From assembly GCA_903839465.1 (NCBI GenBank), contig CAIMCI010000288.1, positions 1 through 45,522 on the forward strand: a DNA stretch of 45,522 nt. Reading direction: 5' to 3'. A program made the translations under genes and the position numbers. This stretch comes from an uncultured Pseudomonadota bacterium. Its GTDB lineage: Bacteria; Pseudomonadota; Gammaproteobacteria; Steroidobacterales; Steroidobacteraceae. Within the stretch, counting starts at the first letter, position 1. Each line of letters begins with the position of its first letter. This document shows positions 1 through 45,522 of the stretch, one piece after another. The notes under the pieces are model-generated. The model was not told the DNA's origin, made no database searches, and was given only the letters and a program-made list of their open reading frames with translations.

Positions 1-1
1 G

Positions 2-1090
2 TTGCTGGACGTCGAGACCGACAAGATCGTCAATACCGTCGAGTCGCCGGCCGCCGGGACGGTTCGGCGGATCATCGCCGCGACGGGCGACACCCTGGCG
101 GTCGGGGCGCTGCTCGCTGTCTACGCCGATCCGGCGGTGGATGAGGCTGCCATCGACGCCTTCATCGCGGCCTTCCGGCCGGCGGATGCCTCTTTCGAGC
201 CGGGCGGCGAGGCGCCGCCGCCCGCGGCGCCGGCGAGCGCGCCTGCCGAGCCGGCGCGTGCCGGCGATGGCGAGGCACTCGTCAGCCCGATCGCGAAGCG
301 CCTGGCGGAGAAGCTCGGCATCGACCTGACGAAGATCGTCGGCACCGGCCCGAACGGCCGGATTTCCAAGGACGACGTGGAGGCCGCGGCCGCGAGGCTT
401 GGCACCACGCCGAGCGAGGCGCCGGCGGCCGGCAGCCGGATGAAGATGACCGCCATGCGCCTGGCGATCGCGCGCCGGCTGGTCGAATCCAAGCAGTCCA
501 TTCCGCACTACCGGCTGGAGGCGACCATCCACGCCGGCAGGCTCGCGCAGGAACGCCGCGAGCTGGCCGCGGCAGGGACAAAGGTGTCCATCAACGACCT
601 GATCGTCGGCGCCTGTGCCCAGGCGCTCCAGAGGCATCCGGTGCTGAATGCCCACTGCGTCGGGGATGAGGTCATCACGTTCGCCGACGCGGACGTCTGC
701 GTGGCGGTGGCAACGGACCAGGGCCTGCTGACGCCGGTGGTTCGCCAGGCGCAGCTGAAGAGCGCTGCCGAGATCGCCGCCGCGACGACCGATCTTGCGG
801 TCCGTGCGCGCGCCGGGACGCTGCGCCGCGAGGAGATCACCGGCGGGACGTTCACCGTCTCAAACCTCGGGATGTACGGGCTCGACCGCTTCGACGCCAT
901 CATCAACCCGCCACAGGTCGCCATCCTCGCGGTAGGTGCCGTCCGCGAGGCGGTCATCGTCGAGGGGGGCCAGCCTGCCGTGGGCGCCGTGCTGACCCTG
1001 ACGCTGTCCTGCGATCATCGCGTCGTCGACGGGGCGGAGGGAGCGAAATTCCTCGCGACGCTGAAGCTACTGCTGGAACAGGCCGCCTGA
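2..1090 (+). CDS. 2-oxo-acid dehydrogenase E2 (dihydrolipoamide acyltransferase), 5' partial
   Basis: E2 core of a pyruvate-, acetoin- or branched-chain-type 2-oxo-acid dehydrogenase complex; it transfers the acyl group from lipoamide to CoA. The reading frame is open at the left edge and begins inside the lipoyl domain: the VETDKI motif carries the lipoylated lysine, and roughly 40 residues before it lie outside the window. An Ala/Pro-rich linker follows, then a peripheral-subunit-binding domain (LVSPIAKRLAEKLGID to GRISKDDV), then the catalytic domain ending in the DHRVVDGA active-site motif (His and Asp of HxxxDG). A single lipoyl domain is visible. It is probably the last gene of an operon whose E1 genes lie to the left. 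It converges on the ABM gene with a 19-bp gap and no obvious terminator. The substrate class of the complex cannot be decided from this fragment. Confidence 0.93.
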   Translation: MLDVETDKIVNTVESPAAGTVRRIIAATGDTLAVGALLAVYADPAVDEAAIDAFIAAFRPADASFEPGGEAPPPAAPASAPAEPARAGDGEALVSPIAKRLAEKLGIDLTKIVGTGPNGRISKDDVEAAAARLGTTPSEAPAAGSRMKMTAMRLAIARRLVESKQSIPHYRLEATIHAGRLAQERRELAAAGTKVSINDLIVGACAQALQRHPVLNAHCVGDEVITFADADVCVAVATDQGLLTPVVRQAQLKSAAEIAAATTDLAVRARAGTLRREEITGGTFTVSNLGMYGLDRFDAIINPPQVAILAVGAVREAVIVEGGQPAVGAVLTLTLSCDHRVVDGAEGAKFLATLKLLLEQAA

Positions 1091-1109
1091 CGGCGGCCCT
1101 TCGGCTCGA

Positions 1110-1400
1110 CTACGAGCACCAGTCATAGAACTGCAGGTCCATCTCGCCTTCGACGCAGTCGAGGATCGGCGGGACGAGGCGGCCGTGGAAGTCGATCGCC
1201 ATGTGCGCCTGGAAGGCGGCTTCGTCCTTGAAGCGGGCGTAGACGACGTAGGTGCTGCGCTTTTCGCGGTGGCGGATGACGTCATAGACCAGAACGTCGG
1301 GCTCGTGCTGGTGGGTCAGCTGCGACAATTCCGCCTGCAGTCGCTCGAATTCGGTCTCGCGGCCCGGCTTTATCTTCAAGGTGGCAATAAAAGCGGTCAT
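1110..1400 (-). CDS. ABM-fold (antibiotic biosynthesis monooxygenase-like) small protein 1
   Basis: A 96-residue protein of the dimeric alpha/beta-barrel ABM family, whose members include quinone-forming monooxygenases, haem-degrading enzymes and proteins of unknown role. The fold is inferred from the pattern MTAFIATLKIKPGRE (strand plus helix start), the central YDVIRHREKRSTYVVYARF strands and the FQAHMAI helix. ATG at 1400 was chosen because AGGAG lies 7 bases upstream; the longer in-frame extension overlaps the ligase gene and lacks this signal. It is the last gene of a minus-strand operon, 23 bp after the acyl-CoA ligase, and is a distant paralogue of the first gene of the same operon (3317-3619). 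The reaction is unknown; a role in hydroxylating or cleaving a pathway intermediate is only an inference. Confidence 0.82.
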   Translation of the reverse strand: MTAFIATLKIKPGRETEFERLQAELSQLTHQHEPDVLVYDVIRHREKRSTYVVYARFKDEAAFQAHMAIDFHGRLVPPILDCVEGEMDLQFYDWCS

Positions 1401-1423
1401 CGGCCTGCTCCTGTGTCGATTCG

Positions 1424-3274
1424 TTAGAGCTTCAGTTCCGCGATCAGCTGGTCGCGCAGGCGGAACTTCTGGATCTTGCTGGTGGACATCGGCCACTCCT
1501 GAACGTAGCGGATGTGCCGTGGCACCTTGAACCCGGCGATCTCGGCACGGCAGTGCTCGATCAGTTCCGCCGGCTCGGCGTGCAGTCCGGGCTTGAGCTC
1601 AATGAACGCCGCCGGGATTTCGGCGTAGCGCGCATCCGGTAGGCCGACGACCTGGGCAAGCTTGACCGACGGGTGCCGCTGCAGGCAGGCCTCGATCTCG
1701 GCTGCCGCCACGTTCTCGCCGCCGACCTTGAGCATGTCCTTGGTCCGGCCGTGGAACATCATCGTGCCGGCCGCATCCAGCGAGCCGATGTCACCGGTGT
1801 GGTACCAGCCGTCCCGGTCGATCGCCTGCGCCGTCTTCTCCGGATCCTTGTAATAGCCCTCGAGCGTGCTGTAGCCCTTGACGAGCACTTCGCCGCGCTG
1901 GCCGGTGGCGAGGTCGTCCCCGGTTTCGGGATCGACGATCCGGACCGAGAGGCCGGGCAGGGGCTTGCCGAGCCGCGACACGCGCGCCTCGAGCGGATCG
2001 GTGAGCATGCTGGTCGTTACCGTGCCCGCCGTCTCCGTCATGCCGAAGGTGCCGACCTGGATGGCATCCGGGATGGCGTTCAGCATCGCGTCCTTGATGC
2101 CGGGCGGCTGGACCGCGAAGTTCGAATTCATGAGCCGGATCTGCGACAGATCGGCCTTCTTGAATTCCGGGTGGTAGATCAGGTCGGCCATGATGGTGAC
2201 GAAACACGGGTAGGTCGCGGTCGCCTGCTCCCGTTCCAGCATCTTCAGCGCAAGGCCGGCGTCAAAATGGCCCATCGTCAGGTAGGCGCCGCCGACGTCG
2301 AAGATCGCGATCAGCGGCAGGATGGCCGCGATGTGGAACATCGGCAGCGGCGACCAGAAGCGGTCCTGGTGCCGCAACTGGTAGCGGTGACGGCCGAGCG
2401 CAATGCTGTTGCGGACCATCGCCTCGTGGGTCAGCAGGCAGCCCTTGGGATTGGCCGTCGTGCCGGAGGTGTAGAGCATCAGGCCGATGTCGCGCACGCG
2501 GGTCTGCAGGCGCGACCTGTGGACGGCATTGACCGGCACCGATTTCGCGAGACGGTGGAATTCCTTCTCCGACAGGAAACCGGTCCGCTCGCCCTTGCCA
2601 AGCACCACCATGTTGCGCAGGCGCGGGGCTTCGCGGACGGCGAGACGGCGGGCATCGGCCTGGTCGACGAGGCTCGGCAGGGCGGCGTTCAGGCGGGCGA
2701 TGAAATCCACCTGGTCCGGCACCTGGCTCGTCGTGATCAGCGAGACGATGTCGCCGTTATCCAGCACGTAGGCAAGTTCGTGCGTCTTGTAGCGGGCATT
2801 GATCGGCACCGAGACGGCGCCGCACAGGGCGATCGCGAAGAAGTACTCCACGAACTCGAGGCACGAGGGCAGCAGAAGGCCGACGTGGTCGCGGGGCTTG
2901 ACGCCGAGCGCCTGCAGGCTGCGCGCGCGCTGGATCGCCCGGTCGGCGAGTTCGCGGTAGGTGAGCTTTTCGGTCGGGAAGACGACGGCATCGGAATCCG
3001 GATAGCGGTCGGCCGCGGTCAGGAGGAGGTCACCGATCGTCGTGACCGCGATCCGCATGTCCGCGAGCGACTCCGGCAGCGCCGCTGGGAGCGCAGCGCG
3101 TCGTGCGCGCGACCGGGAGCCCTTGGCAGCCAACACGCGGGCCGCGGGCCGTGCCCGGGTCTTCGGCTTGATCCGGGTCCCTGACTTCGCCGCCGCCTTT
3201 TTACCGGCTCGCTTGGCGACGGGCCCCGGGACGCGCCTGGCTTTCTTCTTGACCGACTTCTTCCGCACCGCCAT
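1424..3274 (-). CDS. AMP-forming acyl-CoA synthetase with a basic histone-like N-terminal tail
   Basis: Class I adenylate-forming enzyme of 616 residues that activates a carboxylic acid to an acyl-AMP and then a CoA thioester. Visible motifs are the P-loop LYTSGTTANPKG (about residues 267-278), GTFGMTETAGT, the hinge region GWYHTGDIG, VGGENVAAAEIE, and the C-terminal PMSTSKIQK with the catalytic lysine. The first 60 residues hold 24 Lys/Arg and no acidic residue, resembling histone H1 or AlgP tails, and precede the normal start of the fold (IGDLLLTAADRYPDSDAVV). ATG at 3274 is preferred over 3280 because AGGAG then has 6-base spacing. It lies between two ABM genes in one minus-strand operon read from the 3.7-kb operator region. 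It probably commits the cluster's substrate to CoA-dependent catabolism; the acid is not identifiable. Confidence 0.93.
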   Translation of the reverse strand: MAVRKKSVKKKARRVPGPVAKRAGKKAAAKSGTRIKPKTRARPAARVLAAKGSRSRARRAALPAALPESLADMRIAVTTIGDLLLTAADRYPDSDAVVFPTEKLTYRELADRAIQRARSLQALGVKPRDHVGLLLPSCLEFVEYFFAIALCGAVSVPINARYKTHELAYVLDNGDIVSLITTSQVPDQVDFIARLNAALPSLVDQADARRLAVREAPRLRNMVVLGKGERTGFLSEKEFHRLAKSVPVNAVHRSRLQTRVRDIGLMLYTSGTTANPKGCLLTHEAMVRNSIALGRHRYQLRHQDRFWSPLPMFHIAAILPLIAIFDVGGAYLTMGHFDAGLALKMLEREQATATYPCFVTIMADLIYHPEFKKADLSQIRLMNSNFAVQPPGIKDAMLNAIPDAIQVGTFGMTETAGTVTTSMLTDPLEARVSRLGKPLPGLSVRIVDPETGDDLATGQRGEVLVKGYSTLEGYYKDPEKTAQAIDRDGWYHTGDIGSLDAAGTMMFHGRTKDMLKVGGENVAAAEIEACLQRHPSVKLAQVVGLPDARYAEIPAAFIELKPGLHAEPAELIEHCRAEIAGFKVPRHIRYVQEWPMSTSKIQKFRLRDQLIAELKL

Positions 3275-3316
3275 GTCCATCTCCTGTCCTTACCCGTACC
3301 GCCCGCGCCGCGACAA

Positions 3317-3619
3317 TCAGACTGCGAACGGGTCCAGGTACTCGCGCACGTACTCACCGTCCAGGCACGCGACGATGCCGGGACCAAACTGGGCGAGCCA
3401 GGGCGAGTTCATGTGCGCATGCTCGGCGGCCTCGCTCGCGAAGGACTCGATCACCGCGTACCGCCGCGGCTCGCGGAGTTTGTAGAATTCGTAGTAGAGG
3501 GTCTGGTCCTTCGCTTCCTTGGCGTGGACGACGGTTGCCAGCTCCGAGCATAGGCGTACGAACTCGGCCTCGTGGCCGGCCTTGACCGTCATGCGTGAAA
3601 CAAAAGTAACGCGGCTCAT
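3317..3619 (-). CDS. ABM-fold small protein 2
   Basis: A 100-residue ABM-family protein, promoter-proximal gene of the minus-strand operon with the acyl-CoA ligase. It shows the ABM layout: an N-terminal strand (VTFVSRMTVKAGHE), a helix (AEFVRLCSELATVV), the strand pair LYYEFYKLREPRRYAVIESF, and a helix starting EAAEHAHM. The start at 3619 has AGGAGA 8 bases upstream. It is similar along its length to the gene at 1110-1400, so the operon has the order ABM-ligase-ABM, which suggests that the two act together or on successive intermediates. Expression is probably controlled by the palindrome at 3701-3718, about 80 bp upstream. Catalysis by this protein is not demonstrated by the sequence. Confidence 0.83.
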   Translation of the reverse strand: MSRVTFVSRMTVKAGHEAEFVRLCSELATVVHAKEAKDQTLYYEFYKLREPRRYAVIESFASEAAEHAHMNSPWLAQFGPGIVACLDGEYVREYLDPFAV

Positions 3620-3700
3620 GATGGAGTCTCCTCGCGAACGGGGTTGCTGTCGCAGACGGCCGGAAGCCGACCGATCCTAGCTTAGCCACCGGCTGAAAAG

Positions 3701-3718
3701 AAACAAGCATGACTGTTT
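3701..3718. promoter_or_regulatory. operator-like 18-bp near-palindrome, site 1 (divergent)
   Basis: AAACAAGCATGACTGTTT lies in the divergent gap between the ABM-ligase-ABM operon and the Rieske ferredoxin. Its minus-strand form AAACAGTCATGCTTGTTT differs from site 2 (8220-8237) at one base and from site 3 (13822-13839) at three. CTGTTT of the site is followed after 19 bases by TACAGT (3738-3743), a usable -10 for the ferredoxin. The overlap with a possible -35 suggests repression by a dimeric, TetR-like protein. The regulator type is inferred from site geometry only. Confidence 0.72.
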
Positions 3719-3790
3719 CTTTCGCGCCCGGTTACGGTACAGTGCAGCAAAACGCCGGCACCCTTCGCTTCCGGCCCGAGGCCCCGACCG

Positions 3791-4114
3791 ATGTCCGAAC
3801 CTGTCTACCAGCGCCTCGCGCCGGCGACCGAGATCGCCGAGAACAGCATGCGCGCGTACGCGCTGGGGGACCGGTCGATTCTCGTCTGCCGGACCAAGGC
3901 GGGCCTGCACGCGCTCGACAACATCTGCAGTCATGGCTACGCGAAGCTCGACGAGGGGCGGCTGCGCGGCGTGCGCGTAATCTGCCCGCTGCACGGCGCG
4001 TCCTTCGACTGTCGCGATGGCAGCGTGCTGGGTGCACCGGCGACGGCGCCGCTGCAAAGCTATCCGGTACGTACGGTCGACGGCTGGATCGAGGTCGAAG
4101 TTCCCGGCCCCTAA
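3791..4114 (+). CDS. Rieske [2Fe-2S] ferredoxin
   Basis: A 107-residue soluble Rieske ferredoxin of the kind that passes electrons to Rieske oxygenases. The two cluster-binding motifs are CSHG (Cys46, His48) and CPLHG (Cys65, His68), with the spacing expected for biphenyl- or naphthalene-type ferredoxins. It has no signal peptide or membrane segment, so it is cytoplasmic. It is the only ferredoxin in the window, while three Rieske oxygenase alpha subunits are present and no ferredoxin reductase is seen, so it may serve more than one oxygenase and depend on a reductase encoded elsewhere. It is transcribed alone from the site-1 operator region; the gene after it is convergent, 5 bp away. The ribosome binding site is weak (CGAGG about 10 bases before the ATG). 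Confidence 0.93.
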   Translation: MSEPVYQRLAPATEIAENSMRAYALGDRSILVCRTKAGLHALDNICSHGYAKLDEGRLRGVRVICPLHGASFDCRDGSVLGAPATAPLQSYPVRTVDGWIEVEVPGP

Positions 4115-4119
4115 CCGCG

Positions 4120-4641
4120 CTACTTCGCGATCCGGATCGGCCGCTCGCCATCCCATCGGGCCGCCCGCTCCTTCATGTAGGCAAAGGCGCTGCGCGCCTC
4201 GGCGCTGACTTCGATGAGCTCGATCATGCTGCCGGGGTGGCAGCCGACGTCCACGTAGGCAAAACGTTGGCCGACGAGCGTCTCGCCCTCCTGCACGACG
4301 CGCTCCGCCCAGCCGTCGAGCGCGAGCGACGGCTCGAGCCGGTCAACCAGCACGCCGACGTGCTGCAGGCCCTCGCCATGAGCGTCGAGGTGATCGCGAT
4401 AGATCGACGGCGCGTCGTTGTGCTGCTCGACCAGTTCGACCTGCAGGTCGCCCGAATAGGCGATCGCGACGCTCATGTCGATGGGGCTTGCCGCGCCGCG
4501 GTACGTGCAGCGCGCAAAGCGGATGTGTTCCATCACGAAAAACGGGCCGACGCCGAGCAGCCGACTCCAGTGATCCGCCGCCGACCGCCAGTCGCGGACG
4601 ACGTACCCGTTCTGGATGATGGGGCCGAACAGCCTGCTCAT
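4120..4641 (-). CDS. VOC-family (glyoxalase/bleomycin-resistance fold) protein A
   Basis: A 173-residue protein of the vicinal-oxygen-chelate superfamily, whose members include epimerases, glyoxalases and ring-cleaving dioxygenases. The N-terminal half contains IIQNGYVVRD and GVGPFFVMEHI; the second half contains GLQHVGVLVDRLE and YVDVGCHPGSMIELIE. The His and Glu there are plausible metal ligands. ATG at 4641 overlaps the acyl-CoA dehydrogenase stop by 4 bp (ATGA), which sets the start and implies translational coupling. It is a clear paralogue of the VOC gene at 17268-17783: both have GPF(F/Y), the segment CTYRG and Q(H)(N/D)D(A/E)PS. The coupling to an acyl-CoA dehydrogenase would suit an epimerase or isomerase acting on an acyl-CoA, but this is an inference. 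Confidence 0.85.
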   Translation of the reverse strand: MSRLFGPIIQNGYVVRDWRSAADHWSRLLGVGPFFVMEHIRFARCTYRGAASPIDMSVAIAYSGDLQVELVEQHNDAPSIYRDHLDAHGEGLQHVGVLVDRLEPSLALDGWAERVVQEGETLVGQRFAYVDVGCHPGSMIELIEVSAEARSAFAYMKERAARWDGERPIRIAK

Positions 4642-5798
4642 CGGCGCTGGTCGAAGCGGCGGCCGACCATCGCCGAGGCGATGTTGACCTTCTGGATGTC
4701 GACGGCCCCGCCGGCGATGCCCCAGCCCCACGCGTCGCGCAGGCGGCGCTCCATCGGGTACTCCCGCGAATAACCGTAGGCTCCCATCAGCTGCACGGCG
4801 TTGCCGCAGACCTCGCGGGCGATCTCGTTGGCAAAGCACTTCGCCACGGAGGACTCGATGATGCTGGGCAGGCCGCGCTCCGCGTTGCAGGCGGCGCGGT
4901 GGATCAGGAGCCTTGCTGCCTCGACCCGCATCTGCATCTCGGCAAGCTTGATCTGCACGGCCTGGAATTCGATCAGCGGGCGTCCGAACTGCTCGCGGGA
5001 CTGGACGTAGGCGACGACGTCGGCGAGCGCACCGCTCGCCTGGGCGAGCGCCATGGTCGCATTGCCGCAGCGCTCGAGGTCGAACGCCTCCATGAGCTGC
5101 TTGAAACCACCGGCCGGGACGACGATGTTCTCCGCCGGCACGGCGCAGTTGTCGAAGTAGATATCCGAGGACGGTATGCCGCGAAAGCCCATCAGAGACT
5201 CGGGCTTGCCGAAGGTCATGCCCGGCGTGCCCTCGTCCACGTAGACCGCACCGATGCCCTTGGCACCGGGATCGGCCGAGAGCCGGCAGTAGACGACGTA
5301 GCCACCGGCGTGGCCGCCGCCGGAACACCATCGCTTCGAACCGTTGATGACGATCTGGTCGCCGCGGCGCTCGCCGCGGGTGGTCAGGTCGGTCAGTGCG
5401 GACCCCGCGGCAGGCTCCGACATCGAGATCGCAACGACCTTCTCGCCCCGGCAGACGGCGGGAACGACGCGGTTCCTGAGGGCTGGCGTCGCGAAGCGCT
5501 CGATGGCACGTACCGGGCCCACGCAGGATTCGAAGACCGGGAAGGCGACCGCCGAGGAGATCTTCCCGAACTCCTCGATGACGAGCAGGGCCTCGAGATT
5601 GCCCAGACCCAGGCCACCGAGCTCGGTCGGAATATTGATGCCGAGGAAACCGAGGTCGGCGAACTCGCGTACGAGCGCGGCATCGGGGGCGTGGCCGGTC
5701 TCCTCCAGTTCACGGGCGATCTCCGGCAGACGCTCCGTTGCGTAGCGGCGCGCGGCGAGTTGCAGGGCAAGCTGCTCTTCGGTCAGTTGGAAGTCCAT
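4638..5798 (-). CDS. acyl-CoA dehydrogenase, isovaleryl/long-chain-type base position
   Basis: A 386-residue FAD-dependent acyl-CoA dehydrogenase that introduces a 2,3-double bond in an acyl-CoA. The family signatures are present: ISMSEPAAGSALTDL (FAD and substrate contacts), INGSKRWCSGGGHA, REQFGRPLIEFQAVQ and QLMGAYGYSREYPMERRLRD. At the position where medium- and short-chain enzymes have the catalytic Glu (YEGT), this protein has AGGA (around residue 363). A Glu occurs instead in FDLER (Glu242), where isovaleryl- and long-chain acyl-CoA dehydrogenases keep their base. It is therefore probably active, and perhaps suited to branched or bulky acyl-CoAs. It heads a minus-strand operon with VOC protein A and is divergent from the CoA-transferase. 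The start at 5798 matches the usual family N-terminus (MDFQLTEEQ). Confidence 0.94.
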   Translation of the reverse strand: MDFQLTEEQLALQLAARRYATERLPEIARELEETGHAPDAALVREFADLGFLGINIPTELGGLGLGNLEALLVIEEFGKISSAVAFPVFESCVGPVRAIERFATPALRNRVVPAVCRGEKVVAISMSEPAAGSALTDLTTRGERRGDQIVINGSKRWCSGGGHAGGYVVYCRLSADPGAKGIGAVYVDEGTPGMTFGKPESLMGFRGIPSSDIYFDNCAVPAENIVVPAGGFKQLMEAFDLERCGNATMALAQASGALADVVAYVQSREQFGRPLIEFQAVQIKLAEMQMRVEAARLLIHRAACNAERGLPSIIESSVAKCFANEIAREVCGNAVQLMGAYGYSREYPMERRLRDAWGWGIAGGAVDIQKVNIASAMVGRRFDQRR

Positions 5799-5864
5799 GG
5801 TTTACCTGTCGCCTCGATGATGGATCTCAGAGAAGTTCCGGCAGGCGATCCCCGCCACTCAGTC

Positions 5865-5892
5865 TTGCACGTCGCGGGGACTGTGCGATTAT
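5865..5892 (+). promoter_or_regulatory. weak sigma70-like promoter for the CoA-transferase
   Basis: TTGCAC (5865-5870), a 16-base spacer and GATTAT (5887-5892) precede the CoA-transferase and its possible leader ORF. The match to consensus is moderate. A loose inverted repeat CAGTC/GACTG (5860-5864 and 5879-5883) surrounds the -35, but it is not the 18-bp operator found elsewhere in the cluster. Confidence 0.3.
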
Positions 5893-5935
5893 CCGCGCTC
5901 TGCCCGGTGTAGGTCCGCTGCAAGGAACCGACGAT

Positions 5936-5983
5936 ATGCCAGTCCCGAGTACTGAAGTTCCCTCGCCAGGCGGGGCACCGTGA
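5936..5983 (+). CDS. possible 15-residue leader peptide overlapping the CoA-transferase start
   Basis: A short frame encodes MPVPSTEVPSPGGAP and ends in TGA at 5981-5983, which overlaps the GTG start of the CoA-transferase (GTGA). AAGGA lies about 9 bases before its ATG, a better ribosome binding site than the one before the GTG. The peptide is rich in proline. This could be a translation-coupling leader or chance; the length is too short for any family assignment. Confidence 0.3.
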   Translation: MPVPSTEVPSPGGAP

Positions 5984-7170
5984 GCGGCGGCGTCCTCGAG
6001 GGCATCCGCGTTCTCGACTTCGGCCGGTACGTCGCCGGGCCCTACTGCGCGACCCTGCTTGGCTACCTCGGCGCCGAAGTCATCCGCGTCGAGAAGCGCG
6101 AGGGCAGCGAGGACCGCTTCATCGCGCCGCTGACCCCGACTGGCGATGGCGCGGTTTTTATGCAGACGTCCTGCAACAAGAAGTCGCTGACGCTCGAGCC
6201 GACCACGCCCGAGGGACGCGAGGTGACCCGCCGACTGGTCGGCGTGTCGGATGTCATCGTCGCGAACCTGCCCCCGGCGTCCCTCAGGGCGATGGGGCTC
6301 GACTACGAGAGCGTCACCGCCGTCAGGCCCGATGCGATCCTCGTCACGCAGACCGCGTTCGGCGCGACCGGTCCGTACGCCAACCGCGGCGGCTTTGACG
6401 GCATCGGCCAGGCGATGTCCGGGGCCATGTACATCACCGGGACGCCCGGCTCGCCGGCCAAGGCCGCAGCGCCCTACGTCGACTACACGACGGCCGTCCT
6501 GTCGGCCTTCGGAACGCTCGCGGCCCTGATCGAGAGGGGCAAGAGCGGTCGCGGGCAGCGGGTGGACGCCACGCTCCTCGGTACCGCGCTCGCCGTGTTC
6601 AATTCGCACCTCGTCGAACAGAGCGTCACGGGCATCGGCCGCCAGGGGAGCGGCAACCGGGTGCAGACCTCGGCACCGTCCGACGTGTTCGCGACGACGG
6701 ATGGCCACGTGCTGCTCCACGTGGTCGGCAATGGTCTCTTCAGACGCTGGGCACGCCTGATGGGTGACGAGGAGCGCTGGCTCAGCGACCCGCGTTTCAC
6801 GACGGACCAGTCGCGCGGCGATCACTCTATGCCCATCCTGGAACGAACCCGGGCCTGGTGCGCGCTGCGCTCGACGGCACAGGCGATCGCGGAACTCGAA
6901 AAGGCCGGCCTGCCCGCCGGGCCGGTCTACACGCCGCAACAGGCGCTCGAGGATCCCCAGGTGCAGGCGATGGCGTTCCTGAAACCGGTCCACTACCCGG
7001 GGCTGCCGCGCGACGCGCTCGTCGCGGACCTGCCGGTGGCCTTGTCGCGCACGCCCGGCGGCATCCGCCAGCCGCCGCCCAGGCTCGGTGAGCATACGGA
7101 CGAGATTCTGTCGTCGCTCGGCTATGACGCGGCGGACATTGCCCGCCTGCGGGCGAACGGGATCGTCTGA
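5980..7170 (+). CDS. family III (CaiB/BaiF) acyl-CoA transferase
   Basis: A 396-residue family III CoA-transferase, which moves CoA between carboxylic acids by way of an enzyme-bound glutamyl or aspartyl thioester. The N-terminal LEGIRVLDFGRYVAGPYC and AEVIRVEKREG are typical, as is the central TAFGATGPYANRGGFD. Asp168 in PYVDYTTA matches the catalytic Asp169 of formyl-CoA transferase. The C-terminal RLGEHTDEIL segment is usual for the family. The start is GTG at 5980 with a modest AGGCGGG upstream. It is transcribed away from the acyl-CoA dehydrogenase-VOC pair and ends convergent with the GST gene. It offers an alternative to the ATP-dependent ligase for activating or recycling acids in this pathway. 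Donor and acceptor are not predictable. Confidence 0.93.
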   Translation: MSGGVLEGIRVLDFGRYVAGPYCATLLGYLGAEVIRVEKREGSEDRFIAPLTPTGDGAVFMQTSCNKKSLTLEPTTPEGREVTRRLVGVSDVIVANLPPASLRAMGLDYESVTAVRPDAILVTQTAFGATGPYANRGGFDGIGQAMSGAMYITGTPGSPAKAAAPYVDYTTAVLSAFGTLAALIERGKSGRGQRVDATLLGTALAVFNSHLVEQSVTGIGRQGSGNRVQTSAPSDVFATTDGHVLLHVVGNGLFRRWARLMGDEERWLSDPRFTTDQSRGDHSMPILERTRAWCALRSTAQAIAELEKAGLPAGPVYTPQQALEDPQVQAMAFLKPVHYPGLPRDALVADLPVALSRTPGGIRQPPPRLGEHTDEILSSLGYDAADIARLRANGIV

Positions 7171-7206
7171 CCCGGTCACGCGCGGCGCGGCAGCTGGCAT
7201 CCGTCG

Positions 7207-8130
7207 TCACGCGGTGATCCGCTCGACGCGGTAGCCCATGCGCGGGAAATGAACGACCACCTCGCCGGCGCGCGGGTCGATGCGCCGTATCGCCACTTCG
7301 CGCAGTTGCAGGGTCACGAGCGTGCCGGTGACCGGTATCCGGCCGTAGTCGTCCGGCGTGACCTGCACGAGGTCCCCCGCGCCGAGGCCAAGCGCATCGG
7401 CGGGGTCGACCCCGGCGCCGGGCAGCGGGCCCGTCGAATGGGCCTCGGCGAGTGCCGCGTCGCTGCCGAGCGGCGTGCGGTCGCCGTGGCCGATGGCCCG
7501 CATGCGCTCCTCCCAGGCGCCGAGATGACGGAACCGCTGCAGCAGCGCCGCCGCGGTCGGCACGTTGCTGCGGATCATCCAGACCGGAAAATACGCGTTG
7601 ATGTCGGCCAGTCCGGGAACGGCACCCAGCAGGTGCGGACGGCCGTCGGCGAGTTGCTGATCGACGAGGTCCGCGTGGGCGAGCAACTGGGTGGTCAGGT
7701 GCGGCAGGTCGACTTCAAGCCGGTCAAAGTCCATGAAGTTGAAGAAGGCCTTGCGGTCGTCAATGATCGCCTTCGGCAGGCCGTTGCGGTTCATGCCCAT
7801 CGACAGGCCGGCACCGGGCTCGAAGAAGGCGCGATCGCTCCACGCGCACAGCGCGAGCGACAGACCCTGCTGACCGTCCGGGAACAGCGAGGGCTCGGGG
7901 AAGCGGCGCTCGAGCTCGGTGGCGATCAGCCGGGTGTCGCAGTAGATGTCGGCACCGATCTGCAGCACCGGGGTCTTGCGGTAGCCGCCGGTCAGCGCGG
8001 TCAGGTCCGGCTTTGGCATCACGAGCGGAATCTCGACCGACCGCCACGCAAGGCGCTTCAGGCCGAGCATCAGGCGGACCTTCTCGGCAAACGGGGACAG
8101 ATCGAAGTGATGCAGAATGGGTGTGTTCAT
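7207..8130 (-). CDS. glutathione S-transferase-like protein with extra C-terminal domain
   Basis: A 307-residue protein. Residues 1-85 form a thioredoxin-like GST N-domain with SPFAEKVRLML (Ser12 near the usual thiol-activating position) and the cis-proline region KTPVLQIG, followed by the DTRLIATELE helix. An all-helical GST C-domain extends to about residue 205. The remaining 90 or so residues (including DDYGRIPVTGTLVTLQ and PRMGYRVERI) look beta-rich and are not part of a normal GST of about 210 residues. AGGAAG 8 bases before the ATG supports the start. It is divergent from a Rieske oxygenase and shares the site-2 operator. A TATAGT on its own strand (8196-8201) lies 18 bases from CTGTTT of the palindrome. 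It may conjugate or isomerise a reactive pathway intermediate; its substrate is unknown. Confidence 0.85.
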   Translation of the reverse strand: MNTPILHHFDLSPFAEKVRLMLGLKRLAWRSVEIPLVMPKPDLTALTGGYRKTPVLQIGADIYCDTRLIATELERRFPEPSLFPDGQQGLSLALCAWSDRAFFEPGAGLSMGMNRNGLPKAIIDDRKAFFNFMDFDRLEVDLPHLTTQLLAHADLVDQQLADGRPHLLGAVPGLADINAYFPVWMIRSNVPTAAALLQRFRHLGAWEERMRAIGHGDRTPLGSDAALAEAHSTGPLPGAGVDPADALGLGAGDLVQVTPDDYGRIPVTGTLVTLQLREVAIRRIDPRAGEVVVHFPRMGYRVERITA

Positions 8131-8195
8131 GGCGGGCTTCCTGAGTCGTCGTGCTCGGCGGCCCGCGTGGGCAGCGGCGGCGCTGCCGCTCCCCG

Positions 8196-8263
8196 ACTAT
8201 AGCCCGCCTAACATAAAAAAAACAGTCAGGCTTGTTTCTTTTGTCGATTCAGCCGACTATACT
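8196..8263. promoter_or_regulatory. operator site 2 with overlapping divergent promoters
   Basis: The near-palindrome AAACAGTCAGGCTTGTTT occupies 8220-8237. On the minus strand CTGTTT (8220-8225) and TATAGT (8196-8201) are separated by 18 bases, forming a promoter for the GST gene. On the plus strand TTGTTT (8232-8237) is followed by TATACT (8258-8263) after 20 bases, a promoter for the Rieske-thiolase operon. The palindrome covers the possible -35 elements on both sides. The stretch after it (GCCGACT, then TCGACCCCTG) recurs downstream of site 3. Confidence 0.75.
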
Positions 8264-8351
8264 TCGACCCCTGGCGACAGACCGGCCATGGCAGCGCGCG
8301 GTAGAGGTCGTGGCCACAGACGGCGTGCGCACTAGCAGGAGGCGCAGTTCG

Positions 8352-9578
8352 ATGGTCAAGCCGGTTGCAGTCGAGCCCATCAAGGCCGCGATGGCCTTCG
8401 AGTTTTCACGCACCGCGCCGCCGCCCGGTTTTCCGGCGCTGCCGCCGATTCCGGGTGGACGCTACACCGACCCGGCGTTCCTCGCGCTCGAACAGCAGCA
8501 CCTGTGGAAGGCGAGCTGGCTGTACGCCTGCCACATCGATGAAATCCCCGAACCCGGGCACTTCATCGTTTTCCGGCGCACGGGCTCGCCCATCCTGATC
8601 GTGCATGGCAAGGACGGGGTCGTACGCGCCTTCTACAACACCTGCCGGCACCGCGGCGCGCCGCTCGTCAAGGAGTCCACGGGCAAGGTCGAGGGGCTCG
8701 TCTGCCAGTACCACGGCTGGACCTACGGCCTCGACGGCACCCTGATGAATCTGCGGGACAAGCGCGACTTTCCGGACTTTGACGCGACCTGTTATTCGCT
8801 AGGCGGCATCGCCTGCGAGCGGTTCGGCAACTGGGTGTTCGTCAACGAGGCGCCGTCGCCGCGCCCGCTGCAGGAAACGCTCGGCGAAATAGCCGAGATG
8901 TGGGCGGACATCCAGCCGGGCCAGACCCGCTTCGTGCACAAGAAGTCCTACCACGTGAAGTGCAACGTGAAGGTCCTGCTGGACGCGTTCCTCGAGGTCT
9001 ACCACCTCAAGTCCATCCACCAGCAGACGGTCGACCGCTTCCTCGATCACCGCGGTACGGCCATCTATCTCTGGCCGCACGGCAACTCCCTGATGGTGAC
9101 ACCGAACCGGCGTCCCGACTGGGAAGATCCGGGCACGCGCGGCATGCTGAAGCTCGCCAGCGCGTCGGAGATCACGGCCCACCACAACCCCTCGTACCAC
9201 CTCTACCCGAATCTCGTCACGCCCATCGCGGACAGCGGCATACCGTTCATTCTCTTCTGGCCGTGCGGGCCCCGGGAAATGGAGATCGAGGTCGTCTGGT
9301 TCGCGCCGGACTGGGGCGGCGGCCCGCTCAATCCGCTGTGGGAAAAACGCATCGCCAACTTCGAGCGAATCCTCTACGAGGACACGCAGTTCGCCGAATA
9401 CATCCAGGAGTCCGTCGAGTCAACCGGCTACCGCGGGCTGAACCTGAACTATCAGGAACGGCGCATCTACCACTGGCACGAGGAACTCGACCGGCGGATC
9501 GGGCGCGAACGCGTTCCCGCACACCTCGCCGTGACGCCGATGCTGCGACCGTTCGTCGTCGACACCATCGCGAAATGA
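8352..9578 (+). CDS. Rieske non-haem iron oxygenase alpha subunit 1
   Basis: A 408-residue ring-hydroxylating or O/N-dealkylating oxygenase alpha subunit. The Rieske domain has Cys98-x-His100 (CRHRG) and Cys118-x2-His121 (CQYHGW). The catalytic domain has DAFLEVYHLKSIH, in which His218 and His223 form the H-x4-H pair of the mononuclear iron site, and a C-terminal EDTQFAEY segment that could supply the acidic ligand. No beta subunit gene is present, so a homotrimer is likely. ATG at 8352 was chosen because AGGAGG lies 9 bases upstream; an upstream in-frame ATG at 8232 is inside the operator. It is first in an operon with the HMGCS-like/DUF35 fusion (4-bp overlap), thiolase, SDR and CMD genes. 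Electrons may come from the ferredoxin at 3791. The substrate is unknown, perhaps a CoA ester or free acid. Confidence 0.94.
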   Translation: MVKPVAVEPIKAAMAFEFSRTAPPPGFPALPPIPGGRYTDPAFLALEQQHLWKASWLYACHIDEIPEPGHFIVFRRTGSPILIVHGKDGVVRAFYNTCRHRGAPLVKESTGKVEGLVCQYHGWTYGLDGTLMNLRDKRDFPDFDATCYSLGGIACERFGNWVFVNEAPSPRPLQETLGEIAEMWADIQPGQTRFVHKKSYHVKCNVKVLLDAFLEVYHLKSIHQQTVDRFLDHRGTAIYLWPHGNSLMVTPNRRPDWEDPGTRGMLKLASASEITAHHNPSYHLYPNLVTPIADSGIPFILFWPCGPREMEIEVVWFAPDWGGGPLNPLWEKRIANFERILYEDTQFAEYIQESVESTGYRGLNLNYQERRIYHWHEELDRRIGRERVPAHLAVTPMLRPFVVDTIAK

Positions 9579-11017
9579 CGCGCGGCATCACGAGCTGGTC
9601 GGCCTACCTGCCCCGACAGCGGCTCGCCCGGTCCGCGGTCGCATCCGCGCTCGCCTGGTGCAGGCAGCCGGCGAAACGGGCGGCGACCGGCGAGCGCGCC
9701 TACGGCAGCTGGGACGAGGACAGCGTGACCATGGCGGTCGAGGCGGGACGGCTGGCGCTGCACGCCGCGCCGGCGCGGAACGCCGGGGCCCTGCATCTGG
9801 CCTCGACGACGCTGCCGTTCGCCGACCGGAGCAACGCCGGCATCGTGGCCGACGCCCTGTCGCTCGCCAATCCCCTGGACACCCAGGACGCCACCGGCTC
9901 GCAGCGGGCCGCGACCGGGCTGCTGCTACGGGCACTCAGCGGCGCCGGTGCCGGCGATACGCTCGTCGTTGCGGCTGAGCGTCGGCGCACCCGGCCGGGC
10001 AGCCCCGAAGAGGTCGCCTACGGCGACGGCGCGGCCGCCGTGCTCGTGGGCTCGGCGGGCGTCGTGGCCGAGTTCGTCGGCGCGCGCTCCGTGGCCGTCG
10101 ACTTCGTCGATCACTACCGCGAGACGGCAGCCGATCACGACTACGCGCTCGAGGAGCGCTGGGTGCGGACCGAAGGCCATCTGAAGCTCGTCCCGGATGC
10201 CGTTCGCCACCTGCTCGGGGAGCGCGCGATCGCGGCGGGCGACGTCCACCACTTCATATTCGCCGCGCCGCACGGCGCCGCGATCCAGGTCGCGGCTGCC
10301 TGTGGGATCGGCGCCGAGGCCGTCGCCGACCCGCTGCTCGAGCGCTGCGGGCATACGGGAGCGGCGCATCCGCTCCTCATGCTCGGTGCCGTTCTCGATG
10401 CCGCCGGTCCCGGTGAGCTCATCGTGCTGGTCGGGTTCGGCCAGGGCGTTGACGTGCTTATGCTGCGTACGACGGCTGCCGTCGCGGGCGCCATGGCGCG
10501 CGGGACGGTCGGCCGGGCGCTGTCCTCTGGCGTGACCGACCACGCCTACGTGCGCTTCCTGTCGCACAGCGGCACGCTCGCCATGGACTGGGGAATGCGT
10601 GCCGAGCGCGACACGCGCACGGCGCAGACCGTGCATTATCGCAAGCACCGCGAGCTCAACGGCCTCGTCGGCGGCCGCTGCCGGTCGTGCGACACGGTGC
10701 AGTACCCGAAATCGCGGGTCTGCGTGAACCCGGCCTGCCGGGCGACCGACACCCAGTCGGATGAGGTCCTGGCCGACGCCGCCGGACAGGTCAAGACCTT
10801 CACCGAAGACTGGCTGGCCTACGTACCCGCGCCGCCACTCCAGTACGGCAACATCGGCCTGCACGGTGGCGGCAATCTCTTCATCGAATTCGCCGACGTC
10901 GACCCGGGCGAGCTCAGCGTGGGTGCTGCCACGCGCTTCGTCTTCCGGATCAAGGACGTCGATCATGTCCGCGGTTTCCACCGCTACTTCTGGAAGGCCA
11001 CCCCGGTGAGGAGCTGA
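9575..11017 (+). CDS. HMG-CoA-synthase-like thiolase-fold protein fused to a DUF35 zinc-ribbon/OB-fold domain
   Basis: A 480-residue two-domain protein. Residues 1-300 look like an HMG-CoA synthase/KAS III-type thiolase fold (segments GAAAVLVGS, FIFAAPHGAAIQ, GFGQGVDVLML). Residues 355-480 form a DUF35 domain with a zinc ribbon (Cys369, Cys372, Cys383, Cys388) and an OB fold. By eye, the nucleophilic Cys of HMGCS is replaced by Thr107 (DATGS), the Glu near residue 80 is missing, His233 is kept, and the Asn of GNTGAA is His260. It may thus not do Claisen chemistry. ATGA overlap with the Rieske gene sets the start, and the thiolase follows after 2 bp. In archaea, thiolase, HMGCS and DUF35 proteins form one channelling complex; in steroid side-chain breakdown, a DUF35 protein pairs with a thiolase-like aldolase. 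Either is a model for this pair. Confidence 0.85.
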   Translation: MTRGITSWSAYLPRQRLARSAVASALAWCRQPAKRAATGERAYGSWDEDSVTMAVEAGRLALHAAPARNAGALHLASTTLPFADRSNAGIVADALSLANPLDTQDATGSQRAATGLLLRALSGAGAGDTLVVAAERRRTRPGSPEEVAYGDGAAAVLVGSAGVVAEFVGARSVAVDFVDHYRETAADHDYALEERWVRTEGHLKLVPDAVRHLLGERAIAAGDVHHFIFAAPHGAAIQVAAACGIGAEAVADPLLERCGHTGAAHPLLMLGAVLDAAGPGELIVLVGFGQGVDVLMLRTTAAVAGAMARGTVGRALSSGVTDHAYVRFLSHSGTLAMDWGMRAERDTRTAQTVHYRKHRELNGLVGGRCRSCDTVQYPKSRVCVNPACRATDTQSDEVLADAAGQVKTFTEDWLAYVPAPPLQYGNIGLHGGGNLFIEFADVDPGELSVGAATRFVFRIKDVDHVRGFHRYFWKATPVRS

Positions 11018-11019
11018 AC

Positions 11020-12228
11020 GTGGCCAGCGGCATCAAGGACAAGGTGGCGATAGTCGGCATGGGCTGCAGCCGTTTTGGCGAGCGCTGGGACGCCGGTGCC
11101 GACGACCTGATGATCGAGGCGTTCGGCGAGGCGCTCGCCGACGCGGGCATCGAGCGCGACCGAATCGAGGCCGGCTGGCTCGGCGTCTTCTACCAGGACC
11201 AGAGCGTGTCGCGCTCGGGGTTGCCGCTGTCCATGGCGCTCAGGCTGCCGAACATTCCGGTGACCCGCGTCGAGAACCTGTGCGCCACTGGTACGGAAGC
11301 CCTGCGGGGCGCGGCCTACGCGGTAGCGAGCGGCGCGGTCGACATTGCCATCGCCATGGGTGTCGAAAAGCTCAAAGACACCGGTTTCGGCGGGTTGCCG
11401 GAGCGAACGAAGGGGACCTTCGAGGATCAGTGGCAGCCGGGTTTCACGCCACCCGGGGCGTTCGCCCAGCTCGGCGCGGCGTACGCTGCGCGCCACGGCA
11501 TCGCGATGGATGAACTGCGCCGGGCGATGGCCCACATCTCGTGCAAGAGCCACAGCAACGCGAAATTCAACCCGAAAGCGCACCTGCGCAATGCCATCAC
11601 GCCCGAGCAGGTGCTCGCGGCGCCGATGATCGCCTATCCGCTTGGCGTGCTCGACTGCTGCGGGGTCAGCGACGGTGCCGCGTGCGCGATCGTGACGACG
11701 CCCGAAATCGCGGCGAGTCTCGGCAAGCGCGATCAGGTCACGATCAAGGCCCTGCAGCTTGCGCCGTCCAACGGCGTGGAAATGGGCCACGCCAGCTGGG
11801 ACGGCAGCCACACGCTGACTACCCCGATCGCTGCCGGCCGTGCCTACCGCGAGGCGGGGGTCCGTGACCCGGTGGCCGAGATCGATCTGATCGAAGTGCA
11901 CGACTGTTTCTCGATCACCGAACTCGTGCTCATGGAAGACCTGGGATTCAGCGCCGCCGGGCGGGCACCCGCCGACGTGCTCGACGGTCGCTACGACCGC
12001 GATGGCGCGATGCCGTGCCAGACCGACGGTGGCCTGAAGTGCTTCGGCCATCCGGTCGGTGCCTCCGGTCTGCGCATGGTCTATGAGATCTACACCCAGC
12101 TTCTGGGGCGTGCCGGCCAGCGGCAACTGTCCAGCCCGGCGCTGGGCCTCGCCCAGAACCTCGGCGGGATACCGAACAGAAACGTCGCGAGCGTGGCCAT
12201 CGTCGGCCTGCACGCCCACAAATCCTGA
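11020..12228 (+). CDS. SCP-x/Ltp-type thiolase or thiolase-like aldolase
   Basis: A 402-residue thiolase-superfamily protein of the sterol-carrier-protein-x/lipid-transfer subgroup. Visible residues are Cys88 in ENLCATGTEAL (nucleophile position), His294 in EVHDCFSITEL and His344 in CFGHPVGASG. The second thiolase Cys near the C-terminus is absent (AQNLGGIPNRN), as is usual in this subgroup. The start is GTG with GAGGAG 7 bases upstream, 2 bp after the DUF35 fusion gene, so the two are almost surely translated together and probably form a complex. Members of this subgroup either cleave 3-oxoacyl-CoAs or act as retro-aldolases on 3-hydroxyacyl-CoAs with a tertiary alcohol. Retention of the Cys favours thiolysis, but the aldolase option remains. 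Confidence 0.92.
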   Translation: MASGIKDKVAIVGMGCSRFGERWDAGADDLMIEAFGEALADAGIERDRIEAGWLGVFYQDQSVSRSGLPLSMALRLPNIPVTRVENLCATGTEALRGAAYAVASGAVDIAIAMGVEKLKDTGFGGLPERTKGTFEDQWQPGFTPPGAFAQLGAAYAARHGIAMDELRRAMAHISCKSHSNAKFNPKAHLRNAITPEQVLAAPMIAYPLGVLDCCGVSDGAACAIVTTPEIAASLGKRDQVTIKALQLAPSNGVEMGHASWDGSHTLTTPIAAGRAYREAGVRDPVAEIDLIEVHDCFSITELVLMEDLGFSAAGRAPADVLDGRYDRDGAMPCQTDGGLKCFGHPVGASGLRMVYEIYTQLLGRAGQRQLSSPALGLAQNLGGIPNRNVASVAIVGLHAHKS

Positions 12229-12263
12229 CGCCGGCCCGGCGTGCACGCTGCAGCGAGAATGCA

Positions 12264-13157
12264 ATGATCAAGGCAGAACCCGTGAAACCTGTACTTGTCG
12301 CCGACGAGGAACCGCGCTGGGGTTACACGATGGAGCAGCTGGCCACGGCTCCCATGGCGTTTCGCGAGGACCTCTTCGCGGATCAGGTGGTCCTGATCAC
12401 CGGCGGTGGCGGTGGTTTCGGGCGTGCGATGGCGTTCATGTTCGCGCGGCTCGGCGCGCACGTCATCGTCAGCGGCCGCAAGCCCGAGAAGCTCGACAAG
12501 ACGGCGGAGGGTGTCGCTCGGCTGCTCGGCAAGGAAATTTCGACGGTGCCGATGAACATCCGTCGACCCGCCGACTGCGAGGCGCTCATCGACCACGCCT
12601 GGGAACGCTACGGCAGGCTCGACCTCCTGGTCAACAACGCCGGTGGGCAGTATCCGCAGGCTGCGATCGACTTCTCCACCAAGGGCTGGCTTGCCGTCAT
12701 CGACACCAACCTGAACGGCACCTGGTACATGATGCAGGCCGCGGCGCGGCGCTGGCGCGACGCCAAGGTGCCGGGCAGCATCGTGAACATCGTGGCCAAC
12801 GTCTGGCGCGGCATGCCGCAGGTGGCTCACACGTGTGCGGCCCGCGCCGGTGTCATCTACCTCAGCAAGACGCTCTCCACCGAGTGGGCGCCGTTCGATG
12901 TTCGCGTCAACTGCGTCTCGCCCGGCTCGATCAACTCGGACGGCCTGAACGTGTACGACCCGGCCGCCGCGCTGCAGTTCAAGAATTCCAACCCCATGCG
13001 CCGCTTCGGCCACGTGTATGACGTCGGCCAGGCGGTTGCGTACGTGGGCGGACCGGCCGGCAGCTTCACGACGGGCGCCGTCATCGTCGTTGACGGTGGC
13101 AACGCCCAGTGGGGCGATGTCTGGCCGGCCGGCAAGCCCGACTATTTCACGGTCTGA
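12264..13157 (+). CDS. SDR, trans-2-enoyl-CoA reductase-like, without the YxxxK motif
   Basis: A 297-residue short-chain dehydrogenase/reductase. It has the nucleotide-binding TGGGGGFG (residues 46-53), NNAG at 124-127 and the C-terminal VNCVSPG and VDGG segments. The SDR catalytic YxxxK is absent: the aligned stretch is HTCAARAG, giving Thr190 and Arg194. Peroxisomal trans-2-enoyl-CoA reductases (PECR) and related 2,4-dienoyl-CoA reductases have this HxGAARAG pattern, so the enzyme most likely reduces an enoyl- or dienoyl-CoA with NADPH rather than a ketone. It also has a longer N-terminus (about 35 residues before the fold) than most SDRs. It is fourth in the site-2 operon, 35 bp after the thiolase. 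The ribosome binding site is weak. Confidence 0.88.
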   Translation: MIKAEPVKPVLVADEEPRWGYTMEQLATAPMAFREDLFADQVVLITGGGGGFGRAMAFMFARLGAHVIVSGRKPEKLDKTAEGVARLLGKEISTVPMNIRRPADCEALIDHAWERYGRLDLLVNNAGGQYPQAAIDFSTKGWLAVIDTNLNGTWYMMQAAARRWRDAKVPGSIVNIVANVWRGMPQVAHTCAARAGVIYLSKTLSTEWAPFDVRVNCVSPGSINSDGLNVYDPAAALQFKNSNPMRRFGHVYDVGQAVAYVGGPAGSFTTGAVIVVDGGNAQWGDVWPAGKPDYFTV

Positions 13158-13199
13158 TCGCCGGCGGATCCCGCAACCCGGCAGCCAACGGAGGATGCT

Positions 13200-13787
13200 A
13201 TGGCCAACACCCTGATGCAGAGAATTCCGCGCACCGAGCTGCCCGCGCAGCTGCACGTGGCCTGGGATACGCTCAATCGACTGACCGGCGAGCCGACCTT
13301 CGTCGAGGTCTTCGCGCAGAACCCGGCGATGCTGGATTTCGTGATGAACCAGTTCTACGGGCAGATCTTCTTCGGCGGCCAGGTCGACCAGCGCTACAAG
13401 CAGCTCGCGCGCCTGCGCCTGTCGACGCTGCACGGCTGCCGAACCTGCAACAAGCAGAACGTGCCGGGGGCTCTCGCGGCCGGGATCACCCAGGCCCAGA
13501 TCGATGCCATCGGCCACTTCGAGACGGGCCCCTTCACCGATGCCGAGAAGGCCGTGCTTGCCTATACCGAGCAGGTCGCGCTGACCAACATGGACGGACG
13601 AATGAGCGCCGAGCTGTACCAGCGGCTGCGGGCGCACTTCAGTGATGCCGACCTCTGCGAGCTGGGCGTGGTCATGGCCGTGATCTCCGGCATGGCGAAA
13701 CTCGCCTTCGTGCTCGACCTGGTCGAGCGCGAGCCGTACTGCCCGTTCGGCAGCGCCGCGGCGTCCGACGGTACGGCGGCGCACTAG
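13200..13787 (+). CDS. carboxymuconolactone decarboxylase/AhpD-like protein
   Basis: A 195-residue all-helical protein of the CMD/AhpD superfamily. The CxxC redox motif is present in HGCRTCNKQN; the His that follows it in AhpD-type peroxidases is replaced by Asn, so peroxidase activity is uncertain. Residues 80-150 match the CMD core. GGAGG 5 bases before the ATG is the best ribosome binding site of the operon. It is the last gene of the site-2 operon, and site 3 follows within 35 bp. Members near catabolic genes are decarboxylases, peroxide-detoxifying proteins or of unknown role. Protecting the Rieske oxygenases from uncoupled peroxide would fit here but is inferred. Confidence 0.86.
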   Translation: MANTLMQRIPRTELPAQLHVAWDTLNRLTGEPTFVEVFAQNPAMLDFVMNQFYGQIFFGGQVDQRYKQLARLRLSTLHGCRTCNKQNVPGALAAGITQAQIDAIGHFETGPFTDAEKAVLAYTEQVALTNMDGRMSAELYQRLRAHFSDADLCELGVVMAVISGMAKLAFVLDLVEREPYCPFGSAAASDGTAAH

Positions 13788-13821
13788 CGTCGCCACCGGC
13801 CGGTCCGCTGCGCTGCAATAA

Positions 13822-13863
13822 AAACAGTCAGACCTGTTTTTTTAGGACCTGCCGACTTACTAT
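13822..13863 (+). promoter_or_regulatory. operator site 3 and promoter of the second Rieske operon
   Basis: The near-palindrome AAACAGTCAGACCTGTTT lies at 13822-13839. CTGTTT (13834-13839) and TACTAT (13858-13863) are 18 bases apart and would drive the Rieske-PQQ-VOC-SDR operon, with the palindrome covering the -35. Downstream of it, GCCGACT and TCGACCCCTG repeat the sequence found after site 2, so the two promoter regions share an origin beyond the operator itself. A T-run immediately after the palindrome could also let it act as a terminator for the CMD gene. Confidence 0.72.
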
Positions 13864-13905
13864 CAGTCGACCCCTGTGCCCAGCGCCACCGCCCCGGAGA
13901 CGGAC

Positions 13906-15264
13906 ATGTTTGCGTATAACAAGCCCTACGTCGTCAATCCCTCGGCGCCCGAGCAGTCTCTCGAGGCAAAGCGGCCGCAGCCGGACAACGGTCTCGACGT
14001 GCCGAGTCCCGACCGCTACTACACGCGCGAGTTCATGGAGCGCGAGTGGCGGGACCTCTGGCCCCGGGTCTGGCTGCTGGCCGGCGTCACCTCCGACATT
14101 CCGGAGAGTGGCGACTACTCGGTATTCGACATCGGCCACGAGTCGGTCGTGCTCGTCCGGCAGAAGGACGGCTCGATCAAGGCCTTCTACAACGCGTGCC
14201 CGCACCGCGGCAACAAGATCGCCCTCAATGACATGGGCAGCGTCGACAAGTTCACGTGCGCCTTCCATGCCTGGCAGTTCTGCACCAGTGGCAAGCTGCT
14301 GAAGATCACCGACGAGGAGAGCTTTCATCCGGACCTGATCAAGCATCGTCCGGGCCTGTCGGAGCTGCGCTGCGACTCGATCGGCGGCCTCATCTTCATC
14401 AACATGGATGGCAAGGCGCCGCCGCTCGCCGACTGGATCGGCCTGCCGAAGGGCTACATCGAGAACTACGCCATCGATCAGATGCACGTCGTGCGCCACG
14501 TGCGCACCGAATGGCGCGGCAACTGGAAGGTCGGCGTTGACTCCTTCTACGAGACCTACCACCTGCCGCATATCCATCCGCAGACCCAGGGCGTGATGGA
14601 GGACTTCTCGCAGTACGATCTCTACCCGAACGGCTTCAGCCGGATGATCGTGCCCATCTGCACGAAGTCGCACCGGATCGAAGACCAGGACACGGTGACG
14701 CCGGACCTGCAGTACATGATGCAGGAAGCGGGCATGGATCCCGCGGCGTACCGGGGCCCGGCGCAGGGTGTGCGAGGCGCCGTCCAGGCGGCCAAGCGCG
14801 CCCGCGCGAAGCGGCTCGGACTCGATCACTACGAACGCTTCACGGACGGCCAGCTGACCGACAGCTGGGCCACGGGTCTTTTCCCCAACGTGCAGATCGG
14901 CATGCACCCGGAGGGCGTGTTCATCATGCGCTTCCTGCCGCATGCCACCGATCCGGAGCGCTTCTATTACGACAACATCACGATGTACCGGTATGTCGAT
15001 GACCCCAACTACTTCGTGCCCGGCTGGATGGGCCTGCCGAAGGACACGGACGTCACGGGCGCGACGAGGCCGGCGATGGAGTTCTACACGGCGGACCAGA
15101 AGGCCGACCTCGGACCGGTGCTGAACCAGGACGTGGAACTCGTCTCTGCGGTTCATCGCGGCCAGAAATCCCGGGGCTTCGCCGGTCCGCTCTGGTGCGA
15201 GCAGGAATCGCGCGTCCGCCACTTCCACCGCGAACTGGACCGGGTGATGGGGCTGCGCCGCTGA
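13906..15264 (+). CDS. Rieske non-haem iron oxygenase alpha subunit 2
   Basis: A 452-residue oxygenase alpha subunit. The Rieske ligands are Cys98-x-His100 (CPHRG) and Cys118-x2-His121 (CAFHAW). The catalytic-domain motif DSFYETYHLPHIH gives His219 and His224 as the H-x4-H iron pair. It differs markedly from the first Rieske protein in the C-terminal half and is somewhat longer. ATG at 13906 has GGAGA 5 bases upstream; a GTG 30 bases earlier would start only about 6 bases after the predicted transcription start, so it is less likely. It heads the operon under site 3, followed by the c-PQQ dehydrogenase. No reductase or beta subunit accompanies it. It probably performs a second hydroxylation or ring-opening step in the same pathway. 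Confidence 0.94.
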   Translation: MFAYNKPYVVNPSAPEQSLEAKRPQPDNGLDVPSPDRYYTREFMEREWRDLWPRVWLLAGVTSDIPESGDYSVFDIGHESVVLVRQKDGSIKAFYNACPHRGNKIALNDMGSVDKFTCAFHAWQFCTSGKLLKITDEESFHPDLIKHRPGLSELRCDSIGGLIFINMDGKAPPLADWIGLPKGYIENYAIDQMHVVRHVRTEWRGNWKVGVDSFYETYHLPHIHPQTQGVMEDFSQYDLYPNGFSRMIVPICTKSHRIEDQDTVTPDLQYMMQEAGMDPAAYRGPAQGVRGAVQAAKRARAKRLGLDHYERFTDGQLTDSWATGLFPNVQIGMHPEGVFIMRFLPHATDPERFYYDNITMYRYVDDPNYFVPGWMGLPKDTDVTGATRPAMEFYTADQKADLGPVLNQDVELVSAVHRGQKSRGFAGPLWCEQESRVRHFHRELDRVMGLRR

Positions 15265-15347
15265 GATCCACGGCCCCGACGCGACTCCATCGGACGGGCG
15301 CCGCTGCGCCCGCGACGGCAACCTCAGTTCCTCGGCAGCGAGCCACC

Positions 15348-17222
15348 ATGACATTCCACCGCGCGATCGCCTCGGCAGTTCTGATCGGAATCCTGGGCAC
15401 GGGGACGGCCGTTGCCGCCGTGCCGGACAGTCCGCCCAACCCGGAAAACCTGCCCGGGGCTGCCCTCTACGAGGCCAACTGCGCCGCCTGCCACGAGGGC
15501 GGCGTCTACAAGGCGCCGGTGCACTACATCGTCGCGCAGATGCCCTCCGACATGGTCTATGCGGCGATGTCGACCGGTGTCATGCAGCAGCAGGCGGCCA
15601 AGCTGACCGATACCGAGCGGCGCCAGGTAGCCGAATACCTCACCGGCGAGTTGCCGGGATCCGCACCGGCAACCGCCGCCGCCCCGCTGTGCACCGGCAA
15701 GGCGGCGATCTTCGACCGGACCCTGCCGCCGCGGCTCACCGCCTGGGGCTTCGATCCCGGAAATTCCCATCACATCCCGGGAGCGGTCGCTGGCCTGAGC
15801 GCGGAGGACCTGCCGCGGCTCAAGGTCAAATGGGCGTTCGCCTACCCGGGAGCGCAGCGTGCCCGTTCGCAGCCGACGCTCGCCATGGGCGCGCTCTTTG
15901 TCGGCAGCCCGAGCGGCACCGTCTACGCGCTCGATGCCGCTTCGGGCTGCATCCGCTGGACCTTCCGCGCGACGGCCGAGGTCCGCACCCCGGTCGTGCT
16001 CTCGTCCTGGTCCGCCGCGGAGGCCAAGAGCGCGCGGCCGCTCGCCTTCTTCGGGGACATCGTCGGTCGCGTGTATGCCGTCGATGCGCTCACCGGCGAG
16101 CTGCGCTGGAAGCTCCGTGCGGACGATCACGCCAGCACGACGCTGACCGGCGCCCCGGCCTACCACGCCGGAACGCTCTACGTGCCCGTCTCGTCGCTGG
16201 AAGAAGGCAACACCAATCCGCACTACGAGTGCTGCACGTTCCGCGGCTCGGTACTCGCCGTCGATGCGGCATCCGGCAAGGTGCGATGGAAGTCCTACAC
16301 GATTGACGAGGCGCCGAAGAAGGTCGGCGTGAACGGCGTGGGTACGGCGATCTACGCGCCGTCCGGAGCGGCCATCTGGAACAGCCCGACGATCGATGCC
16401 GCGCGTGGCCTACTGTACGTCGGTACCGGCGACAACTACTCGGCACCGGCCAACGATCGAAGCGATGCCATCCTTGCCTTCGACCTCAAGAGCGGCCGCG
16501 TGCGCTGGTCCTGGCAGGTCCTCAAAGGCGACGCCTGGAACGTGGGCTGCCTGATGAAGACCGCCGACTGCCCGGACCCGTCGGGCCCTGACTTTGACGT
16601 TGCCGGCGGCGGGACGATGCTCGTCAAGGCGCCGTCGGGTCGCGCGTACCTTTACGCCGGTACAAAGAGTGGCACGGCGTTCGCCATCGACCCCGACACT
16701 CACCGGGGAACCGCGTGGTCGCAGAAGGTCGGCCGCGGCGGTGTCCAGGGCGGCATCCAGTTCGGTATGGCGAGCGACGGCCAGCGCCTGTACGTACCGA
16801 TTTCCGATCACATCATGCAGGGCGAACCGCCGTATCCCGGCGAACCGCGTCCGGGCATGTACGCGCTCGATGCCGCGACCGGCGCCGTCGTCTGGAGCGC
16901 GCCCGCGCCGGATCGCTGTGCTAAGGATCCCCTCTGTTCGCCCGGAATCCTCGCGGCCGTGACCTCGATCCCGGGCGCCGTGCTCGCCGGGCACATGGAC
17001 GGTTACCTGCGTGCGTACGCCGCGGACAGCGGCAAGGTACTGTGGGAATACGACACCCGCCAGCCCGTCGCGACACTGTCGGGGGCGCAGTCGCATGGCG
17101 GCAGCATCGGCGGCTCGGGACCGGTCGTCTACGACGGCATCGTCTACCTCAATTCCGGTTACTCGCTGTACGGGCACCTGCCGGGCAACGTGCTCTATGC
17201 GTTCTCCGTCGACGGCAAATAG
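15348..17222 (+). CDS. periplasmic quinohaemoprotein dehydrogenase (N-terminal cytochrome c, PQQ beta-propeller)
   Basis: A 624-residue exported alcohol dehydrogenase-like protein. A signal peptide (residues 1-24, ending AVAA) is followed by a small cytochrome c domain with Cys45-x2-Cys48-His49, then a PQQ-type eight-bladed propeller with repeated blade motifs such as GTVYALDAASG and GKVRWKS. Two adjacent cysteines (295 and 296, in YECCTF) match the vicinal disulphide that stacks on PQQ in many quinoproteins. The haem domain is N-terminal, whereas type II quinohaemoprotein alcohol dehydrogenases carry it at the C-terminus; I recall polyvinyl-alcohol dehydrogenases having the N-terminal order. 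It would oxidise an alcohol in the periplasm and pass electrons to the respiratory chain. No PQQ synthesis gene is in the window. It lies 83 bp after the Rieske gene and has a weak ribosome binding site. Confidence 0.9.
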   Translation: MTFHRAIASAVLIGILGTGTAVAAVPDSPPNPENLPGAALYEANCAACHEGGVYKAPVHYIVAQMPSDMVYAAMSTGVMQQQAAKLTDTERRQVAEYLTGELPGSAPATAAAPLCTGKAAIFDRTLPPRLTAWGFDPGNSHHIPGAVAGLSAEDLPRLKVKWAFAYPGAQRARSQPTLAMGALFVGSPSGTVYALDAASGCIRWTFRATAEVRTPVVLSSWSAAEAKSARPLAFFGDIVGRVYAVDALTGELRWKLRADDHASTTLTGAPAYHAGTLYVPVSSLEEGNTNPHYECCTFRGSVLAVDAASGKVRWKSYTIDEAPKKVGVNGVGTAIYAPSGAAIWNSPTIDAARGLLYVGTGDNYSAPANDRSDAILAFDLKSGRVRWSWQVLKGDAWNVGCLMKTADCPDPSGPDFDVAGGGTMLVKAPSGRAYLYAGTKSGTAFAIDPDTHRGTAWSQKVGRGGVQGGIQFGMASDGQRLYVPISDHIMQGEPPYPGEPRPGMYALDAATGAVVWSAPAPDRCAKDPLCSPGILAAVTSIPGAVLAGHMDGYLRAYAADSGKVLWEYDTRQPVATLSGAQSHGGSIGGSGPVVYDGIVYLNSGYSLYGHLPGNVLYAFSVDGK

Positions 17223-17267
17223 GGATCGCGAAGCGGGTCCGGTACCGGTTGACCGGGGGGTGACCCC

Positions 17268-17783
17268 GTGCTGAAGCCGGTGCAGGTCGCCTACCACGTG
17301 GCCGATCCGGCAGCAGCGGCCCTGAAGAGCGCACAGCAGTTCGGCTGGGGACCCTTTTACCTTCTCGAGCACGTCAAGCTCTCGAGCTGCACGTACCGCG
17401 GCCGTGCAGCGACGTTCGATCACTCCTCGGCGTACGGCCAGGCCGGCGAGCTCATGGTCGAGTTCATTACCCAGCACGATGACGAACCGTCGGTCGTTCG
17501 CGACCTGTACCGCCGGGACGAATCGGGTGTCCATCACGTCGCGCATTTCGTACCGCAGCTCGACGAGGCGCTGGCGGGCTTCGCTGCCGCGGGCCTGCCC
17601 ACCGCGATGCGCGCCACGACCGCCGACGGCGTGTCGTTCGCCATGGTGGATGCGAGTGCCTCGCTCGGACACATGCTCGAGCTGTACGAGCCGGGTCCGG
17701 CCCTGAGCGGCTTCTATGCCTTCATCCGGCGCAAGGCCGACGGCTGGTCCGGATCAGAACCGCTCAGGCACATTCGCCTGTAG
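17268..17783 (+). CDS. VOC-family protein B
   Basis: A 171-residue vicinal-oxygen-chelate protein paralogous to the one at 4120-4641. Shared features are the VAYHVAD start strand, GWGPFYLLEHV, CTYRG, HDDEPS and the second-module GVHHVAHFV and GHMLELYEPG; His and Glu in the latter segments are the usual metal-ligand types. The start is GTG with GGGGGGTGA just upstream. It lies in the site-3 operon between the PQQ enzyme and an SDR. Having one copy with an acyl-CoA dehydrogenase and one with an SDR suggests that each handles a different intermediate, as epimerase, isomerase or hydratase-like enzymes, but no ring-cleaving dioxygenase length or motif is evident. Confidence 0.86.
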   Translation: MLKPVQVAYHVADPAAAALKSAQQFGWGPFYLLEHVKLSSCTYRGRAATFDHSSAYGQAGELMVEFITQHDDEPSVVRDLYRRDESGVHHVAHFVPQLDEALAGFAAAGLPTAMRATTADGVSFAMVDASASLGHMLELYEPGPALSGFYAFIRRKADGWSGSEPLRHIRL

Positions 17784-17809
17784 CCACGGCCTTACGGAGT
17801 CAAGCAAAC

Positions 17810-18610
17810 ATGGCAGGTCGTCTGGATGGCAAGGTGGCGGTGGTGCTCGGTGCCGCCGGCAAAGACAACATGGGCCAGGTCATCGCCCGGCGCTTTGCCG
17901 CCGAAGGCGCGCGGGTCATGGTCGCGGGCCGCCACGAAGGACCGCTCCTCGAACTCGCCTCGGAGATAGACGGTGCCCATGCCGTCTGTGACATCACCCG
18001 CAAGGCGGACGTCGAGGGCCTCGTGAAGGCGACCGAGGCCGCGTTCGGCCGGGTCGACGTCGCGGTCAACTGCACGGGCTGGGGACTGATGGCCAAGATC
18101 CTCGACACCACCGAGGAGCAGATCGACCGGCTCATGGACCTGCACTTCAAGGGCGGCTATTTCTTCCTGCAGTCCTTTGTCGGTGCGATGGCCCAGTCCG
18201 GCGGCGGTTCGGTGATCCTGACCTCATCGGCCTCCGTCTATGCGCTCCTCTATCACCACGCGGCCTACATCGGCACCAAGGCCGGCGCCGACGCGCTCGT
18301 GCGCTGCTTCGCCAACGAATTCGGCGCGAAACAGGTGCGCGTCAATTCGATAGCGCCCGGGCTCACGGCGACGCCGATGACCGAGAAGGAAGTGCGGATG
18401 CCCGGGCTCGAGGAGGCGTTTCTGAAGGAATACCCGCTCGGGCGCATCGGCACGACCGAGGACGTTGCCAACGCCGCCCTGTGGCTCGCCGGGGATGAAT
18501 GCTTCGTGACCGGCCAGGTGCTGCAGGTCAACGGCGGGCTGACGCTGCGCCGCAACCCGAGCCCGCGCGAAATCAACGCCAGCCTGAAGGCCGCTGCCGA
18601 GCGGACCTGA
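17810..18610 (+). CDS. short-chain dehydrogenase/reductase (classical)
   Basis: A 266-residue classical SDR. It has a variant nucleotide-binding loop (LGAAGKDNMGQ, residues 13-23), the catalytic Ser in LTSSAS, and Tyr-x3-Lys in AAYIGTKAG, followed by VNSIAPG and a C-terminal VNGG. Unlike the SDR at 12264 it keeps the full catalytic set and should oxidise a secondary alcohol or reduce a ketone with NAD(P). NCTG replaces the usual NNAG. It is the last gene of the site-3 operon, 26 bp after VOC protein B, and ends 17 bp from the convergent enoyl-CoA hydratase. A hydroxyacyl-CoA or ring-alcohol substrate is likely. Confidence 0.92.
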   Translation: MAGRLDGKVAVVLGAAGKDNMGQVIARRFAAEGARVMVAGRHEGPLLELASEIDGAHAVCDITRKADVEGLVKATEAAFGRVDVAVNCTGWGLMAKILDTTEEQIDRLMDLHFKGGYFFLQSFVGAMAQSGGGSVILTSSASVYALLYHHAAYIGTKAGADALVRCFANEFGAKQVRVNSIAPGLTATPMTEKEVRMPGLEEAFLKEYPLGRIGTTEDVANAALWLAGDECFVTGQVLQVNGGLTLRRNPSPREINASLKAAAERT

Positions 18611-18627
18611 ACGGCCTGCCGCAAGCC

Positions 18628-19413
18628 TCAGGCGTACTTCGGTGGCCGCTTGGCGAGGAAGGCGGCAATGCCCTCGCCGGCCTCGGCGGTGGCGCCGCGA
18701 GCGGCGATCGTGGCGCTCTCCCGCGCGAGCTGCTCCTCGAGACCGGGCTCCGACTCGCCGAGCAGCCGCTTCACGCCACCAAAGGCGCCGACCGGGCCGC
18801 TGGCGAGGCGCGAGGCGAGGGCGGTGGCCGTGCCGACGACCTCCTCGTCCGCAACCACCTGGTTGACGATTCCCCAGCTGAGCGCCTCCTCGGCCTTCAG
18901 CACCCGGTTGGTCAGTAGCAGTTCCATCGCCCGCTTGTAGCCGACGGCCCGCGGCAGCAGGTAGGAATTGCAGCCGTCCGGCGTCAGCGCGACACCGGTA
19001 TAGGCTGCGGTGAATTTCGAGCCCGCGGCCGCAATCGCCAGGTCCGCCATCAGCACGAGGCCCAGTCCGGCACCGGCGGCAGTGCCGTTGACGGCCGCCA
19101 CGACCGGGGCGTCCATGCGCATGAAGAGCACGAGGGCGGCGTGCAGGTTGGTCGTCAGTTCACGCAGGTGCCCGGTGATATCACGGCCCGAGTCGACCAT
19201 GTCGCGCAGGTCGCCACCAAAGCAGAAGTTCCGGCCCGCGCCCGTCAGGACGACGGCCCGGATCGAGGAATTCGCCTGGATCCGCCGCGCGACGTCGAGG
19301 AGATCCGCACCGAAGCGGAGGTTCATCGAATTGCCGACGTCGGGGCGATTCAGCGTAACGGTCGCGACGGCTTCCGCGATCGTCAGGGAAACGGTGACTG
19401 CATCAGAGCTCAT
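18628..19413 (-). CDS. enoyl-CoA hydratase/isomerase family protein
   Basis: A 261-residue crotonase-fold enzyme acting on acyl-CoA thioesters. The oxyanion-hole segments are FCFGGDL (63-69) and NGTAAGAG (109-116). At the catalytic site it has LTPDGCNSYLLPR with Asp146, which resembles the PaaG-type isomerase pattern (PDxGxxxLLPR) more than the Glu/Glu pair of true enoyl-CoA hydratases. An isomerase moving a double bond is therefore somewhat more likely than a hydratase. It is transcribed opposite to the SDR operon, alone, with only a weak AGG before its ATG. It fits the CoA-ester pathway of the cluster by function, although none of the three operators is next to it. Confidence 0.9.
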   Translation of the reverse strand: MSSDAVTVSLTIAEAVATVTLNRPDVGNSMNLRFGADLLDVARRIQANSSIRAVVLTGAGRNFCFGGDLRDMVDSGRDITGHLRELTTNLHAALVLFMRMDAPVVAAVNGTAAGAGLGLVLMADLAIAAAGSKFTAAYTGVALTPDGCNSYLLPRAVGYKRAMELLLTNRVLKAEEALSWGIVNQVVADEEVVGTATALASRLASGPVGAFGGVKRLLGESEPGLEEQLARESATIAARGATAEAGEGIAAFLAKRPPKYA

Positions 19414-19452
19414 GGGGGTACCTGGAACGTAGTGCCGGAGCGGGAGCCGGGT

Positions 19453-21483
19453 TCAGCGCGTGGGAGCGGCGTAGACGCGCGCGCCGCGGAACCAAGTCTC
19501 GCGGACCTTCGTGAGCGCGATATCGTCCGCGTTGCCGGCCTTGGCCAGCGCAAGGAGGTCGCGGTCGACCACGACGAAGTCCGCCGACTTGCCCGCTTCG
19601 AGCGAGCCCGCCTCGTGCTCGATGCCAAGGTGCCTCGCGCCGTTGATCGTGTAGGCCGCGATGGCATCGTCGATGCCGACCGACTGAAGGGCGTTCAGCG
19701 CCGGTTGCCCCGGCACGCGCCGCGTGACGGCGCGGGCGATGTTGAGGAACGGCCGCGGATCGCGCGTTTCGACCGGTGCGTCCGAGCCGCCGACGAGGAT
19801 GCCGCCGGCGTCGCGGACGCTGCGCACCGGGTAGGTAGTGAGGTCGTAGCGGCTGCCCGGCGGATGCAGCGCGGCGTTCGAGTTGCCCTTGACCTTGACG
19901 AAGAACGGAATGGCCGTGATGTCGTATTCCGGGGACACGTTCATCCACGCATAGGTGAAGGCCACGAAAAGGTGCTGCTCGCCGACACGCCTGACGTCTT
20001 CCGGCGTCGTGATCTGCAGGTGCGCGAGGGAGTCCCGCGTCTTGCTGTTGCCGTCGGCCTTCCGCGCCGCCTCGATGGCATCGAGCGCGGTCCTGAGGCC
20101 CCTGTCACCGATGGCATGGATATGCACGTTGAAACCGGCCAGGTGCGCCCGCTTCACGAATTCCATTTGCACGTCGCGCGGGTGCTGCAGCTGGCCATCC
20201 GAGATCGCGCACTGGCCCGGGTGGTAGCCGTGGGCCTTGAGGAACTCGCTCGCGGCGCCGGCCGTCTCGTACCGGGCGGCATTGGCGCGGACGTCCCGGC
20301 ACAGGGCCGAATCCGTGTCGACGTAGCCGGTGACGCTCGGGTGGCCCTTGGAGTCAAGGGCGAAGATCGGCTGCAGGAACGGCGTCAGGGAAGCCGCGTT
20401 CGGCAGGGTCGGCGGTACGGCGAGCGGATTGCCCTCGGTGACGCCGTCCGCGAAAAGCTTGACGAAGTCGGCACGGATCAGCGGGTCGTTCGCGTACTTC
20501 TCGCGGAAGGCCTTTGCCTTGGCCAGGATGGTGTCGAAGTCGACCGCGCCGTCTTTGGTGCGGAAGCGCTCGAGATCCCAGAACTGGGCGAGGCGTACGC
20601 GGGCCGACAACCGGCCACTCTTTTCGAGCGCGTCATAGGCCTGCTGGCTGTCGACCCCGGCCATGGCGTCCATGATGGCGGTGATACCGACGCTGTTCAG
20701 CCGTTCGGTGACCTTTGCCGGCGCCTTGAGCACGTCCTCGAGGTCCGTGTTCAGCATGCTGCGGGGATTGATGAGCAGCCGGCCGTCCTCGTTGACGGCA
20801 CCATTAGGTTCGCCGCTGGCATCGACACCGATGACCTTACGGTAGCCGGCGAGCTCGCTGGCGAGCGTTGCCTTCGAGATGCCGACCGTGCGCCCCGAAT
20901 CGTCCTTGGCCGAGGCCAGCGCCAGGCTGTTGAACCCGCCGTGGTGGCCGTCGTTGCCGAGGAGCTGGACGAGGTGCGTGGTCGAGGCCTTGTCGAGCGC
21001 GACGCGGATCGTCGGGTAATCGGCGTCGGGCTCGTTGCCACCTCCGTAGTTCCACTGGTGGACGAGCACCCGGGCGCCCGGCGCCGGGTGGAACCTCGCG
21101 ATGCAGCCCTTCACGAACTCGCTGAGCTGGCGCAGGGTCACGCTCTTGCTGTCCAGATCGCAGTTGTCGAGGTCGACGATGTCGAGCGGGTGGATGTGCG
21201 AATCGATGAGGCCCGGCAGGACGAATGCGCCCTTCAGGTCCGTGACCGAGGTCTTCGGCCCGATGTAGGCCCGGGCCCCGGCGCTGGTGCCCACATAGAC
21301 GATGCGCTCGCCGCTGACGGCGATCGCCTGGGCGAGCGCCGCGCCCGGCTGGCCGGTGTAGATCCGCCCGTCGCGAAAGACGCGATCGGCGCTGTCCGCC
21401 GCCAGGGCCGTGCCGGCCAGCGCGAACGTGCCGCCGGTGACGAGCAGGGTAGCGCACCAGATTCGAAGCGAAGCGATGGACAT
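19453..21483 (-). CDS. exported YtcJ-like amidohydrolase
   Basis: A 676-residue metal-dependent hydrolase of the amidohydrolase_3 type. A signal peptide covers residues 1-29 (hydrophobic core, ending TALAA). The metal-binding HxH is His96/His98 in GLIDSHIHP. Further ligands are likely in VHIHAIGDRG and the LVGGSDAPVETRDP segment near the C-terminus. ATG at 21483 was chosen because it gives the signal peptide and has GGGGAA nearby; the 18-residue upstream extension is polar and would mask it. YtcJ relatives hydrolyse amides or related bonds of N-acylated or cyclic substrates, usually unknown. It is divergent from a P1 peptidase, so both may be involved in periplasmic peptide or amide breakdown. 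Confidence 0.9.
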   Translation of the reverse strand: MSIASLRIWCATLLVTGGTFALAGTALAADSADRVFRDGRIYTGQPGAALAQAIAVSGERIVYVGTSAGARAYIGPKTSVTDLKGAFVLPGLIDSHIHPLDIVDLDNCDLDSKSVTLRQLSEFVKGCIARFHPAPGARVLVHQWNYGGGNEPDADYPTIRVALDKASTTHLVQLLGNDGHHGGFNSLALASAKDDSGRTVGISKATLASELAGYRKVIGVDASGEPNGAVNEDGRLLINPRSMLNTDLEDVLKAPAKVTERLNSVGITAIMDAMAGVDSQQAYDALEKSGRLSARVRLAQFWDLERFRTKDGAVDFDTILAKAKAFREKYANDPLIRADFVKLFADGVTEGNPLAVPPTLPNAASLTPFLQPIFALDSKGHPSVTGYVDTDSALCRDVRANAARYETAGAASEFLKAHGYHPGQCAISDGQLQHPRDVQMEFVKRAHLAGFNVHIHAIGDRGLRTALDAIEAARKADGNSKTRDSLAHLQITTPEDVRRVGEQHLFVAFTYAWMNVSPEYDITAIPFFVKVKGNSNAALHPPGSRYDLTTYPVRSVRDAGGILVGGSDAPVETRDPRPFLNIARAVTRRVPGQPALNALQSVGIDDAIAAYTINGARHLGIEHEAGSLEAGKSADFVVVDRDLLALAKAGNADDIALTKVRETWFRGARVYAAPTR

Positions 21484-21819
21484 GAGGTTCCCCGGGGAGC
21501 GGTCGTTGGTCAGGCTCGGGCAGAGGTCACGCCCCACCGCGCCCGCGAGGTGCGGTGCGGGTTCCGGGCGGGCTGGCAGCAGGATCGCCGATCGAAGGCG
21601 GACCCGGCCAAGGCAGTGGCGATTCTAACCTGCCCGCGGGAACCGTGAGCAGTTGATGCGCACCTCGCCGCCCGCCGGCGCGCACTGACGGCGTGACGCC
21701 CAGTGCCTTCGCAAGGGCGTAGTGGGCGGCCAGCCGCGGCGCTAGGATAGAAGCCGGGCGATCCACCGCTGCCGTGCATGTTGCGCTGCGCATCCGTCGT
21801 GGATTGCGGGAGTACACGA
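21484..21819. other. 336-bp divergent intergenic region without a gene
   Basis: This GC-rich gap separates the amidohydrolase and the first P1 peptidase. On the minus strand TAGAAT (21622-21627) is a possible -10 for the amidohydrolase, with no good -35. On the plus strand TAGGAT (21743-21748) could serve the peptidase. I see no RNA gene, convincing operator palindrome or conserved small ORF in it. Confidence 0.5.
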
Positions 21820-23034
21820 ATGATGTTCCGGAAACCGGCGCCGCTTGGCCTGCTGGTCCTCTGCCTCGCGGCCGTCCTCGCCGCCTCCGCCGCGGGTGCG
21901 GCCCCGGCCCGTCCGCGCGCCCGCGACCTTGGCGTGCCCTTCGACGGTACGCCGGGACCGAACAATGCCATCACCGACGTCGCCGGCGTGCTGGTGGGCT
22001 ACACGACGCTGATCTCCGGCGAGCCACCGCTGAAGGAGGGCAAGGGTCCGGTCCGGACCGGGGTGACGGCGATCCTGCCGCGCGGCCTGCGCTCCTACGC
22101 CGATCCGGCGCTCGCCGGTTGGTTCCGCCTGAACGGCAACGGCGAGATGACCGGTACCGCCTGGATCGACGAGTCCGGCCTGCTGGCCGGACCCGTGATG
22201 GTGACCAATACGCACAGTGTCGGCGTCGTGCGCGATGCCGTCATCGAGTGGCTGCGCGATACCGGGCAGCTCGCGAAGGGCAACTACCCGTGGGCGCTGC
22301 CGGTCGTGGCCGAAACCTGGGACGGCGGGCTGAATGATCTCAACGGCTTCCACGTCCGGCCGGAGCACGTCCGCGCCGCGCTTGCCTCGGCCGCTTCCGG
22401 TCCGGTCGCCGAGGGCAACGTCGGTGGCGGTACGGGGATGGTCTGCTACCAGTTCAAGGGCGGCACCGGCACGGCCTCACGCCGGGTCGACGTGAAGTTC
22501 GGCGGCTACACGGTCGGCGTGCTGGTGCAATGCAATTGCGGCGGGTACGACGAACTGCTCGTCGCCGGCGTGCCGGTGGGGCGCCAGATCCCGCGCGAAC
22601 GGCTGTGGGCGGGTCTGCAGGGCGAAGGACAGACGGCGATGGGGTCGATCATCATCGTCGTCGCGACCGATGCCCCGCTGCTGCCGACCCAGCTCAAGCG
22701 CCTGGCGCGGCGTGCGGCACTCGGCCTTGCCCGGACCGGGACGACGGCGAGCGACGGCGACGGCGATCTCTTCATCGCCTTTTCGACGGCCAATGCGGGC
22801 GTGCAGGCCGATGCCGACGACACGACGCCGTTCTCGGTGCGCAGCGTCAAGATGATCACGAACAACTACATCGATCCGATTTTCGAGGCCACCGTCCAGG
22901 CGACCGAAGAAGCCGTCATCAACGCCATGGTGGCGGCCGAACCGATGACGATGCTCGACGGCAAGAAACTGATCGCCCTGCCGCACGATCAGCTGCGGAC
23001 GATACTGCGGAAATACAACCGCCTGCAGCCCTGA
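21820..23034 (+). CDS. P1-family (DmpA/BapA-like) self-processing peptidase, copy 1
   Basis: A 404-residue Ntn-type hydrolase of peptidase family S58, which cleaves itself between Gly and Ser to expose the nucleophile. The family start DLGVPFDGTPGPNNAITDVAGV follows a signal peptide (about residues 1-25), so the enzyme is probably periplasmic. The likely cleavage site is Gly275-Ser276 in AMGSIIIVVATDAPLLP, matching the beta-subunit N-terminus of DmpA. VGGGTGMVCYQFKGG is also conserved. GGGAG 7 bases before 21820 sets the start at ATGATG. A close paralogue is at 38036-39214. Known members act as D- or beta-aminopeptidases; the substrate here is unknown. The stop abuts the convergent transporter gene with no gap. 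Confidence 0.93.
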   Translation: MMFRKPAPLGLLVLCLAAVLAASAAGAAPARPRARDLGVPFDGTPGPNNAITDVAGVLVGYTTLISGEPPLKEGKGPVRTGVTAILPRGLRSYADPALAGWFRLNGNGEMTGTAWIDESGLLAGPVMVTNTHSVGVVRDAVIEWLRDTGQLAKGNYPWALPVVAETWDGGLNDLNGFHVRPEHVRAALASAASGPVAEGNVGGGTGMVCYQFKGGTGTASRRVDVKFGGYTVGVLVQCNCGGYDELLVAGVPVGRQIPRERLWAGLQGEGQTAMGSIIIVVATDAPLLPTQLKRLARRAALGLARTGTTASDGDGDLFIAFSTANAGVQADADDTTPFSVRSVKMITNNYIDPIFEATVQATEEAVINAMVAAEPMTMLDGKKLIALPHDQLRTILRKYNRLQP

Positions 23035-23919
23035 CTAGCTGGCGGCCCGGCGCCTAGTGCGCAGCACGAGGACATTGCCGGCGAGGCAGAGGGCGGCGCC
23101 GACGACCATCAGGGGCTGCCAGTCGAGGCGCTCGAAGAGGGTCGAGAGCAGCAGGGCCACCACCGGCACGGCGACGTTGACGTAGCCGGCCTTGCCGGGA
23201 CCGACGCGCTTGAGGAGTGTCAGGTAGGCCGTGAAGGCGACGACCGAGCCGAACAGCGTGAGGTAGAGGAACGAAAGGACGTACGGCACGCTCCAGACGA
23301 AGGCCAGGCGTTCGCCGGCAACGAGCGCGTAGGCGAGTACGAGCAGTGAACCGTACAGCATCGACCACGCCGTGTTGGTAATCACGTTGCCGCCCGACTG
23401 CTGATTGCGGCTGGCGACGAGATTGCCGAGCGACGCCGAGAACGCCGAGAAGAGCGCCAGTGCCGCCCCGATCGCGGCCTGCGGCGTTGCTGACAGCGCG
23501 AGGAGCTGGGGTGAAAAGACGAGCACCACACCGGTGCAGCCCAGGGCCGCGCCAAAAAGCGCGCGCCGCGGGATGGGCGTGCCGAACCAGAGCCGGGCGC
23601 CGATCAGGTTGAAGAACACGGCGGCCGAAAAGATGACGGCCACGATGCCGGACGGCAGGTGAACTTCCGACAGGTACACACAGACGTAGTTGATGCCGAA
23701 TAGCAGCAGGCCCTGCAGCGCCAGCCACAGATGCAGCCGGGCCGGGAGCCTGAGCGGCGAGCGCTGCCAGGCGGCGTAACCAAAGAGCACGACGGCGGCG
23801 AAGCCGAAACGGCTGGCAACCGACACGGACGTGCCGACCACGCCGAGCTGGAACTTGATGGCGAGCCAGGTCGAGCCCCAGATGACCACGGCGACGAGAT
23901 AGAGCACGAGATTGCTCAT
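23035..23919 (-). CDS. EamA/DMT-family transporter
   Basis: A 294-residue inner-membrane protein of the drug/metabolite transporter superfamily. About ten hydrophobic segments are visible, in two EamA repeats; the first begins LYLVAVVIWGSTWLAIK, the second about residue 150, with the family segment GPGKAGYVNVAVPVVALLLS near the end. Such proteins export amino acids, bases or other metabolites, and the substrate cannot be told. Its stop codon directly touches that of the P1 peptidase. It is divergent from the MDR oxidoreductase. The region before its ATG has only a poor AGG ribosome binding site. Confidence 0.92.
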   Translation of the reverse strand: MSNLVLYLVAVVIWGSTWLAIKFQLGVVGTSVSVASRFGFAAVVLFGYAAWQRSPLRLPARLHLWLALQGLLLFGINYVCVYLSEVHLPSGIVAVIFSAAVFFNLIGARLWFGTPIPRRALFGAALGCTGVVLVFSPQLLALSATPQAAIGAALALFSAFSASLGNLVASRNQQSGGNVITNTAWSMLYGSLLVLAYALVAGERLAFVWSVPYVLSFLYLTLFGSVVAFTAYLTLLKRVGPGKAGYVNVAVPVVALLLSTLFERLDWQPLMVVGAALCLAGNVLVLRTRRRAAS

Positions 23920-24015
23920 GGGGAACCTGACAGCGACCGGAGGGGGCGATCCGGGCCAGCCGGAGCACCCGGCTAGTGTAGGGCCTTCGCGTCGTCGACG
24001 CCTAGCGACCGGTGC

Positions 24016-24043
24016 TTGCGGGGCGCGGCTTCTGCGCTACAGT
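24016..24043 (+). promoter_or_regulatory. sigma70-like promoter of the MDR oxidoreductase
   Basis: TTGCGG (24016-24021), a 16-base spacer and TACAGT (24038-24043) precede the MDR gene by about 30 bp. The same architecture, TTGCGG-16-TACACT, occurs before the hydantoinase gene at 29362-29389, which suggests a common promoter type in this genome. Confidence 0.4.
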
Positions 24044-24073
24044 GGCGCCTGACAGCAGGCGGGGAGCGGGCGT

Positions 24074-25057
24074 ATGCGGGCGGCTTACTACACACGGCGC
24101 GGGCCGGCACGGGAAGTGCTGACGATCGGTGAATTGCCCAATCCGGAGCCGGGGCCCGGCGAGGTCCGGGTAAGGCTCGCAACGTCCGGGGTGAACCCGT
24201 CCGACTGGAAGAGCCGCAGCGGCCTGACTACCAGCGCGCCCCTGCCGGGTCCCGTGATTCCGCACAGCGATGGCGCGGGCGTCATCGACGCGGTGGGCCC
24301 GGGAGTGCCGGCCGCCCGCATCGGCGAGCGCGTCTGGATCTGGAACGGCCAGTGGCAGCGTCCGTTCGGCACGGCCGCGCAGTACATTGCCCTGCCATCC
24401 GCGCAGGCCATGCCACTGCCGGCGCACATCGGCTTCGCGGAAGCGGCGTGCCTCGGGATCCCGGCGCTGACGGCGCTGCAGGCCGTGCGCCTCGCCCGGA
24501 TCGACGAACAGGCGAGCGTGCTCATCCACGGCGGAGCCGGCGCGGTCGCCCAGTACGCGATCCAGTTCGCCCGTCTGCGGGGGGTGCGTGTGATCTCAAC
24601 GGTCAGCAGCGACGAGAAGGCCGAGCGCGCCCGCGCTGCCGGCGCCCATGCGACCGTCAACTACCGCACCGAGTCGCTGGCCGACCGGGTCGCCGACTTT
24701 ACGTCCGGGCGAGGTGTCGATGCGGTCATTGATCTCAATTTCAGTGCCAACGCCGCATCGCTGCCGGGTATCGTCCGGTCGCACGGCCGTGTGGTCGTCT
24801 ACGGAACCAACGACGCCGAGGCGCTGATCCCCGCCCTATGGCTGATGCGAAGCTCGGTCAGCATCCTGCCGTTCCTCGTCTATGAGCTCGCCGCGGAAGA
24901 CCGACGCGCGGTTCTGAGCGAGCTGGGGAGTGCACTTGAAGTCCAGTCCATCTCCCACAACGTGGCGCGGGTGATGCCTCTCGAGGCGATCGCCGAGGCC
25001 CACGATCTCGTCCAGCAGGGCGGCGTGACCGGGAACGTGGTTCTCGCGATCGACTAG
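24074..25057 (+). CDS. MDR-family zeta-crystallin/quinone oxidoreductase-like enzyme
   Basis: A 327-residue medium-chain dehydrogenase/reductase of the quinone oxidoreductase type. The N-terminal catalytic domain has GEVRVRLATSGVNPSDWK and PHSDGAGV; there are no zinc-binding cysteines, so it is the zinc-free NADPH-dependent group. The Rossmann domain contains VLIHGGAGAVAQYAIQFA and the AAGAHATVNYR stretch. It probably reduces quinones or the double bond of enones. GGGGAG before the ATG supports the start. Its 3' end lies in a 14-bp tandem repeat. It is transcribed as a single gene, divergent from the EamA transporter. Confidence 0.92.
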   Translation: MRAAYYTRRGPAREVLTIGELPNPEPGPGEVRVRLATSGVNPSDWKSRSGLTTSAPLPGPVIPHSDGAGVIDAVGPGVPAARIGERVWIWNGQWQRPFGTAAQYIALPSAQAMPLPAHIGFAEAACLGIPALTALQAVRLARIDEQASVLIHGGAGAVAQYAIQFARLRGVRVISTVSSDEKAERARAAGAHATVNYRTESLADRVADFTSGRGVDAVIDLNFSANAASLPGIVRSHGRVVVYGTNDAEALIPALWLMRSSVSILPFLVYELAAEDRRAVLSELGSALEVQSISHNVARVMPLEAIAEAHDLVQQGGVTGNVVLAID

Positions 25058-25087
25058 GCGCGATCGACTAGGCGCGATCGACTAGGC
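25046..25087. repeat. three perfect 14-bp tandem repeats over two convergent stop codons
   Basis: The unit GCGATCGACTAGGC occurs three times in a row (25046-25059, 25060-25073, 25074-25087), followed by a degenerate start of a fourth (GGGATCG). Each unit includes CTAG, so a TAG can be read on either strand. The MDR gene stops in the first unit and the minus-strand SRPBCC gene stops in the third. It looks like replication slippage at a gene junction. Confidence 0.9.
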
Positions 25088-25585
25088 GGGATCGCCGCTC
25101 TTCAGCAGGGCGAGTTCGCGCAGCCGTCGGACGTACTCCAGATCCATCTGGTGGTAGGTCGCGCGCAATGCACCGGCCTCGGCTTCGGTCGGGATCTTCC
25201 CGGAACCGCGCAGGTCGTAGGTGAAGCGCAGGAAGAGGGCACCGGGGCTCGGCTCTTCGAGCGCGATCGCGTGCGTGCTGGAGCGGAATTCCGCCGGCGA
25301 CAGAGTGACGAAGGTCACGAGGCTCTGCTCGTGGGCCGTCGCGCGATCCTTGATTTCCACGCCCGACCGCCGGTAGTGCCGGTGCCAGATTCCATCGTGG
25401 CAAAAATGCACTTCCAGGGCCGTGATCAGCGGGTCGTATCGTTCGGGAAAGCGCACCCGGCCAAGGAGTCCCTCCCATACCTGTGAGCGAGACAGCGGTG
25501 TTACGGGCACGGCCGCATCGTTGAGCCGGACCAGGTGCTCGTACCTGAACAGCAGGGGTTGCGGCGAATCTGCACCGAGCGTCAT
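25082..25585 (-). CDS. AtaL-like SRPBCC (DUF1857-type) protein
   Basis: A 167-residue protein whose N-terminal pattern (YEHLVRLND, then VTPLSRSQVWEGLLGRVRFPERYDPLI) matches the AtaL-like/DUF1857 group of SRPBCC lipid- or polyketide-binding folds. A helix-grip fold with a hydrophobic pocket is expected; the biochemical role is generally unknown. ATG at 25585 is preferred over the in-frame extension to 25675 because GGAGGAAG lies a few bases upstream. It ends within the 14-bp tandem repeat, convergent with the MDR gene, and is divergent from a small membrane protein. The family call rests on motif memory rather than an alignment. Confidence 0.7.
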   Translation of the reverse strand: MTLGADSPQPLLFRYEHLVRLNDAAVPVTPLSRSQVWEGLLGRVRFPERYDPLITALEVHFCHDGIWHRHYRRSGVEIKDRATAHEQSLVTFVTLSPAEFRSSTHAIALEEPSPGALFLRFTYDLRGSGKIPTEAEAGALRATYHQMDLEYVRRLRELALLKSGDPA

Positions 25586-25692
25586 GTGCCTTCCTCCGAT
25601 GGGATCGTACAGACGGAGCCATCGTGCCTGCCACCGCAGCGATTTTCGATACCATCTATACGTATGGACGGCCACACCTGCGGAAAGCGCGT

Positions 25693-26175
25693 ATGAATAC
25701 CCCAGAGCGGCGCATTCGCATCTCCTCGGGTACTACGTATTGGTACAAGCGGGTCTTGCCGGTATTCATGGCCGTAGCCATGGCCGCCGCCCTGGCGGTT
25801 CTGTTCATGGCGGCGCGGTCCGGGCGCCTGCCCTGGCCGCTGCTGGTCGGGCCGGTCCTCCTGCCGTTGCTTGTCGTGGCAGTCATGCGCAAGGTGCTCG
25901 CGGGGATCGCCGACGAGGTGATCGACGAGGGGGCCGCCTTGCGGGTCCGGGTCGGCGGGCGCGAGGAACGCGTCCTGCTCGGCCAGATCAGGAACGTCAG
26001 CTACTCGGCATTCACGAACCCGAAGAAAATCACGCTGCGGCTCGTCGACGGTCACCCGCTCGGCCGGGACGTGAGCTTCATTCCGGTACGGCGGTTCTTC
26101 TCCGGCCTGTTCGAGGACAACCCGATCGCCGAGGACCTGATCGAGCGCAGCGACGAGGCCCGGCGCGGTCGCTAG
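25693..26175 (+). CDS. small membrane protein with cytoplasmic C-terminal domain
   Basis: A 160-residue protein that I do not assign to a named family. Two hydrophobic segments (about residues 22-41 and 47-66) form a hairpin in the inner membrane; the C-terminal half (ALRVRVGGREERVLL, IRNVSYSAFTNPKKITLRL) looks like a PH-like beta-domain of the kind seen in bacterial membrane-bound PH proteins. ATG at 25693 was chosen for GGAAAG upstream and the polar start; a GTG at 25624 would add 23 residues. It is divergent from the SRPBCC gene and convergent with the DODA-type dioxygenase, 24 bp away. No function can be inferred. Confidence 0.7.
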   Translation: MNTPERRIRISSGTTYWYKRVLPVFMAVAMAAALAVLFMAARSGRLPWPLLVGPVLLPLLVVAVMRKVLAGIADEVIDEGAALRVRVGGREERVLLGQIRNVSYSAFTNPKKITLRLVDGHPLGRDVSFIPVRRFFSGLFEDNPIAEDLIERSDEARRGR

Positions 26176-26199
26176 ACGCCGGCCGGGTCGCGGCGGACC

Positions 26200-26991
26200 C
26201 TAGAGGCCAACGGCGACGCACAGCATGCCGATCGAGCCGAGATCGACGCTGTCGAGGCAGGTCGATGCGCGCTCGCCCGGGCGACGCAGGCCGAGCACGT
26301 ACAGGAGCGGCAGGTAGTGTTCGGCCGTCGGTACCGACAGCTGCGCGGCCTCGCCGAGTCCGGTGTAGTCGATAAGCGGCTGATCGTCGCCGGCTTCCAC
26401 CTGCCGCCTGACGAACGTCTGGAACTCCGTCGCCCAGGATCTGGCAGGCGCCTCGGGCTGCCAGTCGGCAAGGCCGAGGTTGTGCACCACGTTGCCGCTG
26501 CCGAGAACCAGCACTCCGTCATCGCGCAGCGCACCCAGGCGCTGGCCGAGTGCATAGTGGGCCGCCGCCGGCAGCCGGGCGTCCATGCTCAGCTGCACGA
26601 CCGGAACCGCGGCGGACGGGTACATGTGGACGAGAACCGACCAGGTGCCGTGGTCGAGGCCCCACTCGTCGGTGCCGGTGATGCGAACCGGTCGCCCGAG
26701 TTCGATGATGCGCCGCGCGAGCTCCGGATCACCCGGCGCGGGATACTGAACCTCGTGCAGCGCGCGGGGGAAGCCACCGAAGTCGTGGATCGTGCGTGGC
26801 CGCGCGCTGGTCGTGACCGCCGTGCCCTGGGTGTACCAGTGCGCGGACACGGCGACGATGGCACGCGGCGTCGGGAGCCGGCCGGCGAGGTCGCGCCAGC
26901 CGTGGGAGTACGCGGACTCCGTGATCGCGTGCATCGGGTTGCCATGGCCGACGAAGAGGGCGGGCATGGCAGCGCGGTCGTGGGGCATCAT
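26200..26991 (-). CDS. LigB/DODA-type extradiol dioxygenase (YgiD-like)
   Basis: A 263-residue protein of the class III extradiol dioxygenase superfamily, near YgiD/4,5-DOPA dioxygenase. The family segments are GHGNPM, SAHWYT, DFGGFP, LDHGTWSVL, GSGNVVHNL and PTAEHYLPLLY; the histidines in the first, second, fifth and sixth are the expected metal ligands. It would open a catechol ring with oxygen, though many YgiD proteins have no known physiological substrate. AAGGAG lies 4 bases before the ATG at 26991; another ATG follows at 26988. The protein is the only candidate ring-cleaving enzyme in the window, but it lies 7 kb from the catabolic cluster and is not next to its operators. Confidence 0.92.
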   Translation of the reverse strand: MMPHDRAAMPALFVGHGNPMHAITESAYSHGWRDLAGRLPTPRAIVAVSAHWYTQGTAVTTSARPRTIHDFGGFPRALHEVQYPAPGDPELARRIIELGRPVRITGTDEWGLDHGTWSVLVHMYPSAAVPVVQLSMDARLPAAAHYALGQRLGALRDDGVLVLGSGNVVHNLGLADWQPEAPARSWATEFQTFVRRQVEAGDDQPLIDYTGLGEAAQLSVPTAEHYLPLLYVLGLRRPGERASTCLDSVDLGSIGMLCVAVGL

Positions 26992-27139
26992 CACTCTCCT
27001 TCGGGGCCAAGGCCCAGTCTGCTACCCTTCGCCAGCACGCCGCCGGCGCAACTCGCGGCGGCCCCTGCCGGTCAAGGGTCGGCATCCCCGGGGTTTATGG
27101 TGGGGGCTCGCCGGGGCACCGGCAAGTCTTGGAGTCTGC

Positions 27140-28036
27140 ATGTTTAATGTTCTGCCGGCGCGGCTTCGCGGCGCGCTCGTCTTTCTCCTGATCGTGCTCA
27201 ATACGGTGGCCTGCGCGGTGCCGCTCGTGCTGCTCGCGCTGATCAAGCTCGTCATCCCGGTCAGTTCTGTACGCGCCCTGATCGACCCGCTGCTGAACGG
27301 TATCGCCACCGGCTGGATCGCCTTCAACACGGGGTTGCTGCAGTTGTCACAGCGCACGGTCTGGGACGTGCGTGGCGTCGATGCGCTGTCCGCGCGGCAT
27401 TGGTACCTCGTCAACTGCAACCACCAGTCCTGGGTCGACATCCTGGTCCTGCAGCGGGTGTTCAACCACCGGATTCCGTTGCTCAAGTTCTTTCTGAAGC
27501 GCGAACTGCTCTACGTGCCTGTCATCGGCGTGTGCTGGTGGGCGCTCGATTTCCCGTTCATGCGCCGCCACTCGGCCACCTACCTGCAGAAGCACCCGGA
27601 AAAGCGGACCGAGGATCTCGAGACGGCCCGGCGGTCCTGCGCGCGCTTCGCACTGGTACCGACCAGTGTCATGAACTTTCCCGAGGGCACGCGCTTCACG
27701 GCCGAGAAGCGTGACCGCCAGCGCTCGCCGTACCGTCACCTCCTGAAGCCGCGTGCGGGAGCGCTGGGGCTCAGCCTGTCGGTCCTCGGGGAGCGGTTTC
27801 GCTCGCTGCTCGACGTGACCATCGTCTATCCGGGTGGCACGCCGACGTTCTGGCAGTTTCTCTGCCACGGCGCGCCGCGCATCGTTGTCGAGGTGGCGAC
27901 GCTCGAGGTCCCGGAACGCCTGTGCGGGGGCGACTACCAGGGGGATGTCGGGCTGCGCGGCGATCTGCAGCAGTGGCTGGCGGACCTCTGGGGCCGCAAG
28001 GACGAACGCATCGCCGCGATTTTGGCCGGTGGCTGA
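27140..28036 (+). CDS. YihG-like PlsC-family acyltransferase
   Basis: A 298-residue membrane-associated 1-acylglycerol-3-phosphate acyltransferase-like enzyme. An N-terminal hydrophobic segment (about residues 11-40) is followed by the catalytic NHQSWVD (the Hx4D motif) and the FPEGTR glycerophosphate-binding motif. The length and layout match YihG, a poorly characterised second acyltransferase of gammaproteobacteria. GGAG 5 bases before 27140 sets the start. It is divergent from the dioxygenase and followed by a 144-bp regulatory gap. Confidence 0.92.
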   Translation: MFNVLPARLRGALVFLLIVLNTVACAVPLVLLALIKLVIPVSSVRALIDPLLNGIATGWIAFNTGLLQLSQRTVWDVRGVDALSARHWYLVNCNHQSWVDILVLQRVFNHRIPLLKFFLKRELLYVPVIGVCWWALDFPFMRRHSATYLQKHPEKRTEDLETARRSCARFALVPTSVMNFPEGTRFTAEKRDRQRSPYRHLLKPRAGALGLSLSVLGERFRSLLDVTIVYPGGTPTFWQFLCHGAPRIVVEVATLEVPERLCGGDYQGDVGLRGDLQQWLADLWGRKDERIAAILAGG

Positions 28037-28047
28037 CTGTCGGGGTG

Positions 28048-28151
28048 TTTGACCCCTAATGGATTATGTCAAATCCTTGAGTGGCGTGGACCGGGCCCCC
28101 TGCGCACCACTTGACACGGAACGGAATCTTATTGATCATCTGTTCAATAAG
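28048..28151 (+). promoter_or_regulatory. promoter and two inverted repeats upstream of the GBBH-like gene
   Basis: A consensus -35 TTGACA (28111-28116) is 17 bases from GATCAT (28134-28139). An inverted repeat with perfect 8-bp arms, CTTATTGA (28128-28135) and TCAATAAG (28144-28151), overlaps this -10, as expected for a repressor site. Further upstream TTTGAC (28048-28053) and GTCAAA (28068-28073) form a second inverted repeat with a 14-base spacer. Neither resembles the AAACAGTCA operator. The binding proteins are unknown. Confidence 0.6.
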
Positions 28152-28180
28152 ACGTCGCCGCATCGCCCTGGAGTATCGCC

Positions 28181-29338
28181 GTGTCCGCCAATCCGCTCAG
28201 CCCCACGCCACCGTCGTCCGCCACGCTCGCCTCGGCCGCCATCGTCGACGGCGATGTCGAGGTCACGTTCTCGGGCTCGACGCTGCGCAGCCGTTTCAGC
28301 CCGTTCTGGCTGCGCGATCACTGCCACCAGCCGGAAAGCCTGCACCCGGAGACCCTGCAGCGCCAGGTCGACACCTTTGCGATCCCGGTTGATATCGCTG
28401 CCGAGCGCGTGGTGGTGGAGGCTGGCGGCAGCGCGCTGCGCATCGTCTGGCGCCACGACCAGTCGACGAGCGTCCTGCCGGCGGACTTCCTGCGCCTGAT
28501 CGCCCTGACCGAGGGCCGCGAGCGCGCGCCGCGCCGTGAGCTCTGGGACCACGCCGCGATGCAGGGCCGTTTCCCGACCGTGCCCTTCGCCGAGGTGATG
28601 GACACCGACGCCGGACTCCTGCGCTGGCTCGAGCTCGTCGATACGCACGGCTTTGCGATGGCCACCGGCGCGCCGGCCACGACGGATGCCACCAAAGCCA
28701 TCGCCCAGCGGGTCGGCTACATCCGTGAAACGATCTTCGGCGGCTTCTGGGATTTCAGCGCGAATCTCGCGTTCAAGGACACCGCCTACACGCCGGTCGC
28801 GATCGGCCCGCACACCGACGGCACCTACAGCATCGATTCGCCGGGCTACCAGATGTTCCACTGCCTGCAGCACGACGGCAGCGGCGGCGAGAACACGCTG
28901 GTCGACGGCTTCAAAGTCGCCGACACCATCCGCCGTACCGATCCGGCCGCCTACGCGGCGCTGACGACCACCAAGGTTCCCGCGCACTACCTCGGCGACG
29001 GCGTCCATCTGCGCGCCGAGCACGAGATCATTGCACTGGACGCGGACGGCGAACCGCGCCAGGTGGCCTACAACAACTACGACCGGGCACCCTTTCGCCT
29101 GCCCAACGGGCGGATGGCGGAGTTCTACCGGGCCCTGAAGCTCTGGGACCGGCTGGTCAACGACCCCGGCTACGAGGTCGCCTTCAAGCTGACGCCGGGC
29201 TCGGTTCTCCTGTTCGACAACTGGCGGACGCTGCACGGCCGGCGCGCCTACACCGGATTCCGGCGCCTGTGCGGTGCGTACCTGAACAAGGAGGACTTCG
29301 ACAGCCGCGTGCGGGTCCTGCGCAGCAAAGTAAAGTAG
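28181..29338 (+). CDS. gamma-butyrobetaine hydroxylase-like 2-oxoglutarate dioxygenase
   Basis: A 385-residue Fe(II)/2-oxoglutarate oxygenase of the TauD superfamily, in the gamma-butyrobetaine hydroxylase/trimethyllysine hydroxylase group. The small N-terminal domain of the group is present (SPFWLRDHCHQPES, about residues 40-53, possible zinc ligands). In the catalytic domain, His211-x-Asp213 (PHTDGTY) and His352 (WRTLHGRRAY) are the iron ligands, and Arg361 or Arg362 may bind 2-oxoglutarate. The start is GTG with GGAG 7 bases upstream. It is alone under a promoter with an overlapping palindrome. A quaternary-ammonium or similar zwitterionic substrate is suggested by family only; carnitine genes are not next to it. 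Confidence 0.92.
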   Translation: MSANPLSPTPPSSATLASAAIVDGDVEVTFSGSTLRSRFSPFWLRDHCHQPESLHPETLQRQVDTFAIPVDIAAERVVVEAGGSALRIVWRHDQSTSVLPADFLRLIALTEGRERAPRRELWDHAAMQGRFPTVPFAEVMDTDAGLLRWLELVDTHGFAMATGAPATTDATKAIAQRVGYIRETIFGGFWDFSANLAFKDTAYTPVAIGPHTDGTYSIDSPGYQMFHCLQHDGSGGENTLVDGFKVADTIRRTDPAAYAALTTTKVPAHYLGDGVHLRAEHEIIALDADGEPRQVAYNNYDRAPFRLPNGRMAEFYRALKLWDRLVNDPGYEVAFKLTPGSVLLFDNWRTLHGRRAYTGFRRLCGAYLNKEDFDSRVRVLRSKVK

Positions 29339-29358
29339 CGCCGCCCGACTGCGCGCGC

Positions 29359-29389
29359 CTCTTGCGGGCGGCGCAAGAGCGCTTACACT
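29359..29389 (+). promoter_or_regulatory. hairpin overlapping the hydantoinase promoter
   Basis: TTGCGG (29362-29367) and TACACT (29384-29389) with a 16-base spacer form a probable promoter for the hydantoinase. An 8-bp perfect inverted repeat, CTCTTGCG (29359-29366) and CGCAAGAG (29372-29379), with a 5-base loop overlaps the -35. With no T-run it is a poor terminator for the preceding gene, so an operator is the better reading. Confidence 0.5.
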
Positions 29390-29439
29390 GCCGGCGGCGA
29401 CCAGCCCGGTCGCCGCAGGCAGGTAACCGGAAGTCCGTG

Positions 29440-31518
29440 ATGAACGAGGTCGAACAACGCGCGGCGACGGCCGCCGCGCGCGAGCTGTGGCTGGGCCTCG
29501 ATACGGGCGGTACGTACACCGATGCCGTGCTGCTCGAGGCCGGTGGCCGGGTGCTGGTCAGCGCCAAGGCCCTGACGACGCGCGAGGATCTGTCGGTGGG
29601 CCTCGGTGGCGCGATCCGGGCCATCCTCGCCAAGTTGCCCGACGGCTTCAGCCGGCGCGACGTGTCGCTCGTCTCCGTCTCGACGACGCTCGCGACGAAT
29701 GCGGTCGTCGAGCGTCGCTTCAGCCCGATCTGTTCGCTCCTCATCGGCTTCGACGAGGCCATGGTCGAGCGCTCGGGACTGGCGGCGATGCGCGAGCTCA
29801 GCCCGCTGGAGCGCATCGGCGGCGGCCACTCGGCCGGCGGCGACGAGCTCGCAGCGCTCGACGTCGAGGCCCTGAAGGCGGCCGTCGCCCGGCACGATGC
29901 GCGGGTCGAGGCCTATGCGATCTCCGCCAGCTTCTCGGTCCGCAATCCCGCGCACGAACTCGCGGCGCGCCAGCTCGTGCGCGAGCTGACCGGCAAGCCA
30001 GTCACCTGCGCGCACGACCTGACCTCCAAGCTCGACGCCCCGCGCCGGGCGCTGACTGCGGCGCTGAACGCCCAGCTCACGCCGCAGATCCGCCATCTGG
30101 TCGATGCCGTCACGGCGGTGCTCGCCGCGGAAAAGATCGACGCGCCACTGATGGTCGTCAAGGGCGACGGCTCGCTGATGCGCGCGGCAGTGGCCCTCGA
30201 GTGCCCGGTCGAGACGGTGCTCTCGGGGCCGGCGGCGAGCGTCGTCGGCGCCGGGTTCCTGACCGGGCTCGCCGACTTCCTGGTGTCCGACATGGGCGGA
30301 ACCACGACCGACGTGGCGGTGGTCCGCGCCGGCCGCCCGGTGGTCAACGTGGAGGGCGCGCTGGTCGGTGGCTGGCGGACGATGGTGGAAGCCGTCGACG
30401 TGCATACGCACGGTCTGGGTGGCGACAGCGAGGTCTCGCTTGACCGGCGCGGTGAGCTCAAGGTCGGTCCGCGGCGCGCGATGTCGCTGAGCCTCCTCGC
30501 CACGCAGTGGCCCTCGACTCTCGCGGTGCTGCGCACGCAGGCGGGCTTCGACCGATTCCCGGAGCGTGCCGGCCAGTTCGTCGTGCGCTCCCGCGAGGCG
30601 GCGGCTGCCGGCACGCTCAGCGGCGCGCAGCTCGAGATGTGGAACGAACTGGGCGACGAGCCGGTGCTTGCCTCGCGGCTCCTGAACAGCCGGATCGCAC
30701 GGCGCACCCTCGACGCTCTCGCCGATCGCGGCCTCGTGCTCTTCGCGGCCTTCACGCCCTCGGATGCGATGCACGTGCTCGGCCTGCAGGCCGACTGGAA
30801 CCGGGAGGCCGCGGAACTCGGGGCGCTGATCCTCGCCAAGGAAGAGCGCAACGCCAAGAGCCTCTTCCAGGCGGCGAGCGTCGAGGACCTCTCGCGGCGC
30901 GTCCGCGAGCGGGTCGTGCAGCGCTCCGGACGCGTGGTCCTCGAGGCCGCCATGGCGCAGGACCCGGGCATCGCCGACCTCGGCCGTGGCTACGGCCTCC
31001 TCGGCGAGCGACTCGTCAACGACACGATCGCCGGCCGGCGCTTCTCGGCACTGCTCGATGCGAGGCTGCATCTCGGGCTGCCGCTGATAGCGATCGGTGC
31101 GCCGGTCGGCTCCTACTACCCGGACGTGGCGGAGCGCCTGGGCGCGACCCTCTCGATCCCGCCCTTCGCCGACGTCTGCAACGCCGTGGGCTCGGTGGCC
31201 GGCAGCGTGACCCAGGTGGTCGATGTCGTCGTCAACCAGACGTCCTACAAGGTCTACCGAGTGCATGACCCGGCCGGCCATCGTGACCACGATTCGATCG
31301 CCGCGGCCGTCGCGCATGCGCGCGAAGCGGCCACTGCCCTCGCGCGCGCGGCGGCGCTTCGCGCCGGGGCGGCTGCCCCGGACGTGTCGCTCATCGAGCT
31401 CGAGAAGACGGCGCGCAGCGGCGACGAGGTCTACGTCGCCGAGGTCATCGTCCGGGCGACAGCCACCGGCCGGCCGCTGGCGGCCGACGGCATGGGTCTG
31501 CAACAATCGGCTCCCTGA
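29440..31518 (+). CDS. hydantoinase/5-oxoprolinase family protein (HyuA-like)
   Basis: A 692-residue ATP-dependent amidohydrolase-like protein of the HyuA/OplA type. The actin-like phosphate-binding segments are visible: LGLDTGGTYTDAVL (residues 18-31) and SDMGGTTTDVAVV in the middle, with the family segment TVLSGPAASVVGA. These enzymes open hydantoin or 5-oxoproline-type lactam rings, usually with a HyuB partner, or carboxylate ketones. No HyuB gene is present, so it is a stand-alone version. ATG at 29440 is preferred (GGAAG upstream); a GTG directly before it is an alternative. It is followed after 52 bp by the glycosylasparaginase and may share a transcript with it. Confidence 0.9.
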   Translation: MNEVEQRAATAAARELWLGLDTGGTYTDAVLLEAGGRVLVSAKALTTREDLSVGLGGAIRAILAKLPDGFSRRDVSLVSVSTTLATNAVVERRFSPICSLLIGFDEAMVERSGLAAMRELSPLERIGGGHSAGGDELAALDVEALKAAVARHDARVEAYAISASFSVRNPAHELAARQLVRELTGKPVTCAHDLTSKLDAPRRALTAALNAQLTPQIRHLVDAVTAVLAAEKIDAPLMVVKGDGSLMRAAVALECPVETVLSGPAASVVGAGFLTGLADFLVSDMGGTTTDVAVVRAGRPVVNVEGALVGGWRTMVEAVDVHTHGLGGDSEVSLDRRGELKVGPRRAMSLSLLATQWPSTLAVLRTQAGFDRFPERAGQFVVRSREAAAAGTLSGAQLEMWNELGDEPVLASRLLNSRIARRTLDALADRGLVLFAAFTPSDAMHVLGLQADWNREAAELGALILAKEERNAKSLFQAASVEDLSRRVRERVVQRSGRVVLEAAMAQDPGIADLGRGYGLLGERLVNDTIAGRRFSALLDARLHLGLPLIAIGAPVGSYYPDVAERLGATLSIPPFADVCNAVGSVAGSVTQVVDVVVNQTSYKVYRVHDPAGHRDHDSIAAAVAHAREAATALARAAALRAGAAAPDVSLIELEKTARSGDEVYVAEVIVRATATGRPLAADGMGLQQSAP

Positions 31519-31570
31519 CCACGGTTATCGCCACCGGCGGCGGTTGCCACGGCGGACAACGGGAGAACCG

Positions 31571-32791
31571 ATGAAGATCACTCGACGTGGATTCCTGGGG
31601 TCGGCGGTCGCCGCGCCCATCGTCGCCGGCGGCGTCGTGCCGGCCGGATCGGCCGCCGGCGCGACCGCGAGGCGCGGCACGGCACGTGACATCATCGTCG
31701 CGGCCGGCAACGGCCTGGCGTATCTCGACCGGGCCTTCGAGCTCCTCAGCCGCGGCGGCGACACGCTGGATGCGGCGATCGAGGTCGTCCGCGGTCCCGA
31801 GGACGATCCGGAGGACGACTCGGTCGGCCTCGGCGGGCTGCCGAACGAGGAGGGCGTGGTCGAGCTCGATGCCTGCTGCATGCACGGGCCGACGCGCCGC
31901 GCCGGCTCCGTCGGCGCGGTACGCAACATCAAGAACGTCTCCAAGGTCGCCAAGGCCGTCATCGAACACACCGGCCACGTGATGCTGGTCGGCGAGGGCG
32001 CCGAACGCTTTGCCGTGGCGATGGGTTTTCCGCGCGAGAACCTGCTGACCGAGCGCTCACGCAAGATCTGGATGCTGTGGAAGGAATCGCACTCCAGCAA
32101 CGACTGGTGGGGGCCCGGCATGTCGGCGCCCGGCTGGCAGCCGCCCCGTCCGGTGCCCGCCGCGCGCCAGTGGGATCTGCACGTCGAGCGGCTCTACGCG
32201 CGGGCGCTGGAGCTCGGCATCGAGCCTCAGTTCGGCACGAGCGCGGTCCGCCGCGTGCTGTTCCCGCCGACCGGCACGATCCACTGTTCGGCGCTGAATG
32301 CGCGCGGCGACATGTCCGGCATCACGACCACCAGCGGCCTCGCCTTCAAGCTCCCGGGACGCTGCGGCGACTCGCCGGTCATCGGCGCGGGCTGCTTTAC
32401 CGACCAGGACGTCGGCTCGGCCGGGGCGACCGGCAGCGGCGAGGAAAACATCAAGGTGGCCGGCGCGCACACGATCGTCGAGAACATGCGCCATGGCATG
32501 TCGCCGCTCGAGGCCGGCATGGACGCGCTGAAGCGCATCGCGCGCACCTACAACAACGACATGGCACGCCTCAAGTTCGTCGACATGACCTACTACGTGC
32601 TGCGCAACGACGGCGCCTACGCCGGTGTGTCCCTGTGGGAAGGGTACAGCCCGGGCGAACACCACCAGATCGCCGTGCACGACGGCACCCGCGCGCGGGC
32701 CGAGGACACGGTGACCCTGTTCAAGGGCTGGTCCGAGGAGTTCCCGCCCACGCCGTCCCTGCCGCCGGAACCGGCGTGGCCAGGGGCCTGA
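31571..32791 (+). CDS. Tat-exported glycosylasparaginase (N4-(beta-N-acetylglucosaminyl)-L-asparaginase)
   Basis: A 406-residue Ntn-hydrolase of the glycosylasparaginase family, which hydrolyses the amide bond between asparagine and a sugar or similar group. The N-terminal ITRRGFLGSAVAAP is a Tat signal, so it acts in the periplasm. The self-processing nucleophile is probably Thr236 in PTGTIHCSAL; the following GRCGDSPVIGAG and TGSGEENIKVAG match substrate-binding segments of the family. Glycine, not aspartate, precedes the Thr, a common variant in bacteria. GGGAGA 5 bases before 31571 sets the start. It is followed after 19 bp by the PGDYG gene. Its role may be scavenging peptides or glycopeptides. 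Confidence 0.92.
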   Translation: MKITRRGFLGSAVAAPIVAGGVVPAGSAAGATARRGTARDIIVAAGNGLAYLDRAFELLSRGGDTLDAAIEVVRGPEDDPEDDSVGLGGLPNEEGVVELDACCMHGPTRRAGSVGAVRNIKNVSKVAKAVIEHTGHVMLVGEGAERFAVAMGFPRENLLTERSRKIWMLWKESHSSNDWWGPGMSAPGWQPPRPVPAARQWDLHVERLYARALELGIEPQFGTSAVRRVLFPPTGTIHCSALNARGDMSGITTTSGLAFKLPGRCGDSPVIGAGCFTDQDVGSAGATGSGEENIKVAGAHTIVENMRHGMSPLEAGMDALKRIARTYNNDMARLKFVDMTYYVLRNDGAYAGVSLWEGYSPGEHHQIAVHDGTRARAEDTVTLFKGWSEEFPPTPSLPPEPAWPGA

Positions 32792-32810
32792 AGTAACGGG
32801 GCGGGGTCCG

Positions 32811-33236
32811 GTGCGCGAGCTCACCGACGTCGACCTCGGCCGCGATCCCGCGGCGCGGGCCGTCGCCAAGAGCGAGGTCGTCACGGTCGACTTCGCGACG
32901 GCAGACGGTGTGCTGCAAAGCAGGGTGGGGCCGAACCACTACGCCGCCGGCGATGCCCTGATCACGGGCTCGGACGGCGACCGCTGGAGCGTCCGCCGGA
33001 CGATCTTCGACGCGAAGTATGCTCCCGAACCGGGAACCACGGCGGGCCACCCGGGTGCCTACCGCAACCGGCCGTCGACGGTGCTGGCCCGCCAGTACGA
33101 CGAGCCGTTCTCGATCCGCCGCACGTCAGGCGACGTGCTCATCGGCAAGGCCGGCGACTGGCTCCTGCAGTACGCCCCGGGTGACTTTGGCCTTGCCACC
33201 GCCGAGCGCTTTGCGGCCGTCTACCGGTCGCTGTAA
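32811..33236 (+). CDS. PGDYG-domain protein
   Basis: A 141-residue soluble protein with the PGDYG layout: AVAKSEVVTVDFATADG near the start, AGDALITGSDGDRWSV, FDAKYAPE, TVLARQYDEPFSIRR and the C-terminal GDWLLQYAPGDFG. The last motif has Phe instead of Tyr. The family has no known enzymatic role. The start is GTG with a GCGGGG upstream. It follows the glycosylasparaginase by 19 bp on the same strand, so the two are probably cotranscribed. Confidence 0.8.
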   Translation: MRELTDVDLGRDPAARAVAKSEVVTVDFATADGVLQSRVGPNHYAAGDALITGSDGDRWSVRRTIFDAKYAPEPGTTAGHPGAYRNRPSTVLARQYDEPFSIRRTSGDVLIGKAGDWLLQYAPGDFGLATAERFAAVYRSL

Positions 33237-33359
33237 CCCCACCGACATGATGCGGCGCAGAGCGCGGCGGCTGCGCCTGACGGAGTAGAGTACGCGTGGC
33301 GCCGGTCCCGGCGTCCGGCTGGCCGCAGCCGCCACTTTCTACCCGCACAGGACCTCACC

Positions 33360-33728
33360 ATGATCGGCTACGTCTGCATCGGCACCAATGATCTCGCCAA
33401 GGCCGCACCGTTCTACGACCAACTTCTCGCCACCATCGGCGGCAAGCGCAACTGGGAGACCGAGCGCTTCATCGCCTGGAACAACACGCCGACCTCGCCG
33501 ATGTTTCTCCTGATCAAGCCGCTGAACGGCGAGCCGGCTACCGCCGGCAACGGCACGATGGTCGCGCTCACCGTCGATTCGAAGGCCAAGGTCGATGAGC
33601 TGCACCGCAAGGCGCTGGAGCTCGGCGGCAAGGACGAGGGCGCGCCCGGCCCGCGCGGCGAGAATTTCTACGCCTGCTACTTCCGCGACACCGAAGGCAA
33701 CAAGCTGGCCGGCTTCTTCATGGGCTGA
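33360..33728 (+). CDS. small VOC/glyoxalase-family protein C
   Basis: A 122-residue single-module vicinal-oxygen-chelate protein (MIGYVCIGTNDLAKAAPFYD at the start, FRDTEGNKLAGFF at the end). It belongs to the common short group of lyase-like or unassigned VOC proteins, and is not close to the VOC pair of the catabolic cluster. The metal-ligand pattern is incomplete: no His is seen at the first strand position (IGYVCIGT), so metal binding is doubtful. It is followed by a strong hairpin shared with the convergent cytochrome b561 gene. Confidence 0.85.
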   Translation: MIGYVCIGTNDLAKAAPFYDQLLATIGGKRNWETERFIAWNNTPTSPMFLLIKPLNGEPATAGNGTMVALTVDSKAKVDELHRKALELGGKDEGAPGPRGENFYACYFRDTEGNKLAGFFMG

Positions 33729-33745
33729 GCCCAAACGGGTTCCGT

Positions 33746-33772
33746 TGCGGCGGGCCCGGGAGGCCCGCCGCA
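33746..33772. terminator. bidirectional terminator-like hairpin
   Basis: A perfect 11-bp stem, TGCGGCGGGCC (33746-33756) and GGCCCGCCGCA (33762-33772), with loop CGGGA lies between the ends of the convergent VOC C and cytochrome b561 genes. There is no T-run on either side, so its strength as an intrinsic terminator is uncertain. Confidence 0.65.
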
Positions 33773-33794
33773 GCGCCCTCGCGGGTACCGGGGC

Positions 33795-34370
33795 CTAGCG
33801 GCTGCCGCCGGTCAGGCTCATCCGCGCGAGGAGCGGGTAGCGATCGATGAGCTGGTGCTTGAGCGCACCGGCGATATGCAGACCGAGCAGTACGTAGAGT
33901 ACGGTGCCGAGCAGTTCGTGAATCGATCCGTACAGCTTGTGCAGCTGCTCGCGGGCCACGGGTTCGGTTGCCATGACCCAGCCGGCGCGCGGGAACGGGA
34001 TCACCTGGAACAATTCCAGCGGGTGCTCGGCCGCCGCCTTCCATGCCGAATCGTGCAGCCAGCCCGTCAACGGCAGCCCGAGCATCAGCACGTACAGCCC
34101 GACGTGCGCGAGCTTGGCCGCGACCTGCTCCCAGCGCGCGAAGCCCGCGGGCAACGCCGGCGGCCGGTGCGCATAGCGCCACAGGATGCGCAGCAGCGCG
34201 AGGCCGAAGACCGTGATGCCGATCGATTTGTGCAGGTCGATCATGGCTCGCTGCCGGTCGTCCGGCGCGTAGTCGACCGTCCAGACGAGGACCAGGTTGA
34301 TGACGATGCCGAGGGCCACCAGCCAGTGGAGGACGATCGCGGTCCGGGTATAGCGTTCGGTGGACTGCAT
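33795..34370 (-). CDS. cytochrome b561
   Basis: A 191-residue inner-membrane dihaem cytochrome b561. Four hydrophobic helices are visible (about residues 10-30, 47-65, 85-105 and 150-172). His15 (LHWL), His47 (LHKS), His151 (IHELLG) and His165 (LHIAG) fit the haem-ligand pattern of bacterial CybB-type proteins. The family moves electrons from quinol to periplasmic acceptors and has been linked to superoxide handling. It stands alone, downstream of an unrecognised gene on the same strand by 42 bp, so the two could be cotranscribed. Confidence 0.93.
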   Translation of the reverse strand: MQSTERYTRTAIVLHWLVALGIVINLVLVWTVDYAPDDRQRAMIDLHKSIGITVFGLALLRILWRYAHRPPALPAGFARWEQVAAKLAHVGLYVLMLGLPLTGWLHDSAWKAAAEHPLELFQVIPFPRAGWVMATEPVAREQLHKLYGSIHELLGTVLYVLLGLHIAGALKHQLIDRYPLLARMSLTGGSR

Positions 34371-34412
34371 GGCGGCGATACTCCGGCGGTCGTTACGGCG
34401 GGACAGGTTCCG

Positions 34413-35198
34413 CTATTTCAGGATGACGGCAACGTTCTCCGACAGCAAGCCCGAGATCGCCATGCGCCGGTCGAGCTGGTCGAGCTTTTCCGGCAGCAGC
34501 ACCAGCACGAAATTGTCCTGGTAGAGGCTCCTGAACAGCTTGACCTTGCGCATGACGCTGCGGACCTCCGACGGGGTCGCCGGGCGCTGCACGAGTACGC
34601 CGACCCCGTCGCCGATCGAGTCACCGACGTGCACGGTGATGATCTCGCGGGTCGTCGTGCCGACCGAGCGGTGATCGAGCACCTGCGCGGCACCGAAGAT
34701 CTCGATCAGTTCGGCGATGAGCGGCATGCTCACCTCGTCGTCGGTCTTGGCGTCCTTCGAGACGAGGTGGAACTCGATGAACGGCCGGACATGCGCCTGC
34801 AGCAGGGGGCGCTCCTGCAACGTCGCCGCGGCCGGCAGCCAGCGCTCGACGGTGCCGATGTGGCGCATGACGCGACGCACCTTTTCGTCGGGATTGCCGG
34901 CCGTCGACAGGGCGAGGATCTCGCACAGGTAGGACAGCTGTTCGTCGCCATAGCGCAGCAGGAAGGACAGGGCGGAGCGCGGCACCTTGCTCGCCTCCAG
35001 GTCGACGAACTTGGTGGCCTGGCGCAGCCGTGCCCGCTTCTGGTCGGACGTGCCGTCAATGCTCTGGCCGATCGACTGCAGCCACTGGCTCAGTTCCGAG
35101 GCGGAGGAACAGTCGATGAAGAACTCGAGCAGCGTCGAGCGCAGCGCACGACTGCCCTGCAGGGTCGCCGGCGGCAGCATGGTGAATTCAGCGCGCAT
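34413..35198 (-). CDS. unrecognised conserved-looking cytoplasmic protein
   Basis: I do not recognise this 261-residue protein. It has no signal peptide or membrane segment and seems mixed alpha/beta: helical first half (SSASELSQWLQSIGQS, RSALSFLLRYGDEQL), a middle segment with several acidic residues (SKDAKTDDEVSMPLI), and a C-terminal stretch with alternating hydrophobic strands (TREIITVHVGDSIGDGVGV, NFVLVLLPEKLDQLD). Codon use matches its neighbours, so it is likely real. An in-frame ATG at 35180 is an alternative start; neither has a strong ribosome binding site. On its strand, TAAAAT (35315-35320) about 115 bp upstream is a possible -10. Confidence 0.7.
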   Translation of the reverse strand: MRAEFTMLPPATLQGSRALRSTLLEFFIDCSSASELSQWLQSIGQSIDGTSDQKRARLRQATKFVDLEASKVPRSALSFLLRYGDEQLSYLCEILALSTAGNPDEKVRRVMRHIGTVERWLPAAATLQERPLLQAHVRPFIEFHLVSKDAKTDDEVSMPLIAELIEIFGAAQVLDHRSVGTTTREIITVHVGDSIGDGVGVLVQRPATPSEVRSVMRKVKLFRSLYQDNFVLVLLPEKLDQLDRRMAISGLLSENVAVILK

Positions 35199-35424
35199 GG
35201 CAGGCGTCGATCGCGTATCCCGGGGACACGGTCCGCGCGCACGGGCCGCCGAGGCGACAGGGCGGGCCGGGGACGGATGCGGTGTGGAGCGCCGGTGGAC
35301 GGCCCGAACGAGCTATTTTATGCACTGCAACAACCCGGCACTCCGGCGCCACCTTCAGGCCTCGGGCGCGCCGGGATTGTGACAGATTGCAAGCGCTTGC
35401 TAAACGGACGACCCCGCATCCGCC
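35199..35424. other. 226-bp intergenic region with a LacI-type operator-like palindrome
   Basis: The gap lies between two minus-strand genes. GCAAGCGCTTGC (35389-35400), inside TTGCAAGCGCTTGCTA (35387-35402), is a perfect 12-bp palindrome with the central CG step typical of LacI-family operators. An AT-rich patch (35315-35321) holds a TAAAAT on the minus strand that could be the -10 for the gene at 34413-35198. No RNA gene is apparent. Confidence 0.5.
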
Positions 35425-37959
35425 CTAGTCTTTTGTGCGGAAGATCGCCGCCGCCGCGTCCAGGCGATCGAGCACGGATTGCTTTTCGGAGGCGCTGCGC
35501 CAGTCCGGGTAGGCAACGGTCGCCGCGCGGACGCGGTCGATCCAGGCGAGGAAGTAGCGCGCGTCCTCGGCCGCGTGCGCCGGCTGGCCGGCGACCGCCA
35601 GGTACACGGGTGTCGTCGTCGCGTAGAGGTAGGTGTCCTGCACCGGGTAGGCCGTGCCCCGGGCGTCCGCCCGCAGCAGGCACCAGCCGCTCCGGCCGAC
35701 GGGCAGCGTCCCGCTGACGGTGGCCTCGGTCGCCGGGGCCTGCAGCAGGCTGCGCACGACCCGGCCATCGCAGACGATCTCGAGCCGCTCGACCGGTACG
35801 ATGGACCGCAGGCGGGCCGTGAACGGCACCTCGCCCGCGCCCGGCAGAGCCGCTTCCTCGCCGGGGCCCTTGTCCGCCAGCGTCCAGCCGAGCAAAGGCC
35901 CGTTGGTGGCGAAGGTCCGTCCGGCCCTGAGGCCGTCGAGCCACGACACGACATCCGGGGCGGCCGCCGGCACGTCGACGTAGACCCGGTTGAGGCCGAC
36001 CGGACCGCGCAGCGACGCGTAGTCGGCCATCGCGTCGGTGCCGGCCGCCGCCGGCAGGCGGAACCCGAGGTTCAGCAGTCGGTACCAGACCGATGCCGTC
36101 GTCCGGTGATCGCTGAAGCCCAGCACTTCGATGTAATCGACCTTGCCGAGCGCCACGTCGACCGGCAGCTCGTTGGTGAGCGGCTCGGCCGGATGGTTCA
36201 CCGGGTCCGGCAGGTCGTCGAAGGGGTGGACGTAGCCGACGAGCGCACCCTGCGCGTGGGCGAGATCGGCGACCGTGGCGTTCATCGGCGCGAGGCTCGC
36301 GGCGGCGGTATTGGGGTAGCCGACATAGCCCGGCAGGATCGGCGACCCGCCCGGATGCAGCAGGCCGAGGTGGCCCCAGTAACTGGTGTGGAATTCCTGG
36401 CCGTGGACGATGGTCGCTCCCGCCGTCGCGAGGTCTCCGGCCGGTCCGCCATAGGCGATGTCCGGGAAGCGCTGTTCCTTGTTGACGACCAGCGCGTGCA
36501 CGAAGCCGAGGTCCTCGGCGTTCGCCTGCAGCGCGAGGTGTGCCGGGTCGTTGCGGTACGCGCCGGCGTAGTTCATGTGGACGTGCGCGTCGCCGGACAG
36601 CCAGCGTCGGCCCGGCGTCGTCGCAAAAGGTTCCTTGTGCAGCGTAACCGTGACGCTCAGGGTTTCGCCGGCGGCCAGCGTCACGGCCTGGCGGACCGGC
36701 GCGGTCTCGAGGCCGTGCGCCACCTCCAGGGACAGCGGACCCGCCGGTGCCTCGATGACGGCCTCGCCGGCCGAATGGAAATAGAAGCGTTCGCGCGGGG
36801 TTTCTGCCCGATCGTAGCTGTCATCGGCGTGCAGCCAGCTGCCGGCGGCCGCAAAGGGGTGGCCCGCGCTGTCGGTGACACCGAGGCGTGCGGCCAGTGG
36901 CCGGCCCGTCTCGTCGGTGACGTGCACGACGAGCGTGCCGGTCGGCCGGCGGGTGATCCGCTTCGCCGCGACGAGGCGACGGCTGTCGTGTCCCGGGACA
37001 TCCAGCAGCCGAAGCTCGAGGTCACCGCCCTGGTTGGAGACGTAGGCGACCTGCCGGCCATCGGGGGACCAGCGCGCCGCCGTCGCGTCCCAGTCGCCGT
37101 AGGTGATCGGGAGCGCATCGCCGCCCTCGGCGGGCTGCAGCCACAGCTGGTGGGTGTTGCGGCCGAGGTAGGAGCTGTAGAGCAGGAGGCTGCCGTCCGG
37201 CGAGAACTCCGGGCGCGCCCGCCAGTTCGTTTCCTCGTAGTGCAGTTCCCGTCCGGCGGCGCCGGGGCGGGCCGGCATGCGCCAGAAACCGCCCGTGCCG
37301 TGGATATGACCGCGGTTCGACACGTACAGGATGTCCCGTCCGTCGGGTGACCAGCTCGGGTTGATCTCGTGGTCGAACGCGCTGTAGTAGTAGCGGCGCA
37401 GCGTGCTCTTCGCATCGCGGGTCAGCGCCTGCGGCGTGCCGGCGCCTCGGCCGTCGACGTCGACCGTATAGAGGTGGAAGTGGCCGGTGCCCGCGGTCGA
37501 GACAAAGACCAGCCGGCGTCCGTCCGGTGACCAGCGCGGCTCGAGGTTGACGGCGCCGTTGTGCGTGACCGCGCTCGACTGGCCGGTCGAGAGATCGAGT
37601 ATCCGGATCTCCAGCGCGCCGTCGGCGTAACTGGCGTAGGCGATCCGCCGCCCGTCAGGCGACCAGTCGGGCTGGTAGTCAAGGCCAGGACCATCAGTCA
37701 GCTGTAAGGCATTGCCTGAATCCAGGCGCTGTCGCCACAGCGTGCCGCCCATCGAATAGACGAGTTCTGCCGAATCCGGCGACCAGGCGAGGCTGCTCGG
37801 GCCCTGCGTCACCTGCGGCAGGTACATTTCCCGGAAATAATATGCGTGCGGAAGCGCGATCTGGTCGAGTACCGGGCGCCGCTCGGCTATGCTCTCGGCC
37901 GCGCACGCCAGGAGACCGGCGATGGTCAGCACGCGCAGGGTCATTCGTAGTCTGTTCAT
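35425..37959 (-). CDS. exported TolB-like propeller/PHP (CehA-McbA-like) hydrolase
   Basis: An 844-residue exported protein. A signal peptide covers residues 1-26. Residues 40-430 hold WD40-like PD40 repeats, seen as WSPD(S/G) at least six times and forming a TolB-type propeller. The C-terminal half, from about residue 480, starts with GDAHVHMNYAGAYRNDP and continues with VHGQEFHTSYWGH and VGYVHPFDD, the metal-binding histidines of the CehA/McbA branch of PHP phosphoesterase-like hydrolases. Members of this branch cleave carbamate esters or phosphoesters, but most are uncharacterised. ATG at 37959 was chosen because it gives the signal sequence. It is divergent from P1 peptidase copy 2 across only 76 bp. 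Confidence 0.88.
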   Translation of the reverse strand: MNRLRMTLRVLTIAGLLACAAESIAERRPVLDQIALPHAYYFREMYLPQVTQGPSSLAWSPDSAELVYSMGGTLWRQRLDSGNALQLTDGPGLDYQPDWSPDGRRIAYASYADGALEIRILDLSTGQSSAVTHNGAVNLEPRWSPDGRRLVFVSTAGTGHFHLYTVDVDGRGAGTPQALTRDAKSTLRRYYYSAFDHEINPSWSPDGRDILYVSNRGHIHGTGGFWRMPARPGAAGRELHYEETNWRARPEFSPDGSLLLYSSYLGRNTHQLWLQPAEGGDALPITYGDWDATAARWSPDGRQVAYVSNQGGDLELRLLDVPGHDSRRLVAAKRITRRPTGTLVVHVTDETGRPLAARLGVTDSAGHPFAAAGSWLHADDSYDRAETPRERFYFHSAGEAVIEAPAGPLSLEVAHGLETAPVRQAVTLAAGETLSVTVTLHKEPFATTPGRRWLSGDAHVHMNYAGAYRNDPAHLALQANAEDLGFVHALVVNKEQRFPDIAYGGPAGDLATAGATIVHGQEFHTSYWGHLGLLHPGGSPILPGYVGYPNTAAASLAPMNATVADLAHAQGALVGYVHPFDDLPDPVNHPAEPLTNELPVDVALGKVDYIEVLGFSDHRTTASVWYRLLNLGFRLPAAAGTDAMADYASLRGPVGLNRVYVDVPAAAPDVVSWLDGLRAGRTFATNGPLLGWTLADKGPGEEAALPGAGEVPFTARLRSIVPVERLEIVCDGRVVRSLLQAPATEATVSGTLPVGRSGWCLLRADARGTAYPVQDTYLYATTTPVYLAVAGQPAHAAEDARYFLAWIDRVRAATVAYPDWRSASEKQSVLDRLDAAAAIFRTKD

Positions 37960-38035
37960 GGCAACCGACGCTAAAGCAGTGGTGAACGCGGCGCAAGCCG
38001 CGCCCGCGGCCAGAGGCCGGTTCAGGAGTTGATGC

Positions 38036-39214
38036 ATGTTGTCGAGCGCCCGTCCATGGTTCGCGGCCGTCGCCCTGTTGCTGGCCTTCGCCGGCACGGC
38101 CGGCGAGAAGGCGCCGCGCGCTCGTGATCTCGGCGTGCCGTTCGACGGCACTCCCGGGCCGCTGAACGCGATCACGGACGTGGCCGGTGTCACCGTCGGT
38201 CACGTGACCCTGATCGAGGGCAGCGGCAAGCTGGTGGTCGGCAAGGGCCCGGTCCGGACCGGCGTGACGGCCGTGCTGCCCCGCGGCGCCGATTCCGTCG
38301 CCCGCAACGTCTTCGCCGGCTGGTACGCGCAGAACGGCAACGGCGAGATGACCGGCACGACCTGGGTCGAGGAGTCGGGGTCCCTCGAGGGGCCGGTCAT
38401 GATCACCAACACCCACAGCGTCGGCACCGTGCGCGACGCCGTCGTCCGCTGGCGCGTCGTGCACGGCGCGGCCGATCCCACCGGCGCGTGGTGGTCGCTG
38501 CCCGTCGTCGCCGAAACCTGGGACGGCTGGCTGAACGACATCAACGGCTTCCACGTCACGACCGAGCATGCCCTGCGGGCGCTGGACGAGGCCCGCTCGG
38601 GTGCCGTCACCGAAGGCAGCGTGGGTGGTGGTACGGGCATGATCTGCAACGGCTTCAAGGGCGGCATTGGTACGGCGTCCCGCCGCGTACCGCTGTTCGG
38701 CCGCACCTACACGGTTGGCGTGCTCGTGCAGTGCAACTACGGCACGCGCGAAAACCTGCGCATCGCCGGCATCCCGGTCGGTCGCGAGATTCCGGGCGAC
38801 ACGCCCTACGCGTGGATGCCGTCCGATCGCGCCGAAACGGGTTCCATTATCGTGGTGGTCGCCACCGACGTTCCACTCCTCCCGCACCAGCTGAAGCGCG
38901 TGGCGCGGCGCGTGCCGCTCGGCCTTGGCCGCAACGGCAGCATCTCCGGCAACGGCTCTGGCGATATCTTCATCGCCTTTTCCACGGCCAATGCCGATGA
39001 CGGGGAAGGCAAGGAGCTGGTACCCGCGCTGCGGGTACCGAACGACGCGCTGGATGAGGTCTTCGCCGCGACCGTCCAGTCCACCGAGGAGGCGATCGTC
39101 AACGCGATGGTCGCGGCGCGCGACATGACCGGCGTCGACGGCCACTTTGTGCCGGCGCTGCCGCACGATCGGCTGCGCGAGGTCCTGAAGGCGCACGCGC
39201 GCCTCGAGAAGTAG
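38036..39214 (+). CDS. P1-family (DmpA/BapA-like) self-processing peptidase, copy 2
   Basis: A 392-residue Ntn-type hydrolase that is closely similar along its length to copy 1 (21820-23034): both share RARDLGVPFDGTPGP, NGNGEMTGT, MVTNTHSVG or MITNTHSVG, LPVVAETWDG and FIAFSTANA. The probable self-cleavage site is Gly269-Ser270 in ETGSIIVVVATDVPLLP. A signal peptide (about residues 1-22) suggests a periplasmic location. AGGAG 8 bases before 38036 supports the start. It is divergent from the propeller/PHP hydrolase and convergent with the PhyH-type gene, 7 bp away. The two copies are not adjacent, so they are not a simple tandem duplication. Confidence 0.93.
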   Translation: MLSSARPWFAAVALLLAFAGTAGEKAPRARDLGVPFDGTPGPLNAITDVAGVTVGHVTLIEGSGKLVVGKGPVRTGVTAVLPRGADSVARNVFAGWYAQNGNGEMTGTTWVEESGSLEGPVMITNTHSVGTVRDAVVRWRVVHGAADPTGAWWSLPVVAETWDGWLNDINGFHVTTEHALRALDEARSGAVTEGSVGGGTGMICNGFKGGIGTASRRVPLFGRTYTVGVLVQCNYGTRENLRIAGIPVGREIPGDTPYAWMPSDRAETGSIIVVVATDVPLLPHQLKRVARRVPLGLGRNGSISGNGSGDIFIAFSTANADDGEGKELVPALRVPNDALDEVFAATVQSTEEAIVNAMVAARDMTGVDGHFVPALPHDRLREVLKAHARLEK

Positions 39215-39221
39215 GCGCCCG

Positions 39222-40064
39222 TCAGGCCCGCCAGAGCACCGGAAAGAACGGGTGGTCCATCGCGGCGCCCGGCGGCAGCTCGGCCGCGAGTCCCGGAAAG
39301 TCCGGTGACGTCTTCCACGGCCGGGGCGCGTGCCGGATATCGTCACCCAGCAGGCGTATCGACAGCACGCGGCGGCGGCCGCTGCCCGGCACCCCCGGGG
39401 CGCCGTGCAGCGTCAGCATGTGGAACAGCACCGCATCGCCGGGTTGAAGGTCCCAGCCGAGGACGCGGTAGCGATCGGGCTCGGCGGCCAGGTCCGGGAG
39501 CTCGGCCAGCTCACCCGGCTGGAACCACTTCGCCTGCGCGGTCATGAACGTGCGCGGCATGTACCACGGACCGAGATGGGAACCGGCGATGAGCTCCAGC
39601 GTCGCGGCGCGGCCGACCGGGTCGACCGGGATCCAGGCGCTGACGGTGTCGCGGCCCTCGATGTTGTAATACGGCTGATCCTGGTGCCAGGGCGTGCGCT
39701 GCGCGGTGCGCGGCTCCTTGACCAGCAGATGATCGTGGTAGAGCCGCACGGTCCGGCAGCCCATCAGCTCGCCGGCGGCTTGGGCGAGGCGCGAGGAGCG
39801 AACGAGTTCCTCGTACTCGGCGATGCGCTGCCAGTTGCAGAAGTCCTCGACGAAGACGCCGGGATCGCCCCTGGGGCTCGCCACCTGCGCGAGCGGCCCC
39901 GGCGCGGCGAGGTTCGCCTCGATGCCGCGTTCGATCAGCGCCACTTCCGCCGGCGTGAACAGCCCGCGCAGGCACACGGCACCGTCGCGCCGGAAGGCCT
40001 CGCGATCGGCGCTCGTCGTCACGGCCTCGGTTCCGTGGGTCCATGGCGGGGCGGGCGTGTCCAT
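39222..40064 (-). CDS. phytanoyl-CoA dioxygenase (PhyH) family oxygenase
   Basis: A 280-residue Fe(II)/2-oxoglutarate oxygenase. The iron ligands are His127-x-Asp129 (TPWHQDQPYYN) and His220 (LTLHGAPG), and Arg237 in LSIRLLG is a candidate 2-oxoglutarate ligand. The N-terminal GAVCLRGLFTPAEV helix-strand is usual for the family. ATG at 40064 was chosen over an upstream extension that lacks the family start. Family members hydroxylate phytanoyl-CoA, ectoine, quorum-sensing quinolones and other small molecules. It is divergent from a Rieske oxygenase, across 158 bp, which suggests joint regulation of two oxygenases. Confidence 0.9.
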   Translation of the reverse strand: MDTPAPPWTHGTEAVTTSADREAFRRDGAVCLRGLFTPAEVALIERGIEANLAAPGPLAQVASPRGDPGVFVEDFCNWQRIAEYEELVRSSRLAQAAGELMGCRTVRLYHDHLLVKEPRTAQRTPWHQDQPYYNIEGRDTVSAWIPVDPVGRAATLELIAGSHLGPWYMPRTFMTAQAKWFQPGELAELPDLAAEPDRYRVLGWDLQPGDAVLFHMLTLHGAPGVPGSGRRRVLSIRLLGDDIRHAPRPWKTSPDFPGLAAELPPGAAMDHPFFPVLWRA

Positions 40065-40222
40065 CGTGGCGGCGCGTCCGTGGCGGTACTGATCTTCCCG
40101 GACGATAGCGCATTCGTGATCGTGCTGCGACGCACCAGGGCGGCAATTGACTTCGCCCGGACGGCGATTCATCGTCCCCGGAGTTCGCCCGAAAGCCGCA
40201 CAATCAGGACCGAGGTTTGCCG

Positions 40223-41413
40223 ATGAACGCCGCCGTCACGAGCCCGCTCGCCACCGACCACAACGGACTCACCCAGCTGGTCGCTTCGCTGCCGAGCAGG
40301 AACTACTACGATCCCGCGCACTATGCGCTCGAGCTCGACCGGGTCTGGTACCGCAACTGGCTGTACGCCTGCCGGGCCTCCGAGCTTGCGGCGCCGCGCG
40401 CCTTTCGCACCGTCGAGATCGGCACCCAGCGGGTGGTGATCGTCAGGGGCGATGACGGCGAGCTGCGGGCCTTCCACAACACCTGCCGGCACCGTGGTGC
40501 GGCCCTTTGCACCGAGTCGCACGGCACGCTGTCCGGCCCCGGAATCACCTGTCCGTATCACGCCTGGTCGTACAACCTGCGTGGCGAGCTCGTCCGTGCC
40601 ACCTCAAAGCACCTGCCGGAGGGTTTCAACAAGAGCGCGCTGTCGCTCTACCCGGTGTCGCTGCGCGAGTGGGACGGGTTCGTGTTCGTCTGCCTCGCCC
40701 GCGACCCGCCGCCCTTCGAACGCAGCTTCATCGACGGTTCGGTGAGCAGGCTCGATGCCTGGCCGATGAACGAGCTCGTGGTGGCGCATTCGTTTTCGAA
40801 GGCGATGCGCTGCAACTGGAAGGTGTTCTGGGAGAACTATAACGAGTGCCTGCACTGTCCGGTCGTGCACCCGTCCCTGTCCCGCCTGGTGCCGATCTTC
40901 GCGCGCGCGCTGATGGACGAGCGCGACGACCCGGACTGGGAGCGCAACCGGGCCTCCGCCGACCCGCAGTTCGGGACCGCCCGGTTCCGCGGCGGCCTGC
41001 GCGAAGGGGCCGTGACCTGGAGCCGTGACGGTCAGTCGCACGTCGAGGGTTTCAGGGGGCTTCCTGAGGCTGAACGTGCGGCGGGCCACGTCTACATCAC
41101 GATCCTGCCGACGATGTTCATCGCCGCCCACATGGATTACGTCCGCACCGTACGCCTGCGGCCGCTGGGCCCCGAGGAGACCGAGCTTCAGGTCGAGTTC
41201 CTGACTACCCCGGAGATCCTCGGCGATCCGCGTTTCGACCTGCCGGGCATCATCGAATTCACGAGCGAGGTGATGCTCGAGGACGCCGCGGTCGCCGAAC
41301 TCAACCAGCAGGGACTGCGCTCGATTGCCCACGCCGAGGGCGTGCTGATGCCCGAGGAGTACGCCGTCTACACGTTCCAGCGCTGGGTAACGGACGAACT
41401 CGCGCGCGGCTAG
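40223..41413 (+). CDS. Rieske non-haem iron oxygenase alpha subunit 3
   Basis: A 396-residue oxygenase alpha subunit. Rieske ligands are Cys88-x-His90 (CRHRG) and Cys110-x2-His113 (CPYHAW). The catalytic segment ENYNECLHCPVVHPSL gives His211 and His216 as the mononuclear iron pair. This ENYxExxHCPxxHP form is reminiscent of glycine-betaine and stachydrine demethylating oxygenases rather than classical arene dioxygenases, so N-demethylation of a quaternary amine is possible. ATG at 40223 is chosen; a TTG 6 bases earlier is weaker. It is divergent from the PhyH-type oxygenase and overlaps the convergent TRIC-like gene by 4 bp (CTAG). No ferredoxin or reductase gene accompanies it. Confidence 0.93.
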   Translation: MNAAVTSPLATDHNGLTQLVASLPSRNYYDPAHYALELDRVWYRNWLYACRASELAAPRAFRTVEIGTQRVVIVRGDDGELRAFHNTCRHRGAALCTESHGTLSGPGITCPYHAWSYNLRGELVRATSKHLPEGFNKSALSLYPVSLREWDGFVFVCLARDPPPFERSFIDGSVSRLDAWPMNELVVAHSFSKAMRCNWKVFWENYNECLHCPVVHPSLSRLVPIFARALMDERDDPDWERNRASADPQFGTARFRGGLREGAVTWSRDGQSHVEGFRGLPEAERAAGHVYITILPTMFIAAHMDYVRTVRLRPLGPEETELQVEFLTTPEILGDPRFDLPGIIEFTSEVMLEDAAVAELNQQGLRSIAHAEGVLMPEEYAVYTFQRWVTDELARG

Positions 41414-42051
41414 TCGCGACGCGGACCGCCGCTGCCGGGCGGATCGTCGGAGTAGCGGAAGGTCGGCACCTGCCAGCGGTAGCGTATCGCCAGCATCCGG
41501 CAGGCAAGGCCGACCGTCGCCGCGCCGAGCGTGACGGCACTGGCGCCTGGATAGAGGTGGCGCCCGACCACGTAGATCGTGCCGGTCAGGATCGACACGG
41601 CAGCGTAAAGCTCGCTGCGGAAAATGAGCGGGATCTCGTTGCACAGCACGTCCCGGAGCACGCCGCCGAAGCAGCCGGTGATGAGTCCCGCGACAACGCT
41701 GATCGTTGGCGTCGCGCCGCCCAGGAGCGCGCTCTCGCAGCCGCTGATCGTAAAGAGCACGAGACCCACCGCATCGATCCACAGGAACAGCTCGGCCATG
41801 CGCTTGACGACGTGGCTGAGGAACGTGGTCGCGAGCGCCGCGCCCGCGGTCAGGCCGAGAAGGTAGGGCTCGCGGACCCAGGACAGCGGGTAGTGGCCTA
41901 GCAGCACGTCGCGCAGCGAGCCGCCGCCGAGGGCGGCGACGAACCCGAGCGTGCAGACGCCGACCCAGTCCATGTTGCGCCGACCGGCGGCGAGCGCGGC
42001 GGTTATCGCCTGGGCGGCGAGGGCGATCAGCGACAGGACCTGGACGAGCAT
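41410..42051 (-). CDS. TRIC/UPF0126-family membrane channel-like protein
   Basis: A 213-residue inner-membrane protein with about seven hydrophobic segments. The two internal repeats carry the family signature: ALGGGSLRDVLLGHYPL (first) and GCFGGVLRDVLCNEIPL (second). Bacterial homologues (YadS/YicG type) are trimeric cation-channel-like proteins; some have been linked to glycine or other small solute transport, so the physiological role here is open. It follows the agmatinase-like gene on the same strand with a 31-bp gap and is probably cotranscribed. Its stop overlaps that of the Rieske oxygenase. Confidence 0.93.
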   Translation of the reverse strand: MLVQVLSLIALAAQAITAALAAGRRNMDWVGVCTLGFVAALGGGSLRDVLLGHYPLSWVREPYLLGLTAGAALATTFLSHVVKRMAELFLWIDAVGLVLFTISGCESALLGGATPTISVVAGLITGCFGGVLRDVLCNEIPLIFRSELYAAVSILTGTIYVVGRHLYPGASAVTLGAATVGLACRMLAIRYRWQVPTFRYSDDPPGSGGPRRD

Positions 42052-42082
42052 GGAGGTAAGGCGCCGCGGCGGTCGCGACGAC

Positions 42083-43036
42083 TCAGCCGCCGCGCGCGAG
42101 CCGCGCTGCCTGTCCGCTGATATAGGTCCAGACCAGGGTCGACGCCGCGTTGCTCGTCAGCTCCGCATGGTCGAAGGGCGGGGACACCTCGCAGAGGTCC
42201 ATGCCGATGAACGGGAGGTCGCTCCAGCCTTCGAGCAACGTCAGCGCCTGGCCCGTGCTCAGGCCCGCCGGCTCCGGCGTCCCGGTGCCCGGTGCGTACG
42301 CGGGATCGAGGCTGTCGATATCGAAGGAGAGGTAGACCGGCGGCGCGCCGGCGGCGGCGACGCGGGCCCGAAAGCCGTCCATCACGCCCTTAAGCTCGGT
42401 CGCGTTGTCCAGCCCGCGCAGCGCATGGGCGGTGTGGATCAGGCCGCCCTTGTTGGCGATGTAGCGGCGGACGTCCGGAGCGCCGGCGGAGCGGATGCCG
42501 ACCTGGACGGTCAGCGTCGGGTCGACCAGCCCTTCCTCGACCGCCTCGTAGACCCAGGTGCCGTGGCCGGTCGGCTCGCCGGCGTGGTCGGGCCAGGTGT
42601 CGCAGTGCGCGTCGAAATGGACGAGGGCGAGCGGACGGCCCACCTCGTCGCGGTAGGCCCGCAGCAGCGGCAGCGTGATGGAGTGGTCGCCGCCGAGCCA
42701 GACCATGTGGTGGCGGCAGACGAGCTCGCGGGCGAGCGGCATCAGCGCCTCGCGCATCCGCTCGATCGAGGTGTTGGGCAGGGGAAGGTCACCGAGGTCG
42801 GCGATAAGCTCGGACGGGGACAGGTCAAACACCGGGTGTCCGGCATCGCACAGCATGTGGCTGGCGCGGCGGATCTGGTACGGTCCGAAGCGCGCCCCCG
42901 GCCGGTTGGTCGTCGAGCCGTCCCACGGGATGCCGGCGACCACGAACCGCGCGCCGGGACGCGCCTCCAGGCTCGGCGCGTTCAGGAACCCGCCGTGGGT
43001 GGTCGACGTCAGGTAGGCGAAAAGATGATCCGACAT
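42083..43036 (-). CDS. agmatinase/arginase-family ureohydrolase
   Basis: A 317-residue binuclear manganese ureohydrolase, which hydrolyses a guanidino group to urea. All metal-binding segments are present: GGDHS (His118), DAHCD (Asp142, His144, Asp146) and SFDIDSLDPAYAPGTGTPE (Asp239, Asp241). The length and motif spacing fit the agmatinase branch; guanidinobutyrase or guanidinopropionase activities cannot be excluded. GGAG 7 bases before 43036 supports the start. It is upstream of and likely cotranscribed with the TRIC-like gene, and divergent from the S1/P1 nuclease by only 54 bp. Confidence 0.93.
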   Translation of the reverse strand: MSDHLFAYLTSTTHGGFLNAPSLEARPGARFVVAGIPWDGSTTNRPGARFGPYQIRRASHMLCDAGHPVFDLSPSELIADLGDLPLPNTSIERMREALMPLARELVCRHHMVWLGGDHSITLPLLRAYRDEVGRPLALVHFDAHCDTWPDHAGEPTGHGTWVYEAVEEGLVDPTLTVQVGIRSAGAPDVRRYIANKGGLIHTAHALRGLDNATELKGVMDGFRARVAAAGAPPVYLSFDIDSLDPAYAPGTGTPEPAGLSTGQALTLLEGWSDLPFIGMDLCEVSPPFDHAELTSNAASTLVWTYISGQAARLARGG

Positions 43037-43090
43037 GGCAATCTCCGGCGACGAGGCCCGCAGTCTAGCCAGCGCCCGGCGATCCTACCA

Positions 43091-43927
43091 ATGGCGGCAA
43101 GCCGCGCGCTGCGGGTCCTCGTGCTGCTGCTGCCCGCGACGACCCACGCCTTCGGCGCGCAGGGCCACCGCGTGACCGGCGAGGTGGCGGCGCGACTGCT
43201 GCCCGCGGCGATCCTGGACGAGGTCGAGGGTCTCACCGGCAGCCGCGATCTCGCCGCGCTCGCCAACGTGGCGGATACCGACCGGGCGGCCCTCGCCGGG
43301 CGGTATCCCGCCTCGTCGCGCTGGCACTACGATGACCGGCTGGTTTGCCATCCGGATCTCCCGTTCGCCGATTACTGCCCGGCCGGCAACTGCGCCTCGG
43401 CTGCGATCGGCCGCTTCAGCGGGATCCTCGCCGACCGCGCGAGACCGGTCGCCGAGCGGCGCGATGCGCTGCTCTTCCTCGTCCACATCGTCGGCGACAT
43501 CCATCAGCCGCTGCATGCCGCCGACAACAACGACCGCGGCGGCAATGCCGTGCGGGTCGTCTGGCCGGGCGTTCACCCGCAGTCGCTGCACGCGGCGTGG
43601 GACGTGGAATTCGTCCGCCTCGCGCTCGACGGGCGCACGCCCGCCGAGGCGGCGGCCGGCTGGCTCGAGCGGTACCGGCCGGACCTCGCCGCCTGGCAGC
43701 AGGGCTCGGTGGACAGCTGGATGGCCGAGTCCTACGCACGCGCCGTCGACAGTGCCTACCGACCGCTGCCGGAGTGGCAGTGTGACGTGGCAGCCGCTGG
43801 CGTCGTGTCGTTATCCCCGGCGTATGTCAGCCGGGCGACCGACCTTGCCCCGCGGCTGCTGACCGAGGCCGGGGCGCGGATCGCCCGGGTGCTCATCGAC
43901 GCGCTCGGTGGTGCGGCGCACCGCTGA
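43091..43927 (+). CDS. S1/P1-type nuclease, exported
   Basis: A 278-residue zinc-dependent single-strand nuclease/3'-nucleotidase of the S1/P1 family. The signal peptide is short (residues 1-20, ending THA). The mature protein would start FGAQGHRV, with Phe in place of the Trp that usually begins S1/P1 enzymes and whose backbone binds zinc. The other zinc-ligand segments are present: GHRVTG (His26), NVADTDRA, RWHYDD, HIVGDIHQPLH, DNNDRGGN and HAAWD. The enzyme would salvage nucleotides from periplasmic nucleic acid. No good ribosome binding site precedes the ATG. A hairpin follows the stop. Confidence 0.92.
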   Translation: MAASRALRVLVLLLPATTHAFGAQGHRVTGEVAARLLPAAILDEVEGLTGSRDLAALANVADTDRAALAGRYPASSRWHYDDRLVCHPDLPFADYCPAGNCASAAIGRFSGILADRARPVAERRDALLFLVHIVGDIHQPLHAADNNDRGGNAVRVVWPGVHPQSLHAAWDVEFVRLALDGRTPAEAAAGWLERYRPDLAAWQQGSVDSWMAESYARAVDSAYRPLPEWQCDVAAAGVVSLSPAYVSRATDLAPRLLTEAGARIARVLIDALGGAAHR

Positions 43928-43947
43928 GGCGCAGACGCCACGCCGCG

Positions 43948-43972
43948 CGCGCCAGTCCGGGGCGCTGGCGCG
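43948..43972 (+). terminator. hairpin after the S1/P1 nuclease
   Basis: CGCGCCAG (43948-43955) and CTGGCGCG (43965-43972) form an 8-bp stem with a 9-base loop about 20 bp after the stop codon. A seven-base A run at 43998-44004 is too far away to form a classic terminator, so this is a modest call. Confidence 0.35.
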
Positions 43973-44045
43973 GCGCACGGCCCGCGAATCGGACGGCAAA
44001 AAAAGCCGGCGGGTTATGGTGACCCAACGGGAATTCAGGTAGTTT

Positions 44046-44079
44046 TACACGCGGTGCACAAATCCGGTTGTTGCGTGTA
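44046..44079. promoter_or_regulatory. inverted repeat upstream of the TonB-dependent receptor
   Basis: TACACGC (44046-44052) and GCGTGTA (44073-44079) form perfect 7-bp arms around a 20-base spacer that contains GTGCAC (44054-44059). It lies about 130-165 bp before the receptor start in a 284-bp gap that otherwise shows no gene and no clear sigma70 promoter. It may bind the regulator of the receptor; a distant hairpin is the alternative. Confidence 0.4.
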
Positions 44080-44211
44080 GCCAACGATTGTGCGCGGCTT
44101 GCCCGGGTTGGCGGGCCACGCACCTGACGATGCCGTGAGGGCGCCCTGCCGGGCGGCTTCGTCCACCGAACGTCCTTCAGGTTTTTCGCTCAGAGACGGG
44201 GGAGCTCATTC

Positions 44212-45522
44212 ATGTCACGAGATTTGCGACGGCTGGCAGCGTGCGTCACGGGCGCGCTCATGCAGGTATCGATTTCGACGGCGGCCTATTCGGCCGAGAC
44301 GGTCCCCGCGCCGAGCGCCGGGCTCGAAGAAATCGTTGTGACGGCGACGCGCCGCGAGGAACGCCTGCAGGACGTGCCGGTCAGCGTCACGGCGTTCACG
44401 CAGGAGAAGCTCGATGCCCAGGGAATTCGCAGCATCGACGACGTGACCCGGACATCGCCGGGCGTGGCGTTTTTGCGCAACGGGACCGGCTCGTCCGCAA
44501 ATTACAACGATGAATCGTCGGACATCAATATCCGCGGCATCGACTCGAGCGCGGGCGCCTCTACGACCGGCATTTACATCAACGACACGCCCATCCAGAG
44601 TCGGCATATCGGCTTCGGTGCCGTCAACGCCTTTCCGGCGTTATTCGATCTTGATCGCGTCGAAGTGCTGCGCGGGCCCCAGGGCACGCTGTTCGGCGCC
44701 GGTGCCGAAGGCGGCGTCGTGCGCTTCCTCACGCCGTCGCCCAGCCTCACCAAGGATTCGGGCTACGTCCGCTCCGAACTCGCGTCGACGAAGAAGGGCG
44801 ACCCCAGCTATGAGCTTGGCGCCGCCATTGGCGGCGTCCTGATCGACAACGTGCTCGGATTCCGCGTCAGTGCCTCGTATCGCCGTGACGGTGGCTGGGT
44901 CGATCGCGTCGGCTATTCGCGCGCCACCACCGATCCGACCGATGGCCTCACCCCGCCGGTCTACACGGAAGACAAGTACGCCCGTGCCAACTGGCAGCAA
45001 ACGACGTCGGTTCGCGCCGAGCTCAAGTGGCAGGCGACCGACACCCTGTCGATCAGTCCGTCGTTCTATTACCAGGAACTCCATATCAACGACACGGCCA
45101 TCTACTGGCCGGCGTTGTCGGACCCGAGCAGCGGCGTATTCCGCAACGGCAATCATCGCGCCAACCCGAGCACCGATCCGTTCTGGATTGCAAACATCAA
45201 GGCGGAATGGGATGCGGGCGTCGGCCAGCTGACCTCCAACACGTCGTACTATTCCAGAGATCAGCATTCGACGTCGGACTACACCCAGTACCTGCGGGCC
45301 TCCTTCATCAATCTGAACTCCTACCCGAGCAATCCGTCGATTCCGGGCGGCTATGCGCCGTTCGAGGATTCGCAGAGCAATTTCTACCAGGAGTTCCGTC
45401 TGGCCTCGAAGGACGTGACCTCGCGCCTGCAGTGGAACGTCGGTCTGTTCTACTCCCACATGCGCGAGAACGTGGCCGAAGACATTGTTGATCCGACCAT
45501 CGATGCGGAGTACACCGCGGCA
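44212..45522 (+). CDS. TonB-dependent outer-membrane receptor, 3' partial
   Basis: The first 437 residues of an outer-membrane beta-barrel transporter; the gene runs off the right edge. A signal peptide (about residues 1-30, ending AAYSAE) is followed by the plug domain: EEIVVTATRREERLQDVPV at its start, INIRGIDSSAGASTTGIYIND, and the conserved DRVEVLRGPQGTLFG about residue 150. Barrel strands then begin (alternating segments such as FRVSASYRRDGGW and LSISPSFYYQE). The family imports siderophores, vitamin B12, sugars or other large or hydrophobic substrates. GGGGGAG 8-9 bases before 44212 fixes the start. Receptors of this IVVTATRREE type are abundant in catabolic Gram-negative bacteria, so substrate uptake is possible, but its link to the oxygenase cluster 25 kb away is unproved. 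Confidence 0.94.
   Translation, partial: MSRDLRRLAACVTGALMQVSISTAAYSAETVPAPSAGLEEIVVTATRREERLQDVPVSVTAFTQEKLDAQGIRSIDDVTRTSPGVAFLRNGTGSSANYNDESSDINIRGIDSSAGASTTGIYINDTPIQSRHIGFGAVNAFPALFDLDRVEVLRGPQGTLFGAGAEGGVVRFLTPSPSLTKDSGYVRSELASTKKGDPSYELGAAIGGVLIDNVLGFRVSASYRRDGGWVDRVGYSRATTDPTDGLTPPVYTEDKYARANWQQTTSVRAELKWQATDTLSISPSFYYQELHINDTAIYWPALSDPSSGVFRNGNHRANPSTDPFWIANIKAEWDAGVGQLTSNTSYYSRDQHSTSDYTQYLRASFINLNSYPSNPSIPGGYAPFEDSQSNFYQEFRLASKDVTSRLQWNVGLFYSHMRENVAEDIVDPTIDAEYTAA

Follow-up and report, generated by a model that had tools for sequence, protein, structure and literature searches.

What does a protein that resembles HMG-CoA synthase (HMGCS), carries a DUF35 domain in the same chain and is encoded immediately ahead of a thiolase contribute to that thiolase? 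The window, meaning the whole 45,522-nt stretch of DNA analyzed here, contains at 9575–11017 on the plus strand an open reading frame for a 480-aa protein in which an HMGCS/KAS III-fold domain (approximately residues 1–335, 9575–10579) is fused to a C-terminal DUF35 part comprising a zinc ribbon and an OB fold (approximately residues 350–480, 10622–11014). Its ATG overlaps the stop codon of an upstream gene for a Rieske oxygenase alpha subunit (8352–9578, plus strand; alpha only, with Pfam matches to Rieske and Ring_hydroxyl_A in a scan from 8355). Downstream, a GTG-started gene for a 402-aa SCP2-type thiolase (11020–12228, plus strand) begins 2 nt after the stop codon of the fusion, and a GAGGAG at 11008–11013 in the sequence is its likely ribosome-binding site. 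Both genes and the 2-nt gap were thus read from the sequence exactly where an earlier note on this DNA had placed them. Judging from the gene spacing, the fusion gene may be translationally coupled to both of its neighbors, and we infer that fusion and thiolase belong to one operon, which likely also includes an SDR dehydrogenase gene (12264–13157, plus strand).

The two-domain architecture proposed in that note was borne out by profile matches and by a structural model. In the profile search, the N-terminal part matched ACP_syn_III_C but stayed below the cut-offs of the HMGCS models NF003274 and TIGR00748 (146.6 of 244 and 94 of 353 bits) and of a further HMGCS model (15.9 of 360 bits), although hydroxymethylglutaryl-CoA synthase was the best NCBIfam name for the fusion. 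The C-terminal part matched Pfam zf-ChsH2 at residues 362–392 and chain 6esq_E at profile positions 352–475 (E = 8.9e-14), and it does keep the four zinc-ribbon cysteines that had been reported (C369, C372, C383 and C388; 10679–10738, plus strand). The AF2 model of the fusion is confident (mean pLDDT 92.4, pTM 0.93), and its top PDB structure matches are PhlA (9skh_A, Z = 44.9, with 334 aligned residues over model residues 1–343) and archaeal HMGCS (6esq_I, Z = 44.7). The Foldseek/VIA matches below this top group were MvaS and FabH, as expected for the fold.

We set the active-site columns on a MAFFT alignment by the published mapping of PhlA, in which, in the available text, Gly115 occupies the position of the catalytic Cys and Cys83 that of the Glu (PMC6392133). 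By this alignment the nucleophilic Cys column (6esq Cys114) holds Gln110 (9902–9904), the Glu column (6esq Glu82) Thr78 (9806–9808), the His column (6esq His238) Ala230 (10262–10264) and the Asn column (6esq Asn270) His260 (10352–10354), all on the plus strand. The earlier by-eye assignment was therefore correct for His260 in place of Asn but three residues off at Thr107 for the Cys and two residues off at Leu80 for the Glu. The histidine of APHGA, thought to be a remaining active-site residue, is H233, which lies in a separate column whose commonest letter is Ala (11 of 62 fusion rows).

Among these 62 rows, the Glu column is nearly invariant (T in 61, S in one), and the other three of the four catalytic columns vary freely: the Cys column holds Q (33), L (16), R (7), M (2), A (2), P (1) and S (1), the His column P (50), A (5), H (3), N (3) and D (1), and the Asn column D (32), E (11), H (6) and others, with no Asn. 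When 35 further rows are added (97 in all, at most 96 of them distinct because L056 and L130 are identical), the respective catalytic columns contain no Cys, no Glu, four His (3/62 and 1/35) and four Asn, with one row gapped in the Cys column. The lack of Cys and Glu noted for this one protein thus holds family-wide, and the conserved active-site Cys that would have spoken against it is absent from all 97 rows. Judged from these alignments, the synthase part of the fusion is a pseudoenzyme that has lost all four HMGCS catalytic residues, as the earlier note had suspected; its other suggestion, that the synthase part is a new C-C lyase, fits poorly with that loss and with three freely varying columns.

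These data bear on several simpler explanations. The best NCBIfam name would fit an ordinary HMG-CoA synthase of the mevalonate pathway, but the score behind it (146.6 against a cut-off of 244 bits), the loss of all four catalytic residues and the genome itself, in which Dxr of the MEP pathway is present and no match to HMG-CoA reductase (PF00368) was found, leave this reading with practically no chance. A degraded or recent pseudogene was rejected as well, given the open frame, a family intact in the 97 compared rows and spacing that suggests translational coupling. KS-Q decarboxylases of polyketide loading modules have Gln in place of the catalytic Cys, and we considered a decarboxylase of this style because the window has Gln110. 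It was rejected in turn, since relatives also have L, R, M, A, P or S at this position and neither the His nor the Asn has survived.

An HMGCS-like subunit devoid of Cys and Glu that works with a DUF35 protein and a thiolase-like catalytic subunit is already on record, in PhlACB (PpATase, CsATase; 2,4-diacetylphloroglucinol acyltransferase). Like the window, PhlACB has an HMGCS-fold subunit without Cys and Glu, a DUF35 subunit with a Cys4 zinc ribbon and a thiolase-fold subunit whose catalytic Cys is, in each protein's own numbering, Cys88. In PhlACB, however, the three chains are separate, whereas A and B are one open reading frame in the window; PhlC performs CoA-free C-acylation of aryl substrates, whereas the window thiolase keeps HDCF; and the relatives of the window pair often lie among beta-oxidation genes. 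Of the claim that this locus represents a distinct version, the fusion of A and B accordingly stands as new, but the set of pseudo-synthase, DUF35 and thiolase had already been published as PhlACB (PMC6392133, available part). That source describes four copies of each subunit and only PhlC residues as acting, which a fusion of A to B fits.

The same three modules occur in the archaeal acetoacetyl-CoA thiolase/HMGCS/DUF35 complex (6ESQ, 6ET9), which differs in its separate chains, its mevalonate-pathway role and an HMGCS that has Glu82 and Cys114. MucABC of Streptococcus macacae (9VBO, 9VBT) shares the HMGCS-fold A subunit, with Glu in the Cys column and Cys in the Glu column (9vbo_A); its chains are separate, and its PDB title describes a 'multi-component acyltransferase'. 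In the Ltp2/ChsH2-DUF35 and Sal/Shy-DUF35 aldolases and the benzoylsuccinyl-CoA thiolase BbsAB, too, a thiolase-fold enzyme is held by DUF35, and in Sal the DUF35 protein shapes the substrate pocket (PMC12329534); the parts of these sources available describe no HMGCS-like domain, and Sal is without the nucleophilic Cys.

The partner thiolase is intact by its sequence. It scored 646.9 bits against NF004810 (PRK06157; cut-off 403), and its best PDB match, and thus closest solved relative, is the thiolase of the archaeal complex (6esq_A, 5.8e-52), tied with 7yvy_A (6e-52). Its nucleophile Cys88 (11281–11283) is kept in all 86 thiolase rows (85 distinct, L016 being a duplicate of L042), its HDCF motif (residues 294–297, 11899–11910) in all 83 rows with letters there and its GHP motif (residues 343–345, 12046–12054) in all 82; three and four rows, respectively, are truncated at these motifs.

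These motifs bear on whether the pair is instead a retro-aldolase like Ltp2/ChsH2-DUF35 or Sal/Shy, releasing an acyl-CoA from a 3-hydroxyacyl-CoA. Such enzymes likewise combine DUF35 with a thiolase-fold partner within degradation clusters; as far as the available text goes, Sal has Gly at the nucleophile position and YDCY, and Ltp2 has YDHF, whereas SCP-2 thiolases have Cys and HDCF (PMC12329534). The window thiolase, with Cys88, HDCF and GHP, fails the retro-aldolase signature, and Cys and HDCF are also present in every partner whose sequence covers these positions. In addition, a cluster of Novosphingobium ES2-1 contains the pair plus a separate lipid-transfer protein and OB-fold gene; both systems coexist there and so presumably have different jobs. 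We give the retro-aldolase reading only a very slim chance.

The coupling to the thiolase that the earlier note had drawn from a single locus recurs across the family. In 84 of 87 loci (86 distinct, given the L016/L042 duplicate), the fusion gene is followed immediately by a thiolase gene of the same orientation; these loci include L036 and L046, where overlapping ORFs are spurious, and L033, L051, L068 and L084, where a contig end cuts the thiolase. In L063 and L092 it lies within 3.7 kb on the same strand, and L085 leaves no room for it. Across 59 relatives, which are related genomes and therefore not independent events, fusion and thiolase are present in the same 16, with thiolase identities of 64–100%; in the other 43 the best thiolase match is 34%, and eight have a match at E ≤ 1e-20. 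Thiolase paralogs of 40–41% occur in only two genomes, both of which bear the pair, and in one genome (G769) fusion and thiolase are on separate contigs.

On plasmids, the 34 records with a fusion coincide exactly with the top 34 of the best 60 of 460 thiolase records, all with at least 42% identity, and the next 26 of these 60 have at most 37%. The 60–80% identity band holds 24 plasmid records, 23 of them within the best 60 of 460, so one short high-identity match must lie outside the best 60. In the genome of the window itself, zf-ChsH2 matches once and Thiolase_C_1 once above its cut-off, in each case at this locus. The two genes are paired one-to-one, and the thiolase looks like an obligate partner of the fusion. 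With this pairing, a scaffold for the thiolase seems, on sequence grounds, the better of the two roles that had been offered.

We therefore propose that the fusion, a one-chain equivalent of subunits A and B of PhlACB and of their archaeal counterparts, probably serves a thiolase as scaffold and pocket subunit and that this thiolase cleaves a bulky 3-oxoacyl-CoA. The DUF35 domain would clamp the pseudo-synthase domain to the neighboring thiolase, and the three together would close and shape the CoA/acyl pocket, while the chemistry would be carried out by Cys88 of the thiolase alone. The reaction would most likely be a thiolytic (retro-Claisen) cleavage, with the 3-oxoacyl-CoA supplied by the neighboring CoA-transferase, acyl-CoA dehydrogenase, Rieske and SDR enzymes. 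Rates of divergence agree with such a division of labor: among 53 of the 62 A2 loci, chosen for a thiolase row that is nearly complete and excluding L042, the thiolase is more conserved than the N-terminal domain in all 1378 pairs (mean identity 67.9 vs 45.5%), as expected if the thiolase alone is catalytic, although thiolases may evolve slowly anyway, which makes this contrast weak evidence.

Nevertheless, the N-terminal domain is not uniformly variable. At least 90% of the 97 fusion rows agree at 51 of its positions, 13 of which differ from PhlA and archaeal HMGCS alike; T78, R111, E193 and W196 are examples of strongly conserved, fusion-specific positions, which suggest that the role of the domain may go beyond holding the complex together. 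Such positions might form a new active site (T78, D105, S109, R111, E193, R195 and W196) that acts or assists before thiolysis. The other 38 conserved positions are common to PhlA or HMGCS and may reflect the fold, the domain evolves faster than the thiolase in every pair compared, and the equivalent PhlACB subunit has no direct role in acyl transfer in the text available (PMC6392133), so that we regard a new active site as very unlikely.

A different use of the vacated synthase site, improbable in our estimate, would be as a second, fusion-specific acyl-CoA site, perhaps built around T78, S109, R111 and the EERW motif, that passes the bulky acyl-CoA of the dehydrogenase on to the thiolase. 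If the acyl-CoA site is real, a synthase active site has been turned into a channeling dock, and relatives that also have SDR and SCP2 domains fused on would be a one-chain beta-oxidation assembly.

The scaffold-and-thiolase reading draws further on extra domains in relatives and on the gene neighborhood. Two relatives carry additional domains in the same ORF, namely SDR and SCP2 in L103 and SDR in L085, so that the scaffold itself bears a domain of dehydrogenase type. In the tree these two rows fall next to each other, which makes a single event the probable origin of both, and we would guess that their SDR domain is a 3-hydroxyacyl-CoA dehydrogenase. The window contains a class III CoA-transferase gene, a candidate for the CoA-activating step (5980–7170, plus strand), an acyl-CoA dehydrogenase gene of a syntenic catabolic cluster (4638–5798, minus strand) and a second Rieske oxygenase alpha subunit gene (13876–15264, plus strand). 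Orthologs with at least 50% identity are found in 17, 15 and 10, respectively, of 86 loci (one L016/L042 duplicate included), and the SDR gene has one in 17. The immediate operon is without an enoyl-CoA hydratase gene; one lies at 18628–19413 on the minus strand. Many neighbors of the fusion relatives are beta-oxidation genes, and an acyl-CoA dehydrogenase gene plus an enoyl-CoA hydratase/MaoC gene is present in 7 of 11 annotated plasmid neighborhoods. The four without this set include the Niveispirillum locus, which has a Rieske-type cluster in common with the window.

The Rieske genes raise an alternative: the complex might be a PhlACB-like C-acyltransferase, CoA-free or CoA-dependent (Friedel-Crafts type), or a ring de-acylase rather than a beta-oxidation thiolase; its task in the window would be to strip an acyl chain off a ring that the Rieske oxygenases produce. 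By analogy with PhlC and its CoA-free acyl transfer, thiolysis need not be the sole chemistry of such complexes. PhlA and MucA are among the closest structural relatives of the N-terminal domain and are nearest to the fusion group in the tree (SH-aLRT 88 at the joining fork, unstarred). The upstream Rieske gene has an ortholog (at least 50% identity) in 21 of the 86 loci compared, each time immediately ahead of the fusion gene and in its orientation, and Rieske alpha and beta genes lie near the fusion in R. opacus PD630 and Variovorax SRS16. In ibuprofen degradation, ipfDE, an SCPx thiolase with a second protein, takes off the acyl-CoA chain once the ring has been dioxygenated, according to the available parts of a review and a research paper (PMC6063337, PMC9195938).

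The thiolase, however, is much nearer to archaeal 6esq_A (5.8e-52) than to PhlC (best 1.7e-17 in the PDB search) and has HDCF, and the dehydrogenase and hydratase genes of the 7 of 11 plasmid neighborhoods point to beta-oxidation. IpfE, moreover, appears from coverage to be a short OB-fold protein instead of a fusion (PMC11347016, seen in part), so IpfDE was not confirmed as a direct homologue; no Rhizorhabdus record is among the 34 plasmid fusion rows or the best 60 of 460 thiolase rows. We consider the acyltransferase or de-acylase reading unlikely. For the Rieske proteins, PDB matches fell mainly within the N-terminal halves and indicated no substrate, and we found no basis for predicting the substrate of this locus.

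The family to which the fusion belongs has at least 80 full-length members and probably hundreds in all. One tblastn scan gave 543 stretches at E ≤ 1e-3, which count as relatives; a fusion architecture is established for the 80 that were kept, all of them full-length. Fusion relatives are spread over chromosomes and plasmids, mostly of environmental bacteria; organism labels of metagenome-assembled genomes, such as 'Klebsiella' for L024 and 'Kuenenia' for L034, were not trusted. Annotated relatives are named HMG-CoA synthase, KAS III C-terminal-domain, OB-fold or hypothetical protein, and current annotations thus hide dead-synthase scaffolds tied to one thiolase. A literature search, with most subscription papers outside its reach, recognized no description of the fusion. 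What appears new, by sequence comparison, is the fusion of A and B subunits in a large family with a thiolase that looks obligate. The clusters of this family probably serve the breakdown of steroids, aromatics and other bulky acids. The pair also hints at a way in which an anabolic channeling complex could be turned to catabolism, through loss of one active site and fusion of the glue protein to the dead subunit.

Some characterized pathways may hold relatives. In the edc (estradiol) cluster of Novosphingobium tardaugens, EGO55_13555, annotated as HMG-CoA synthase, adjoins the thiolase EGO55_13550, and by annotation and gene order the cluster resembles the fusion locus of Novosphingobium ES2-1 (L110), whose fusion is only 31% identical to that of the window; the edc operon presumably holds a family member. 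IadG of auxin degradation has a similar annotation (PMC12633357, available part). The tree was built from 40 of the 62 A2 rows together with 10 more fusions and 8 other sequences, and its long branches lead to 9vbo and to L125, which is an unfused three-gene set.

The fusion gene (9575-11017, + strand) encodes a protein of 480 aa and is followed by the thiolase gene (11020-12228, + strand; 402 aa; GTG start). The ATG of the fusion gene overlaps the stop codon of the preceding Rieske gene and the thiolase GTG lies 2 nt past the fusion stop with GAGGAG ahead of it, such that all three genes look translationally coupled. Among Pfam and NCBIfam models, the fusion matches ACP_syn_III_C and zf-ChsH2, with HMGCS models far below their own cut-offs, and the thiolase is a full-length match to the PRK06157 family. 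The AF2 model of the fusion (62 relatives as input; mean pLDDT 92.4, pTM 0.93) best matches PhlA 9skh_A (Z 44.9, rmsd 1.9, 334 residues), followed by the archaeal HMGCS 6esq_I (Z 44.7, rmsd 2.0, 332 residues) and MucA 9vbo_A (Z 41.3, rmsd 2.6, 337 residues). In profile searches, the DUF35 chains 6esq_E and PhlB match the fusion at positions ~350-475.

In the HMGCS-like acyltransferase subunit PhlA, Gly115 occupies the position of the HMGCS catalytic Cys and Cys83 that of the Glu (PMC6392133, in extract), and the 5m3k_A and 6esq_I sequences bear the residues so named at the stated numbers. Aligned to these, the catalytic Cys column falls on window Gln110 and the Glu column on Thr78, while 6esq His238 and Asn270 align with Ala230 and His260, respectively. 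At the Cys position, the 62 fusions carry Q (33), L (16), R (7), M (2), A (2), P (1) or S (1); at the His position, P (50), A (5), H (3), N (3) or D (1); and at the Asn position, mainly D (32), E (11) and H (6). The Glu column is conserved as Thr (T 61, S 1), whereas the other three vary. In 35 additional fusions (97 rows in total, one an exact duplicate), there is no Cys in the Cys column (one gap) and no Glu in the Glu column, with His and Asn at their columns in one and four rows, respectively. Because these columns are lost in the fusions but E, C, H and N are all retained in true HMGCS from the same search (L126-L128, our positive control for the alignment), the HMGCS-like domain is, judged by its residues, a pseudoenzyme. 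The earlier note was thus right in outline that the synthase active site has neither Cys nor Glu, which holds in all 62 + 35 rows, but erred in detail: the positions it gave for these residues are two to three residues off, and H233, which it took for a retained catalytic His, is not in the His column. These residues exclude a mevalonate-pathway role of the fusion, and genome content also makes one unlikely.

The partner thiolase, in contrast, appears equipped for catalysis. Cys88 is present in 86/86 partner rows (window included; one duplicate), and HDCF and GHP occur in all rows with letters there (83/83 and 82/82). SCP-2 thiolases have a nucleophilic Cys and HDCF, in place of which the aldolase Sal carries Gly and YDCY (PMC12329534, in extract); Cys88 and HDCF thus mark the window enzyme, at the motif level, as thiolase-type. 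Among solved structures, it is closest to the acetoacetyl-CoA thiolase from the archaeal HMGCS complex (5.8e-52) and to 7yvy_A (6e-52), with PhlC at 1.7e-17. Thiolase identity exceeds N-domain identity in 1378/1378 pairs of 53 loci (means 67.9 vs 45.5%), a contrast compatible with a catalytic subunit and a non-catalytic partner, although thiolases may simply evolve slowly.

Fusion and thiolase look like an obligate pair. In 84 of the 87 loci (86 of them distinct), the next gene 3' of the fusion, in the same orientation, is the thiolase; in the other three it is within 3.7 kb (two) or there is no room for it (one). The 16 of 59 related genomes with a fusion are the same 16 that hold the cognate thiolase (64-100% identity), and in the 43 without one the best thiolase match is 34%, 35 having none at E <= 1e-20; these genomes are not independent, and the counts carry no probability. 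The 34 fusion-bearing plasmid records are precisely the 34 top-ranked thiolase records (identity at least 42%), the next 26 being at 37% or below (best 60 of 460 records). By identity band, 24 plasmid records fall at 60-80%, 23 of them among the matches listed, leaving one short match outside these. In the window's genome, zf-ChsH2 has a single match and Thiolase_C_1 a single match above cut-off, both of them at this pair.

Since orthologs of the window's neighbor genes (at least 50% identity) recur across the 86 loci, the window holds at 4638-17222, by gene content, a conserved catabolic cluster of two alpha-only Rieske oxygenases (first, 21 loci, directly 5' of the fusion in 21/21; second, 10), a CoA-transferase (17), an acyl-CoA dehydrogenase (15), an SDR (17) and a CMD protein (8). 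The first Rieske gene and the pair recur together in 21 loci. At 15345-17222 the window encodes a PQQ-type beta-propeller protein whose N-terminal part is a cytochrome c domain, with homologs near the same pair in 5/86 loci, and a 354-aa ORF without a Pfam match (3709-4773) overlaps the acyl-CoA dehydrogenase gene at its end and may be spurious. Among 11 annotated plasmid neighborhoods, seven have an acyl-CoA dehydrogenase plus an enoyl-CoA hydratase/MaoC gene and four do not combine the two (Azoarcus, N. pentaromativorans, Streptomyces and Niveispirillum, the last with a Rieske-type cluster). Two relatives are single multidomain ORFs (L103:7944-10721, HMGCS-like + DUF35 + SDR + SCP2; L085:1140-3524, HMGCS-like + DUF35 + SDR), which recall eukaryotic multifunctional beta-oxidation proteins. 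These beta-oxidation-type neighbors and SDR/SCP2 extensions point to, but do not prove, action of the pair at the thiolase step after 3-hydroxyacyl-CoA dehydrogenase. Gene order at the Novosphingobium ES2-1 locus matches that of the edc estradiol cluster, in which two genes, one of them the 'HMG-CoA synthase' EGO55_13555, had no step assigned to them (PMC7793797, in extract); from gene order rather than its own sequence, we infer that EGO55_13555 belongs to the fusion family.

By analogy with PhlACB and the archaeal complex, fusion and thiolase would form a complex in which the DUF35 domain would act as a clamp, and the same analogy would extend to pocket shaping and to the substrate class of the pair. 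An A-B subunit fusion is plausible because PhlACB holds four copies of every subunit (PMC6392133, in extract). PhlA, the published case, also lacks Cys and Glu, so the loss in the window is not new in kind; no description was found, in the literature searched, of so large a family that is fused, thiolase-bound and probably catabolic.

At least 543 stretches in the genome scan encode a relative (tblastn E <= 1e-3), 80 of which, full-length or nearly so, were retained. The record titles of L024 (Klebsiella pneumoniae), L034 (Kuenenia) and other MAGs look mislabelled and in our judgement are unfit as host evidence. The family is sparse in evenly drawn samples (window's own genome included in each): 10/369 genomes of the class have it, and the 14/398 genomes of the phylum with matches comprise 10 full-length fusions, three true HMGCS and one unfused pseudo-domain (L125, from a distant member of the phylum). 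The latter sits in a three-gene operon of thiolase, Cys-less pseudo-HMGCS and DUF35 (L125:317-2897), so the unfused state does occur. The tree gathers the fusions into a single group, flanked by L125, and has PhlA/MucA as their nearest neighbors, with archaeal HMGCS following; this order is tentative because SH-aLRT is 88 at the fork uniting fusions with PhlA/MucA and both L125 and 9vbo sit on long branches. The four-cysteine zinc site of the DUF35 ribbon is lost, mostly to C-T-S-x, in 9/97 fusion rows (L052, L065, L112, L120, L121, L122, L123, L124 and L129), and part of the family may therefore have a zinc-free ribbon.
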